Assembly (NCBI GenBank): GCA_012522755.1
Contig: JAAYJV010000112.1
Coordinates: 1-54,865 of the forward strand
Source: Candidatus Hydrogenedens sp.
GTDB lineage: Bacteria > Hydrogenedentota > Hydrogenedentia > Hydrogenedentales > CAITNO01
DNA length: 54,865 nucleotides
Direction of reading: 5' to 3'
Shown: one piece after another, positions 1-54,865 of the stretch
Layout of the letters: each line of letters begins with the position of its first letter
Position numbering within the stretch: the stretch's first letter is position 1
Position numbers and translations under genes: made by a program
The notes under the pieces: generated by a model
The model's input: the letters and a program-made list of their open reading frames with translations, nothing else
What the model was told of the DNA's origin: nothing
Databases searched by the model: none

Positions 1-75
1 AAGTAAGACCGTTCTACAGCCACACAATGCCATAAAGACAAGCTTTTTCGGGTGCTCAACACATGGAACGAGCCT

Positions 76-98
76 GTCCAAGAAAAGCTCATTTGGAC
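76..98. repeat. GTCCAA/TTGGAC hairpin repeat, copy 1
   Basis: GTCCAA and TTGGAC form a 6-bp stem around an 11-base loop (GAAAAGCTCAT). It is followed by AAGGATGAAGAATTTTTATA, which also recurs inverted at the extreme right end. The repeat lies in intergenic DNA. Confidence 0.75.
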
Positions 99-296
99 AA
101 GGATGAAGAATTTTTATAGTCTGCCTTTTCTTTTCTTCCACGAAGTTACACGAAGTCACACTAAAGGAAAGACGATGCAAATATAAAGGTATGAAGCCTG
201 TGCAAGTCATTTGTTGAATTCATTGGTATTTTGGGCAGGTTTTGTCTTCATTTTTCCGCTTCCCAGAATCAGGTTGACTGATCGTTGCATTTGTCT

Positions 297-319
297 GTCC
301 AAGAAAAGCTCATTTGGAC
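297..319. repeat. GTCCAA/TTGGAC hairpin repeat, copy 2
   Basis: This is identical to copy 1 over the whole hairpin. It is preceded by a block (about 262-296, containing CCAGAATCAGG and ATCGTTGCAT) that is also found inverted near 54725-54765. Confidence 0.75.
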
Positions 320-439
320 AAGGATGTTTTGGTATGATAAATAACCGTAGCAGATGATAGTTTAAAATTTCTCGGCAAACAACACTACGCACCATGGTGT
401 AACACGTGGGAAAAGAATTCAACAGAGGGAGACTTGGCT

Positions 440-3400
440 ATGCCGGTACCACCGATTGTTTCCGACGGACGTTGGCATGGAACGGGGTTGATCCGCATCG
501 GCTTTAATACCTCTTTTCTCTTACTCATTATGGGAAGCCTCTTTCTGCTCGCTCATGGCGAAGAACCACAAGAGTATGCTTGCGAAACGCTCTTCGACCA
601 GGCCTTGAATGCTTTGCAGGAAAGTGACTTGGAAAGAGCACTGGATTATTTGGATAAAACAGCGCAATGCTTTGAAAGGGAGGGGAATGTAATTATGCAG
701 GCCGAGTGTCTCCTGCTCACGGCCGATGTGCTTTCTTTGATGCAGAAGAATGAGGCCGCATTGGATTGCTGCGAACAGGTATTGGCACTCTTTCGAAATC
801 GAGCTCATGCAGAAGAATATCAGATCAAATGTCTCAGCAAAATGGGCTCTGTACTGCAGCAGCTTGGTCATTTCGAAGAAGCTCTGGAGCAATATGAAGA
901 ACTGGCGTCACTGTGTCGCTCGCAACCGGACAGAGAATTAGAACAAGCCATGTGTCTGGGAGCCTGTGGTGACATACACAATGTTCTCGATCGTTCTGAC
1001 CAAGCTATGGAATGCTTCAATGAGGCTTTGAAACTCCTTCAAGCCCGGCCTGGTACCGAAAGCAGCCAAATCCTGTGTTTCAATAAAATGGGCGATACAC
1101 TGCAAGCTTCGGGCCGAGTCGATGATGCTTTGGAGCACTACAGAAAGGCAATGTTTCTTTGTCGCGAACAATCTGACAGCACACTGGAGGAGGTTCATTG
1201 TCTGTCTGCTATGGCTCATATGCTTCAAGATTGTCACCGTCCGGACGAAGCGTTTGAACACTACGCAGAGGCATTGTCGCTCCTTCACACGCAAACAGGG
1301 ACTGAAAGAGAGCAGGCCCAATGCCTGTATAACATGGGCTTTATACAGGAAAAACTCAGACTGTTCGACAAAGCTTTCAATCATTATGATAAAGCTTTGC
1401 AACTCTACAGCCAGCTTCCGAATACGGCTATGGACCAAGCCAATTGTCTCAATGTGATGGGAAATACGCTGCAAGCATTGCGCCGTTATAAGGAGGCGGT
1501 CAACCACTACGAAGGGGCATTACAAGCTTTCCAATCACAAAGAAATACGGAAACAGATCAGGCCATGTGCCTTAACAATATAGGTAATACCCTGCGACTG
1601 TACCATCATTATGGCGAGGCTTTAAAGTACTTTGTGAAGGCACTGGAACTCTACGAGTTAAAACCCGAGCGTAAAACAGATAAATCCAAATGCCTCAATA
1701 ATAAGGGCAATGTGCTTCAACACATGCGCCGCTATGACGAAGCCCTGGAGGATTATGAAGAGGCTTTACAACTTCTCCACACAGAGACAAATACAGAGGT
1801 GGAGCGGGCCATGTGCCTTACCAACATTGGAAATACCCTCCAATATCAGAACCGCTTTGATGAAGCACAGGAGCAATATGAACAGGCATTACAGCTTTAT
1901 CACTCCTTGCCAAATGCGGTAATCGATGAGGCCGCATGTCTCATTAACATAGCTTCTGTTTTCAAAAATAAACGTTGTTATGATGAAGCTCTGGAACAAT
2001 ATGAACAGGCGTCACAGCTATATCAATTGTTGCCAAATGCCCAAACAGGTGAAGCGGCATGCCTTATTAACATGGGTGAAGTTCGTCTTTATCTCCGTCA
2101 ATATGACGAAGCTCTGGAAGATTACGAAGCGGCCTGGCAAATTTATGAGGCTTTACCCCATACAGAAACAGAGCAAGCCACAACCCTTATCGGCATGGCC
2201 AATACCCTCCAATACCTCCAATACCACGGAGAAGCGCTGGAATATTTGAATCAGGCATTGGAGCTTTACCGCTCGATACCATATACAGAAGCGGATCAAG
2301 CCAGGTGCTGTAACAACATCGGCACGGCACTCTATGTCCTCCAACGTTATGATGATGCGTTGAAACAATATGAACTGGCCCGTGGAATCTACGCTTCCGT
2401 GCAAAATACAGAAACAGATCAGGCCATATGTCTGCATAACACAGGGAATGTGCTGGGTGATGTGCGCCGGTATGATGAAGCTTTGGAACATTACGAAAAA
2501 GCCATAAAACTGTGTCGCTCCGTGCCAAATACGGAAATGAATCAGGCCGCGAGTCTCAATAATATGGCTTCAGTACTTCGTGATCTCCATAGAGATAATG
2601 AAGCCCTGAAGAAGATCAAAGAGGCATTGCAGCATTACAGGAGGTTTCAAAATACGGAAGTTGACAAGGCCAGATGCCTGTATAACCTGGCTGCAGTACT
2701 CTATGACCTCCGTCAATATGACGAAGCCCTGGAATACTTTAAGCATGCTCTTGAAAACTACCGCTCTGTGCCGAATACGGAAACAAATCAGGCCGCATGT
2801 CTGGGCTGCACAGGTAATACTCTTCGGAGGCTTCAGCGATCTGAGGAAGCGGAGCCCCTTTATAAAGAAGCCTTCCAGCTCTTTTTCATTCAGCCCGATG
2901 GTGAAACAGGGCAAGCTAATTGCCTGAATAACCTGGGCGTTATGTTCCATGATCTCCGCCATTATGACAAAGCTCTGGAGCAACTTGAAGATTCATTGGG
3001 AATGTATCGTTCCTTGCCAAACACAGAAAAGCATCAGGCTTCATGCCTGGTGAATATCGGGCAGGTTCATGCATGCCAGGATGCCTGGGATCTGGGTTTG
3101 GATTATATATATCAAGGACTTTCAGACATGTGGTCCTGGCATGTGCCTGTGTTGCCCAGGCTCACTGAAGACAACAAAAAGACTTTTCTCAAAGATCTTT
3201 ATAAGATCCCCAGATATCTTTATACCCTGTCCTTCCTCCAGGGAGAAGGCGTGGAATTGGCTGCTCAGAAGGGCCTTGATGTCGCACTCTTGCACAAGGG
3301 TCTTGTGGAATGGGCCACGCAACAGGAACAGTCTTTTTTTCTGGAGATGGCTGGTCCCGACTGGACAAAGAAATATGAAGAGTTGCAGCAATGGCTCAGA

Positions 3401-5101
3401 GAGAAATCCCTTCTGACCCATGTATTGAGAGAGCGATTATTGAAGCCGGAAGAAACAGAAGAATTCCTTTCTGACAAAAGAAATGAAGAGCGGCTGAAAG
3501 AACTGAACAACTGGATCCCGATGAGATTAGAGCACCTGATCTCTCATAACCGGGACTTTGCCCTGGAAATGAAACTGGTTCCTGTGGATATAAGCGAGAT
3601 ATGGAAAGCTCTGGCTCGTCTGTATTCTCCTTCGGCGCTGCTGGAATACGTGAAATATGAGGAGATGGATTTTGTGACGGACCAGCCTGGTGCAGCGCGC
3701 TATGGTGTCTTTGTGCTGACTTCAGAGTCTGAAGAGCCTGTTGCAGTCGACTTGGGTTCGGCGGACATCATTGAAGACGCTGTTGAAACATTTCGTAAAA
3801 CAATCATCGGTTTGAAGAACTATGATGAAAATAAAAAACACCGGGCCGCCAGAAAATGCTTTGAAGCCGGTCAGGCTTTACGTCGTCTCATCTTCGATCC
3901 TGTGGAGGAATATCTTTCTCCGCGAACCCGACTTTTCATTGCTCCTGATGCAGACCTTTTTCTTTTGCCCTTTGAAGCCATGCCTCTGGACGGTGAAAAT
4001 CGGGCTCTCCCCCGCTATCTTCTGGAAGAATTCGACTTTATTTATTTGAACACGGGTCGGGATCTTGTGCCTATGGCGAAACGTCCTCAAAGCAGAGATG
4101 AGAAGAAATCCGCCACCATTGTCTCCAATCCCAGTTTGAACATGAAGGCTTCTGATCGATTGGAAAAAGTCGTACAGTGGATGAATGCTAAAGATCTGCA
4201 ACCATCTCTGGAGGAGCTCTCCCCCACTCGCCCGGTCTCTGAGAGGGGAAAGGAAAAGACCTCAGAAGATCTTGAGGCTACTATGGGTGGCGGAGAAAGC
4301 ATCCCTGTGGATGATGTCCTTAACCTTTTGAAACCCATAGATGGCGCAGAAGACTTTGTTGCAAAGCTTCTCAAAGAGCAGCGTTTTTCCAGTGTCAATC
4401 TTCTGGAAGGCACAGCCGCTCTGGAAGAATGCATATTGAACCAGGAGGAAGCACCGCAGATTCTGCAGATCCTCAGCCATGGTGTCTTTTTGCCCGTACC
4501 GGAATACCTGCAAAAGGATAGTCCTCTGCGCCTGTCAAGCGATTTGAACCAGGCCTCTCAAAGTTTTGAAGACCCTCTCATGCGCTCTTTTCTTGCTCTT
4601 GCCGGAGCTGCTGTACTGACCTCAGGGCATATCTACCGTTCTGGTGAGCAATATTTTACTGCAGAAGAATGGCTGGCTCGGGAACCTGCAGAAGAGGAAG
4701 ATGAATATCTTTCTATCCCTCTCAACGATGGTCGTCTGACGGCCTATGAAGTATCGGGGTTGAACCTGCGAAAAACGGAGCTGGTCGCCCTGACGGCCTG
4801 CAATACGGCTGTAGGCGAAGTGGGTGCCGGCACCAGTGTTGCCGGATTGCGTCGTGCCTTTACAGCGGCCGGTGCCCACAGCATGATCATGGCGCAATGG
4901 GAGGTCCCTGTTGATAATTCCATGCGGCAAATGGACTTGTTTTATGATTTATGGCTGGATGAGGGTTTCAGCCGTTACGACGCCTTCAAAGAATCACAGC
5001 TTGCTATTCTCGAATCAACCCGGCAAAACGCATTCAGCCATCCCTGGTATTGGGCTGGCTTTATTTATATCGGTGATCCCGGAAAGGCGACCGAAAAATA
5101 A
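440..5101 (+). CDS. exported TPR-CHAT protein (caspase-like peptidase), 20 long TPR repeats
   Basis: This is a predicted CHAT-domain cysteine peptidase with a huge TPR sensor region. I take ATG at 440, because GAGGGAGA lies 7 bases upstream; an in-frame TTG sits at 434. Residues about 22-38 are a hydrophobic signal peptide or anchor, so the protein should act outside the cytoplasm. From about residue 55 to 890 there are 20 repeats of 40 residues (not the usual 34), each containing a variant of QAxCLxNxGxxL and ending near PNTE. The C-terminal CHAT domain keeps the expected His (SHG, residue about 1347) and Cys (TACNTA, about 1454), so it looks catalytically competent. The C-terminal part closely resembles the second TPR-CHAT protein at 11925-14972. 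The gene converges on an anti-sigma gene. The substrate is unknown; cleavage of an anti-sigma factor is an inference from context. Confidence 0.9.
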   Translation: MPVPPIVSDGRWHGTGLIRIGFNTSFLLLIMGSLFLLAHGEEPQEYACETLFDQALNALQESDLERALDYLDKTAQCFEREGNVIMQAECLLLTADVLSLMQKNEAALDCCEQVLALFRNRAHAEEYQIKCLSKMGSVLQQLGHFEEALEQYEELASLCRSQPDRELEQAMCLGACGDIHNVLDRSDQAMECFNEALKLLQARPGTESSQILCFNKMGDTLQASGRVDDALEHYRKAMFLCREQSDSTLEEVHCLSAMAHMLQDCHRPDEAFEHYAEALSLLHTQTGTEREQAQCLYNMGFIQEKLRLFDKAFNHYDKALQLYSQLPNTAMDQANCLNVMGNTLQALRRYKEAVNHYEGALQAFQSQRNTETDQAMCLNNIGNTLRLYHHYGEALKYFVKALELYELKPERKTDKSKCLNNKGNVLQHMRRYDEALEDYEEALQLLHTETNTEVERAMCLTNIGNTLQYQNRFDEAQEQYEQALQLYHSLPNAVIDEAACLINIASVFKNKRCYDEALEQYEQASQLYQLLPNAQTGEAACLINMGEVRLYLRQYDEALEDYEAAWQIYEALPHTETEQATTLIGMANTLQYLQYHGEALEYLNQALELYRSIPYTEADQARCCNNIGTALYVLQRYDDALKQYELARGIYASVQNTETDQAICLHNTGNVLGDVRRYDEALEHYEKAIKLCRSVPNTEMNQAASLNNMASVLRDLHRDNEALKKIKEALQHYRRFQNTEVDKARCLYNLAAVLYDLRQYDEALEYFKHALENYRSVPNTETNQAACLGCTGNTLRRLQRSEEAEPLYKEAFQLFFIQPDGETGQANCLNNLGVMFHDLRHYDKALEQLEDSLGMYRSLPNTEKHQASCLVNIGQVHACQDAWDLGLDYIYQGLSDMWSWHVPVLPRLTEDNKKTFLKDLYKIPRYLYTLSFLQGEGVELAAQKGLDVALLHKGLVEWATQQEQSFFLEMAGPDWTKKYEELQQWLREKSLLTHVLRERLLKPEETEEFLSDKRNEERLKELNNWIPMRLEHLISHNRDFALEMKLVPVDISEIWKALARLYSPSALLEYVKYEEMDFVTDQPGAARYGVFVLTSESEEPVAVDLGSADIIEDAVETFRKTIIGLKNYDENKKHRAARKCFEAGQALRRLIFDPVEEYLSPRTRLFIAPDADLFLLPFEAMPLDGENRALPRYLLEEFDFIYLNTGRDLVPMAKRPQSRDEKKSATIVSNPSLNMKASDRLEKVVQWMNAKDLQPSLEELSPTRPVSERGKEKTSEDLEATMGGGESIPVDDVLNLLKPIDGAEDFVAKLLKEQRFSSVNLLEGTAALEECILNQEEAPQILQILSHGVFLPVPEYLQKDSPLRLSSDLNQASQSFEDPLMRSFLALAGAAVLTSGHIYRSGEQYFTAEEWLAREPAEEEDEYLSIPLNDGRLTAYEVSGLNLRKTELVALTACNTAVGEVGAGTSVAGLRRAFTAAGAHSMIMAQWEVPVDNSMRQMDLFYDLWLDEGFSRYDAFKESQLAILESTRQNAFSHPWYWAGFIYIGDPGKATEK

Positions 5102-5301
5102 GGCTTTTCAATTTCGCTCCGGCTCCTGTTTGCCGTGATGAAAGTGGCTGGTAGAGTTGCGCCTGATGATTCACCTGCTTTTCAGGCACCCCGAGACAGC
5201 TCTGATAATCGTCTTATATCTTCCGAAGACAACTTCAGTCCTATGCCTGATGGCAAACAAAAAAAAGCACGGTCGGACAGATCTTTGGAGAGAGGAAAGC
5301 T

Positions 5302-6834
5302 TCAGGAAGGGGCATGACCTTTCTCACCAGCAGGCGCAACGAGTTGTCGGAGGTCTGAAAAAATCTGATGGACTGTATCGTCATAAGCACTTTCCTGTGA
5401 GAGAGGCTGGGCAATCAAGGCTCCTGGCAGCGCTGAATGTATGGCGTACGCCTGATCGTCTTTTCCGGGGAAATGGAGTACAACCGCCTCTTGAGAGAGG
5501 GTATGAACCAAAAGCTCTTGCTTGTCCTGCAGAGTTAAACGCAAAATCGTTGTTTCTCTTTCGGGATTCGCCAGTGCCAGTATTTCTTTCCTGTTGGAGA
5601 GATATTCAGTCTGTTTTATTTCCCGCACTGCATCGCTATCTCTCAAGAGTTCCTGAATTTCCACTGTCAGGAGTCTCAAGTTCTGTTTGTCAGGAGACCA
5701 ATCCAGAATTCCTGTAAGGCCCGTTGTTTCGCCTGCGAAAAGGAAGAGACGCGACGGCATCTCTGTATCCATCTCTTCTTCACAGCTCAGGGTATAGCTC
5801 AGCTCTTCAGTCTGTTGAAACTGAAGGGGCAGGCTGTTATCGAAATAGAAAGGAGGCGCGGGATCGCCGTTACTCGTTCCTTTTTTTATACTGTGGAAAG
5901 CGGCAATAAAACACTCCTGAGTGCCCTGGAGATTTGCAGCTTCCAGACCAGTGGCCAGATTGTCGTCCGGAGGCAGCACTGCACTGATTCCTGGAGCGTA
6001 CAGCAAAGAAATACCTTCCCTTTCATTTTCAGAGACTTTATGTGCCATCAAAGTCAATTCATCATTGATTCGTGTTGTTTCAGGATCTGTATTATGTTCT
6101 CTGGTAATGGTCACAGAGCGAAGCAGCACCAGATCGGATACAGGATCCAGACAGAGGAGGAGTTCTTCCTTTCTTGCCAGTAAAGCCGCTGTGGACAGGA
6201 ATTCTCCTTCGCTGGATTGAACGGCAAAGAGATAAGAGCCCTGTCTGATCTTCCCTTCTGTCTCCGTCAATGGCGAAAAGAGTTCATTTTCCAAAGAACC
6301 CAGAGTGGCTGTCTGTGTCAGATAATGTGTTTTCTGTTCATAGCTTCTGAACAAATCCTTTGCTGAACTCAACTGTTGAAAAAAAGCTGACCCGCTCGAC
6401 AGGACCGGCTTTTCTGTCATCGGAGACCGGGCCAGATCCAGGGCAACTTCACTTCTGTCGGAGCGGTACAACAAGCCACCTGCAACAACAAGCAGTATTG
6501 CAGCCGCCACTCCCATAGAAATCAGAGCACGAAGGGAAAAGAAACGCGAAAAGCTCGGGCGAGCGTATTCTTCCTGGCTGTCTTTGACAAGCTCTTCTGA
6601 TCGTGCAGCCTCCTGTTCCGCTTGAAACTTGCTTTGGGCCTGAAAAATTTCTACGCCGATTTTATCGTCATCAAGCAAGAACAAATAAGGGAGTATACCC
6701 AAGTCATTGATATCATTCTGGCAATCCGGACAGGAGGCAATATGTGTCGCCACAGGCTTTGCTTCTTCGGGCGAAAGATTGCCAGTCAAATAATCCAGAA
6801 TCTCGATTCTGTACTTGTTGCAAGTAGTTTTCAT
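5302..6834 (-). CDS. membrane anti-sigma factor with zinc-finger N-terminus
   Basis: This is a probable transmembrane anti-sigma factor. The cytoplasmic N-terminus has the ZAS-type zinc motif His31-x3-Cys35-x2-Cys38 within a mycobacterial-RsrA/zf-HC2-like helix (YLTGNLSPEEA precedes it). One membrane span lies at about 102-123, followed by an extracytoplasmic domain of nearly 390 residues with no family I recognise. That domain includes FAGETTGLTGIL, shared with the paralogue at 10436-11932. I choose ATG at 6834, with an AGAGAG ribosome site, giving the same start context as the paralogue; an in-frame start 36 bases upstream is possible. No sigma gene adjoins this copy. Its partner may be the sigma factor at 9362 or one elsewhere. 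It converges with the first TPR-CHAT gene, leaving about 200 bases between them. Confidence 0.85.
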   Translation of the reverse strand: MKTTCNKYRIEILDYLTGNLSPEEAKPVATHIASCPDCQNDINDLGILPYLFLLDDDKIGVEIFQAQSKFQAEQEAARSEELVKDSQEEYARPSFSRFFSLRALISMGVAAAILLVVAGGLLYRSDRSEVALDLARSPMTEKPVLSSGSAFFQQLSSAKDLFRSYEQKTHYLTQTATLGSLENELFSPLTETEGKIRQGSYLFAVQSSEGEFLSTAALLARKEELLLCLDPVSDLVLLRSVTITREHNTDPETTRINDELTLMAHKVSENEREGISLLYAPGISAVLPPDDNLATGLEAANLQGTQECFIAAFHSIKKGTSNGDPAPPFYFDNSLPLQFQQTEELSYTLSCEEEMDTEMPSRLFLFAGETTGLTGILDWSPDKQNLRLLTVEIQELLRDSDAVREIKQTEYLSNRKEILALANPERETTILRLTLQDKQELLVHTLSQEAVVLHFPGKDDQAYAIHSALPGALIAQPLSQESAYDDTVHQIFSDLRQLVAPAGEKGHAPS

Positions 6835-7302
6835 TTTCAACACTCTCTTTCTTTGTGCATTGATACCCACTATTTCCGGTCTTGTCCCTATATAACCGCA
6901 GGTTGAGCAGAAGAATGGACTGCTTCCTTTTACTTTGGAGAGGAAAGGTGTTCAGAATATTGCCGGTTCAGACCGACGGCTGAATTCTGTTTTTCAGTGT
7001 ATTCAGACACGGGAAATTGTGTCCCATAAGGACTTCTTTGTTTTCTCCAACAATCTTTTTTTTCCAACCCCGCAAGGAAAAAAAAGGATAGACAGAGATG
7101 GCCCGGAGTGACAAGCCCCTTCAGCATGATAGAAGTTTTTGTCTTTGTGCATGGCAAAGCAGGATCAACAAGGTGCGATTCCTTAAAGTAAATGCCCCAA
7201 TCGCTGTCAAATATGTGAGGGGCCAAAGGGAGGAGCCTTTGGCCCCTAATCATATGTTTTATAAGAGTTTCTAAAAATTTCATTTCAACATTCTTTACAG
7301 AA
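6835..7302. other. gene-free stretch between anti-sigma and secreted-protein genes
   Basis: There is no convincing gene. A long reverse-strand reading frame runs through this interval from inside the next gene, but it lacks a start context and crosses a strong hairpin, so I treat it as chance. The only clear signal is the inverted repeat at 7218-7247. Confidence 0.6.
7218..7247 (-). terminator. 12-bp perfect stem hairpin behind the 7303-7935 gene
   Basis: AGGGGCCAAAGG (7218-7229) pairs perfectly with CCTTTGGCCCCT (7236-7247) around a 6-base loop. It lies 55 bases past the stop of the secreted-protein gene. The U-tract is poor, so termination is likely but unproven; mRNA 3' protection is an alternative. 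Confidence 0.6.
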
Positions 7303-7935
7303 TTATTCGTTGAGATCTTTTTCAAAGTATAAGTGCCCGACTTCACCTTCAGGACGATCGATAAGGACCTTGGGGTCAATGAGAGGCGGGCGCGGCGGCA
7401 AGGGAGGCGGCGGAGGATTATATCTGTCATCCTCTTTCCCGTCCTCGTCCTCTTCCTCGGAAGATGAGTCTGCTGTGGTATTCTTTTCAGAGTTTTTCCT
7501 TTCAGGGTCCACAACATCAGTCTCTTCGGATTTACCAAGAGTCTCGGACTCTCGACTTGTTAATTTTTCAAGCTCTATTTTGAAACTATCCACCCTGGTT
7601 TCGGAAAAATTTTTGAGGGGATTATTCCTGAGTTCTGATGTATCAAAAGTCATGGGTTTAGGCACTGTTCCCAGTGGCCTTTGCTGATCCAACAGACTCT
7701 TTTGATTCCATAAGCTGCTGTTGGGCTTGTATATCTCTCTCGGTTGCTGATAAATGGGAGTATGGAGAGGAAGGTGCTTGAATGTGTAGGACGGCTTGAA
7801 TGTGTAGGGACCTTTCATCTGGCACGTAGTAAAGGAAGTCCTCGCATAGGAACCCGCTACAATGTTGGAAAACAGAAAAATACCGACCAGCAGAACTGCG
7901 ACAAGACCGAATGTAATCAATCTCCATTGTTTCAT
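7303..7935 (-). CDS. small secreted protein with acidic and proline-rich C-terminus
   Basis: I do not recognise a family. The 210-residue product starts with a clear signal peptide or anchor (positively charged start, then hydrophobic residues about 8-27, ending near VAGSYA). The mature part is hydrophilic and predicted to be disordered. An acidic, serine-rich stretch (SSSEEEDEDGKEDD) is followed by a run of prolines (PPPPPLPPRPP) and a tail ending near HLYFEKDLNE. The ribosome site AAAGGAAC and the leader around TTTATAATAG closely resemble those of the next gene (8174-8719) and of a decayed copy near 9150. This suggests common regulation, perhaps by the neighbouring sigma factor. A substrate, scaffold or cell-surface role is possible; none can be assigned. 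Confidence 0.75.
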   Translation of the reverse strand: MKQWRLITFGLVAVLLVGIFLFSNIVAGSYARTSFTTCQMKGPYTFKPSYTFKHLPLHTPIYQQPREIYKPNSSLWNQKSLLDQQRPLGTVPKPMTFDTSELRNNPLKNFSETRVDSFKIELEKLTSRESETLGKSEETDVVDPERKNSEKNTTADSSSEEEDEDGKEDDRYNPPPPPLPPRPPLIDPKVLIDRPEGEVGHLYFEKDLNE

Positions 7936-8020
7936 GTTAGTGTTCCTTTGTGGCTTGGAAAAGTGTGTTCACCATCTATTCTACTATTATAAACGGAAAA
8001 ATGGACTTTTTTTTTATAAA
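7936..8020 (-). promoter_or_regulatory. shared leader/promoter, copy 1
   Basis: On the reverse strand this reads TTCCGTTTATAATAGTAGAA, about 60 bases before the ATG, then AAAGGAAC at the ribosome site. The same layout precedes the 8174-8719 gene and the remnant at about 8917-9146. TATAAT fits a -10 element; no consensus -35 is obvious. Confidence 0.45.
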
Positions 8021-8109
8021 CAGGTTGTTTTCAGTATGTCTAACGGGAAATATCAATCTAATGTCATTCTAAAGGATTCATGATTGACGAATGAGATTTG
8101 AACCCTGAC

Positions 8110-8138
8110 AGGGCGCAAACCCGGAAGGCTTGCGCCCT
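8110..8138 (-). terminator. 9-bp perfect stem hairpin behind the 8174-8719 gene
   Basis: AGGGCGCAA (8110-8118) pairs with TTGCGCCCT (8130-8138), 36 bases past the stop codon. A degenerate version of this hairpin is present behind the third, decayed copy (about 8880-8920). Confidence 0.55.
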
Positions 8139-8173
8139 TATTTCGAAAGCTATTCAACTGTGTCTTTAATCGA

Positions 8174-8719
8174 TTACCACCCTGTAATCACTCTGTTGCG
8201 GCCCTTTTCCCTTTCCAATCTTTCCAACCCTTCCGGAGAGATGCGACGCAAAATTTCGTCAGTATCGAGAAGAGGGAGTAAAAGCGGGAAATAAGGAGGG
8301 TCGGGATCAGGACCGGGACCCGCTCCGCAGAGTATCCTCGAAGCTCTGAACGTGCTGGCATTGAAACCAGAGCTTTGTATGGCAATTTCCGCAATTCTTT
8401 TTTCTTTGACTTCTGCAAATACCTTAAGTCCATCAGTGGGTATGTTATTAGACTGCACTTTCGCAACATCCAAATTAAGATGGGCATACCTGTTAGCTGA
8501 GGTGAAATCGTGGTTTATTACTTTAGTGCTGTTTTGTATGATGCGGTTGCGATCACAGTTTCTCAGCGTTGCCACATGACCCGAGGATAGGTTTTGAGCA
8601 TTCGTGAAGCCTTTAGAGACCTGAGCAAGTCTCGGAGCAGCAAGGGCATTACCTGTCAGGAATAGCCCGACAAAAACAATGCTGACCAGAAGAAGTGATA
8701 AGAAGCGTTTGTGTTTCAT
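8174..8719 (-). CDS. small secreted protein, sister of 7303-7935
   Basis: This is a 181-residue protein of unknown function. I choose ATG at 8719, which has AAAGGAAC just upstream; a longer frame starting at 8755 has no ribosome site. The N-terminus is a textbook signal peptide (KHKRF, then about 15 hydrophobic residues, cleavage after ALAA). The mature part ends in a proline-rich segment (GPGPDPDPPYFPLLLPLL), followed by a charged helix with LERLEREKG. Its leader and ribosome site match those of 7303-7935 and of a decayed copy just downstream of the sigma-gene promoter. I infer that the gene was duplicated in place and is expressed with its sister. It may be a target of the CHAT/sigma system, which is inference. 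Confidence 0.75.
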   Translation of the reverse strand: MKHKRFLSLLLVSIVFVGLFLTGNALAAPRLAQVSKGFTNAQNLSSGHVATLRNCDRNRIIQNSTKVINHDFTSANRYAHLNLDVAKVQSNNIPTDGLKVFAEVKEKRIAEIAIQSSGFNASTFRASRILCGAGPGPDPDPPYFPLLLPLLDTDEILRRISPEGLERLEREKGRNRVITGW

Positions 8720-8800
8720 GATAATGTTCCTTTTTGGGTTGTAAAAATGCCGCAACTGTCAGTTCTATTAAGTATAAACGGAAGTTTGACGGATTTTTTT
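8720..8800 (-). promoter_or_regulatory. shared leader/promoter, copy 2
   Basis: The reverse strand reads CTTCCGTTTATACTTAATAG about 60 bases upstream of the ATG, then AAAGGAAC. This aligns with copy 1 (TTCCGTTTATAATAGTAGAA). A T-rich run precedes the conserved block in both. Confidence 0.45.
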
Positions 8801-8916
8801 AAAAATTTGCAATTTATTTTGTGATATAAAGAAAAATATCAGAGTGTTTTATTAAATCAAAGATTCTAATTTGATAATTAAGGGGCAAAAATCCTGACAT
8901 TTGGCGCCTTTTTCGA

Positions 8917-9146
8917 AAGCTATTCAACTGTGCTCTTAATCAATTATTACCTTGTATAGGTTTCGCAGTGCGCCTCTTCCCCTTTTTCATCGTTCTTTAA
9001 GTTGTTGAGAGAGGGAAAGAAAAAGAGCAGGAAAATCCAAAGAATCTCTCAAAACAGGGCAAAGACAAAGGCGGGACCGTCTCCCTTTCCAGCCTTTGCG
9101 CCCTGAGCTCTGGAAGCTTTGAAAACAATTTATTTTGCAATACTCC
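8917..9146 (-). pseudogene. decayed third copy of the small secreted-protein gene
   Basis: The downstream part matches that of the 8174-8719 gene: TTCGAAAGCTATTCAACTGT (plus strand) occurs in both at the stop-codon end, followed by near-identical bases. The upstream end retains AAAGGAG and a TTTATAATAAG leader. There is no ATG behind the ribosome site, the signal-peptide part is missing, and the remaining frame does not match the sister protein. I read it as a truncated duplicate. Confidence 0.65.
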
Positions 9147-9265
9147 TTTGTGAGTTGTAACAGTTTATCCAATGCCAGTGTTGCTTATTATAAACACTCT
9201 TATACTTCTTTATTTTAAAAATAAAAGTTTTTCATGGTAAATACTCATATTGTTTCATATAAACC

Positions 9266-9294
9266 TTGATTTATTCTTTCTATCATATTACAAT
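9266..9294 (+). promoter_or_regulatory. sigma-70-like promoter of the sigma/anti-sigma/CHAT operon
   Basis: TTGATT (9266-9271) and TACAAT (9289-9294) are separated by exactly 17 bases, 67 bases before the chosen sigma ATG. This resembles a housekeeping promoter rather than an ECF promoter. It would also read as leader any frame beginning within this stretch. Confidence 0.5.
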
Positions 9295-9361
9295 AGCTCG
9301 AATGCAGCTCTATCCATTTGCAGCTGTATCTGTTCTTTTATTCTTAATAGGGAGTACGGCG

Positions 9362-10402
9362 ATGGCTGATAAAATTGATTACACGAAACTGGATAGCCAA
9401 GAACTGATTGATCGGATTAAAAAAGGAGGCAGAGATCAAGAGAAAATCTTTGATGAGGTGTCCCGTCGTCTTCGTTTGGATGATCGTGATGCTTTGGAAT
9501 TGGTCGTAGAGCTGTGCCAGGGCGATAAGGAAGACCCTCTTACTAAGGATGCTCGGTTCCATCTGTTAGATAATTTTAAGCCTTATATAAAGACAATTAT
9601 TTTAGACAAGTTTACTGAACGTCAACATGATCACATTTGTGAGGAATTGGTCCATGACAAGATCGATAAAAAAGTATATAAGGGAATTGCCACAATGAAA
9701 TACCAGGGGTTTCCTTCCTTTAAAAACTGGCTCGCCACAATTTCAAATAATGCAAGTTCAGATCATTTTAAGAAATGTCGTTCGTCAAAGGTAAAGATAC
9801 CACTTGATTCGCCTGATCCACCTGGAAATATTATTGTTGCCACAAGTACCATTATCGAAGAAGCTTTAGCAGACAATGAGACATTGCGTCTGATACTTGA
9901 GGCAAGGCAAGACCTTACAGAAGATGAGTGGAATGCTGTCGTGTTATTTCATTTTTTCGAAATTGGAGTGAAGAGGTCAGCCAAACTTTTGATTTGCTCT
10001 CAAGGTACAATCAGCAACTGGACAGAGTCTGGTGGAAAGAAAATAGGTGAGTTCTTGGAGGCGCGAGGATTTGACTCTTCCGCTTACAAGAAAAATGTTA
10101 AGCCATCAAAACCATCTAAGAAAAAAAAGAGAAGGGGGTCCCCTCCCCCGAAAACTCCCCCGTGCCTTGAGTCCCGCGCCGCACTCTGGCACTTGAAAAA
10201 CTATGTGCATGATATGCCCGAAGAAATAGAACAGGACGCTATTTTGCTCACGTGGGCATTGGGAAAGAAAGTATCCGATTCTGCTAAGGTGCTTGGGTAT
10301 ACAAAAAAGGAAATGACAGATCTAATTTGGCGGGTATCGCCCGAAGTCGTAAAATATTTAAAGTCCCAAGGCATTAGTGTGAAACTGGACTTTATAATAT
10401 AG
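9362..10402 (+). CDS. sigma-70-like (ECF-type) RNA polymerase sigma factor with C-terminal extension
   Basis: This is a probable alternative sigma factor of 346 residues. Region 2-like sequence lies at about 66-139 (including SFKNWLATISNNASSDHFKK) and a region 4-like helix-turn-helix at about 184-235 (LTEDEWNAVVLFHFFEIGVK, then AKLLICSQGTISNW). A basic, proline-rich linker follows, then an extra 70-residue helical domain with a second HTH-like segment (about 295-325). ECF factors usually stop after region 4. I choose ATG at 9362 because AGGGAG lies 8 bases upstream. The frame stays open further upstream and would encode a signal-like sequence, but those starts have no ribosome site. It is followed after 33 bases by its likely anti-sigma factor. 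Sequence similarity to classic sigma factors is weak, so the family call is moderate. Confidence 0.7.
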   Translation: MADKIDYTKLDSQELIDRIKKGGRDQEKIFDEVSRRLRLDDRDALELVVELCQGDKEDPLTKDARFHLLDNFKPYIKTIILDKFTERQHDHICEELVHDKIDKKVYKGIATMKYQGFPSFKNWLATISNNASSDHFKKCRSSKVKIPLDSPDPPGNIIVATSTIIEEALADNETLRLILEARQDLTEDEWNAVVLFHFFEIGVKRSAKLLICSQGTISNWTESGGKKIGEFLEARGFDSSAYKKNVKPSKPSKKKKRRGSPPPKTPPCLESRAALWHLKNYVHDMPEEIEQDAILLTWALGKKVSDSAKVLGYTKKEMTDLIWRVSPEVVKYLKSQGISVKLDFII

Positions 10403-10435
10403 AATTTAAAAAAAACATTTTCTGGAGGTCCTTCA

Positions 10436-11932
10436 ATGAACCCATGCTCTGATGCTTATAAAATAAAGATTCTTGATTATTTGACAGGGAACCTTTCAAA
10501 GGAAGATAGCGCCGAGGTGGCTGCTCATCTGGAAAGATGCTCGCAGTGCCGTGAAGCCGTGGAAGAACTGGGCGTGCTCCCCTACATTTGGCAGCTTGAT
10601 GACATTGAAATCCAAGAAGAAATAGAGCAAGAAGCTGCGGCTGATCAAAGGAAAGACCGTAAAGCGTCCTCGCTGAAGGAAAGGGTTCTTGGCTTGCCGG
10701 TGCTTTTACCTGCTGGCGCCCTTGCTGTTGCAGCACTGGCTCTTTTGATTTTCAACATTCTGCATGTTCCTGATGTGACGGACTCATCACACAGGCAGAT
10801 GGCCCGGTTATCCACAAAGCTTCAACTCCAGGCATCGACCTGGCAGCCTCTGTTTGAGGGATCGGAGCATGCAGACTTTTTGTTTCAACCTTATCAGGAC
10901 AGGCAGGAGCTTTCATTAATAAGCAAAACGCCAACTTTAGGAACAGTCTCCGATTACTCTTACCAGCCCTCAACCGAAACAGAAGCACTCATTCGGATGG
11001 GATATTACCTTTTTGCCGTAACAGATGAGTCAACGGGCGGAAAGATTATTTCAACAGCCGTGCTCTTGGATCGCTCACGTTCTTTATTTGTTGCTCTGGA
11101 TGTCGTACCGGAAAAAGTCCTGCTTCGACGTACTTTACTTACCAGAGAAGAGAATGCGGAGCTGGCGCGGGTAGATCATGAGGTGGCTTTTGTGGCAACA
11201 CGAGTGGCTCAAGATGAAGAGGCGGCGATAGCCTTGCTCCATGCTCCCGGTGTTCAGCACTTTTTGCCGGAAAACTCGGGACTGGCGACTGGCCTCTCCA
11301 CAGCAACATTATCGGGCGAATTGGATTGCTTTCTTGCGGCCTTTTCCCAGGAGACCACGCCGGATACTCAGACTGATTCGGCTCTCTCGCCTCTTTTCTA
11401 CTTTGACCTTGATTTTCCCTTTGAGTTTTCTGAAAATGCCGACGGAGAACATCTTGTCAGCTGCGATCCACTGGAGTTCGAAGATACCGTGTTACCCCGC
11501 CGTTTCTTTGTTTTCGCCGGGGAAACAACAGGTCTTACAGGCATTTTAGATTTTGATCCGGATCAGCAGGAGTTTCGTTTTCTCCAGGTCGAAATAGCAA
11601 ATCTGGTGAACAAAGCTTCCGCAAAAATCCACAGCAGCCAGGCTGATTTTGAAAGGGAACTTGAACAGAACGCAGCCTTTAAGAATTCTCTGGAAGGCCG
11701 AGAAGCGATAACAATTGAGGACAGTGAAAAGACAGGGAATGTGCAATGCCATCCCTATTCTGCAGAGGCCTATGTGTTGACTTTCGACAGGAACAGAGAC
11801 GGAGTGCCTGAGTATGCCATTCATTGCGATTATCCCGGTGTACTGGTGGCCTGGCCTTTGCCCGGAGAAGCTGAAGCCGACGAAGCATACCAAACATTTT
11901 TCAGAACAATGAAGCAGATTCTTTTTGAATAA
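10436..11932 (+). CDS. membrane anti-sigma factor, paralogue of 5302-6834
   Basis: This anti-sigma factor has 498 residues. Its zinc motif His31-x3-Cys35-x2-Cys38 sits at the same positions as in the paralogue, after the matching YLTGNLS helix. One membrane span at about 88-109 is followed by an extracytoplasmic domain of about 385 residues. That domain shares FAGETTGLTGIL and a C-terminal YAIH...PG segment with the paralogue. The start ATG has GGAGG 8 bases upstream. It lies between the sigma gene and the second TPR-CHAT gene, overlapping the latter by 8 bases, so the products are probably translationally coupled. Its likely role is to hold the sigma factor at the membrane until the extracytoplasmic domain is altered or cleaved. 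Confidence 0.87.
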   Translation: MNPCSDAYKIKILDYLTGNLSKEDSAEVAAHLERCSQCREAVEELGVLPYIWQLDDIEIQEEIEQEAAADQRKDRKASSLKERVLGLPVLLPAGALAVAALALLIFNILHVPDVTDSSHRQMARLSTKLQLQASTWQPLFEGSEHADFLFQPYQDRQELSLISKTPTLGTVSDYSYQPSTETEALIRMGYYLFAVTDESTGGKIISTAVLLDRSRSLFVALDVVPEKVLLRRTLLTREENAELARVDHEVAFVATRVAQDEEAAIALLHAPGVQHFLPENSGLATGLSTATLSGELDCFLAAFSQETTPDTQTDSALSPLFYFDLDFPFEFSENADGEHLVSCDPLEFEDTVLPRRFFVFAGETTGLTGILDFDPDQQEFRFLQVEIANLVNKASAKIHSSQADFERELEQNAAFKNSLEGREAITIEDSEKTGNVQCHPYSAEAYVLTFDRNRDGVPEYAIHCDYPGVLVAWPLPGEAEADEAYQTFFRTMKQILFE

Positions 11933-14900
11933 TCAGCTTAAAAAGAAAATCTTCTATGGGCGGGCTGCTCTTCAAATACTTTGGAGAACAGTCCGCCTTC
12001 AATTTTTAAGGCCCGCAGTATCGCTCTTGTTCCTGCTGCAGCTTTGCAGCCAGCCTTACGGGTATACATCAACAGAAAATTCATTGGAAGTTTCTCAGGA
12101 GTACGCAGTTTCTGATGAGCAGCAGCAATCAGAGGCGCAGCCGGCCACCGAAATTCATGAGTTGATGGAAGAGGCAAATATCTGCATCAAAACGCGATCT
12201 TTTGAAGCGGACGGGGAAGTTTTGCAGATCTCTGATGAACCCGCCCAGGCTGATACGATATGTGAAATTCAAAGAAATATAGCAGATCAGGGCAAGCATC
12301 AAACAGGACAGGACTACCCGAAAACAGCCGAGGAGACACTCAATACATACTCATTCAACCCGGTAGAATATGCACAATCTCTCATAGAGGAAGCCGAAAT
12401 ATTAAACACATTGTGCTGTTTCCCGGAAGCGAAGCACCTGGTTCATGAGGCTATGGAAATTCTGAAAGACTGTCCTGAACATCGTGATCTTTATGCCTCC
12501 GCTTTAATCTCAGCTGCCCGTACTCAATCATATATAGGTGATTTTAAAAAAGCTGTTGAGTTATTGGAAAATAGTGTTGAGATCCTTTCTAAAATTGAAG
12601 AGCATGGATACTTCTATGGTGAGGCGCAGCTGCATCTGGCGGAAATCTATAGGACGCACAAAGAGTATGATAAAGCCTTGGAATCTTTGGAGGTTTCCGA
12701 AAAAACACTTGCTCATGAAGAGAATCCAGGCTACTTTGAGTATCAGATTAAATATGCTCGTGGCGAGTGTTTATTTGGCAAGGAAGACTATTCGAGAGCC
12801 TTGACTGAGATTGATGAGGCTTTGAAACTGGCTGAAAGATACAACGAGGATCAACAGACAAGAGCCGCGTTTTATTTACTTCGCGCAAAAGTCCTGGCTG
12901 GTTTGCAAGAATATGATGAAGCCTTTGAAGCTCTGTCTCTTGATTTTCTGAAGAAAATGTTTCCCGAATATCCCGCTCTGGAAAAAGACCACAAGTTGAT
13001 AACGGCTTTCATTCACTTTCAAAAAAAAGACCTGGAAAAAACGCAAGAGTTTCTGCTCTCCGCTCATGAGTTATTGTATGAACACTATATGCCCAACCTT
13101 CCAAAATTATCGGAAAGCGACAAAGCTCAGTTCATTTCAGAGCATTGGCTTATTCCTGATTCCCTCTACACCTTGTCTTTCCACCACCTGAATCCGGGAA
13201 AAGCAGGTTTGGAAGCTGTTTTGATGCACAAAGGACTTGTCGAGTCTGTGCTTCAAAATGAACAACAATTCTTACACCGCGGCTTTTATGAAGACAGCGA
13301 AATCCCAAATCTCTATGAGACTATGATGGAACTGCGACAGCAAAAAGCTTCTGATGTTTTGGACGCAGACTACTCTGAGGAATCGGGATGCCCGGAGAGA
13401 ACAAACCACGCAAAGGAGCGGCTGGTTGCTGAGCTGGACAGCGAACTGGCCAGAAAAAGACAGCCTCACGCCGAAAAGATGCTTCCACCCCGCATTGGTT
13501 TTGAGAAAGTGAAGGAGATTTTCCGTGACCATTCACCGGGCGCTGTTCTTTTGGAATATGTGAAATACAGACCCGAAAGATTTGATAATATCACTCATTT
13601 TCTGAATACTCAATCAGATAAAGAGAGTGAAGAAGAGCGATACGGTGTTTTTATTGTACACCCTGGTTTTGCAGATCCCCTGGCCATAGATTTGGGACCA
13701 GCGCAGGATATTGTCGAGAAAGTTGGTGCTTTTCGGTCTGCAGTGAATGATTCCTTCAAGTCCAAGATTTTGCGCAATACAAAAAAATGCGCTGATACGG
13801 CCATTGAAGTGCGCAGATTGATTTTTGATCCCCTCACCCCCTATCTGAGGGATCGGACACGTCTTTTTATTGTGCCTGATGCAGAATTATTTCTTTTGCC
13901 TTTTGAGGCATTGCCCAGTACTCACTCATACGAGCTCCCCTGCTCTTATCTTCTCGGGGATTATGAGATTATTTACCTGAACAGTGGCCGGGAGTTGCTC
14001 CGTTTGACTGATGAACGCAAGGTGGAGAAGCATAGAAAAACAGCCACGGTTATTTCTGATCCCGATCTGTATATGAAAGATTCTGAGCGTGCTGAAATAC
14101 TGGTCAACTGGTACAATGGTAAAGAAAGAGCACAGCCGACAAACAGCATAAAGCCTGGAGCGAGAGTGTCTCAATCCTTGCGACTCGGACTCTCTTCTCT
14201 GGGTCCCATACCGGATGCTGCAAAGTTCATACAAAATGTCTTTACAACAGAGCGTTTTTCTTCATTGAATAAATGGGAAGGCCGTTATGCTTTGGAAGAT
14301 AAACTTTTCCAGTGCGAAGCCCCTCAAGTTTTACAGATCCTGTCTCACGGCATTTCACTTGAAGACTATAATCGTCTCTTGGCTCAAGTGACCCCCCACA
14401 GTGAAAGAGGACTCCTGGACTCTGTCGAAAATCCTTTGTTCCGCTCTTTTCTGGCATTGGCCGGAGCATCCGTCTCCACATCTGAGGTGATCTATTGTCA
14501 GAACAGCTGTTATTTCACCAGAGAGCAATGGCAAGCCCTGCCCCCTGAAGAGAAAGGAGAAGACTTCAGGGAAATAGCGATCAATGACGGGTGCCTCACA
14601 GCCTATGAAGTATCCGGCTTGAATCTTTTGAACACGGAAATCGTGTCATTGGCCGCCTGCAATACAGCGATTGGAGATGTGGCACGCGGTGCGAATGTTG
14701 CCGGATTGCGGCACGCTTTCACCATCGCCGGAGCCAAAAGCATGATCATGTCACAATGGAAAATCCCTATGGAACATACCATCGAGCAGATGGAAAATTT
14801 CTACCTTTTCTGGTTGGATGAAGGGATGGGGCGTTATGAGGCTTTCAGAGAGTCTCAACTAATCGCCTTGGAAGAAGCACGGGATTGTTACGGAGGACAT

Positions 14901-14972
14901 CCAAAATTCTGGGCGGGACTCATTTACATCGGCGATCCGGGTCCCGCTTCCGGTAATACAGAAAGGGAGTGA
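11925..14972 (+). CDS. exported TPR-CHAT protein (caspase-like peptidase), operon partner of sigma/anti-sigma
   Basis: This is a CHAT-domain peptidase of 1,015 residues. The start is TTG at 11925 inside the end of the anti-sigma gene. The next in-frame ATG is far downstream, past the signal-like stretch RPAVSLLFLLQLC, so the TTG start is needed for export. A low-complexity acidic region precedes a modest TPR array (about 145-390), much shorter than in the first TPR-CHAT protein. The C-terminal CHAT domain has the catalytic pair His808 (SHG) and Cys912 (AACNTA). From about residue 350 to the end it aligns well with the protein at 440-5101 (shared LFIxPDAxLFLLPFEAxP, TAYEVSGLNL and YIGDPG). Coupling to an anti-sigma gene suggests that factor as substrate; this is unproven. 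Confidence 0.9.
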   Translation: MNNQLKKKIFYGRAALQILWRTVRLQFLRPAVSLLFLLQLCSQPYGYTSTENSLEVSQEYAVSDEQQQSEAQPATEIHELMEEANICIKTRSFEADGEVLQISDEPAQADTICEIQRNIADQGKHQTGQDYPKTAEETLNTYSFNPVEYAQSLIEEAEILNTLCCFPEAKHLVHEAMEILKDCPEHRDLYASALISAARTQSYIGDFKKAVELLENSVEILSKIEEHGYFYGEAQLHLAEIYRTHKEYDKALESLEVSEKTLAHEENPGYFEYQIKYARGECLFGKEDYSRALTEIDEALKLAERYNEDQQTRAAFYLLRAKVLAGLQEYDEAFEALSLDFLKKMFPEYPALEKDHKLITAFIHFQKKDLEKTQEFLLSAHELLYEHYMPNLPKLSESDKAQFISEHWLIPDSLYTLSFHHLNPGKAGLEAVLMHKGLVESVLQNEQQFLHRGFYEDSEIPNLYETMMELRQQKASDVLDADYSEESGCPERTNHAKERLVAELDSELARKRQPHAEKMLPPRIGFEKVKEIFRDHSPGAVLLEYVKYRPERFDNITHFLNTQSDKESEEERYGVFIVHPGFADPLAIDLGPAQDIVEKVGAFRSAVNDSFKSKILRNTKKCADTAIEVRRLIFDPLTPYLRDRTRLFIVPDAELFLLPFEALPSTHSYELPCSYLLGDYEIIYLNSGRELLRLTDERKVEKHRKTATVISDPDLYMKDSERAEILVNWYNGKERAQPTNSIKPGARVSQSLRLGLSSLGPIPDAAKFIQNVFTTERFSSLNKWEGRYALEDKLFQCEAPQVLQILSHGISLEDYNRLLAQVTPHSERGLLDSVENPLFRSFLALAGASVSTSEVIYCQNSCYFTREQWQALPPEEKGEDFREIAINDGCLTAYEVSGLNLLNTEIVSLAACNTAIGDVARGANVAGLRHAFTIAGAKSMIMSQWKIPMEHTIEQMENFYLFWLDEGMGRYEAFRESQLIALEEARDCYGGHPKFWAGLIYIGDPGPASGNTERE

Positions 14973-15142
14973 TCAGAGCGGATAATCATGATCAGGGAGA
15001 AAATGAGGTGTTGGTCCGGTCGCGACAAAATGGCTTTTTTTGTAGCAGGTTGCCAAGCCCCGTTTTCAGCAAATGCACTGCCACAGGCGGATGAAGACAA
15101 GTTATCGGCTTCACAGAAGTATGGGCTGACAAAAAGATGCAC

Positions 15143-15171
15143 TTGTTTTCTGATGAAACCTAATGTTATAC
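15143..15171 (+). promoter_or_regulatory. candidate promoter of the 15231 gene
   Basis: TTGTTT (15143-15148) and TTATAC (15166-15171) are separated by 17 bases. A second TATAAT-like stretch lies at about 15203-15208. The 258-base gap after the CHAT gene supports a separate transcript. Confidence 0.35.
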
Positions 15172-15230
15172 ATTAAGAAGCAGGATCCAATACTCTATTT
15201 TTATATAATCCAAACAAAAAGGGGCCTTAG

Positions 15231-17942
15231 ATGATGCAGAACAATGACTTGAAACTGAAAGATCTCTGGAATGGCATGACTGAAGAGGAACAGGAGAATG
15301 CCTGTGAATTGTTTTGGCAAGATGAATCCCAAGACAAGAAACTTCAGGAAGAGGTACTTCAGGAACTTTCACGTCGGCTGCACTTTCGTCTCAAGTATAT
15401 GAAGCGTCGGCCGTTGCCGGATAAAATTCGTTTTCTCAAGCGCTTTATTCTCGCGCCTTCCCTCATGCACTCTTTGGATTCTGTCATACGAGGATGGCTT
15501 CTGGCCCACCATCGTGACATGATCTGTGCTTTTCTGGACGCAGCCGGTATCCCTCATGAGAAAGGACTCATCGAAGACGAACCAACGCCACCTGATGCCG
15601 AGCAGTATAAAGTCAGTATCCTGAAACTCCTGGACAGCTACGATCGTCGTCTTGTGGCTCTGTACGTGGGTTACCTCTTATTTTCCAGAGATGAATTGTG
15701 GCGGCCCTTGCATGATGCACTCCCTATGGCTTCCGTCGATGTTGCGGCCTTGCTCTCCGAGCAGTTGGAAGAAAAGGAACTGATTGAACAGGAGCCTGAA
15801 GAAGAAGAGGAAGAACCGGAAAGAACAGACAGTTTCACCACCCTCGATCGTATGCTCATCAAGACAGCCGTTGCCTCCGCTCTTCAGGTTGATTATGCCC
15901 TGCCTGAAGAAGAACTCGAGCATCTTATAGACGAGGTGGTTGAGCTGAATGTTGAAAGAAAACATTCCTTTTTTCATCGGGGCTATTTTAACGCTCTCTT
16001 CGAAAGAGAAATGCAGTACGATATTTCAGGAGGGAACGAAGAGCGTAGAAACTGGTATTTCTGCGGTGCTTTCTTAGGCTTCTTGAGGCGGTCCGACAAC
16101 GCAAAATGCCACGAAATGCTGTTGCAACAGAAGGCAATCGTTGATGCATTGGCACACAGCCGGTCTTATGAGTGTGGTGCCATGCTTCTGCCCCATGTTT
16201 ATCCCATTCTTCTGGAAGATCAGGAATTTGATCTCCTCAGATCGTGGTTGCACAATCACATTTTCGGAATGCCCTCAGAGGAGAGAGAATCCTTTTTGAT
16301 ACAGGTTTATCAGGATGCGGCCAGACTGTTGCGACGTGGAGCTTCGGCTGAAACGGGCCTGTTGCTGGAAGTTCTGACAAAAATATTGAGTCGCAAAGGA
16401 GGCTTGGATCCCCGCTTCATAAGGCAATATGGTCCCCTCATTTGCCGAAAACAAGGTCAGGCCTTACAGCTGGAAGGGAATTTCACAAAAGCCCTGGATC
16501 TGTTCAAGTGGGCTGTTGATAAACTGCAGGACGAAGATGCGGCCAATACACACACTGATATGGGACTGATTGCGGGACGCTTCAAATCGCTGAAATCTAT
16601 TTTGCCTGAAAAAAATATTGATGATGCAAAGACTATTGCTTATTCCCTTAAAAAAGGAGAAACACATTATAGTGAAGCCATAAATGAACATGGTGAGCTG
16701 GCTACCAATGCTCATTTTTGCATGGGAGTCTTGTATTTCATCGGTTCCAGCAAGTGTGAAGAAAAATGTGCCCATCATTTGCAGTTCGCCTTGGAAGGCA
16801 TGCTCAGAAAACAGGAAATTTATGAGGAACATGGACTGCTGGACTGGACAAAGCTCATGCTCGGTATAGCACTGCTGGAGTCAGCGGAGCCTGCGCATTT
16901 GCAGTTTGCCATTGATTCCATCGAACACAATCTGGAGAACACAATCAAATTTCCCATGTGGCTCTGGGAAAAAGTTTTGGGAGCACTCAAAATGTATGAT
17001 GTCTCCAAGATTACAGAGGATGTGGCACTGCGACTCTTTCAGAAGCGGAAGGATGAAGCCTTCAATACCTTGTGGTCTGCTGAACTTTATGATATGGGCG
17101 TTTTGCAGGAACCCTTTTTCCAATGGCTTAAAGACAAAAAAGAACCCGTATTTGAAAAATGGAATGATTTGGAAACGCTTTTTCATGCAGCCAGAAAACA
17201 GGGAGAGACAAATCTCTGTGGCGAGATACTGGACTTCATGGAGATACAATCGAAGTTGGAAAGAGAATGCCGAAAACTCTTTATCGCTTTTCTGGAACAC
17301 AATCCCGTGCTGCAACCCATTTGGGATGAAAGCGATATCATGTCGGTTCTGGCCAGGCTTTATGAGTGCGAAGGCGATTGGATCAATGCGGGAATCAAGC
17401 AGCGCGTGGCATTTTATCGATGCAGAGACGGTGGAGAGATACATCAGATTCAGGAGGCCCGACAGATCATTACCACCATCCAGAGCTACGGCGTAGAAGA
17501 GGACTATTGGAGAGATCTGGATCAGTGCCTTGTGGGACTGGAACAGCAGAATTTGCAAGCACTGGAGCAGGAACAGCTTTCAGGAGAAAAACTGAATGCA
17601 AATGTTTTGTATATCGGTGGCAATGAGACTCAGGAGGCCTATGTGGAATCCATTGAGAATGAGCTTCGCGAACAGTATCCACGCCTCCAATGTACCCTCC
17701 TCTTCCCCGGCTGGAACACAAACTGGAGCTTGGATTTCAATAAGGCCAAGAGACATATCATCACGGCGGACGTTGTGGTCATCAATTATCTCATCAGAAC
17801 TCAGCTGGGGCGGGCACTGCGAAAATACTGCGGCTCAGATCATCCCTGGATAGGCTGTGGTGGGCGCGGCCGCGAGTCTATTTTAAATCGCATCATACAA
17901 GCAGCGTTTTGGATCAGAACAGTAAATCCAAGTACAGGATAG
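15231..17942 (+). CDS. 903-residue helical-repeat protein with DUF2325-like C-terminus
   Basis: The function is unknown. Most of the protein is soluble and alpha-helical, with TPR-like stretches at about 410-560 (for example ALDLFKWAVDKL, AHFCMGVLYFI). An acidic tract lies near 187-198 (EQEPEEEEEEPE). The last 115 residues form a compact domain: VLYIGGNETQ, then ADVVVINYLIRTQ, then RALRKYC and WIGCGGRGRESI. This order resembles DUF2325, a Rossmann-like domain with no settled function. No signal peptide is seen, so it should be cytoplasmic. The start is one of two adjacent ATGs (15231 or 15234) behind AAGGGG. It lies 258 bases after the CHAT operon on the same strand and may be its effector or regulator, which is inferred from position only. 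Confidence 0.6.
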   Translation: MMQNNDLKLKDLWNGMTEEEQENACELFWQDESQDKKLQEEVLQELSRRLHFRLKYMKRRPLPDKIRFLKRFILAPSLMHSLDSVIRGWLLAHHRDMICAFLDAAGIPHEKGLIEDEPTPPDAEQYKVSILKLLDSYDRRLVALYVGYLLFSRDELWRPLHDALPMASVDVAALLSEQLEEKELIEQEPEEEEEEPERTDSFTTLDRMLIKTAVASALQVDYALPEEELEHLIDEVVELNVERKHSFFHRGYFNALFEREMQYDISGGNEERRNWYFCGAFLGFLRRSDNAKCHEMLLQQKAIVDALAHSRSYECGAMLLPHVYPILLEDQEFDLLRSWLHNHIFGMPSEERESFLIQVYQDAARLLRRGASAETGLLLEVLTKILSRKGGLDPRFIRQYGPLICRKQGQALQLEGNFTKALDLFKWAVDKLQDEDAANTHTDMGLIAGRFKSLKSILPEKNIDDAKTIAYSLKKGETHYSEAINEHGELATNAHFCMGVLYFIGSSKCEEKCAHHLQFALEGMLRKQEIYEEHGLLDWTKLMLGIALLESAEPAHLQFAIDSIEHNLENTIKFPMWLWEKVLGALKMYDVSKITEDVALRLFQKRKDEAFNTLWSAELYDMGVLQEPFFQWLKDKKEPVFEKWNDLETLFHAARKQGETNLCGEILDFMEIQSKLERECRKLFIAFLEHNPVLQPIWDESDIMSVLARLYECEGDWINAGIKQRVAFYRCRDGGEIHQIQEARQIITTIQSYGVEEDYWRDLDQCLVGLEQQNLQALEQEQLSGEKLNANVLYIGGNETQEAYVESIENELREQYPRLQCTLLFPGWNTNWSLDFNKAKRHIITADVVVINYLIRTQLGRALRKYCGSDHPWIGCGGRGRESILNRIIQAAFWIRTVNPSTG

Positions 17943-18102
17943 AACAGTATAAAATATTGCTTTATTTGTAGAACTCTTCCTGCTCCCATTCCTGTACGAA
18001 TCTTGTGGTAAGGCTCTGAAACCTGAAGGCAAGACCGGACAGAGTCTTTGAGCATGGATGCAGCGCAACCTGATCAATCAAAGATGAGAAAAAGAGACGC
18101 TA

Positions 18103-18315
18103 TCAGCCTGACTGTTTCTTTTTCTTGACTTTCACTGGGGAAGGCGGCACATTTCTTCTGTGTAAGATGAGATTGGCTTTATCCTCAATAATCCATTCCA
18201 CAATTTCCCCCTTCTCAAATTCCATGGCTTCAGCTACAGCCGCAGGAAAATTAATGTAGTATTGATCTGATCCTCTTTGCCGTTTAATGAGCTGTACTTT
18301 TGTCGGGTAGCCCAT
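18103..18315 (-). CDS. AbrB/SpoVT-like swapped-hairpin DNA-binding protein
   Basis: This is a 70-residue protein with the SpoVT-AbrB/MazE fold pattern: a short basic start, QYYINFPAAVAEAMEFEKGE, then VEWIIEDKANLILHRR. The tail is lysine-rich. I choose ATG at 18315 because AAGGCGA lies just upstream; the frame extends to 18354 without a ribosome site. Such proteins act as antitoxins or transition-state regulators, usually binding their own promoter. No toxin gene adjoins it, so it is an orphan regulator or a remnant of a toxin-antitoxin pair. It opens a repeat-rich, gene-poor stretch. Confidence 0.7.
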   Translation of the reverse strand: MGYPTKVQLIKRQRGSDQYYINFPAAVAEAMEFEKGEIVEWIIEDKANLILHRRNVPPSPVKVKKKKQSG

Positions 18316-18448
18316 AGTAATTCGCCTTTTGACGTTGATGGTCTGGTCAAGCAACAGGTAGTAGTTTGCGCCATATACCCCGAAAAGTCAAGGCAAACAA
18401 TAACGTCTGTAAAAATCCTGAAAAACGTGGAGACTCACTCCTGGGAAC

Positions 18449-18466
18449 GCCAATTTCCACATTGGC
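18449..18466 (+). repeat. GCCAATTTCCACATTGGC hairpin, copy 1
   Basis: The element is a 6-bp stem (GCCAAT/ATTGGC) with a TTCCAC loop, preceded by CACTCCTGGGAAC, as in copy 2. Confidence 0.8.
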
Positions 18467-19000
18467 TGAAAGCGCATGATAATTTGGGGTAAATATTGAC
18501 TTGGCTTCGGCAGAACTTCTCTGTGCCGTATCAGGTCACCTCAAAAAAAACCGTTGCCAGGAAAACTTTCCGGCTGAGGATGAGCATGTCGTGGGAAAAA
18601 AGAAAGTCGAAAGAACGGGACCACGGCGCAGGTATGTCTTGGAAGTTTTAAGAGACTTCAGGGAAGTGCTTTTCTCTGGAAGTCGGTCGGATCAGACGGA
18701 TCGGACGGATCTGCGAGGGGCTCAGGTGGGGGTCAGACCATTTGTGTGAATCACTGAGCAAAGTAGACAGAGTGGACGTGTTAAGATTATAGATCTATTT
18801 TAGGCCCCATTGTACCTCTTCTCTATGTTCTACCCGTCAACTTCCATTATTTTTTCGAAGAAGTTCATATTGCTGACTCTGCAAGCCATATACTTTCAAG
18901 ATATTGTGGGATTCTCGACTCGGCAAACTGTCTTCCGACAATCACGAACAAATGATGACTTGGGAAACCCTGAAAGACCTTGAGAGTCACTCCTGGGAAC

Positions 19001-19018
19001 GCCAATTTCCACATTGGC
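19001..19018 (+). repeat. GCCAATTTCCACATTGGC hairpin, copy 2
   Basis: This is identical to copy 1. With its flanks (18992-19020) it forms a 29-base perfect inverted repeat with 19169-19197, with 148 bases between the arms. Confidence 0.85.
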
Positions 19019-19170
19019 AGACAGCGTGTTATGACATTGACATTTTGTAAACAGTGATGCGGTAACAGGTCTTTTGCTAACCTGGAATAAGATAAAAACC
19101 TTTGTAAACTCTGAGGCTTTGTTCTCCCGTCAAATGCCTGCATAAGTCATGGTCTTTTCCCGGGTGTCCT

Positions 19171-19188
19171 GCCAATGTGGAAATTGGC
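19171..19188 (-). repeat. GCCAATTTCCACATTGGC hairpin, copy 3 (inverted)
   Basis: This is the reverse complement of copies 1 and 2, and the right arm of a 29-base inverted repeat. It is the left edge of the block that also occurs at 54381-54510. Confidence 0.85.
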
Positions 19189-19330
19189 GTTCCCAGGCTG
19201 CGCGATCAAAGGTCTTCAATTTATCAGTGTTAATCAGTGTTCATCTGTAGTTCTAAGGAAGGTCGTGTCAGTGTCAACTCTTCGGTTAAGATGTCTTTTT
19301 CCATGTGTTCAGTGATTGACCTGGTTCAAT
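19171..19330 (+). repeat. 160-base dispersed block, copy A
   Basis: This block runs from the hairpin to GACCTGGTTCAA and contains TTCGGTTAAGATGT and GTGTTCAGT. Its reverse complement, with a 30-base deletion and scattered changes, is at 54381-54510. It is non-coding. Confidence 0.75.
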
Positions 19331-19592
19331 TAGAAAAGTTCATTTGGTTACGGCTACGTGGTGCCGTGTGACCTGTTTCCCGTGATTAAAATCTTCCTGT
19401 TCCCCATGTTGTCCTTTAGTGTTCCTTGGTGTGACTTCGTGGAATAAGTCTTCCTCTCTCTGTCGCTGTAGGTAAACAATGTCACTTTGGTTGCCATATG
19501 CAGGGATATGATAATCCATGTTTCAAAGGAGATCAGCTATCAGGAAAACTGAACGACTTCACTGGCAAAGAGATCTTCTCGATAGTCCTCCT

Positions 19593-19904
19593 TTAAGATT
19601 CACCAAGTGTTTTTTTCAGAGTCGCAAGCGCCTCTTTGAGTTCCGTAAGCACCTCCTCTTTACGTCGTAACTTGGACTCAAGAAAATCAATGCGCTCCTG
19701 ATCTTTACGTTCTTGGGCCTCTGTATCATTTTGAAATATCGCGGCGGCGTTTTCAAAAAATTCTTCCCGCCAACGGTAAATATCTTCCGGCTGCAAGCCA
19801 TGTTTCTGGCATATCTCCGATACTGAAATCCGATCTAATAGGTGACTGCGTAATATGCCCATCTTTTCTTCGGCAGTGTATGATTCAGCGTCTTTCATTG
19901 TCAT
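19593..19904 (-). CDS. orphan IS3-type transposase OrfA (helix-turn-helix)
   Basis: This 103-residue protein resembles the first reading frame of IS3/IS911-type insertion sequences. An N-terminal HTH (YTAEEKMGILRSHLL, ISVSEICQKHGLQPEDIYRW) is followed by a coiled coil (about 60-100) that ends the protein. The start has AAAGGAG six bases upstream. In an intact element an OrfB integrase with a DDE triad would follow. Here AGGAGG sits directly behind the stop codon but no start codon or reading frame follows, so OrfB has been lost. It borders the AbiE-like pair and repeat DNA, fitting a degraded mobile element. On its own it cannot transpose. Confidence 0.75.
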   Translation of the reverse strand: MTMKDAESYTAEEKMGILRSHLLDRISVSEICQKHGLQPEDIYRWREEFFENAAAIFQNDTEAQERKDQERIDFLESKLRRKEEVLTELKEALATLKKTLGES

Positions 19905-19981
19905 GACTTCTCCTTTCCTGTTTACACATTGTGGCCCTTTGAGAAGTATGTTTTCTATTGGAGTCAGGTTAAAGAAGCTTC

Positions 19982-20986
19982 TTATTCATTGATGATCAAT
20001 TGAATTGCTCTGAGCTCCTCAATTAAATCTTCAAAATTTGGCACTTCACTTTCGAACATTCCGGCAGACCTCATGGTGGCATAGTCTTGTTTTATGTGGC
20101 TGAGGAAGGGTTCTTGAGGAACTAATCGAAAATTTCCAGCCAGGCATTCGGTATAATGAGCATAATTTGAATTAAAAAAGAGAGTCTTATGTCGAATTAC
20201 ATCTTCAAGAAGTAGCCTGTCAGTCAATGCGTGTTGTCCAATTTCACAGCGTGAAAGCATGACAAGGTCATAAAAATGCCTGGAGAGTCTGTTGGGATGG
20301 TTGCCGCGCTGTGGTCGATTACATTCGACATGGATCAAAGTGGCTTTTTCCCAAAAAGTTCGTTCGGCAGCCAAAACGATAACATGGGCTTCAGGAAATT
20401 GGAGTTCAGGAAGACCTTCACTGATAAGTGTGGTTAAAAAATGCGGTTCATTGGGCTCAATGGTATTTCGTCCGCCAAATTCAACAAGAATCCAGTTGCC
20501 CATATACCCTTCATTTTCCTGGGTCAGAACGGGATAGTGAAGCCAAAGTGTTTCACCGTCTTTGTCTGCTTCCATGCGTCCTTTTCCATTGGTCACCTCT
20601 GAAAAAGATTGTGATAAGGCGGGATACAACACCTCAAGAATATGGTTCTTTGCCTTGGCTTTAAGTTTTTTATTGAAATTCTTCTTGGCACTCTTCGAGG
20701 TGTGGGTTGAAAAAATATCAATATCAGGGTTTGGAATGAGGTCGCGAAAGTCAAGAGTAATATCCACATCTTCTGAGAAGCGAGATATTGCCTGGAAAAC
20801 CTTGGATAAGGAAGTACCCCCTTTAAAAGCCATGTGTATTCCGGTATCCATGGCAAAAAGTTCCCGTAATACCCAGCAGAGCCATAGATCTTTATGGAGG
20901 ATTTGCGCTGTACGTCCTGTCTGCACGGACATGTAATTGAGGATATCATGTTGCTCTGCTAAAGACAGATGAAGAAACTCAGCCAT
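19982..20986 (-). CDS. AbiEii-type nucleotidyltransferase toxin
   Basis: This is a 334-residue member of the AbiEii/DUF1814 nucleotidyltransferase toxin family. The family motifs are present: KD at 32-33, FKGGTSLSK at about 54-62 and SEDVDI at 71-76, which includes the metal-binding acidic residues. A lysine-rich stretch near 105-115 and a helical C-terminus follow. Such toxins transfer nucleotides to tRNA or other targets and can cause abortive infection after phage attack. The start codon lies inside the end of the antitoxin gene (8-base overlap), the standard AbiE layout. The motifs look intact, so I expect an active toxin. Confidence 0.9.
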   Translation of the reverse strand: MAEFLHLSLAEQHDILNYMSVQTGRTAQILHKDLWLCWVLRELFAMDTGIHMAFKGGTSLSKVFQAISRFSEDVDITLDFRDLIPNPDIDIFSTHTSKSAKKNFNKKLKAKAKNHILEVLYPALSQSFSEVTNGKGRMEADKDGETLWLHYPVLTQENEGYMGNWILVEFGGRNTIEPNEPHFLTTLISEGLPELQFPEAHVIVLAAERTFWEKATLIHVECNRPQRGNHPNRLSRHFYDLVMLSRCEIGQHALTDRLLLEDVIRHKTLFFNSNYAHYTECLAGNFRLVPQEPFLSHIKQDYATMRSAGMFESEVPNFEDLIEELRAIQLIINE

Positions 20987-21590
20987 GATATGCTTCTCTT
21001 TTGAATTTTATGAAAACATCGTGCATCCACCCGGGCATAAAGCGCTGGGAAGAACAAAGCACTTCAAATTCAGACTGTGGTATTTTGGCTTTTATTTGCA
21101 TAATTGTCTCTGAAGTCACAGCTTCTTTTCCCAGATACCAAAGTGCTGTGAGTGCCAGGCCAGCCGGTCTTCCTGCCAGCGCCAACTTTCTCGGGGAAAC
21201 CTTTTTGAGAATGATAGTCATTTTTCCTAAAGTTACCTTACGGCTGGGACCGTTGGTGTAGAAAACTGATCTCGTTGGCACTTGAGTGCTTAGCCCCATA
21301 CGTCTGGCGGCTTCAGCACCACTGACTTGAATCCGGTTTCCCATTTGTTTGGCAATGGTTTCGGCAACCTTGAACGCTTCTGGTGGAACTTCGCCCACAT
21401 GGGCACTGATTTTCGGTCGTACATATACGCCACGAGCAACTCGCGAGAGATGCCCAGCCTTTGTCATGCGACTCAATGCCTGATCAACAGCAGCCCGGCT
21501 GCCCATTTCCATACATTCCAGCGAAGAAAAGGGCTCCCCTATCGGGCGACTGTTGATATGCTTCATTATTTTTGCAGTTGTGCTGTTCAT
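20979..21590 (-). CDS. AbiEi-like antitoxin/regulator (DUF6088-like)
   Basis: This is a 203-residue partner of the AbiEii toxin. A winged-helix N-terminus (about 5-60: IMKHINSRPIGEPFSS, then AAVDQALSRMTKAGHLSRVARGVYVRP) is followed by a C-terminal domain with VSGAEAARRMGLSTQVP and FYTNGPSRKV, as in DUF6088-type AbiE antitoxins. I choose ATG at 21590, with AGGA upstream; the frame extends to 21674 but crosses the promoter and operator. AbiEi proteins neutralise the toxin (type IV behaviour) and repress their own operon through inverted repeats. A suitable palindrome lies at 21607-21633. Confidence 0.85.
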   Translation of the reverse strand: MNSTTAKIMKHINSRPIGEPFSSLECMEMGSRAAVDQALSRMTKAGHLSRVARGVYVRPKISAHVGEVPPEAFKVAETIAKQMGNRIQVSGAEAARRMGLSTQVPTRSVFYTNGPSRKVTLGKMTIILKKVSPRKLALAGRPAGLALTALWYLGKEAVTSETIMQIKAKIPQSEFEVLCSSQRFMPGWMHDVFIKFKREAYHG

Positions 21591-21606
21591 TTGTTTGTTT
21601 CCTGTC

Positions 21607-21633
21607 GTCAGATATATTATACATATTTCTGAC
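21607..21633 (-). promoter_or_regulatory. palindromic operator over the -10 of the AbiE-like operon
   Basis: GTCAGA (21607-21612) and TCTGAC (21628-21633) are exact inverted arms. Ten of the 13 possible pairs across the 27 bases match. On the reverse strand the centre reads TATAAT (21621-21616), a -10 element. The antitoxin start is 17 bases downstream. Auto-repression by the antitoxin is the obvious reading. Confidence 0.6.
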
Positions 21634-21868
21634 ATAAAAAGAAAGTTTTTCTTCCGATACAGGTATGGGGTCAAGCCTCCATATTGTGGTCAAACTCTTA
21701 TGGGAGTTTATGGGTTTTAATGTGAGTTTACAAACCATCTTTCCTGACAGGGGTTCAGCCCCTTTACAACAATCCATGAGTAATATGAGGGGTCTATCAG
21801 ATTCAAAGCTTTGTGTGAAATTCTTGTGAACTGAATATTCACAATGAGGATGAGACAGACACTGTCAC

Positions 21869-22459
21869 CTATGGGGCTTTTTGATACTCCTGCACGACGT
21901 AGCGGGCATCTGCAGGCAACTCGGCACGGATAGTATCGAGGTCGTTTTGGGTGAGTAGAGGTTGCATGAAGGTGGTGCGAAAATGGTGGGGAATGGTGCT
22001 CTTGGTGAGGAGAGTAATACTTTCTTTGATGGCGGGGTAATGGACAGCGGTGCCGGAGAGGAGATCATATTTTTCTTCAGGAGCTTTGATGTCCATGGCG
22101 ACGTAATCAACGAGGGAGGCATCGAGGAGCATGGCGAGGAACTGAGGATTGCAGCCGTTTGTGTCGAGTTTTATTTTGAGTTTGAGTGTGCGGACTTGTT
22201 GGAGGAAATCATATAAATCGGGTTGGATGGTGGGTTCTCCGCCGGTGATAACGACGGCATCGAGGAGGGCATGTCGTTTTTTGAGGAGGGTGAGTGCCTG
22301 GTCACTGTTGAAGATTTTTTCAGGTGATGCTTCCAGGGGCAGGAGTTCGGTGTTATGGCAGAAGGGGCAACGGAAATTACAGCCCTGAGTGAAAAGAATG
22401 GCGGCTACCTTCCCGGGGTAATCAGTGAGTGAAAAGGGTTGGTAGCCGCCGAAGATCAT
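21869..22459 (-). CDS. nrdG: anaerobic ribonucleotide reductase activating protein (radical SAM)
   Basis: This 196-residue radical-SAM enzyme forms the glycyl radical on NrdD. The cluster motif is CNFRCPFC (Cys27, Cys31, Cys34). The start GGYQPFSLTDYPGKVAAILF is typical of the NrdG2 branch found outside the enterobacterial type. The ATG at 22459 has GGAAA upstream and lies 32 bases after the nrdD stop; a longer frame to 22570 overlaps nrdD and is unlikely. The glycine-rich VITGGEPTIQ helps bind SAM. It acts in the cytoplasm under anoxic conditions and is co-transcribed with nrdD. Confidence 0.93.
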   Translation of the reverse strand: MIFGGYQPFSLTDYPGKVAAILFTQGCNFRCPFCHNTELLPLEASPEKIFNSDQALTLLKKRHALLDAVVITGGEPTIQPDLYDFLQQVRTLKLKIKLDTNGCNPQFLAMLLDASLVDYVAMDIKAPEEKYDLLSGTAVHYPAIKESITLLTKSTIPHHFRTTFMQPLLTQNDLDTIRAELPADARYVVQEYQKAP

Positions 22460-22491
22460 TTTAATTTTCCATATAGTCGCCCTGTGCTGTG

Positions 22492-24657
22492 TCAGATGGC
22501 TGTAGTTTCGGGTGTCTCGACGCTGTAATGGCGGCGAATTTCGAATTCGGCCTGTTTCCCTTCGTTCCACTGGTTGATGGGACGGAGGTACCCCACAATG
22601 CGTGCATAGACTTCGGTAGCATTGCCGCAGTCAGGGCATGTGGGATGTTCGCCCGTGAGGTAACCATGGGTGGGACAGATGGAAAAGCTGGGCGACACGG
22701 TGAAATAGGGCAAGGAATAGTTCTCACAGACTTTTTTCACAAAGGCTTTGACAGCCTGAGGATCAGCGGCCGCTTCACCGAGGAATACATGGAGAACGGT
22801 CCCGCCGGTATAACGTGTTTGCAGTGCATCCTGCAGGTCAAAGACCTGAAAAATATCATCGGTGTAATTCACGGGCAGCTGCGTGGAATTGGTATAGAAG
22901 GGTTCGGCGCCTTCGGCCACTTCCTGATGATTAGCGAAGAGAATGCCGCTGTTCTGTTGGCGGTCGAGGCGGGCCAGTCTGTAGGCCGTGCCCTCGGCGG
23001 GTGTGGCTTCGAGGTTATAGAGGCTGCCTGTTTCTTCCTGGTATTCGGAGAGTCTGTCGCGCATATGATCCAGGACGCGACAGGCGAAGGCAGCTCCCTC
23101 TTCTGTACCGATGTCTTTTTGGATGAGGTTGAGGCAGGCTTCATTCATGCCCACGAGACCGACCGTGGAAAAATGGTTGTGCCAGAAAGAGTCGAAACGT
23201 TTATAGACATCTCTGAGATAAAATTTTGTATAGGGATAGAGGCTTTTTGCCGTAAAAGCTTCAAGAATTTTTCTCTTGGTCTCGAGGCTTTCTTTTGCGA
23301 GATCCATGAGCCGGTCCAGGCGGCTGAAGAAGTCTTCTTCGGAAGTGGCCAGATATCCGAGGCGAGGCATATTGATGGTTACGACGCCGACAGAGCCTGT
23401 GAGCGGGTTGGCACCGAAGAGGCCTCCCCCCCGCTTTTCGAGGGTACGCAGGTCAAGACGGAGGCGGCAACACATGCTTCTTGCGTCATCGGCGGACATG
23501 TCGGAGTTGATGAAATTGGCGAAGTAGGGAATGCCATAGCGTGCCGTGACTTCCCAGAGCTGATCCAGTCCGGGCCGCTCCCAATCGAAGTCAGGGGTAA
23601 TATTATAGGTTGGAATGGGGAAGCTGAATACGCGTCCCTTGGCGTCCCCTTCGGCCAGCACTTCCAGGAAAGCGCTGTTGAGGAGGGTCATTTCATGCTG
23701 ATAATCGCCATAAACCGTATCTTGATTTTCCCCGCCGATGATGATGGGTGTATTGGCCAGGGTGGAAGGCGGCTGCAGGTCCATGGTCAGGTTGGTGAAG
23801 GGCGTCTGGAATCCGACCCGTGTGGCCACGTTCAGGTTGAAGACAAATTCCTGAAGGGCCTGCTTGACCTCCTCAAAATCGAGATTGTCATGGCGGATAA
23901 AGGGCGCAAGGAGAGTATCGAAATTACTGAAAGCCTGAGCACCGGCCGCTTCGCCTTGCAAGGTATAGAAGAAGTTCACGATTTGGCCGAGAGCGGAGCG
24001 GAAATGTCTGGGTGGTGAGCTTTCGGCCTTGCCTGGGGCACCACAGAAGCCCGAACGGAGGAGATCCTGCAAGTCCCAACCGACACAGTAGACGGAGAGG
24101 AGTCCGAGATCATGGATATGGAGGTCGCCGCTGTCATGGGCTTCCCGGATATCTTTTGTATAAATTTTATTGAGCCAATAGGTCTTGCTCACTTCGCTGG
24201 AAATATAGTTGTTAAGGCCCTGGAGGGAATAGGCCATATTGCTGTTTTCCCGCACTTTCCAGTCCAGCCGCTCCAGATAACGATCGATGAGCTCCACATC
24301 GGCTTTGCTGATGAGCTCACGCACGCGCGCATGCTGGTCTCTGTAGAGGATATAGGCCTTGGCGGTTTTTTTGAAGGGCGACATGAGCAGCACTTCTTCC
24401 ACCACATCCTGGATACTTTCCACGGTGGGAATGGCAGAAATCTCACATTGCTGACACAGTCCGAGGACACGCATGGTGAGTTGACGCGCTGTATCTTCGC
24501 CGAATTCACCTGTGGCTTTTCCCGCTTTCAGGAGTGCCGCAGTGATCTTTGAAGCATCGAAAGATACAACTCTTCCATCGCGTTTTTCGATTTCTGAAAA
24601 AAAGAAAGGGTAAGGGTGCTGCCCATCCAAGGCGGCCTGGGGTAAGACAGGGTTCAT
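22492..24657 (-). CDS. nrdD: anaerobic (class III) ribonucleoside-triphosphate reductase
   Basis: This 721-residue enzyme reduces ribonucleotides to deoxyribonucleotides using a glycyl radical. An ATP-cone regulatory domain opens the protein (about 20-110; RDGRVVSFDASKITAALLKA). The C-terminus has the zinc site (CPTHGYL, then CPDCGN) and the glycyl-radical loop RIVGYLRP with Gly about 689. The start ATG has AGGAGG ten bases upstream. The upstream region (24731-24794) carries a strong sigma-70 promoter and two NrdR-like boxes. The enzyme is oxygen-sensitive, so the host lives at least partly without oxygen. The long open frame on the other strand is a shadow. Confidence 0.97.
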   Translation of the reverse strand: MNPVLPQAALDGQHPYPFFFSEIEKRDGRVVSFDASKITAALLKAGKATGEFGEDTARQLTMRVLGLCQQCEISAIPTVESIQDVVEEVLLMSPFKKTAKAYILYRDQHARVRELISKADVELIDRYLERLDWKVRENSNMAYSLQGLNNYISSEVSKTYWLNKIYTKDIREAHDSGDLHIHDLGLLSVYCVGWDLQDLLRSGFCGAPGKAESSPPRHFRSALGQIVNFFYTLQGEAAGAQAFSNFDTLLAPFIRHDNLDFEEVKQALQEFVFNLNVATRVGFQTPFTNLTMDLQPPSTLANTPIIIGGENQDTVYGDYQHEMTLLNSAFLEVLAEGDAKGRVFSFPIPTYNITPDFDWERPGLDQLWEVTARYGIPYFANFINSDMSADDARSMCCRLRLDLRTLEKRGGGLFGANPLTGSVGVVTINMPRLGYLATSEEDFFSRLDRLMDLAKESLETKRKILEAFTAKSLYPYTKFYLRDVYKRFDSFWHNHFSTVGLVGMNEACLNLIQKDIGTEEGAAFACRVLDHMRDRLSEYQEETGSLYNLEATPAEGTAYRLARLDRQQNSGILFANHQEVAEGAEPFYTNSTQLPVNYTDDIFQVFDLQDALQTRYTGGTVLHVFLGEAAADPQAVKAFVKKVCENYSLPYFTVSPSFSICPTHGYLTGEHPTCPDCGNATEVYARIVGYLRPINQWNEGKQAEFEIRRHYSVETPETTAI

Positions 24658-24730
24658 GCTCTAAGCTCCTCCTTCTGTCCATTGCGACGCCATCGCCCAA
24701 GACAGGGCCGCACTGGACAAACTGAGATCT

Positions 24731-24759
24731 ATTGTAGCCTCTTCAGACCACAAAGTCAA
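24731..24759 (-). promoter_or_regulatory. sigma-70 promoter of nrdDG
   Basis: On the reverse strand TTGACT (24759-24754) and TACAAT (24736-24731) are 17 bases apart, 74 bases before the nrdD ATG. The -35 lies inside the nearer NrdR-like box. Confidence 0.7.
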
Positions 24760-24763
24760 GTAT
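24748..24763 (-). promoter_or_regulatory. NrdR-like box, promoter-proximal (weak)
   Basis: CCACAAAGTCAAGTAT (plus strand) matches the NrdR consensus acaCwAtATaTwGtgt at about 10 of 16 positions. It starts exactly 31 bases from the strong box, the usual spacing of NrdR box pairs. It covers the -35. Confidence 0.45.
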
Positions 24764-24778
24764 GATTTCCCGGACATA

Positions 24779-24794
24779 CCACAATATAGTGTGT
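24779..24794 (-). promoter_or_regulatory. NrdR-like box, distal (strong)
   Basis: CCACAATATAGTGTGT matches the NrdR consensus at 14 of 16 positions. With the weaker box 31 bases away it forms the normal tandem operator. Repression of nrdDG when dATP is plentiful is expected. Confidence 0.65.
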
Positions 24795-24848
24795 AGTTGA
24801 GAATAGACTGTATTCACAGGTATTTTGAGTAAAAAGGCTGTGAAATCC

Positions 24849-27800
24849 TCAAGGCTGGTTGGTGCAGATGACTCGAAATCCCACATCATGGACCGGTTGA
24901 GAGGCGGCATAATGGAGGCGAAAAGCGGAGCGAGCCCGTTTGGGAATGTCCATCCAGGAACCGCCACGGACGACCTTGCGCGGCTCTCCCCCATTTGCGT
25001 ATTTGGCACTGTTGTAATCGCTCAAAGTCCATTCAGCGACATTGCCGTGCATGTTGTGAAGTCCCCAGGGATTGGCTTGGAAGGCATTGATGGGCGCTGA
25101 AACACGCCAGGTATCGTTAAAGCGTGTTTCTGAGGGCCTCCAGGGGGGATGGATGGACGGCACATGGGGATAATACACTTCGTAATGGGTCGCATCGGAG
25201 AGGTTGGCATAGGGCGCAAAATCCGTGTCGAGAGAGCCGAACCAGAAAGCGGAACGGCTTCCCGCTCGGCAGGCATATTCCCATTGTTCTTCCGTGGGCA
25301 GTGAGAAGTGCATACCTGTCTGTTCGGAGAGCCATTGACAGAAAGCGTTGGCCTCTTCCCAGGAAACACGGACGACAGGTTGTTCCGGACGGTTGAGTGC
25401 AAAGCCCCGTTCGTCATCACCAAACTGGTAGCCTTCTCCTGTTTCCAATCCGCTGTCGTGGTTTGGATCAAAGAAGGCATACTGTGCATTGGAAATTTCA
25501 AATTTTCCCATATAGAAAGGCTTGTCCACAGTGACTTTTCTGGCCGGTGCCTCGTTGTCATATCCGGCATCTGAGCCCAGCATGAATTCTCCGGGCCGAA
25601 TCAATACAAAGTCAAGAGACAGTTCCGGGCTGATCCTGATGGTTCTGCTATGGCTGGCCAATGAATCTTTTGTCGGGTCATAGCTGACAGCTGCGTTGTT
25701 ATCGTAGTCCGGACGGGTGTAATCATCAGCAGCGGGCGTGGCGGGAGGCTTGATACGGGCTTTTTCGGACAGGGCATCAAAGTCTTCGTCAATGCCCGTA
25801 TAGCGCTTATGCAATTCCCGGCGACGCTTGGCACCATGGATGGCGGCGGCATGTTTTTCTTCGCTGTAAGCCACACATTCCTGCCAGGACCCATGGAAAG
25901 GCGCATTGAGATCAATCCAGGTAATGAATCGATCCATACACTCCTCATCCAGCTCCACGCCATAATGCCCGTCTCGGAGAATCTGAATGAGCATGCTTGT
26001 ATCGGCGTGAAATGCCCGGGAGGGCAACATGTGGGCATCGCTTTCGAGGGTAGGCGTATGGACCCAGCTGCGCAATGCCATATACGAAGGTGTGAAATGG
26101 AGCTGGAAAGCGGAACCGTATTTCTGAACAGCTTTATCAGTGAAATCAGGGATGGTCTCATCCTTTTTGCCGTCATGACAGCTGATACAATGGGCGTCCA
26201 GCACAGGTTGAATCTCGCGTTGGAAGGAAAATCCCCGGGCCGGGCCGTACCAGTCGGCGATGGCATCGGGGGGCCGTTTGAAAGCACTGGGCGCTTGTTT
26301 TGGAGGTACTGTTGAGTTCTGTGGCTCGTGACATCCCGCACAGGAGAGCAGTTCTCCCGGTGCTGCGGTGATCCAGCTGCGCATGAGTGCCAGTGCCTTG
26401 CCTTCCTCATCGAGAGGCTGCAATGCCACAGGGGTCATGGCTGGGATGGTGAAATGGGCGGAGCCGTCTTTTTCCACGGGTACAGTTCCGAGTATCCGGC
26501 GCACATCCCAGGGGCCGTCAAGTCCCACACGGTCAGGCTCACATCCGAAATCATGGAAGGTATATTCATAGCCGATAACACGAAGGCTTTTCACGGCTCC
26601 TTCCGGGATACCTTCCGTGCCAGGTCCGTGATAGATATCGGCGAGCTGCAGGGTGGATTCCGTTGCGCCGGGCACAGAGCTGTCGGGGATGATGGGCTGC
26701 CGTTTTGTCTTTTTCCAGGCCGTCGGCTCCAGCATGGCATAGCCCTCTTCTTCGTGGAGGAGCAGGAAATTATCGAAACGATCAACGAGATAAATACCCC
26801 AGAGAGCATCCGCGGCGGGTTTGCAGGCGACGAGATAATAACTGTCGCTGAGGGGATAAGGATGAAGGAATCGGGGCCAGCTGGTGGAGATGAGTCCGTC
26901 GAGGATGACAGGCTCCACTTTTTTGCCATAGCCGGGGATACGCTGTATGACGCCGTCTGCTTCGTGTCGGCCCAGGCTCGGGTCAAAGAGCACCAGTTCA
27001 CCCTGACGGTGGGCATCATGGTGTCCACCCACAATGGCAACGAAACGGCTGGGATGATCAGGTACGGCTCGGGCATAAAACATGGCTGTGGGCCAGAAGG
27101 AATTGCTTCCGTAATATTCCAGTTGACGGCATCCGTCGGGGTTGGCTGAGAACAAGATCCGCATGAAAGCATGGGCGATATCGGCATATTCCCAACGCTG
27201 ATAAAGGAGGCGGCCATCGTTGAGTACGGCTGGGCACCAGTTGTGATCCTGATCATTGGTGAGCCGCCGGATGGAGCCGTCCGTGTCCCGGAGATAGAGA
27301 TTGGTCACCTGCGATCTGCCGCCCACACAGGGCACACCGATAATGGGCGCTGTGGAGGTGAAGACGATACGCTCATCTGGAAGATAACAGGCATCAAAGT
27401 TATGGATGTCCCCGTCCTCAATGGTGGGTATTATGGACAAGGTGGCCGAGGCAAGATCAACCTCTCCTATCCCCCATTTTCCAGCCAGGTCGGGAAGGGA
27501 GAGGAGTATTTTCTCAGCGTCATAATGGAGTTCAATATCGCCGATGAAGACATCACCCTCGGGGATGAAGAGCGTGCGGATGGCGCTGTTGTCGGAAAGA
27601 GACAGGGCCTGCAGCGAGTTGTCATAGCCCGTCACAGGCAGGTATTCATTGCCATAGCTGTTATCGGGCAGGCCCATCTGCCCGACATTGCGTCTGATGA
27701 AAATCACCTCATCGAAGTCGAGTAAGGGATTGGCGAGAAGCGCTTCCCTCTGGAGCTGTATAAAAGCTTCCGTCAATGCCGTATCTTGCGGCTTGCTGAT

Positions 27801-28757
27801 GAAGGCCGTCCTGATTTGTCCCAGACGGCGCAGAAAGCTTTTGCCCTGCGGATAGGCGTCGCCGTATTCTTCCAGGAGATGGCGGATGGAACGCTCAAGG
27901 GCAGTGAAACTTTCGGGCATGATCTGTCCCGAGTCGGGATCTGTTGTATAAGGGAATTCTGTGCGGATACGGATCGGCTTCCAGCTGGAAGGCGTGGCCA
28001 GGTACTGGAGCATGTTGCGGGTCAGGGTCAAGAGATTTTCTCTGTGCGGGTTCCCGGTATCAGCGTAATCAGGCCAACGCCATCCGAAGGTGAGCAGATG
28101 TCCATGGCCATGCTGATACTCCACGAGAGGCCTGTGTATGCCTGCAGGACTGTTGGCCAGGACCATTCCTTTTCCGGGACCTCCCCAGTAAAAATCAGCA
28201 ACAGCCCGGCACCCGCCCATACTCATGGGCACTTCTTCAAGATTTTCGGGCAGTGAGAAAAAGATGGGATGTTCCTTCTCCACCACGACCAAGGGTGCGG
28301 GATCGCGCCAGTTTTCGAGATAATGCCTCTGGGGCCGTATATATTCGTCCAGTCCCAGATAAAGCACCATTTCGAGGGCACCGCCGGAAAGAAGAGCGCC
28401 TTTACCGCTTTTGATGAAGGTGGTGATGGCTGCGCGCAGCTCCCCTCTGTAAAGGGCTGTATCACGCACGTCATCACCCTGATGGTACCAGATCACATCA
28501 AAGTCAGAGAGAGGTCGGACAGTTCCAGTGCTGTCTATAAAGCTCTTGTTTTCATGATTGAAAAGTATTTCCCCCACTCCTTCCTGTGCGAGGAATTCCC
28601 AGGCGGCTCTACTGTGAAGCCCCATAGCCTCGAGCGATGAATCGGCTGTGAGAAAAGCAATCTTCATATTTGCAAGAGGACTGTTGTTTTCAGCCACGCT
28701 CCAGAATGAAGCTGCCAGAAGAATAAGAATGAGACAGAAAGAAGAAACTATGCGCAT
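24849..28757 (-). CDS. exported ThuA-like / hydrazine-synthase-alpha-like / FGE-sulfatase fusion with two haem-binding CxxCH motifs
   Basis: This is a 1,302-residue exported multidomain protein. A signal peptide (about 1-23) is followed by a GATase1/ThuA-like domain (about 30-250), then a long HzsA-like beta-propeller region (about 430-830; ACYLPDERIVFTS and YLRDTDGSIRRLTNDQDHNWCP are typical). Two CxxCH haem sites, CAGCH (His about 810) and CISCH (His about 861), lie in the planctomycete-type cytochrome segment. The C-terminal 240 residues form an FGE-sulfatase/SUMF1-like domain (MVLIRPGEF-like start, GNVAEW, VVRGGSW). The start ATG at 28757 has GGAG ten bases upstream; a start at 28796 has a poorly spaced site. 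HzsA makes hydrazine in anammox bacteria, but relatives occur widely in organisms without that pathway, so a redox role is likely and its substrate unknown. Confidence 0.82.
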   Translation of the reverse strand: MRIVSSFCLILILLAASFWSVAENNSPLANMKIAFLTADSSLEAMGLHSRAAWEFLAQEGVGEILFNHENKSFIDSTGTVRPLSDFDVIWYHQGDDVRDTALYRGELRAAITTFIKSGKGALLSGGALEMVLYLGLDEYIRPQRHYLENWRDPAPLVVVEKEHPIFFSLPENLEEVPMSMGGCRAVADFYWGGPGKGMVLANSPAGIHRPLVEYQHGHGHLLTFGWRWPDYADTGNPHRENLLTLTRNMLQYLATPSSWKPIRIRTEFPYTTDPDSGQIMPESFTALERSIRHLLEEYGDAYPQGKSFLRRLGQIRTAFISKPQDTALTEAFIQLQREALLANPLLDFDEVIFIRRNVGQMGLPDNSYGNEYLPVTGYDNSLQALSLSDNSAIRTLFIPEGDVFIGDIELHYDAEKILLSLPDLAGKWGIGEVDLASATLSIIPTIEDGDIHNFDACYLPDERIVFTSTAPIIGVPCVGGRSQVTNLYLRDTDGSIRRLTNDQDHNWCPAVLNDGRLLYQRWEYADIAHAFMRILFSANPDGCRQLEYYGSNSFWPTAMFYARAVPDHPSRFVAIVGGHHDAHRQGELVLFDPSLGRHEADGVIQRIPGYGKKVEPVILDGLISTSWPRFLHPYPLSDSYYLVACKPAADALWGIYLVDRFDNFLLLHEEEGYAMLEPTAWKKTKRQPIIPDSSVPGATESTLQLADIYHGPGTEGIPEGAVKSLRVIGYEYTFHDFGCEPDRVGLDGPWDVRRILGTVPVEKDGSAHFTIPAMTPVALQPLDEEGKALALMRSWITAAPGELLSCAGCHEPQNSTVPPKQAPSAFKRPPDAIADWYGPARGFSFQREIQPVLDAHCISCHDGKKDETIPDFTDKAVQKYGSAFQLHFTPSYMALRSWVHTPTLESDAHMLPSRAFHADTSMLIQILRDGHYGVELDEECMDRFITWIDLNAPFHGSWQECVAYSEEKHAAAIHGAKRRRELHKRYTGIDEDFDALSEKARIKPPATPAADDYTRPDYDNNAAVSYDPTKDSLASHSRTIRISPELSLDFVLIRPGEFMLGSDAGYDNEAPARKVTVDKPFYMGKFEISNAQYAFFDPNHDSGLETGEGYQFGDDERGFALNRPEQPVVRVSWEEANAFCQWLSEQTGMHFSLPTEEQWEYACRAGSRSAFWFGSLDTDFAPYANLSDATHYEVYYPHVPSIHPPWRPSETRFNDTWRVSAPINAFQANPWGLHNMHGNVAEWTLSDYNSAKYANGGEPRKVVRGGSWMDIPKRARSAFRLHYAASQPVHDVGFRVICTNQP

Positions 28758-28928
28758 GGCCAGGGAACTCCGTTGACAGTGGATATAAAAAGACATCCCT
28801 TATAGTGGCGTATTGAAATGAATGGAGTCAAGTAATTACACTACCAGAGAAGTTCTTTTGCCTTTTCAGGTTTCAAAGGACAGGAAATCAGAATGCAGAT
28901 AGAATTATTCATAGCATAAGGAGTTGAC

Positions 28929-29078
28929 ATGGAACTGCTGAAAGAAATCTGGGCCTTTATGCGTGTGCGCAAAAAATTCTGGCTCGCCCCTATCATTATC
29001 TCACTGATTCTGCTTGGCTTGCTCTTCTTCTATGCCGGATCGGCTGGCGTGATCTCTCCCTTTATCTACGCTCTCTAA
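28929..29078 (+). CDS. DUF5989-like 49-residue membrane mini-protein
   Basis: This gene is easily missed because it is so short. AAGGAG lies six bases before ATG. The product begins MELLKEIWAFMRVRKKFW, followed by one membrane span (LAPIIISLILLGLLFFY) and ends AGVISPFIYAL. That pattern fits DUF5989, whose members commonly sit beside sugar-transfer or carbamoyl-transfer membrane proteins. Here it precedes a large membrane glycosyltransferase by 66 bases on the same strand, so the two are probably co-expressed. It may act as a small accessory subunit, which is inference. Confidence 0.85.
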   Translation: MELLKEIWAFMRVRKKFWLAPIIISLILLGLLFFYAGSAGVISPFIYAL

Positions 29079-29144
29079 ACCAAGCCCCCTCTATCAACGA
29101 AGGATTGACCGCTTCGTCTTTATACGATGAAGGAGTGTATCTGA

Positions 29145-32100
29145 ATGGCTGACAGTGTTCTCAGTGACAAGCCCGGGGAAGTTGTGAAGAAAGCTTTTTT
29201 CTCCAGTCGACTTGAGTTGTGGCTTTTCACGGGTATTTTGATCATAGCGGCGTTGCTGCGCTTCTGGTATTTGTCTCAGGTGGTTCATGCGCCCGATTAC
29301 AGTGCGCTGCAACAGGATCCCGAAGTTCAGGATCATTTTGCCCGTGCGATTCTGAGCGGCGACTGGTCTGAACGGCCCGGCGAAACGGACCCTGAACTGC
29401 GTACGACCCCTTTCTATCGTCCTCCCGGCTACGGTTATCTGCTGACGGTGATTTATTTCTTTACGCAAGGCTCTTATCTGGCGCCGCGTCTGCTCAATAT
29501 CTTTCTGGGACTCGCGACGGTTGTGCTTCTCTTCCGTCTGGGAAAAGATCTTTTCGGTTCTGCGGCTGGTCTTGTGAGTGCTTTTTTTGCGGCCGTTTAC
29601 GGAATTTTCATTTATTGGGAAGGGGAGGTCAACGATCCGGCTATTTTCGTTTTTCTGGCCTGTGCCCTTTTCTATCTTCTGTTGAAGTGGAGTGAAAATT
29701 TCAAACTCCGCTATCTCATGTTGCTGGGGCTCTTGTTCGGAGCTTACGGACTGGCACGGCCGAATATTCTGGGCTTCGGTCCTTTTGTTGCTCTCTGGCT
29801 GGGCTGGATCGCCTGGCGCAAAAAGAGGCTGTGGGTGCTTCCTGCAGCCTGGATCGTACTGCTGGTGAGTACTTTTGTCCTCATCATCCCCGTTACAGTG
29901 CGCAACTACGTGGCTTCCGGCGAGTTCGTGCCCATTGCCACTTATTTCGGCCATAACCTGATCATCGGCAATCATGAAGAATCAGATGGCATCTCCCCCT
30001 GGCTCCCCTACCTGCAGGAACTGGAAGGGACGGGCAAATGGGCTGCAAAAGATTATGTGAATGTCATTCGCGGGCTCGCGAAGGAACAGGGCCGTGAGTC
30101 GCTGAGCCATACGGAAGCCTCTTCCATCTTTGCTAAAAAAGCCCGGGATTATATGCGAAGTCATCCCGGGGCAACGCTTAAAGCCATGGTGAAAAAGGGG
30201 ATTCTTCTCTGGACACCTGTGGAAATCACCTGCAATAAAGTGGTTCAAAAGGAACTGAGCTATTACTGGCCCTTGCGTCTTTTGCCCACTTTCCGTTGGA
30301 TTGCCCTTCTGTTCACCACCGGCACAGCACTTTTACTCTGGAAGCTTCTGCGCCGCGGCTTTAATGGGCTCCACGAGGAAGCCAGGCCTCTTGTATGGCT
30401 CATGATTTTTTTCACAGGCTACTATCTCCTTTCTTTTCTGCCCTTCTTCGTCAATGGCCGTGCCCGCGTGCCCGCTTTGCCCATTCTCATTCTTCTGGGT
30501 TCATATGGTGTTCAATGTCTTGCCGGATGGCTGCAGAAAAAAGAATATGGCAAAGCTGCGCTCTACGGTGGTGCGCTGGTGGCCTGTCTGGCCTTTTTCT
30601 CGGTGGAATGGATTCCCGTTGAGCCTGATATTTCGCGCTGGCATTATCAGCGTGCTGATTCCTGGCTGCGCCGTGGCGAGACTGAAAAGGCCCTTGAAGA
30701 AGGACGCTCTCTCATTACAGCCCGGGGCAAAGCCTATATGCACCAGCGTCTGGGTCGAGAGTTCATGGCTCTGGGCTATCCCGATGAAGCCATAGCCCAA
30801 TATCAGGCCGGTTTGGAGCGGGATCCCGAATATCAGGATCTCTGGTTTCTTCTGGGCACGGCTCTGGAAGAACGGGGCGATGTCGAAGTGGCGGAAAAGA
30901 CCTACAGCGATGCGTTGAAGTTGAATCCCTATGATGCCCGGGCGCTGAATTCTCTGGGCATGCTCTGTTATGGGCAGGAACGTTATGCGGAGGCTCTTGA
31001 ACATTTTGATGCGGCCCTGGCCGTGGCACCCGATTATGGTGATGTGATCGATCATATCAGCCAGACCATGAAAGCACTGGGGCGGGTGGATGAAGGGATA
31101 GCCCGTTTCCGGGGAATGCTTGAAGGGGATTCTGAACAGAAATATCTACACTTCTTTCTGGGTCGTGATTTGCTTGAGATCGGCCAACGCGATGAAGCCT
31201 TGCGTCATTTCGCTGAGGCCTTGCGTATAGACCCGGAACTGGATGGAGCCCGATATTTATGGGCCCGGGAACTGAGCCGACAGGGACGTTTTGAAGAAGC
31301 CATTGAACAGCACCGCATTGCTCTGGAGTTCAATTCAGAACTGAAATATACACAGGCTGCACTGGGTCGTGAGTTATCCCGTCTGGGCAATACCCAAGAG
31401 GCTATCCACCATTTTTCGGAAGCTGTCCGTATAGATCCCGCCTTTCAGGATGCCCGCTACCTTCTGGGCAAAGAGCTCGCCCGTGCCCGGCGCGTTGACG
31501 AAGCCCAGGCGGAATATCAGAAAGCCATTGAACTCAATCCGCTGGATGCCCGTGCGCATCATGAAATGGGCATGTTCCAGGCGGAGCAGGGTAATTTTGA
31601 TCAGGCGCTGGAACATTTTGAAGCGGCTCTGAAGGTCGATCCCGGATTTGCCTATGCACTGGACAGAATGGGCCGTGTACTGGCTGTCATGGGCCGATCA
31701 GAAGAAGCCATTGCCCGCTACAAAGACACCTTGGAAGCGGATCCTGAAAATCAGGATATCTGTTATCTTCTGGGCCGAGAACTCCTGGCTCAGGGCAATC
31801 AGGAAGAGGCGGAGACCTATTTCCGTCAATCTCTTCAGCTGAACCCTTCCGACGCCCGGGCCCATAATGAACTCGGCGCGCTGCTGGCTGCACAGGGCAA
31901 GAATAGCGAAGCCATGCGCCATTATGAAGAAGCGCTCCGTGCAGCCCCGCAATTCGGCTATGTCCTGTACAAGATGGGTCAGCTCCTGGCCGAGGAAGGC
32001 AATCTGTCGGCGGCGGAAGCACGATTCAAAGAAGCGCTGAATCTGGACCCTGATAACCAGGACTTATATTATCTCATTGGCCGTGAACTCGTTTCGCAGG

Positions 32101-33317
32101 AACGCAATGACGAGGCCGTCGGCTATTTTGAGAAAGCGCTTGCCATGAATCCCTCCGATGCCCGGGCCCACAACGATTATGCGCTTATCATCGGCGCGAA
32201 GAATCCTGAGGAGGCCATGGCACATTATGAGGCGGCCCTCGAGATAGCGCCCGATTTCTCTCTGGCCCTCAACAATTGGGGCAACCTGCTTGTAGAACTG
32301 GGCAAGCTGGATGAAGGGGAAGAAAAATACCGGCTGGCCTTGAAAAACCGTGAAGAAGATGAATATGCCTGGTACAACCTGGCCCGGCTGGCCGAAAAGA
32401 AAGGGGATTTGACGGAAGCGGAGGCCTCCTATTTGAAGGCCTTGCAGAACAGTCCGGAGAACTCTCAGATCCCCAACAATCTGGCACTGCTTCTGGCTGC
32501 TCAAGGAAGAAGAGAAGAAGCCCGGAAATATTATGAACAGGCACTGGCCATTGACGATGCCAATCCCCTTCCCTATAACAATCTGGGTCAGCTGGCGGAG
32601 CAGGAAGAGAAGTGGGAGGAAGCACTGAATTATTATGAACAGGCTCTGGTACAAAAACCTGCTTTCCTTCTGGCGTTGAATAACCTGACCGCCCTGTTGC
32701 AAGGTCTTGACCGGGATGATGAGAGTATCCCCCATTTCATGCAGGCACTGGAAGAGGCTCCGGAAAATGGTGATATTCACAACAGTTACGGTTATTACCT
32801 CTTCCGTCGTGGTGACTTTGAAGAAGCGCGCAGTCATTTCATGAAAGCGGTTGAATATATCCCTGTTTTCCCGCTGGCCATGAACAATCTGGGTAATCTG
32901 GAGTTTCAAGTCGGGAATCATGAAGAGGCTGAAAAATGGTATCAGAAAGCTCTGGAAGTGCATCCCCTTGACCTGCGGGCGGACTATTATCTGGGTCGCC
33001 TCTACCAGGCACAGGGCCGCAGAGATGAAGCTGTACGCATGTTTGAATCGGCGGCTGTGAAACAATCCGGCTTACCGGGCCTGCTTCTGGAGACAGGCAA
33101 CGCACTGGCGCGGGCCTCTTCACTGAAGGGTGCCGTACATTGTTTTGAACAGGTACTTCAACAGGAGAGTGAAAATCAGACGGCTCTCTTTAATCTGGCG
33201 TCCATTTACCTGGAGGGCTTTCAGGATAAGGAAAAAGCCTTGCCGCTGCTGAAACACCTGCAGGAAAGAGCACCGGACTTTCCGGGACTGAGCCAGCTGC
33301 TGGAGAAAGCGGAATAG
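29145..33317 (+). CDS. membrane glycosyltransferase (GT39/PMT-like) fused to about 25 TPRs
   Basis: This is a 1,390-residue fusion. Residues about 25-490 form a multi-span membrane domain like the PMT/ArnT family. An acidic loop after the first span (YSALQQDPEVQDHFA), the FYRPPGYGYLL motif and LARPNILGF are typical of lipid-phosphate-sugar:acceptor transferases. Residues about 500-1,385 are TPRs of 34 residues with the usual A-P-Y pattern (for example EAIAQYQAGLERDPEYQDLW), about 25 in all. The TPR part should lie on the outer face of the membrane, where it could hold the acceptor protein. The start ATG has AAGGAG eight bases upstream. It may O-glycosylate exported proteins or lipids; the acceptor cannot be read from the sequence. 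Confidence 0.88.
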   Translation: MADSVLSDKPGEVVKKAFFSSRLELWLFTGILIIAALLRFWYLSQVVHAPDYSALQQDPEVQDHFARAILSGDWSERPGETDPELRTTPFYRPPGYGYLLTVIYFFTQGSYLAPRLLNIFLGLATVVLLFRLGKDLFGSAAGLVSAFFAAVYGIFIYWEGEVNDPAIFVFLACALFYLLLKWSENFKLRYLMLLGLLFGAYGLARPNILGFGPFVALWLGWIAWRKKRLWVLPAAWIVLLVSTFVLIIPVTVRNYVASGEFVPIATYFGHNLIIGNHEESDGISPWLPYLQELEGTGKWAAKDYVNVIRGLAKEQGRESLSHTEASSIFAKKARDYMRSHPGATLKAMVKKGILLWTPVEITCNKVVQKELSYYWPLRLLPTFRWIALLFTTGTALLLWKLLRRGFNGLHEEARPLVWLMIFFTGYYLLSFLPFFVNGRARVPALPILILLGSYGVQCLAGWLQKKEYGKAALYGGALVACLAFFSVEWIPVEPDISRWHYQRADSWLRRGETEKALEEGRSLITARGKAYMHQRLGREFMALGYPDEAIAQYQAGLERDPEYQDLWFLLGTALEERGDVEVAEKTYSDALKLNPYDARALNSLGMLCYGQERYAEALEHFDAALAVAPDYGDVIDHISQTMKALGRVDEGIARFRGMLEGDSEQKYLHFFLGRDLLEIGQRDEALRHFAEALRIDPELDGARYLWARELSRQGRFEEAIEQHRIALEFNSELKYTQAALGRELSRLGNTQEAIHHFSEAVRIDPAFQDARYLLGKELARARRVDEAQAEYQKAIELNPLDARAHHEMGMFQAEQGNFDQALEHFEAALKVDPGFAYALDRMGRVLAVMGRSEEAIARYKDTLEADPENQDICYLLGRELLAQGNQEEAETYFRQSLQLNPSDARAHNELGALLAAQGKNSEAMRHYEEALRAAPQFGYVLYKMGQLLAEEGNLSAAEARFKEALNLDPDNQDLYYLIGRELVSQERNDEAVGYFEKALAMNPSDARAHNDYALIIGAKNPEEAMAHYEAALEIAPDFSLALNNWGNLLVELGKLDEGEEKYRLALKNREEDEYAWYNLARLAEKKGDLTEAEASYLKALQNSPENSQIPNNLALLLAAQGRREEARKYYEQALAIDDANPLPYNNLGQLAEQEEKWEEALNYYEQALVQKPAFLLALNNLTALLQGLDRDDESIPHFMQALEEAPENGDIHNSYGYYLFRRGDFEEARSHFMKAVEYIPVFPLAMNNLGNLEFQVGNHEEAEKWYQKALEVHPLDLRADYYLGRLYQAQGRRDEAVRMFESAAVKQSGLPGLLLETGNALARASSLKGAVHCFEQVLQQESENQTALFNLASIYLEGFQDKEKALPLLKHLQERAPDFPGLSQLLEKAE

Positions 33318-33347
33318 CCTTTTTTATGCGGACAGGAAGTGTTCAGT

Positions 33348-34274
33348 TCAGTCCTCGTCGGGTGCAGTCTTTTCTTCCTGTAAGGGGGCTGCGAAGACAG
33401 CGAGATTGTTCCCGTTCTTGCGCTCCACACCGGGCGGATTCAATACGATAAGAGCCGGTACCGTTGTCGGCAAGGGGACATTGAGGACCCGGGCTTCAGG
33501 ATCAGCCACAACGAGTGTTGATGAACCGCCCCCGTCCAAAGCCAGTGCCTGAACCGTCTTTTCCTCCATAAAAAGGCTTGCCATATCATGATAGGTGAGC
33601 CCTTCACTGTGTCCGGGCTGGCGGCCATCACCAATGAGCAGCAGCAGTCTGTTGTCAGCTGTAAGCCCTATGGCTGTTCGCGGATGACGGTCTCCCCCCT
33701 CTTCCACATTGATTTTACCATCCAGTACGAGCATTCTGTTGCCGGAGAGGACATTATATAAATCGACAGGAGGCTGGGTTTCTGCTGTATTCTCTCCCCC
33801 TTCCGGACGTTGCACATAAGAGACCGTGTTATCCCGGGCGATATTGATGGCATATTTCGCCCAGCCTTTATCCCACCTGGATACAATGCGTCCATCAGAT
33901 ACGGCCAGGCCCAGGAGGTTCGTATCATCCTGATGGTCCAGTATGAAAAAATTGCCGTTGATCCCCAGTTGCGCTTTTTGTTCCTGAACAAATTCCAGGG
34001 TAGTGGCACAGCGTGTGTCCCTTTCCGACTCTTCGGAATTGGGAGGCGTTGTTGTGAAACGGATATGAGGATCGGACAAATCTATGCGAACCAGATGAAT
34101 ATGCTGTGGCAATGGCTCTGTCTGGATGATGACCTTATGCTCCACTCCCTGGAAGAGATCTGTCCAGGAATTCTCCGCTCCGGCGCAAAGGGCTGTACTC
34201 AGAATAAGCAGCAACAGAAATGAGACAGGACGCCTGAGTCGGGGTGATTCACTGAATCTTGGATAGCTTCGCAA
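33348..34274 (-). CDS. exported phosphodiester glycosidase (NAGPA domain)
   Basis: This is a 308-residue protein of the NAGPA/DUF2233 family, whose members remove N-acetylglucosamine or related sugars from phosphodiesters. Family motifs are visible: GINGNFF, HPRTAIGL and ALDGGGSSTL. A hydrophobic stretch (VSFLLLLILSTALCAG) marks a signal peptide. I place the start at TTG 34274, six bases after AAGGAA. The frame reaches another TTG at 34313 but without a ribosome site, and no ATG exists before the signal peptide. It lies convergent to the glycosyltransferase-TPR gene and divergent from cysC. It is likely to act in the periplasm or on the surface in sugar-phosphate recycling. Confidence 0.85.
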   Translation of the reverse strand: MRSYPRFSESPRLRRPVSFLLLLILSTALCAGAENSWTDLFQGVEHKVIIQTEPLPQHIHLVRIDLSDPHIRFTTTPPNSEESERDTRCATTLEFVQEQKAQLGINGNFFILDHQDDTNLLGLAVSDGRIVSRWDKGWAKYAINIARDNTVSYVQRPEGGENTAETQPPVDLYNVLSGNRMLVLDGKINVEEGGDRHPRTAIGLTADNRLLLLIGDGRQPGHSEGLTYHDMASLFMEEKTVQALALDGGGSSTLVVADPEARVLNVPLPTTVPALIVLNPPGVERKNGNNLAVFAAPLQEEKTAPDED

Positions 34275-34398
34275 AAGAGTTTCCTTTATGTTGCTTGCAA
34301 GACGCTGATACAATCTTTTTTTAATTGTCGAGCATCTTCAGTATAATTGAAAACAACACTGTGACTTTCATTCCAACAGCAATACATTAGGAGTCGAC

Positions 34399-35010
34399 AT
34401 GTCCGATAAGATCAAATCTACCAATATCACCTGGCACGATGCAACGGTAACAGTTGAAGACCGTCGCAGGAAAAACGGGCATCAGGGTGCCGTTCTCTGG
34501 TTTACAGGCCTCTCCGCCTCAGGAAAATCTACCATTGCCCAAGCTGTACAGGCCGCTCTTTTCGAGATGGGTTGCCAGGTTTATGTATTGGACGGTGATA
34601 ATGTGCGCCACGGTCTCAATAAGGACCTCGGCTTTTCTCCGGAAGATCGCGAGGAAAATATCCGTCGTATAGGTGAAGTGGCGGCACTTTTCTGTGATGC
34701 CGGATTTATCGTAAGTACGGCTTTTATTTCGCCTTACCGTTCCGACCGTGACAAGGCCAGAGCCCTCTGTCCGGAGCAGTTTTGTGAAGTCTATGTGAAG
34801 TGTTCTGTTGAAGTCTGCGAAACCCGTGACCCCAAGGGCCTGTATCAGAAGGCGCGGGAAGGCAAGATTCCTGAATTCACCGGTATCAGTGCTCCCTATG
34901 AAGAGCCTGAAAATGCGGAACTTGTTCTGGATACAGCTGAACTGTCCGTGGAAGACTGCGTGGAAGCCGTGCTCGCTTATCTGCAGGAAAAGGGAAAGCT
35001 CAACCGCTGA
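34399..35010 (+). CDS. cysC: adenylyl-sulfate kinase
   Basis: This 203-residue kinase phosphorylates adenosine 5'-phosphosulfate to PAPS, the sulfate donor for sulfotransferases. Walker A is GLSASGKST (about 37-45), followed by [20 protein letters not shown], which binds APS, and by [11 protein letters not shown] near the end. The length is normal for CysC. AGGAGTCG precedes the ATG. No sulfurylase (cysND) gene is nearby, so sulfation rather than cysteine synthesis may be the purpose, which is inference. The next gene converges, with only one base between the two stop codons. Confidence 0.95.
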
Positions 35011-35011
35011 T

Positions 35012-36265
35012 TCATTCAGGCAGATATACGGTTCTTTCTGAAGAGCCTTCCGGGTTTCTGATGATGGAAATCCGGCACATGAGCGCATAGGTGACCACTC
35101 TGATCAGGCAGAGAAGCAGCAGCATGATGCGCAGTCCGAAGCCGCCCAGAAAAGCGTACAAGCTGATGAGAGCGCTCATTGTCAGAAGCCTCCCTATGGC
35201 CAGAGGGGTCTCCCAGGCACAGAGATAGGCGATACGATCGGCCGGCGATTTCATCATGCTTTCCATGACCTGGAAGCGTACGGCCGTATCGGGGATCCCA
35301 TAGAGGGGCAATGATATGGAGCGCAGCAGTCCGAAAATGATCAGTGTCCACACTGTCGTTTTCCAGAACACGATGAGGCCTCCCAGCACGAGAACCACGA
35401 CTCCCCAGAACATGAAGCGCTTTCTGGTGTGGGGTTGCACATAGCGCCCAGCCAGGTAGGAGACCATTATGGTGACCAGCCCCTGAAAGGACACATAGCC
35501 CCCCACTCCGGCTTCGTTGCCGAGCTCCAGAAACATGATGAGCGCCAGCAGGAAATGAAAGATATGGAAGGAGCCCGCCAGCGATATTCCCGCTGCAAGG
35601 AGAATACGCCAGTCCCTGTGTTCCGGTGGAGGCGCCAGTGCCAGCCGAATGGGAAAGGAAGTGCTTTTCGGACTGGCCGGTATTTTGAAGCTGAGCACAA
35701 TGGCGATCATATAGAGGATCAGGGCGAGAATGAAAATCAATTCGTAGCCTGTCTGCGGCTGGGCGGCACAGGCAATGACCAGTCCGCTGATGAGGGGTGC
35801 GAAAATTTTGGCCCCTGCGGAAACAGCCGATATCATCCCCAGAAAAAACTCTCTCCCCCCTTTTCCCGCACTGAAATCATACTGGAAGGTATTGTTGCCC
35901 GCCCAGAAAAAACCCCAGGTGATTCCGAGTAATCCGCCCAGAAGGCCCGCATACTGAGGCGAGGCTTCCCTGAGAAAAAGCAGCGAGGCATAATAGAGTG
36001 CATGGAGTATGAGACCGATGCGAAAGAGAAAGCTCCGGTCTCTTTTTTTTGCGAGCCACCCTGCCAGGATGAAGGCGAAGGGTGTCACGATATAAAGAAC
36101 AGTGTAATGGTAAAATACCGTATTGATATTCTGGCTGTTGATATAAAAATAGACCCCCACGAAGACGGAACACAGGGCTTCGGCAATGCTGTACAGGGCA
36201 TTGAGGCCGATAATGAGCCAGGCATTGCGGGACAGCGTTTTCGGTTTTCCGAAAAGGGGGGACAC
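35012..36265 (-). CDS. MFS transporter
   Basis: This is a 417-residue major facilitator superfamily permease with about 12 predicted membrane spans and the usual basic loops. A family-like loop pattern is seen near WLAKKRDRSFLFRIG (between spans 2 and 3). The start is GTG at 36265, about nine bases after AAAGG. No substrate-specific motif is evident, and the neighbours (cysC convergent, a sugar ABC ATPase divergent) do not decide the substrate. Confidence 0.85.
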   Translation of the reverse strand: MSPLFGKPKTLSRNAWLIIGLNALYSIAEALCSVFVGVYFYINSQNINTVFYHYTVLYIVTPFAFILAGWLAKKRDRSFLFRIGLILHALYYASLLFLREASPQYAGLLGGLLGITWGFFWAGNNTFQYDFSAGKGGREFFLGMISAVSAGAKIFAPLISGLVIACAAQPQTGYELIFILALILYMIAIVLSFKIPASPKSTSFPIRLALAPPPEHRDWRILLAAGISLAGSFHIFHFLLALIMFLELGNEAGVGGYVSFQGLVTIMVSYLAGRYVQPHTRKRFMFWGVVVLVLGGLIVFWKTTVWTLIIFGLLRSISLPLYGIPDTAVRFQVMESMMKSPADRIAYLCAWETPLAIGRLLTMSALISLYAFLGGFGLRIMLLLLCLIRVVTYALMCRISIIRNPEGSSERTVYLPE

Positions 36266-36381
36266 TATTTACAACCTTTGTGGCTTTGCTTGTTATAATG
36301 CAAGTCAGCTATGGAGCATGGGTGTGAATGCCGGGGACTTCCGGCTGGACATGATCCTATGATAACAGAACGGGAAGCAGG

Positions 36382-37893
36382 ATGACAGAATACGTTCTTG
36401 AAATGCTGGATATCACCAAGCGTTATCCCGGCGTGGTGGCACTGGATCAGGCGCGGCTGCAATTGCGTCCGGGCGAGGTTCATTGTCTGGTGGGTGAAAA
36501 CGGTGCGGGAAAATCCACACTCATGAAAGTGCTGGCCGGAGCCATCACCAAAGATGGAGGAAAAATCCTCATCGCCGGTCAGGAATGCGCGTACCAGACC
36601 CCTTTGCAGGCGTCCAGACTGGGCATCAGCATGATTCATCAGGAATTCAATCTGGCACCGCAACTGAGTGTGGCGGAAAACATTTATATGGGCCGTGCTC
36701 CATCACGACGAGGTGTCATCCGCTGGCGTCAGATGCATGAGATGGCGAAAAATTCGCTGGCCATGCTCGACTCTGATCTGGATCCGGGCCGGCTCGTGGC
36801 CACCCTCAGTGTGGCGCAACAGCAGATGGTGGAAATTGCCAAAGCTCTGTCCATCAATGCCCGCATACTGGTCATGGATGAACCTTCAGCCACATTGACC
36901 GACCATGAGCTGCAGTCCCTCTTTGAGATCATGAACATGCTCTATCGTCAGGGGATGGGCATCATTTATATCTCCCACAGGCTTGAAGAGATCTTCACCA
37001 TAGGTCATCGGGTGACGGTCATGCGTGATGGTCATTGGATCGGCACGGAAGATCTTTGCGATGTGACCCGGGAAGCGCTGATACGGATGATGGTGGGTCG
37101 TGAACTGCAGGATGAATTTCCGCCCCGTGAAGTGGAAAGAGGAGAAGTACGCCTTCAGGTGGATTCTCTGGCACGGAAAGGCTCTTTTCATCCACTGTCT
37201 TTCAGTGTCCGGGCTGGCGAGGTCGTGGGGCTCACCGGCCTTGTGGGCTCAGGCCGGACAGAAGTGGCCCGTGCCATCTTCGGCGCTGATCCCGCCACTT
37301 CCGGAACGGTCCGGGTTGATGGTGCTGAAGTGCGGGCCAGGACGCCCCGTCAGGCCATCGCTCAGGGAATCGGGCTCCTTACGGAAGACCGCAAAGGACA
37401 GGGGCTCATCCTGGGTATGAGTGTGCGCAACAACATTTCCCTGGCCAATATGAAAGCGATCCGGCGCGGCGCCTTCCTCTCCCCTTCCCGGGAAAAACAG
37501 ATTGCTGAATCCTATGTGAAGGATCTTCAGATAAAAACGCCTCATGTGGAAGAAATCGTGCACCATTTAAGCGGTGGTACCCAGCAGAAAGTCGTACTGG
37601 CAAAATGGCTGCTCACCGATTCCAGAGTCTTGATTTTTGATGAGCCCACCCGTGGTGTGGACGTGGGTGCCAAAGTGGAAATTTATAAACTCATCAACAG
37701 TATTGCGGCACAGGGAGTGGCTGTACTGATTATCACGAGCGAACTGCCTGAAGCACTGGGCATGTGCGACAGACTGCTGGTCATGCGCGAAGGGCATTTG
37801 ATGGGCTCTCTTGACGTGGAGGAGGCGGATCAGGAAAAAATTATGGCTTTGGCCACAGCCGATCCCTCAGAAGCGCTCCTTTCCGGAGTCTGA
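36382..37893 (+). CDS. sugar ABC transporter ATP-binding protein (RbsA/MglA/AraG-type)
   Basis: This 503-residue protein has two ABC domains in tandem, as in the CUT2 sugar-import ATPases. The first domain has Walker A GENGAGKST (38-46) and LSVAQQQ. The second has a degenerate Walker A (GLVGSGRTE), the signature LSGGTQQ and Walker B LIFDEPTRGVDVG, which is normal for this group. It would energise uptake of a monosaccharide such as ribose, xylose or rhamnose. No permease or binding-protein gene adjoins it in this window, which is unusual. The next gene downstream is a rhamnosidase, so rhamnose is a reasonable but untested guess. Confidence 0.93.
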   Translation: MTEYVLEMLDITKRYPGVVALDQARLQLRPGEVHCLVGENGAGKSTLMKVLAGAITKDGGKILIAGQECAYQTPLQASRLGISMIHQEFNLAPQLSVAENIYMGRAPSRRGVIRWRQMHEMAKNSLAMLDSDLDPGRLVATLSVAQQQMVEIAKALSINARILVMDEPSATLTDHELQSLFEIMNMLYRQGMGIIYISHRLEEIFTIGHRVTVMRDGHWIGTEDLCDVTREALIRMMVGRELQDEFPPREVERGEVRLQVDSLARKGSFHPLSFSVRAGEVVGLTGLVGSGRTEVARAIFGADPATSGTVRVDGAEVRARTPRQAIAQGIGLLTEDRKGQGLILGMSVRNNISLANMKAIRRGAFLSPSREKQIAESYVKDLQIKTPHVEEIVHHLSGGTQQKVVLAKWLLTDSRVLIFDEPTRGVDVGAKVEIYKLINSIAAQGVAVLIITSELPEALGMCDRLLVMREGHLMGSLDVEEADQEKIMALATADPSEALLSGV

Positions 37894-37998
37894 GTTCATG
37901 AGAGGCGGCCGGTCTTTACATGATAAAGTGGATATCTTTTTCAAAATTGTGGACAATAAGAATTGCGATGCTCTATGGAAAAACAACGGAGAAGTGTC

Positions 37999-40900
37999 AT
38001 GCTCAAGCAGTGGTCAGTATTATGTATCCTTTTACTCAGTCTCGCTCTGACAGCGGGTGCTCAATTATCGACTCCTTTTGCACTGAAATGTGAGTACAGA
38101 GTCAACCCTGAAGGGATAGACGCTCTTGCGCCGCGCCTGTTCTGGAAGCTTGATTCAAAGGAACGCGGTCAGATGCAAAGTGCCTGGCAGATTCTCGTTG
38201 CCTCGTCGGAATCCGAGCTCGCCCGGGACATGGGGGATCTGTGGGATTCCGGCAAAGTGCTTTCCGACACGAGCATACAGATTCTGTATGGCGGCAAGCC
38301 CCTGGATTCTTTTCAGAAATGCTGGTGGAAAGTCCGGGTCTGGGATCAGGATGACAGAGCGGGCGCCTGGAGCGAGAACGCTTTCTGGTCCATGGGTGTA
38401 CTGAGTGAAAAGGACTGGGCCGGTGCCAAATGGGTAGGCATTCCCCCGGAGAAAGTCGAGTCACCGGAACAGGAGGCTTTCACTGATTCCCATTGGATCT
38501 GGCATACCAGCGGCGAGGCCCATCTTGAAGCGCCCGTGGGAAGTTGTTTCTTCAGAAGCCAGTTTACCGTACCTCCTGAAAGTATCACCAGAGCTGTTCT
38601 GATGGTTGGTGTTGATAATGGAGCGACAATTTATCTGAACGGTAAAGAGGTGGGCAAATGGGCTTCCTACAACAGTGCGGGCACCTTTCTCCTGCAAAAC
38701 CACATCATCCCGGGGATCAACACCCTGGCTGTGGAGGCGAGCAACGCCGGCACAAACCCCAATCCTGCGGGACTCATTGCACTGATCCAGTTGGAAACCG
38801 CCTCGGACTCCCGTTTGAACTGGTATTCCGATGCTTCCTGGAAAAGTACCGATAAAAGGGATGCGGGCTGGGAAAAGACTTCTTTTGATGACAGCCACTG
38901 GAGCCAGGTACAGGTTATGGGTAAAAACGGGATGGAACCCTGGCCCGTTGTTACTGTTGCTGAAGAGCGTGTTCTCGCCGCCCGCATGCTGCGCCGTGAG
39001 TTTGAAGCCAAAGGGGCGGTACGCCGTGCCACGGTCTCCCTTTCCGGACAGGGCCTTTCCGAGTTGTATCTGAATGGCGAAAAAATCAGCGACCATGTCC
39101 TCTCCCCCGGTCTGACCCAATACAACAAACGCATTTTTTATGTGACCCATGATGTGACTGATTCCATCCGTTCGGGAAAAAATGCTGTCGGTATCTGGCT
39201 GGGCAATGGCCGTTATTATGCGCCCCGACGAGCGGAGCCCACACGGACAGATACTTTCGGCTACCCTGAAGCGCTTATGATTCTGCGTCTGGAATATGAA
39301 GACGGAACGACGGAATCGGTGGTGACTGATACGGATTGGCGGATCACGGGCGAGGGACCCATCCGCAAAAACAATGAATATGACGGCGAATATTATGATG
39401 CCCGACTGGAATTGCCGGGCTGGGATCAGGTTGGTTTTGATGACAGTTCCTGGTTGCTTGCTCAGGAACTGGACACGGAACGGGGAGTCATGTCCGCACA
39501 GATGATGGAGCCACTCCGGGTGGTGCAGCATGTCCGTCCCATTGCCCTGTCCAATCCCAAACCGGGAGTCTATATTTATGACATGGGTCAGAATATGGTC
39601 GGCTGGGTGCGCATGAAAGTCCGGGGTCCCAGGGGCACCTGTGTGCTTCAGCGTTTTGCCGAGGTCATCAAAGACGACGGCACCCTCTATCTTGATAATA
39701 TCCGCGGTGCCAAAGTGACCAACGAATATTTTCTCAAGGGCGGCGGCGAAGAAGTCTGGGAGCCCCGATTCACCTATTTCGGCTTCCGTTATCTTGAAAT
39801 CACGGGATATCCCGGAGTGCCTTCACTCGATGATATCATCGGTTGTGTCGTCCATGATGACGTGGCCACAGCGGGTCATTTCAATTGTTCCAATGATCTG
39901 GTCAACAAAATTGCCGACAATATCCGCTGGGGTGTTCGCGGCAACTACCGCAGTTTCCCCACGGACTGCCCGCAACGTGATGAGCGTCAGGCCTGGCTGG
40001 GCGACCGCTCAGCCGAGTCTCAGGGTGAAACCTATCTGTATGACATTTCGGCTCTTTATGCCAAATGGGTCTGTGATATGGAAGACGCCCAGCGTGAATC
40101 GGGCAGCGTTTCCGATGTGAGCCCCGCCTATTGGCCCCTTTACAATGACAATGTGACCTGGCCCAGCAGCTTTATTCTCATTCCGGGCATGCTCTACCGC
40201 CAGTATGGTGATGCCACAGTCATGGCCAGGCATTATGACGGTCTGAAAAAGTGGATTACCCACATGTCCGGCTATATTGAAGACGGCATCATCCATAAAG
40301 ACAACTATGGCGACTGGTGTGTGCCCCCTGAAGAGCAGCATATGATCCACAGCCAGGATCCGGCGAGAAGAACAGCGGGCGAATTTCTGGCTACAGCCTA
40401 TTTCATTCATGATCTGCGCTGTATGGAAAAATATGCAACCCTGCTCGGCAAAGAATCAGATGCGAAAGAGTTCAACCAGGCCGCTGAAGAAATGACAGAC
40501 GCTTTCAACCGTGAGTTCTACAAGAAAGAGGCGGGCCATTATATCAACGGCACGGAAACTTCCTGTGTCCTTCCTCTGGCCTTTGATCTGGCACCGGAGG
40601 AAGCACGTCCTTCCATTTTCAATCATCTGGTCAACAGTATCATGGAAAAAGGGCAGGGACATCTTTCCACAGGGCTCATCGGCGGTCAGTGGCTCATGCG
40701 CGCCCTCACCAATGGCGGCCGTCCGGATGTGGCCTGGACACTGGCGAGTCAGACCACCTATCCCAGCTGGGGCTATATGGTCAGCAAGAAGGCGACAACC
40801 ATCTGGGAATTGTGGAACGGCGATACAGCAGATCCGGCCATGAACTCCCATAACCACGTCATGCTCGTCGGGGACCTGAACATCTGGTTGTATGAACATC

Positions 40901-41238
40901 TGGGTGGCATCCGTCCGGAAAGCCCGGGATTCAAGAGCATGCTGCTGGATCCGTCCATGCCTGAAGGACTGGATTATGCCGAAGCCTCCTACGACTCCAT
41001 ACATGGACAGATATTCAGTCGCTGGGAAAGAAGCGACGAGAGTATTCTCTGGCGTGTGGGGATTCCGGCCAATACGACAGCGACCCTGGCTCTTCCCGCC
41101 GATGATCCCGCTTTGATTCAGGAATCGGGCAAAGCCATTACGAATTGTCCGGACTTGAAATTTATCGCTGTTGAAGAAGGAAAGAGCCGCTTTTCCGCCG
41201 GCTCAGGCTGGTACGAGTTTACAATTTCCGCGAAATAA
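37999..41238 (+). CDS. exported GH78 alpha-L-rhamnosidase
   Basis: This 1,079-residue enzyme releases L-rhamnose from glycosides or polysaccharides. I choose ATG at 37999 because GGAG lies seven bases upstream; earlier in-frame starts have none. Residues about 3-22 are a signal peptide. Bac_rhamnosid_N-type beta domains, including a carbohydrate-binding-like insert near residues 155-280, precede the (alpha/alpha)6 catalytic barrel. Catalytic landmarks are DCPQRDERQAW (acid side) and TTIWELWNG (base side), with SHNH downstream, all typical of GH78. The gene ends 11 bases before a strong terminator. It pairs with the upstream sugar-uptake ATPase in a likely rhamnoside-use role. Confidence 0.95.
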   Translation: MLKQWSVLCILLLSLALTAGAQLSTPFALKCEYRVNPEGIDALAPRLFWKLDSKERGQMQSAWQILVASSESELARDMGDLWDSGKVLSDTSIQILYGGKPLDSFQKCWWKVRVWDQDDRAGAWSENAFWSMGVLSEKDWAGAKWVGIPPEKVESPEQEAFTDSHWIWHTSGEAHLEAPVGSCFFRSQFTVPPESITRAVLMVGVDNGATIYLNGKEVGKWASYNSAGTFLLQNHIIPGINTLAVEASNAGTNPNPAGLIALIQLETASDSRLNWYSDASWKSTDKRDAGWEKTSFDDSHWSQVQVMGKNGMEPWPVVTVAEERVLAARMLRREFEAKGAVRRATVSLSGQGLSELYLNGEKISDHVLSPGLTQYNKRIFYVTHDVTDSIRSGKNAVGIWLGNGRYYAPRRAEPTRTDTFGYPEALMILRLEYEDGTTESVVTDTDWRITGEGPIRKNNEYDGEYYDARLELPGWDQVGFDDSSWLLAQELDTERGVMSAQMMEPLRVVQHVRPIALSNPKPGVYIYDMGQNMVGWVRMKVRGPRGTCVLQRFAEVIKDDGTLYLDNIRGAKVTNEYFLKGGGEEVWEPRFTYFGFRYLEITGYPGVPSLDDIIGCVVHDDVATAGHFNCSNDLVNKIADNIRWGVRGNYRSFPTDCPQRDERQAWLGDRSAESQGETYLYDISALYAKWVCDMEDAQRESGSVSDVSPAYWPLYNDNVTWPSSFILIPGMLYRQYGDATVMARHYDGLKKWITHMSGYIEDGIIHKDNYGDWCVPPEEQHMIHSQDPARRTAGEFLATAYFIHDLRCMEKYATLLGKESDAKEFNQAAEEMTDAFNREFYKKEAGHYINGTETSCVLPLAFDLAPEEARPSIFNHLVNSIMEKGQGHLSTGLIGGQWLMRALTNGGRPDVAWTLASQTTYPSWGYMVSKKATTIWELWNGDTADPAMNSHNHVMLVGDLNIWLYEHLGGIRPESPGFKSMLLDPSMPEGLDYAEASYDSIHGQIFSRWERSDESILWRVGIPANTTATLALPADDPALIQESGKAITNCPDLKFIAVEEGKSRFSAGSGWYEFTISAK

Positions 41239-41249
41239 TGTATAAGAAT

Positions 41250-41296
41250 GGGGAGGCTTCGCCTTTCTTTCGTGAAGCCTCCCCGGCGTTTTTTTC
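41250..41296 (+). terminator. strong intrinsic terminator after the rhamnosidase
   Basis: GGGGAGGCTTC (41250-41260) pairs perfectly with GAAGCCTCCCC (41274-41284), followed by GGCG and eight T bases with a C. It is the clearest Rho-independent terminator in the window. Confidence 0.93.
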
Positions 41297-41518
41297 TTTG
41301 AATACAAGAATACTGTGAATATCATTGTGACCCCGTCTCTTTTGGAAATTTGCGGTATAATATAATATAAGTAGTGCCGGAATTTCAGATTCAGGTATAC
41401 TATTGACAAAAGAGGCTTTCAGGCTGAAGCTTTCAGCATTTCGGGAGCCTTGACACTATACAGGTATTATCAGTTGTAGAACCGTGGTGCTGGACTACAT
41501 GACCAGATAAGGCAGATT

Positions 41519-44500
41519 ATGAACATACGATCCTCTCACCGGGTTAAGGGTTGCGGAATCTTTCTTTCTCAGGAACGGGGCGCGGCGCTCATTGTTGCTC
41601 TCTCTGTGTTTCTGGTATTGCTTTCCCTGGCGATCACCTTTTCCATTATTGTGCGTTATGAAACACAGATGACCACCAGTGCCGTCAGTCGTGCCCAGGC
41701 GGAGCGGATGCTGGATGGAGCTGTGGCACAGGCACAATATCGTCTGAATCGTGATCTGAATCTGAGTCCTGATGCCATGAGCCTGGACCACGGCTGGCGC
41801 AGCTGGTTCAATGGTGCGGCCTTTGTCGGCAAAAACTGGACGCAGGCCTTTCAAGGGGAAAAAAGGGACAGTCCCTTGTACCGCGGTACTGAGGGCCTGA
41901 TCTCTGTGAATCTGGAGTCTGTGGAAGCCTATCTGCGTGCCCGGGGCGTTCTCGAAGGTGTTTTATATGTACATTTCACGGACGATGGACATTGTGAACC
42001 ACTTTTCAGGGGTCCACGCACAGAATCCTGGCTCAATGTCCCCCGTCATATGGGCAATGATATCCTTCTTTTTGACAATGAATCACCCATGAGGCTGATG
42101 AAGTCAGCAGGCGAGTTTGTGGCTCTTCCCGATCTCAATAATGCGCTTGCCCAGGGAAACCGGCCTGAACGTTTTCATTTCTGGTCAGAGGTGGACAATC
42201 CCGACGCTTATCCTTTTGTCGTCCCTGATGAGGGAACTGTCAAGATGGAGAGTAATGACGTGATCCTCACAGCCCTGCCCCAGGAAAGGGTCAACCATTG
42301 GGCTGATGTGGACAGTACCGGCGATGGCATGAGAGATTCCATCTGGCTGCCTGTTGCCCGGGAAGTGAACCACTTTGGTGATGGCATTGACAACATGCTC
42401 AGCGGAACACCGGACCCCGCCAGATATGGTGGGGATGGGGAATTCGACCCGCTCTTTGAATCGGCCCCCTTTGTCTATCATGGTCATGGCCTTCCTGAGG
42501 CGGCAAGGAGCGAAAACCTTTATGAACTGAGTCAGATAAAGAACCAGCATTGGGCTGACAGACTTGACCCGAATTCTTATGGTGACGGCTATGACAATGA
42601 CAATAGTGGCGGTGTCGATAATAGCGGTATCGATGATGATGCTGAAAACAAACTTTTCCTGACCGTGCCCCTGCCCAATCTCATGATGCAGGTGGATCTG
42701 AACAATGACGGCCTTTTTGACGAACGTGACTATTACGAATATGAAGGCGTCCGCGGGCCTCTATATGTGAAGTTGCCTCCCCAGATTCATGTGACTGTCA
42801 TTGTCGGGGAAAATGCGGCCGGTCATCCGATCTGGGATAGCGTTCCTCTGGACATTACTGACGTGGACACCCTGGATAACGATTATGATCTGGTGGTGAA
42901 CAATTTCCGCACCTATGCCTATGTGGGGCCCCATAGGCAGGTATCCGCTGTTGAAGACACATACAAAAGATATCGCATCCCCTATTCCGAGGGAGAATAC
43001 ACTTCCTGGCTGCCTTTTCAGGATCCTGCAGATGCTTCAAGAGGCTGGCATGGTGATGACAAGAAAAGACCCGTTTTTGCCGGTGCCCATAACCGTGGCT
43101 ACCACGACATCAGTGTGGATGCCGCTCTGGGCGGCCCCGATGCGCTGAAGTTCTTTGTGATGTCCGGCCAGCCCAAAGAGATCGTCAATGACAATGATCC
43201 TATCCGCCGTATTTTCAGGCAGCGTAACGCCATTCATATCACATGCTCCGGGGAACCCGTCTCAGAAATCATCGGACGTTATGCCGTTCATATTGATGAT
43301 GAATCCGGCAAAGTGGACCTGAATACGGCCGGCGCTTATATGCAGGATCCTGACACTGGTGCGGAGAAACGATCGCTCCATCTGGGCCGCACAACCTTTG
43401 AATACGACAGCCGCCTGCTCCCCAAGATGGGAGAAGGGTTTATCCGTCAATTCTGGCATTTCCGCACAAGTGATCCAAGCGTAAGTGGTGATTATTTCGG
43501 AGATGGTTTGAGACCTGGTTACGGGATGGTGGACGACAACGGCAATGCGTTGCTTCTGGCCCTGAGCGGTTGGGATGAGGATGGCCGCCGTATCGACAGG
43601 GTGGGCCTGCACCTGCCGAAAACAAGTGATTTTGCTTTGAGTGAAATGGCTAATTCGGGAACTTCTCCCCTTCCCCCCGGTCTTGCCCGTGTAGAAGACA
43701 ACGGACTGCGCTTCAGGGAGCGTGTAGCGCTGCTGGGTCACTTTGAGGGTATCGACGAGCCTTCAGAATTGCAGTTGTATAATCCGCTAAAAACAGACCG
43801 TCTTTTTCTGCGTAAAGAAGACTTGCGGCTTCAGAGCGGGATCGGTGTCAATCTCTGGGAATATCTGCGTAATCTTGTTACAGCGAACAGCGAAAAACGA
43901 AACAGCTTCCATCTCCATTCCCATGATCAGGCCGAAGCTTTCCATCAGCTCGATCCCAATACGGCCACGCCGCAGCAACTGGCGGCCACTCTGATTTTGA
44001 AAACAGAGATGGGTAATTCAGCCACAGGGATTGGAAACAATCGTTACCAAAGCTTCTTTTCCGAAGGCCTGCGCCAGTTTGACACAGCCTTCATTGGCGA
44101 TATCATGGGTGCCAGCAGCAAATCTTTTCCCGCAGATCCCCTTTTGCAACTCATGCGCCTGGCTACGGATATTGCCGTCGCCAGAACGCCCCAGCTCGGC
44201 ATAAGACGATTGAGCACCGATAATGTCATACGCAACCAGCGTATCTACCGCAATTATATTGACAGCTTTGAATTTAACAATCTGCCTTCTGCAACCTATC
44301 CCCGGGAGCCTTTGAACGAGCGGGAGAGAATAGCGGAGAGTGAACTCTTTCCAACGGGTGATATTCAGGAATTCATTGAAGCCAGTGCCGACACCAGTAA
44401 TGACAAAAGAGTCATTTCTCCCGACATGTGGTGGAAAGAGCAGACCGGCGAAGAACGGCTCATCCAATATACCGCAGCTTCCCTCGACGCCATACGCATC

Positions 44501-47500
44501 AATGAAATCATGGTGCGGCCCGTGCGCCGTGTTGAAGCGGAAATGGAAGTAAGTCCACCGGCTGATGATCCAGAGAATTTCAATCTTGTTCCAGCCCCTG
44601 TTGCCGGCATGCTGGATTTTTATCTGGAGCGAGACTGGCCCCATCCTGACTGGAATCCCATGAAGTGGGTTTTACGCTCCGCCTATGACGATCTTCTTAA
44701 TAACGTCCCCCAACCCCTTCTGGGTGATCGTACTTCCTGGGTATGTGAGCCTGTTCTTCCGTTGACCGATGCCGATCTGATGGAATTCAGATTCCTCGCA
44801 AGCGATGGCCTGCCTGCCGGTCGTTATTATCTTACAGCCAATTTCACCGATCAGTATGGCCGCATGACTGTCAATGATGTGGATGTGCTCCAGTATGCCA
44901 TCAAGTATGTGCTCCCGGGCGGAAGGGGCATTGCTGATGACTTCAATCTGGCACATGATCTGATGCTTTTCTTTGAGAGCATTGGCCTTTCAGAAGTTTC
45001 CGAAGCCATCAGTAAACTGATGCATCACAGTTTCCAGAGCCTGGATGAGCCGGAGTTCTTTGCGACGGAAGCCATGCTTCAACAGGGTTCAGCCTCAGCT
45101 GTTGGCTGGGCATTCCTTCCCCATCGCGGTGTCTACTATGATTTTCTAAATGAAGAGCAGGATTTCGGATCCGCATTGGTTGACTATTTGACAAATCACG
45201 GTTTGACCCTTCCAAACTCCTTTCTTTCAGATGAATTATTCCAGCTCTATTTAATTCCTCACTTCTGGAGTCTCATGGGCGGAGCCCTTGGAGAGGAGCC
45301 ACTGAACTGGACGGGACTTATTCCTCCACCTGCGCCTGTTTTACCACTGGATCCTCTGGACCCCCTTGCTCTTGACTATGCCTGGTTCCAATTGCTGGGA
45401 TTACTCGATTCCATGTATAACAGTGCAGCCATCGGGTATCACTACGATGGAACAGGTGCTCACACCGTCCTGGTGCCGCCTGTAGTGTATGGTGAATTCG
45501 GCGAACCCACGGAACCGGTACTTTCCGTTGCCGTGCGCATGAATCCCCGCTTACGGGATGAATATGCAGCACTGCTTGATGATTATATGAACGGATTTTC
45601 GAGCGAATTGCCGCAGCCCCTTTCCATGGGTGATTATCAGCATGTGCTGGCCTTGATCAATAATGGTCTTCTCCTGGTGGATCCTGACACTTTGATTCAA
45701 CCTCTTCCCCTGGCTGTGAATTTCTTTGATTTCAGCCAGGAACCCAGCCATGAATATCTTGAGCTGGCCAATGTCTCTGATGAAGAGGTCGATTTGAGTG
45801 GCTGGATTCTTGAAGTGGGTATTCCTGATCCTCCGGGAGTTACCCATGATCCCATGATGAGTGATCCCTATAAGAGCCGGTGGCGAATCCCCGATGGAAC
45901 GAAAATCGCCGCTCAGGGTTATCTCTTGCTGGGAATCAATCAGGGTCCCGCCGAACTTCTGGCAGCGAATGGTATGGGACTGTTTTCGGCTTCTGATGAT
46001 CCTTTAGAGATAACTGTGCCGCCCATCGGCAACACTTTTACTGTAGACCCGGACGATTTCCCGGGTCTGTATGATGAGACTGGCAGTGTCTTTTATCGTC
46101 TTGATGGCAAAGATTATATTGACAACGATGGCGATGGCTTGTCCAGTCAGAATTTGTGGGATATCAACGTCGCCCTCAGTCTGGAAGAACTTGAAGCGCG
46201 GGACACGGATCATGTGCTCTCTGAAATCCGGACCCATGGTCTGTTCAATGATGACCGGGGAATCCCGGCTCGAGCCCGCATTGTACCCCTGAGAAACGAG
46301 CAGTTGTGGAAAGAATATAATGATCCTCATCCTGGTGCAGCTCCGTCCAAAATGGAAGAATACCTGTACAGGCTGAATCCGTACAGACCCAATGCCATGC
46401 CCGTCAGCTTTGATAAGATGACACTCACTTCTGAAAGCAGTCAGGAAGGCTTGAAATATCTTGCCCGCTTTCTTCTCCGGGGTGGCATGTTTCCCAATTA
46501 TCCGGAACGGGACGGCATTGACAACGACGGTGACGGCGCCTATGTGGTGTCCAATCCCATGAAGGGATTTGTGCGTGTGCCTGGAGGAATTGAACAGGAT
46601 CTTCTGAGCTTTGTTCCCGGATCGCTGGACAAAGACATGGTTGACAACAATCTGGATGGCGTTATGGATCAACGGGGCTACGAGCGTTTGAGCCTGGATC
46701 AGAGTTTACCGCTTATTGCCAGACCCGGTGATGCCTATGACAGCCATGGCAATCCTCTCATCAGTGAAGGGGTGGACGAGGGCCGACTGGGCTATCCTGT
46801 ATGGTATCCCGATGTGGGGACACTCATTCCATCCGCTCACAGAGGATTTCTGCCGACAGTGTCGGGTCTCCCCCGCTTCTTCGGCCCGGGATCCTATGAG
46901 GCAACACCCCTGTCTCTTTTTAAGCTTGATTCCCCTCCTGCTACAGCGGCCTATAGAGAATGGGCATCCATAGTTTCCACTGGTCCCCAATCAGTTTCTG
47001 AACTTGGCACAGCTCCTGATCCTTTTGAGGGCTTCGATCCGGCGGGATTATTCCCTTACAACCAGGAGTTTTTCCCTGTTGTGAACCCGGATTCAGACTC
47101 TCCGGACTGGCTGGCCTTTGTGGAACGGCGCTGGAATCCCGGGGACAATGTCATTGTCACCCTCTATGTGGGACACCCTTCCCACGGCCTGATTGCTGAT
47201 CAGGTCAGTTACAACGAGTTGGATGTCATCAATCGCACGAAGGATGATATTGTTGACTGTCCCTATAGAATCCCGGGTTTTTCCAATTACGGATTTAACA
47301 TTGATGGCAATCTTGAGTGGCTGGGTCCCCTTGGTGACCGTGACGACATTGCAAATATTGTCTGTATGGCTCCTGGCGATCCGGGCCGCCATTCCTTCTG
47401 GCTGCCTGATCATATGGGCCTGGATTTCTACCGTTCCCTGGAAAGAAAACATCCCTTCTATCATGGCGACCGCTTCGGTCTGGCAAATCGATGGACAGCC

Positions 47501-50308
47501 ACGGACGGGATTTATGACGACTGGGCCGAGAGTATGAGCCGTTTTGAAACAGGCCTGGGTTTTATGCCTACAGGCCCCAATTCAGCTAATCTCGCGAAGC
47601 GATCCGGGCGTCAGGCCACAGATGGCGCGAGTCTTGTCAATCACCGCTTTGAAAATAAACCCGATGCTGTCTTCACAGACCACGCCTCACAACTTTATGG
47701 TCATGCCTTCTGGGGCTCACCTTTGCGGATGAATACCCAGGCGCGTCATTGGGAAAATCCCCCTGATTTGATGCAGTGGGAATTTGGGCTGAAACGGTGG
47801 CTTGATCCTGAATATGAATACCCGGTCGCCGATGACTCAAATGCTTCCCCTCGGATCCGCAACCAACGTTATCGCCGTCAGTTTGCCGGACTGGATGCTT
47901 ACAGAAATACAGGCCATGCCCTCCGATTGAATGATACTCCCGCACAGGATGGAAGCAGGCGACTGTCCACGGACTGGGCTGTCCGTCGTGCAAAACTCCG
48001 AAAAAAACCTTTCGCCACGCTGGGTGATCTGGTAGAACAGCCTCTCTTCTCTTTTGAGAAACTGGTGGAAGGCCCTTCCCGGTACTTGCCCCCGGATGAC
48101 TTGTTCTATCCCCTTTATACACCTCAGTATGCTGTGAGTGTATTGAACACCCACTATTACTCCACGGAATCAAAAGTACATCCAAACGAAAATTTCCTGC
48201 CTTACGGCCATATTCTGGACCGTCATTGCTATGGTGTTGACCGTGATCTCACCAGTGCACTGCTGGGCCAGGCGGTCTATGGTGGCGGCGGTTCTCTCTA
48301 TCCGGCTAAGCCCTTGGAAGACAACTTCCCCACAGTCGTTTCTGATGTCATGTCCATATCCGCCATGAATCCCAAAGTGCTGACCGTAGGCCAGGCGCAG
48401 ACAATTCCTCTGTGGCCTGCTCCCGGTGCTTTGGATTGGGAATCCGGTTCAGAAATGAATCACGAAAGATTAAGAGGTCTTTTCGAATGGCGGGATGATC
48501 TGCCTCCCTACATGTGGACTCCTGTCTATTTCTGCAATCTGCCCCAGGGAGGTGATTGGCATGGCGAGGAATGGCCCTGGCAAAAGTTCCGTTATCCCCG
48601 CATGGTCGGTGTGGATGGCACGGGCCAAACTGTGACCTTTCCCGAAGAGGAGCTGCTCTATTCCGGTATTGAGCCTGTCTATCTCTTCAACGGGCAACTG
48701 ATGGGCATGCGCATGACCGGAAAGAGAGCCAATCAGATTGACGAAATGACCAATGAGTTCACTCTGAACCGCTATGCCGAAAAATGGCCTCTTCGAAGAG
48801 AAGCGTCCATTGTAGGCGGCCACACGGGTACTGACCGGGCTTCCATGTATGTGAGCCGGGCCATACCGGAATATGGTTTGGGCAACCGGCCGGAAGTGCT
48901 TTTTGTCTGGGATAGAGAGACAGGGCTGGAAAATGGCGAGTATATCGCCTATGTGGGAACCTTTATCCCCGGTATGAAAGAAAAGATGGAGAGAGCACAG
49001 GATGTGCTGAGGCAGATATGGGGCAGTGATCTGCCCTCTCTTCGTTATGACGGGCCTACCCGCGACAGAACCACCACCATTTTGAATCTGGATCCGACCC
49101 ATACGGATAAGATCAAGAGTCGGCTGGGAGAACGTTTTGCGCCCCGTCTGGCCCTGGAGTTCATTACCGATCGCAGAGCTGGATCACAAATGTACATGGC
49201 CGGTCATAGAAGCGATTCAGAACCAGCCATGACCCATCCTGATGACTGGCTGACAGGGCCCGGTCAGGTCTCCGGTGCCATCTATACCCCTGATTCGCAG
49301 GGCTATATCTTCTACAGTGACAACCCCTCCGTTGCCTGGCGTCCCATTCCCGTGCGGGTGGAAGACAACTATCTTGCTCTTCGAGTACGGAATATGGGTA
49401 ATGAAAACGAGATTGCCTGTATTACCCATGTGGTCTTGGCTCCGGCACCGCGTACCCACGGGGTGATCAATATCAACACGACAGAAACAAAACAGGTTGT
49501 TGAAGGAGAAACGAGTCCCAATAACTGGACTATAGAGCTCTTCAATGCCCTCTTCGGTCTGCCGGGTGTGGTCAACGCCTTGAACGTTGAAAAGGATTCA
49601 GCCCGGGCTCCTTATCTGAATGCTGCTCTGGGTTTGCCATCAGCAACCATCCCCAAAGCAGAGGAGCGGGATCCCTGGCGCCGGCGTTGGCAGACAGACG
49701 AAGAAAAAGCATTTCTGAATGACCTGGGACCGCTGCCTCCTCCTGTCAGAGAAAATATTACAGCTCCTTTGCTCACAAGTGCTGAGCGTGATGAAGGAAT
49801 AACAGGTGCATGGGAAGAAGGTGAGGAAGGACGGGCAATGTTGCGGCTTTCTTCGCTCATAGCGGGCGGACGTCCCCATCATGCGGACGGCCGGTACTAT
49901 GAAGATATCTCTGATCTGCTCAGAGGTTCCTATGCAGGTGGCATTGCCTACAGGGACGGTGCTGACGGCCCCTGGCCGCTGAGTAATCTGGGCCTGACTG
50001 ATTCTTTTGCTGTCATGGGCAATGCTGGTCAAATCGCCTCACGCTACCAACACCAGTTTGAACGCCGTCACGATGAAATTGTTCAGCGTTTCAGTCAGAT
50101 GGCCAATCTGGTGACAACACGATCCAATGTTTTTGAAATCATTGCCACAGTCCAGGTCGGCTCCGTCATTGACAGTGATGGTGACGGCGTTCTGGACTAC
50201 CGAGGCGATGAGTTCTTCCCCCAGGCGGAGGCCAGAGGTCGCGTGATTTATGATCTGCACAGCCGCAGCGTATTCCAGGATGAATACAGAAGCCAATCGC
50301 CTCAGTAA
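41519..50308 (+). CDS. giant GspK-like protein (2,929 residues) with lamin-tail-like domain
   Basis: This is an exceptionally long protein. The N-terminus (LSQERGAALIVALSVFLVLLSLA) looks like the prepilin-type leader and helix of GspK/PilX minor pseudopilins; GspK is normally about 320 residues. GspK-like motifs with NTA/NTT recur: GKVDLNTAG (about 597), LDPNTATPQQLAATL (about 809) and HGVININTT (about 2,646). A lamin-tail-like fold fits residues about 1,405-1,480 (YLELANVSDEEVDLSGW). Calcium-loop-like segments include DNDGDGL (about 1,534), DNDGDGA (about 1,666) and DSDGDGV (about 2,884). The rest is aromatic- and acidic-rich with no family I recognise. It may cap or extend a type II secretion or pilus-like fibre, or be a surface protein using the same export route. 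An AAGG-type ribosome site precedes the ATG. Confidence 0.75.
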   Translation: MNIRSSHRVKGCGIFLSQERGAALIVALSVFLVLLSLAITFSIIVRYETQMTTSAVSRAQAERMLDGAVAQAQYRLNRDLNLSPDAMSLDHGWRSWFNGAAFVGKNWTQAFQGEKRDSPLYRGTEGLISVNLESVEAYLRARGVLEGVLYVHFTDDGHCEPLFRGPRTESWLNVPRHMGNDILLFDNESPMRLMKSAGEFVALPDLNNALAQGNRPERFHFWSEVDNPDAYPFVVPDEGTVKMESNDVILTALPQERVNHWADVDSTGDGMRDSIWLPVAREVNHFGDGIDNMLSGTPDPARYGGDGEFDPLFESAPFVYHGHGLPEAARSENLYELSQIKNQHWADRLDPNSYGDGYDNDNSGGVDNSGIDDDAENKLFLTVPLPNLMMQVDLNNDGLFDERDYYEYEGVRGPLYVKLPPQIHVTVIVGENAAGHPIWDSVPLDITDVDTLDNDYDLVVNNFRTYAYVGPHRQVSAVEDTYKRYRIPYSEGEYTSWLPFQDPADASRGWHGDDKKRPVFAGAHNRGYHDISVDAALGGPDALKFFVMSGQPKEIVNDNDPIRRIFRQRNAIHITCSGEPVSEIIGRYAVHIDDESGKVDLNTAGAYMQDPDTGAEKRSLHLGRTTFEYDSRLLPKMGEGFIRQFWHFRTSDPSVSGDYFGDGLRPGYGMVDDNGNALLLALSGWDEDGRRIDRVGLHLPKTSDFALSEMANSGTSPLPPGLARVEDNGLRFRERVALLGHFEGIDEPSELQLYNPLKTDRLFLRKEDLRLQSGIGVNLWEYLRNLVTANSEKRNSFHLHSHDQAEAFHQLDPNTATPQQLAATLILKTEMGNSATGIGNNRYQSFFSEGLRQFDTAFIGDIMGASSKSFPADPLLQLMRLATDIAVARTPQLGIRRLSTDNVIRNQRIYRNYIDSFEFNNLPSATYPREPLNERERIAESELFPTGDIQEFIEASADTSNDKRVISPDMWWKEQTGEERLIQYTAASLDAIRINEIMVRPVRRVEAEMEVSPPADDPENFNLVPAPVAGMLDFYLERDWPHPDWNPMKWVLRSAYDDLLNNVPQPLLGDRTSWVCEPVLPLTDADLMEFRFLASDGLPAGRYYLTANFTDQYGRMTVNDVDVLQYAIKYVLPGGRGIADDFNLAHDLMLFFESIGLSEVSEAISKLMHHSFQSLDEPEFFATEAMLQQGSASAVGWAFLPHRGVYYDFLNEEQDFGSALVDYLTNHGLTLPNSFLSDELFQLYLIPHFWSLMGGALGEEPLNWTGLIPPPAPVLPLDPLDPLALDYAWFQLLGLLDSMYNSAAIGYHYDGTGAHTVLVPPVVYGEFGEPTEPVLSVAVRMNPRLRDEYAALLDDYMNGFSSELPQPLSMGDYQHVLALINNGLLLVDPDTLIQPLPLAVNFFDFSQEPSHEYLELANVSDEEVDLSGWILEVGIPDPPGVTHDPMMSDPYKSRWRIPDGTKIAAQGYLLLGINQGPAELLAANGMGLFSASDDPLEITVPPIGNTFTVDPDDFPGLYDETGSVFYRLDGKDYIDNDGDGLSSQNLWDINVALSLEELEARDTDHVLSEIRTHGLFNDDRGIPARARIVPLRNEQLWKEYNDPHPGAAPSKMEEYLYRLNPYRPNAMPVSFDKMTLTSESSQEGLKYLARFLLRGGMFPNYPERDGIDNDGDGAYVVSNPMKGFVRVPGGIEQDLLSFVPGSLDKDMVDNNLDGVMDQRGYERLSLDQSLPLIARPGDAYDSHGNPLISEGVDEGRLGYPVWYPDVGTLIPSAHRGFLPTVSGLPRFFGPGSYEATPLSLFKLDSPPATAAYREWASIVSTGPQSVSELGTAPDPFEGFDPAGLFPYNQEFFPVVNPDSDSPDWLAFVERRWNPGDNVIVTLYVGHPSHGLIADQVSYNELDVINRTKDDIVDCPYRIPGFSNYGFNIDGNLEWLGPLGDRDDIANIVCMAPGDPGRHSFWLPDHMGLDFYRSLERKHPFYHGDRFGLANRWTATDGIYDDWAESMSRFETGLGFMPTGPNSANLAKRSGRQATDGASLVNHRFENKPDAVFTDHASQLYGHAFWGSPLRMNTQARHWENPPDLMQWEFGLKRWLDPEYEYPVADDSNASPRIRNQRYRRQFAGLDAYRNTGHALRLNDTPAQDGSRRLSTDWAVRRAKLRKKPFATLGDLVEQPLFSFEKLVEGPSRYLPPDDLFYPLYTPQYAVSVLNTHYYSTESKVHPNENFLPYGHILDRHCYGVDRDLTSALLGQAVYGGGGSLYPAKPLEDNFPTVVSDVMSISAMNPKVLTVGQAQTIPLWPAPGALDWESGSEMNHERLRGLFEWRDDLPPYMWTPVYFCNLPQGGDWHGEEWPWQKFRYPRMVGVDGTGQTVTFPEEELLYSGIEPVYLFNGQLMGMRMTGKRANQIDEMTNEFTLNRYAEKWPLRREASIVGGHTGTDRASMYVSRAIPEYGLGNRPEVLFVWDRETGLENGEYIAYVGTFIPGMKEKMERAQDVLRQIWGSDLPSLRYDGPTRDRTTTILNLDPTHTDKIKSRLGERFAPRLALEFITDRRAGSQMYMAGHRSDSEPAMTHPDDWLTGPGQVSGAIYTPDSQGYIFYSDNPSVAWRPIPVRVEDNYLALRVRNMGNENEIACITHVVLAPAPRTHGVININTTETKQVVEGETSPNNWTIELFNALFGLPGVVNALNVEKDSARAPYLNAALGLPSATIPKAEERDPWRRRWQTDEEKAFLNDLGPLPPPVRENITAPLLTSAERDEGITGAWEEGEEGRAMLRLSSLIAGGRPHHADGRYYEDISDLLRGSYAGGIAYRDGADGPWPLSNLGLTDSFAVMGNAGQIASRYQHQFERRHDEIVQRFSQMANLVTTRSNVFEIIATVQVGSVIDSDGDGVLDYRGDEFFPQAEARGRVIYDLHSRSVFQDEYRSQSPQ

Positions 50309-50342
50309 GTGCTTCAGATGATTTTATCCAAGACAGACATGC

Positions 50343-50966
50343 TCAGGCCGGGCGGATAAAAGCTCTGCAGGGAGCCCCATCGGCGTGAAGCAGTCGCAGG
50401 GGGAGCACGATAAACTCGTGCTCTCCCTCTTTCACTTGCGCCAGTTGCAAGCCTTCCACAATGACCATCCCGGCGCCCAGCAGAATGCGGTGGGCCCGTC
50501 CGCCCCCTTTGTAGGGGTCTATGGACATGGAATCTATTCCCACCAGCTTCACGCCATCGGCCGCGAGCCGTCGGGCGGCATTTTCCGTCAAGGCGATGAA
50601 GTCTTTCTGAAAAGGGCTGTCCGCGGGCTGCTCTGAATTGCGTGTTTTGAAAAGAATCCGTTCGGGAAGTTTTTCATCGGGCAGGTCTTCCGCCTGAATA
50701 TGTCCTTCTGATAAATGTTCAATGACCAGAGCCGGGCCAAAAAAGACGCGGGGATCCACCTCTTCCAGCTGTTTTCCCTCTTCCATGAAATGCCAGGGGG
50801 CATCCAGATGTGTGCCCGTGTGGGTACCCAGTGTGAGTCTGGAAACATTGCAGGAGTCGCCCTGAGAAATCCGTACATCGGGCTCCAGAGAAAACACGGG
50901 GTCGCCGGGCCACGGGGTCATGCCTTCGTGCATGGGCCGGGTTATATCAATCCAGGAAGCTTCCAT
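50343..50966 (-). CDS. cyclase family protein (kynurenine-formamidase/KynB-like)
   Basis: This 207-residue hydrolase has the signature HTGTHLDAPWHF, whose His and Asp residues bind metal in the cyclase/KynB family. ITRPMHEGMTPWPGDP at the start and GIDSMSIDP near the middle are also typical. I choose ATG at 50966, which has GAGGTGG upstream; an in-frame start at 51008 would overlap the sialidase-like gene. It is likely an amide or cyclic-ester hydrolase in the cytoplasm, and the family does not fix the substrate. It lies 23 bases after the sialidase-like gene on the same strand, so the two are probably co-transcribed. Confidence 0.85.
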   Translation of the reverse strand: MEASWIDITRPMHEGMTPWPGDPVFSLEPDVRISQGDSCNVSRLTLGTHTGTHLDAPWHFMEEGKQLEEVDPRVFFGPALVIEHLSEGHIQAEDLPDEKLPERILFKTRNSEQPADSPFQKDFIALTENAARRLAADGVKLVGIDSMSIDPYKGGGRAHRILLGAGMVIVEGLQLAQVKEGEHEFIVLPLRLLHADGAPCRAFIRPA

Positions 50967-50989
50967 TGTCTTTCCACCTCTTTTTTGGA

Positions 50990-52168
50990 CTATTCGCCAT
51001 GGATCCACTTCTCTGTAAAGCAGACATGTTTGATGGTACTCCCCTCTGTTCCTGTGCGCCGGTAGGAATAGCTGAGGTGTATGCGTTCATCAGCCCCTTG
51101 AATCAGGGTGGGATAGGAGAAATTACCGTGTCCTATAGGCGCTTCTTCTATGATCCTGGAGACTGACCAGTTCTCCCCTTCATCTTCAGAGAGATAAAGG
51201 GTCAGGAGATGACGGCCTTCTTTACTGTCATTACAGGCCAGAATCCAATGCCCGTTTTTCAGGGTACAGGTGCTGACACTGGATCCGGGGTTGGGGATAT
51301 CCATGAGACTCACTCCGGACCAGTTCATGCCGCCATCAGTGGAAAGAGCCTGTCGGATCTGCTGGGGCAGTCCGTTGTCCCTCATACAGGCGACGATATC
51401 GCCATTGGCTTTTCGCAGAAAGGCGGGTTGGATATTGCCCAGCATGAGCATGTCCTGATCCATGATAGGCATGCTGCAGCGCCAGCTTTCGCCCCAGTCA
51501 GAGGTGAAAATGGCCAGCGAAAAGTTGAATATATCGTGGTACAGTCCCAGCATGATCGTTGTATCGTCAAGCATGATGGGCGATGTGCGGGGCATCCATC
51601 CCAGACGCTGAACCAGTTTGTCCTCGCCACGCTTGCGCCACTCATGCAGTTCTTTTTTCTTGCCGGGAATCAGTGTTTCTATCAGGTCGTCATAGGTAAC
51701 CAGCCCTTCATCCATCATGGGAAAAAAGCGTTCTTCAATACCCTGAGGACGCATGTGGATCACATCCTGCCAGTCCCAGTCGGGCGGGCCATCCTCAAGA
51801 TATTCCGTGGCTCGTTTGTATTTGAGCAAGGCGCTTCCCCACTCATTGTCCAGGATGGCAACCCAGAAGAGCCACAGTACCTGGCGCGAGTCGAGAAAAA
51901 GGACAGGATTACAGTCAGGCAGGTCGGGTGAGTCCGCCATGGGAAAGACTTCGGACCAGTTGCTCTCCCCCGCTCTCTTTCTGGCGCCCTGAATGACCAC
52001 ATCATCGCTCTCCCGTTCTCCGGTGCCGTGAAACCAGCAGGCCAGCAGACTGCCGTCGGAACATTCCACAATGCTGGAACTGTGGTTGTGTTTGTCATTG
52101 GGGGGAAAGATAAATTCTCCGTCAAAAGAACCCAGAATGGACAGGGTGATAATCAGTGATGAGAGCAT
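50990..52168 (-). CDS. exported sialidase-like protein with Asp boxes
   Basis: This 392-residue protein resembles the BNR/sialidase family (exo-sialidase-like six-bladed propeller). At least three Asp boxes are visible: TSDWGESW, STDGGMNW and SEDEGENW. A short hydrophobic N-terminus (LSSLIITLSILGSF) suggests export. I choose ATG at 52168, directly preceded by AAAGGAG with seven-base spacing; an earlier start at 52186 would include the ribosome site. Whether it cleaves sialic acid or another acidic sugar cannot be told, because this superfamily has many substrates. It is the first gene of a two-gene unit with the KynB-like cyclase. Confidence 0.85.
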   Translation of the reverse strand: MLSSLIITLSILGSFDGEFIFPPNDKHNHSSSIVECSDGSLLACWFHGTGERESDDVVIQGARKRAGESNWSEVFPMADSPDLPDCNPVLFLDSRQVLWLFWVAILDNEWGSALLKYKRATEYLEDGPPDWDWQDVIHMRPQGIEERFFPMMDEGLVTYDDLIETLIPGKKKELHEWRKRGEDKLVQRLGWMPRTSPIMLDDTTIMLGLYHDIFNFSLAIFTSDWGESWRCSMPIMDQDMLMLGNIQPAFLRKANGDIVACMRDNGLPQQIRQALSTDGGMNWSGVSLMDIPNPGSSVSTCTLKNGHWILACNDSKEGRHLLTLYLSEDEGENWSVSRIIEEAPIGHGNFSYPTLIQGADERIHLSYSYRRTGTEGSTIKHVCFTEKWIHGE

Positions 52169-52227
52169 GACGACTCCTTTTCCCATGTTGTCAGATGAAA
52201 GAAGAAATACTTTTCAGTATAGAACAA

Positions 52228-52258
52228 AGGCCTGCCGGAGAAAGTTTCCGACAGGCCT
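52228..52258 (-). terminator. hairpin terminator behind the transketolase gene
   Basis: AGGCCTG (52228-52234) pairs with CAGGCCT (52252-52258). The stem continues with CGGA/TCCG across a small mismatch. On the reverse strand it is followed by a T-rich stretch (TTTGTTCT). Confidence 0.7.
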
Positions 52259-52286
52259 CACAAATATTAAACTGATTTCAGGGGGG

Positions 52287-54182
52287 TCAGGCGATGAGAC
52301 TTTTGATTTTCGCCAGGATGGAGGCCGGATCCAATCCCTGATGGGGCATATGCTCGCTCAACCCGCCCTGGCCATGTTTCGTCACACCCAAGGCGGCATA
52401 GCGGGGCGTGCAACCCCGTTCCAGGAGCCAGGAACCGAAACGGCTGCCGAGGCCGGTTTTGGCGTTCTGACTTTCCACGACCAGCACAAAGGGAGCTTCT
52501 TTCAGGAGTGCCAGAGTCTCCTCATCCACGACATTCAAGGTGGATTTGTTGATGAGACCCACATCAAGTCCGGCTGCTCTGGCCTGTTCCACAGCATCGA
52601 GAGAGCGGCTGAGCATGTCACCGTAAGAAACAACATAGCCCTGAGTGCCCTGACGGATGATATCGTCTTTGCCGGCAACAAACTGGTAGGGTGACTCGTA
52701 GAAGCGCGTGCCGTCCTCTTTACAGATGAAGGGCGTGGCACTGCGCAGGGTAAAGACAAAACGTGCGCCTTCGTCATTCCAGATGGTTTCCACCAGGCTC
52801 TTCAGCTGGAGCGCATCAGCGGCGAAGTAAAGGCGTGTCTTGTCGCCTTCGGCAATGCCGCAGTCAGCAAGAAAGATGTTGATCCCGTAATGACAGGTAT
52901 TGTCGGCCATATCGTCGATGCCTGCATGGGAGAAATGGCAAAGGACGTTGGCGTCATTGAGTCTGGCCATGGTCAACTCTGAAATGATCATTTCCAGGAA
53001 GGCGGAGAAGGTGCTGAAGATCCCCTGGCGTCCCGCTTCAAAACCGAAACCGGCTGCAGCGGAGAAATTACCCCGTTCCTGCACACCGCCATTGACGCAG
53101 ACTTCAGGATGGGCCAGTCTGATGGCTTTGAGGCCCGTGGAACCTTCCAGATCAGAATCAACGACCAGCACTTTGTCTTTGCGCTCTTCTTCGGACATGC
53201 CGTCGAGAATGGAATTGACAATCTTTCCGAATTCGCCACGGTTGCTGGCTGTTTCCACAGTACAGCCTTTCAGAGAGGGGTTGCCCGGCACCTTTTCAAC
53301 TGCTTCCAGATATGCCACGGCATCAGTGAGGCCTCTTGCGTTGAGATATTCGATGGCGGCGGGCCGTGCAATGACATCGTGACCGCCGGGCTGACCTTCC
53401 ACAACAGGAACGCCGGGTGCCATAAGCCGTTTGATAACCACGGCTGCGGGACCTTCCCGGCGTACACAGGCGATCATGGCGTTGTACAAGGCGTCGAAAT
53501 CTTCGCCTTCTGTCGTGTCGATGGTGAGACCGTGACCCTTCAGGGTGGCGGCAACATCAAAGCCCGGCAGATATTGCGAGGGATGACCGCTGATGGTCAC
53601 GTCATTATCGTCGATGAGCAGTTTCACATTCAGCTGGCGGCTCACGGCGAAACGGGCGGCTTCCGCATCGTCCCCTTCCATCTGAGAGCCGTCTGAACCC
53701 AGCATGAAGACTATCTTGTCAGGATTGGCTTCGGCCACGCCGTTGACAAATGGCCACATATGTCCCAGACGGCCTGAGGCGAATTTGATGCCCAGTTCAG
53801 GGTCAAGTTCCGGATGGCCATAAAGTCCCTGATAAGCGGCGCGGTATTGAAGAAGTTTCTCAAAGGGCATCTCGCCGTTGAAAGCCGAAAGGGCATATTG
53901 CAGGGCGACGCGGTGGCCTCCTTCGTCAAAGTGTACAGGATAAAAACGGTCGCAGCCTTTCATGAAGGCATCGGCTATGAGCGCCTCGGGAACAATGCTG
54001 TAGGCGCCGCCTGTATGGCCGCCCAATCCTTTGGCTCCGGCAACAGCGGTGAAGAAAATGATCGTATCACGCATGATCTGGATATTGGTGAGCAATTGGG
54101 CGCGCTGCTCCGCCGTGATTTCATCCGTAAAGGGGTTGATGGCCACAGGCTTATAGGCGTTGACATTCAGAGGAAAAGACAT
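52287..54182 (-). CDS. tkt: transketolase
   Basis: This 631-residue, single-chain transketolase is a thiamine-diphosphate enzyme that moves two-carbon units between sugar phosphates in the pentose phosphate pathway. The TPP site is GSDGSQMEGDDAEA followed about 15 residues later by LLIDDNDVT. GGHTGGAYSIVPEALIAD is the substrate-side loop near the start. The C-terminal half has the pyrimidine-binding and C-domains (DSDLEGSTGL, then QERGNFSAAAGFG). Length and order are normal. The start ATG has AAGGAA upstream. It is followed by a terminator, so it is probably a single transcription unit. Confidence 0.94.
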   Translation of the reverse strand: MSFPLNVNAYKPVAINPFTDEITAEQRAQLLTNIQIMRDTIIFFTAVAGAKGLGGHTGGAYSIVPEALIADAFMKGCDRFYPVHFDEGGHRVALQYALSAFNGEMPFEKLLQYRAAYQGLYGHPELDPELGIKFASGRLGHMWPFVNGVAEANPDKIVFMLGSDGSQMEGDDAEAARFAVSRQLNVKLLIDDNDVTISGHPSQYLPGFDVAATLKGHGLTIDTTEGEDFDALYNAMIACVRREGPAAVVIKRLMAPGVPVVEGQPGGHDVIARPAAIEYLNARGLTDAVAYLEAVEKVPGNPSLKGCTVETASNRGEFGKIVNSILDGMSEEERKDKVLVVDSDLEGSTGLKAIRLAHPEVCVNGGVQERGNFSAAAGFGFEAGRQGIFSTFSAFLEMIISELTMARLNDANVLCHFSHAGIDDMADNTCHYGINIFLADCGIAEGDKTRLYFAADALQLKSLVETIWNDEGARFVFTLRSATPFICKEDGTRFYESPYQFVAGKDDIIRQGTQGYVVSYGDMLSRSLDAVEQARAAGLDVGLINKSTLNVVDEETLALLKEAPFVLVVESQNAKTGLGSRFGSWLLERGCTPRYAALGVTKHGQGGLSEHMPHQGLDPASILAKIKSLIA

Positions 54183-54380
54183 ACGGAAAGTTCCTTGTAA
54201 AGTAGGGGGTTACAGCATTACCACAGGCCGCGGGCTGTCCGTGTGGTGAACAGACAGTGCCCGGACTTGCCTCGGCAATCAGTATAACATGAGCAGGGAA
54301 AGCGTTTCATCCAGTTGAGAAAGTTGTTCTCCATAATGGGCGCAGAGAGCATAGAGGACCACCGAGGGATGAGAAGACTT

Positions 54381-54510
54381 TTAAACCAGGTCATTGACTG
54401 AACACACGGAAAAACACATCTTAACCGAAGAGATGACACTGAGCTGATTGACACAGATAAATTAAAGACCTGGGGTCGCACAGTCTGGGAACGGCAATTT
54501 CCACATTGGC
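54381..54510 (-). repeat. 160-base dispersed block, copy B (inverted, 30-base deletion)
   Basis: The reverse complement matches 19171-19330 except for a missing 30-base segment and scattered substitutions. It keeps TTCGGTTAAGATGTG and the edge hairpin. It is non-coding. Confidence 0.75.
54493..54510 (+). repeat. GCCAATTTCCACATTGGC hairpin, copy 4
   Basis: GGCAATTTCCACATTGGC differs from the other copies at one base in the left arm. It forms the edge of copy B of the larger block. Confidence 0.75.
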
Positions 54511-54699
54511 AAACCCCGACATGAGGTTTCTTTCTGCAATTACAAAGCTCAGACTGACTCACAACCGGGAAAACTTTCCGGCGGAAGATGCGTAAGGGAT
54601 TTGTTTGTCAACAAAAGACATTATCCCGCAATCCAGTCAACATTTTCACTCCATCCCCACCTTTGAACTTGAATGAAAGCATGGTTTCAGGTCATCCTT

Positions 54700-54722
54700 G
54701 TCCAAATTAGCTTTTCTTGGAC
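54700..54722 (-). repeat. GTCCAA/TTGGAC hairpin repeat, copy 3
   Basis: This is the reverse complement of the hairpins at 76-98 and 297-319, with one change in the loop. Flanking bases toward 54765 match those left of copy 2. Confidence 0.75.
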
Positions 54723-54865
54723 AGGCCAATGCAACGACCAGTCAGCCTGATTCTGGAAAGCGCAAGTGTTGAATTATTTTTTCTTCCACGAAGTCACACT
54801 AAGAAACACGAAGGGAAGAAAAGAAAAGGAAAACTATAAAAATTCTTCATCCTTGTCCCAATGAG

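Follow-up and report, generated by a model that had tools for sequence, protein, structure and literature searches.

A conserved sigma, anti-sigma and TPR-CHAT gene module in Candidatus Hydrogenedens and other bacterial families

The analysis of a 54,865-nt window (the whole stretch of DNA studied here) from the 4.0-Mb draft genome of a Candidatus Hydrogenedens sp. outlined a three-gene module encoding, in this order and on one (+) strand, an ECF-type sigma factor (P0006), a single-pass zf-HC2 anti-sigma factor (P0001) and a TPR-CHAT protein (P0002). This module recurs well beyond the source genome, and we consider it very probable that its three products act together. The best single explanation, to which sequence evidence and analogy lead us to give an even chance, is that the CHAT protein activates the sigma factor by cutting the anti-sigma factor. 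CHAT proteins are common, and for most of them no substrate is known to us; ECF sigma factors, the most widespread of the alternative sigma factors, often respond to a trigger that is unknown. The conserved module supplies a testable substrate for the large CHAT family and a candidate protease for many ECF switches.

Organization of the locus and its products

The order of the three genes had been proposed from the sequence alone (hereafter, the original prediction), and all three were indeed identified in that order on a single strand. The sigma and anti-sigma genes are separated by 33 nt, and the anti-sigma and CHAT genes present the anticipated 8-nt overlap when the latter is read from its TTG start at 11925, which lacks a strong RBS. 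This combination of a short gap and an overlap fits an operon. The promoter postulated for the trio (TTGATT-17-TACAAT) is well placed at 9266-9294, but sites of this kind are no commoner than in shuffled sequence (13 observed versus 9.2 +/- 3.3), and it is therefore not counted as evidence. The sigma gene had been taken to start at 9266; the open frame does span 9266-10402, but it merely opens at that position, and P0006 likely begins at the ATG at 9362, which AGGGAG precedes by about 10 nt. No array-like repeats were detected in positions 1-25000 of the window, in keeping with the expected absence of CRISPR, and no Cas genes were found among the neighbouring genes searched with Pfam.

P0006 matched TIGR02937 over residues 94-229 (E 7.4e-9), with a score of 35.4 bits that lies under the 42.9 cut-off, and the best PDB matches of the sigma profile (A1) were sigma-H/AlgU (E 3e-7) and sigma-E chains. 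With homology to both region 2 and region 4, P0006 is classed as a putative ECF sigma-70 factor. In the case of P0001, the zf-HC2 match exceeds the Pfam cut-off (25.9 versus 22.2 bits), the zinc-motif residues H31, C35 and C38 are invariant among relatives, and hydropathy-based topology located one strong TM segment at 87-105, with the inner side richer in K/R. The best PDB match of the anti-sigma profile was RslA (E 4e-4), the zinc anti-sigma factor of sigma-L. An N-terminal HxxxCxxC domain followed by one TM segment identifies P0001 as a probable zinc-type class I anti-sigma factor, and the foreseen membrane protein with a zinc finger and a large extracytoplasmic domain, here predicted at about 390 aa, was thereby recovered.

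The P0001 ectodomain may conceivably be a dead trypsin-like fold. The pattern STAVLLD...LDVVPE...VAQDEEAAIALL...GILD resembles that of HtrA proteases, except that none of the three catalytic residues is retained, and in a Foldseek search with a low-confidence model of P0001 (pLDDT 44) the first 15 matches presented a chymotrypsin fold, with an E-value of 2.5e-3 at best; the matches to this model include MucD and the anti-sigma factor RsgI9 (7sjy). Comparison of the ectodomain with 20 HtrA domains by hhalign gave no significant match. The AlphaFold single-chain models were poor for both the anti-sigma (mean pLDDT 44.5, three-row alignment) and the CHAT protein (50.4, six rows), and for this reason no active-site or complex claim is drawn from them. 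Among the 50 structural matches listed for the CHAT model, all were TPR proteins.

Pfam searches of P0002 identified a CHAT domain (150 bits) and TPR_12 repeats (E 4.5e-13). The catalytic residues that had been predicted to be intact, H808 in an LSHG motif and C912 in an AACN motif, are present and invariant among relatives, and this His-Cys dyad points to a clan CD CHAT protease. The export signal anticipated for P0002 was also predicted with heuristic hydropathy; it is moderate in this protein, with VSLLFLLQLC after seven K/R residues, and clearer in the P0003 protein described below and in an orthologue from another genus of the family (G003).

The window also encodes a second CHAT/anti-sigma pair that went unmentioned in the original prediction. 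The P0003 and P0004 genes are convergent, P0003 is 39% identical to P0002 over 736 columns, and P0004 presents a zf-HC2 domain (26.5 bits). In the source genome, P0003 is the only other CHAT protein and P0004 the only other relative of P0001; no second close relative of P0006 was found in it, and P0004 is not accompanied by a separate sigma gene. Given a single close sigma gene genome-wide and the paralogy of P0003 and P0004, the locus comprises two CHATs, two inhibitors and one sigma factor. The features of the window and of the corresponding trio in G003 are listed in Table 1.

Table 1. Coordinates of observed and predicted features in the window and in the G003 trio (L010)
Feature	Position	Strand	Basis
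ECF-type sigma P0006, 346 aa, extra C-terminal domain of ~75 aa	9362..10402	+	NCBIfam ECF models, PDB profile matches, G003 orthologue
Anti-sigma P0001: zf-HC2, TM 87-105, ~390-aa predicted extracytoplasmic domain	10436..11932	+	Pfam, RslA match, topology
TPR-CHAT protease-like P0002, His808/Cys912 intact, N-terminal hydrophobic segment	11925..14972	+	CHAT, TPR_12, dyad
Paralogous TPR-CHAT P0003, <=1555 aa, ~41-aa repeats, strong signal peptide, dyad intact	about 434..5101	+	39% identity to P0002
Paralogous anti-sigma P0004, 510 aa, zf-HC2, TM 104-122, P0001-type ectodomain	5302..6834	-	36% identity to P0001
Promoter-like site TTGATT-17-TACAAT	9266..9294	+	Not above chance level
Promoter-like element GTTTATACTTAATAGAAC, candidate sigma target site	8762..8779	-	Sole exact match in genome
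Small secreted protein (MKHKRFLSLLLVSIVFVG... signal peptide), candidate regulon member	8174..8719	-	Element upstream
Second small secreted or anchored protein	7303..7935	-	Element variant upstream, about 7983-8003
G003 L010 sigma	10067-10999	-	27% identity to window sigma
G003 L010 anti-sigma	8537-10042	-	25% identity to window anti-sigma
G003 L010 CHAT	3326-8413	-	29% identity to window CHAT

Recurrence across bacterial families

Conserved co-occurrence of the three genes was looked for in other genomes and was found within the family, in many other families and in one gene fusion, making the module more widespread than a reading of the window alone could show. Within the family, all three genes occur in G003 in the order seen in the window, and a third genus (G007, L017) presents a sigma gene, a short anti-sigma gene ending just past the TM helix, and a CHAT gene whose frame opens inside the anti-sigma gene and whose 5' end the assembly may have disrupted. 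No CHAT and anti-sigma relatives were detected in the one genome of the same genus as the window (G001), indicating that the module comes and goes. An alternative order, with an FHA-CHAT gene followed by a sigma gene and a gene for a soluble zf-HC2 protein, was observed at several Hydrogenedentota loci (L054, L056, L059, L060, L064 and others).

A survey of 386 genomes spread over bacterial families detected the CHAT domain in 115, and 100 stretches outside the phylum, encompassing 107 CHAT genes, were taken around well-scoring CHAT matches. ECF sigma factors were located with a home-made profile, and a later Pfam search of 25 sigmas taken from trios verified region 2 for 19 of them and region 4 for 20. 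A same-strand ECF sigma gene lies within 2 kb of 35 of the 107 CHAT genes, a rough figure given the reliance on well-scoring matches and draft contigs; the strand contrast is its firm part, with 29 same-strand and no opposite-strand sigma genes in the 0-2 kb directly upstream of CHAT (183 kb of sequence). On the CHAT tree this linkage undergoes at least 30 changes, which points to numerous gains or losses. Chance adjacency or drift of the operon, leaving the genes functionally unlinked, would accommodate the abundance of TPR and ECF genes in these genomes and the lack of CHAT and anti-sigma genes in G001, but it is refuted in the main by the upstream strand contrast and further opposed by the recurrence in many families, the fusion and the duplicated pair in the window, and we regard it as extremely improbable.

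The gene between sigma and CHAT usually encodes a zinc-finger anti-sigma factor: zf-HC2 was matched by 16 of 23 such proteins, and the H, C and C of HxxxCxxC are kept in at least 90% of the 23 rows. In one genome (G202), a single protein (L123) starting 15 bp past the sigma gene comprises zf-HC2 (25.8 bits), a TM segment at about 142, TPRs and CHAT (206 bits), a fusion that by construction would place the inhibitor inside and the CHAT domain outside the membrane. In other families, the sigma gene and a gene for a soluble zf protein are followed by one encoding a nucleotide-cyclase-CHAT-TM-TPR-CsgG protein (L160, L168, L171). As judged from these sequences, the constants of the module are the sigma factor, the zinc inhibitor and CHAT, and the sensor part varies.

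The predicted localization of CHAT, based on hydropathy and not on a trained predictor, agrees with that of the anti-sigma factor in 23 of 24 trios (Fisher 5.6e-6, with the trios related by kinship as two lineages). CHAT is predicted to be cytoplasmic in all 10 trios with a soluble anti-sigma factor, and presents an export-type N-terminus in 13 of the 14 with a membrane anti-sigma factor, which matches the export foreseen for P0002. Membrane and soluble trios lie on two sides of one branch of the CHAT tree, consistent with a single change. A count of 24 independent agreements was rejected in view of this one split; the matching localizations could go back to two ancestors, each with a consistent layout.

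Relation to Craspase and other ECF systems

In type III-E CRISPR systems, the TPR-CHAT protease Csx29 cuts Csx30, the inhibitor of CASP-sigma (PMC10028731), and the original prediction had likened the window trio to this wiring. In Craspase (Cas7-11/Csx29/Csx30/CASP-sigma, PMC10028731) as in the trio, the genes for a TPR-CHAT protein, an ECF-type sigma factor and an inhibitor of sigma lie together; for Csx29, cleavage of the inhibitor has been demonstrated. The window differs in that no array was seen across the 25 kb examined, the anti-sigma factor is a zf-HC2 membrane protein, and the CHAT protein is predicted to be exported. No Csx29 chain in the PDB was matched at E <= 1 by the window CHAT profile (A6, HMMER), and P0006 scored 17.4 bits against the CASP-sigma family (NF041236, cut-off 100), weaker than against 13 other ECF models. 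Given no array, a sigma factor far under the type III-E model and no Csx29 match, the window trio, with neither an array and Cas7-11 nor a CASP-sigma nor a Csx29-type CHAT among its recognizable components, is by sequence not a member of type III-E CRISPR. The analogy thus stands for the wiring, which sequence comparison supports well as a conserved module, and not for the ancestry of the window copy.

Sequence comparison places the closer analogue of Craspase in the soluble form of the module found in other phyla. CHATs of soluble trios match the Craspase protease with a single sequence (E 3e-5), and their profile matches Csx29 of S. brodae (E 7e-19) and D. ishimotonii (E 5e-11), whereas the CHATs of membrane trios match it at E 0.005 or worse. 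Support for an origin of Csx29 from the soluble-trio clade comes from the pairwise matches of the S. brodae protein but not from those of its D. ishimotonii counterpart, and Csx29 could not be placed in the tree.

Other described systems present partial similarities. ECF54 sigma factors have conserved CHAT, subtilase or carboxypeptidase neighbours, were described without an anti-sigma factor, and have been proposed to be under proteolytic control (PMC8999054); the window shares the CHAT protein near an ECF sigma factor, but presents an anti-sigma gene between the two and falls outside the ECF54 definition. RsgI9 of Clostridium thermocellum is, like P0001, a membrane anti-sigma factor, and its protease-like S1C ectodomain resembles the trypsin-like fold conceivable for P0001, but it differs in the autocleavage of the RsgI family, another N-terminal domain, SigI sigma factors and no CHAT partner (PMC12203970). 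Adjacency of ECF54 and CHAT without an anti-sigma factor is hence already described, whereas no description of the three-part sigma/anti-sigma/CHAT module outside CRISPR was found in open-access full texts.

Caspase neighbourhoods with an ECF sigma factor and a DUF1822 TPR protein, in EACC2-type systems, resemble the trio in the adjacency of a caspase-like protease, a TPR protein and an ECF sigma factor, but their partners are different and a zf-HC2 anti-sigma factor is not part of their description (PMC8195603). Conflict systems, some of them including an ECF sigma factor, are known to contain CHAT and caspase domains (PMC8195603), and an AbiE pair is encoded at a distance of 5 kb, as would suit a defence or cell-death switch in which an invader triggers CHAT and the sigma response is protective. 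PADLOC, however, assigns no defence family to the sigma factor, the anti-sigma factor or P0002, and the predicted export of CHAT suits envelope sensing, making such a switch quite improbable in our view.

A proposed proteolytic switch and its candidate targets

According to the preferred explanation, the N-terminal zinc-finger domain of P0001 would keep P0006 inactive on the inner side of the membrane, which P0001 would span once with its large ectodomain exposed, and P0002 would be exported to the side of that ectodomain. On meeting a trigger through its TPR part, P0002 would use its CHAT domain to cut the ectodomain or stalk of P0001 in a site-1 step, the breakdown of P0001 would be completed by a site-2 protease of the RseP type together with a protease of the cytoplasm, and the freed P0006 would turn on nearby genes for secreted proteins. 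A site-2 protease is encoded in the source genome (PF02163, E 1.4e-62). Together with the single-pass zinc-type anti-sigma factor and the proposed extracytoplasmic site-1 step, it parallels regulated intramembrane proteolysis of the RseA/DegS/RseP type, but where that pathway uses a PDZ serine protease for site 1, the enzyme proposed here is a clan CD cysteine protease, a TPR-bearing CHAT protein whose gene belongs to the operon itself. The recurrence across families suggests that cleavage of a sigma-factor inhibitor may be a common way for such proteases to activate genes.

TPR arrays serve as scaffolds for binding, and CHAT could act instead as a binding partner or co-sensor, with ligand binding by the TPRs pulling or shielding the ectodomain and the sigma factor released uncut. 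The fused L123 protein could operate in this manner by a change of shape, and among sigma-linked CHATs two (L097 and L116, both of one genome) present Tyr in place of the catalytic His, showing that proteolysis is not needed in every trio. The catalytic Cys, however, is conserved in all 35 linked CHATs and the full dyad in 33, both window proteins included, which points to selection for catalysis and renders release by binding alone rather unlikely.

Regarding the genes that P0006 might control, a promoter-like element (GTTTATAnnTAATAGAAC) was first noticed by eye and then checked genome-wide. It has one exact match in the source genome, 43 nt before the small secreted-protein gene at 8174..8719 beside the trio, and two in G003, each preceding a gene for a secreted protein next to the G003 trio, and in these two genera exact matches occur solely before secreted genes beside the trio. 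Some 0.002-0.003 exact matches are expected per genome, a raw chance figure that overstates the case because the element was spotted by eye among about ten upstream regions. The secreted proteins downstream show no evident relatedness between the two genera, the element is absent upstream of the sigma gene itself, and a systematic bipartite search for a shared sigma-specific promoter returned nothing above shuffles. The element is a candidate target site of P0006.

ECF operons are usually self-regulating, and their genes can hence be targets of the sigma factor. Together with the promoter-like element common to the secreted neighbours, this would fit CHAT being an output, co-expressed with the sigma factor and cutting other envelope proteins (the secreted neighbours or invader proteins), with the sigma factor activated otherwise. 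The sigma-inhibitor-CHAT order and the inhibitor/CHAT fusion nevertheless tie CHAT to the inhibitor and not to the target genes, and in Craspase the TPR-CHAT protein acts upstream of the sigma factor (PMC10028731); we hence deem an output role unlikely.

Cleavage of the anti-sigma factor by CHAT also admits a broader formulation, which we advance only tentatively as a plausible conjecture: CHATs would form a general class of proteases that are dedicated to cleaving ECF anti-sigma factors, at site 1 or in the cytoplasm, and that work with exchangeable sensors, and the type III-E Craspase circuit would be a captured instance of an older switch. The module may in this way explain a possible source of the Craspase wiring. 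The sensor parts interchanged under this formulation would be exported TPRs, soluble TPRs, FHA, and a nucleotide cyclase with a TM segment.

A promoter-like element and its surroundings

The promoter-like element GTTTATAnnTAATAGAAC was found to be common to two genera, preceding in each case secreted-protein genes near the trio, and no further exact matches were identified in either the window genome or G003, a genome from another genus of the family. Two copies of a 53-nt repeat (81%) were also detected in the window, one of them directly upstream of the sigma promoter region, where it appears to mark a degenerate duplicate of the secreted gene's end. Neither Pfam nor NCBIfam assigned a family to the 903-aa protein encoded directly after the trio; just one chance match was obtained at E <= 1.

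Features in the window and in L010, the trio locus of G003
Feature	Sequence	Positions	Remarks
Promoter-like element GTTTATAnnTAATAGAAC	window	8762-8779	ahead of secreted-protein gene adjoining trio
Promoter-like element GTTTATAnnTAATAGAAC	L010	3281-3298; 915-932	ahead of secreted-protein genes adjoining trio
53-nt repeat	window	8134-8186; 8904-8956	
TPR-CHAT paralogue and second anti-sigma	window	434-6834	convergent genes
903-aa protein	window	15231-17942	directly follows trio
AbiEii toxin/AbiEi-type antitoxin pair	window	19982-21674	Pfam E 4e-36 and DUF6088 E 1e-35
NPYGRYGSPYSSDSI-repeat secreted proteins flanking DnaJ-domain membrane protein	L010	263-976; 1064-2578; 2749-3252	adjoin trio
Two complete trios in tandem	L105	2246-12929	single genome

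Additional and alternative gene arrangements

The window also harbors a paralogous TPR-CHAT (1555 aa, containing a 123-nt repeat) paired with a second anti-sigma that lacks its own sigma gene. Other Hydrogenedentota loci (L054, L056, L059, L060 and L064) present the order FHA-CHAT, ECF sigma and soluble zf-HC2, often adjoined by a Ser/Thr kinase and outer-membrane proteins. At L160, L168 and L171, sigma and a soluble zinc-finger protein are followed directly by a protein with nucleotide cyclase, CHAT, transmembrane, TPR and CsgG parts; L172 encodes a similar protein, and the sigma and soluble zinc-finger pair was not seen there.

Natural dyad variants

The sigma-linked CHATs at two loci of genome G128 (L097 and L116) carry Tyr where the catalytic His is expected, and may provide useful natural inactive variants.
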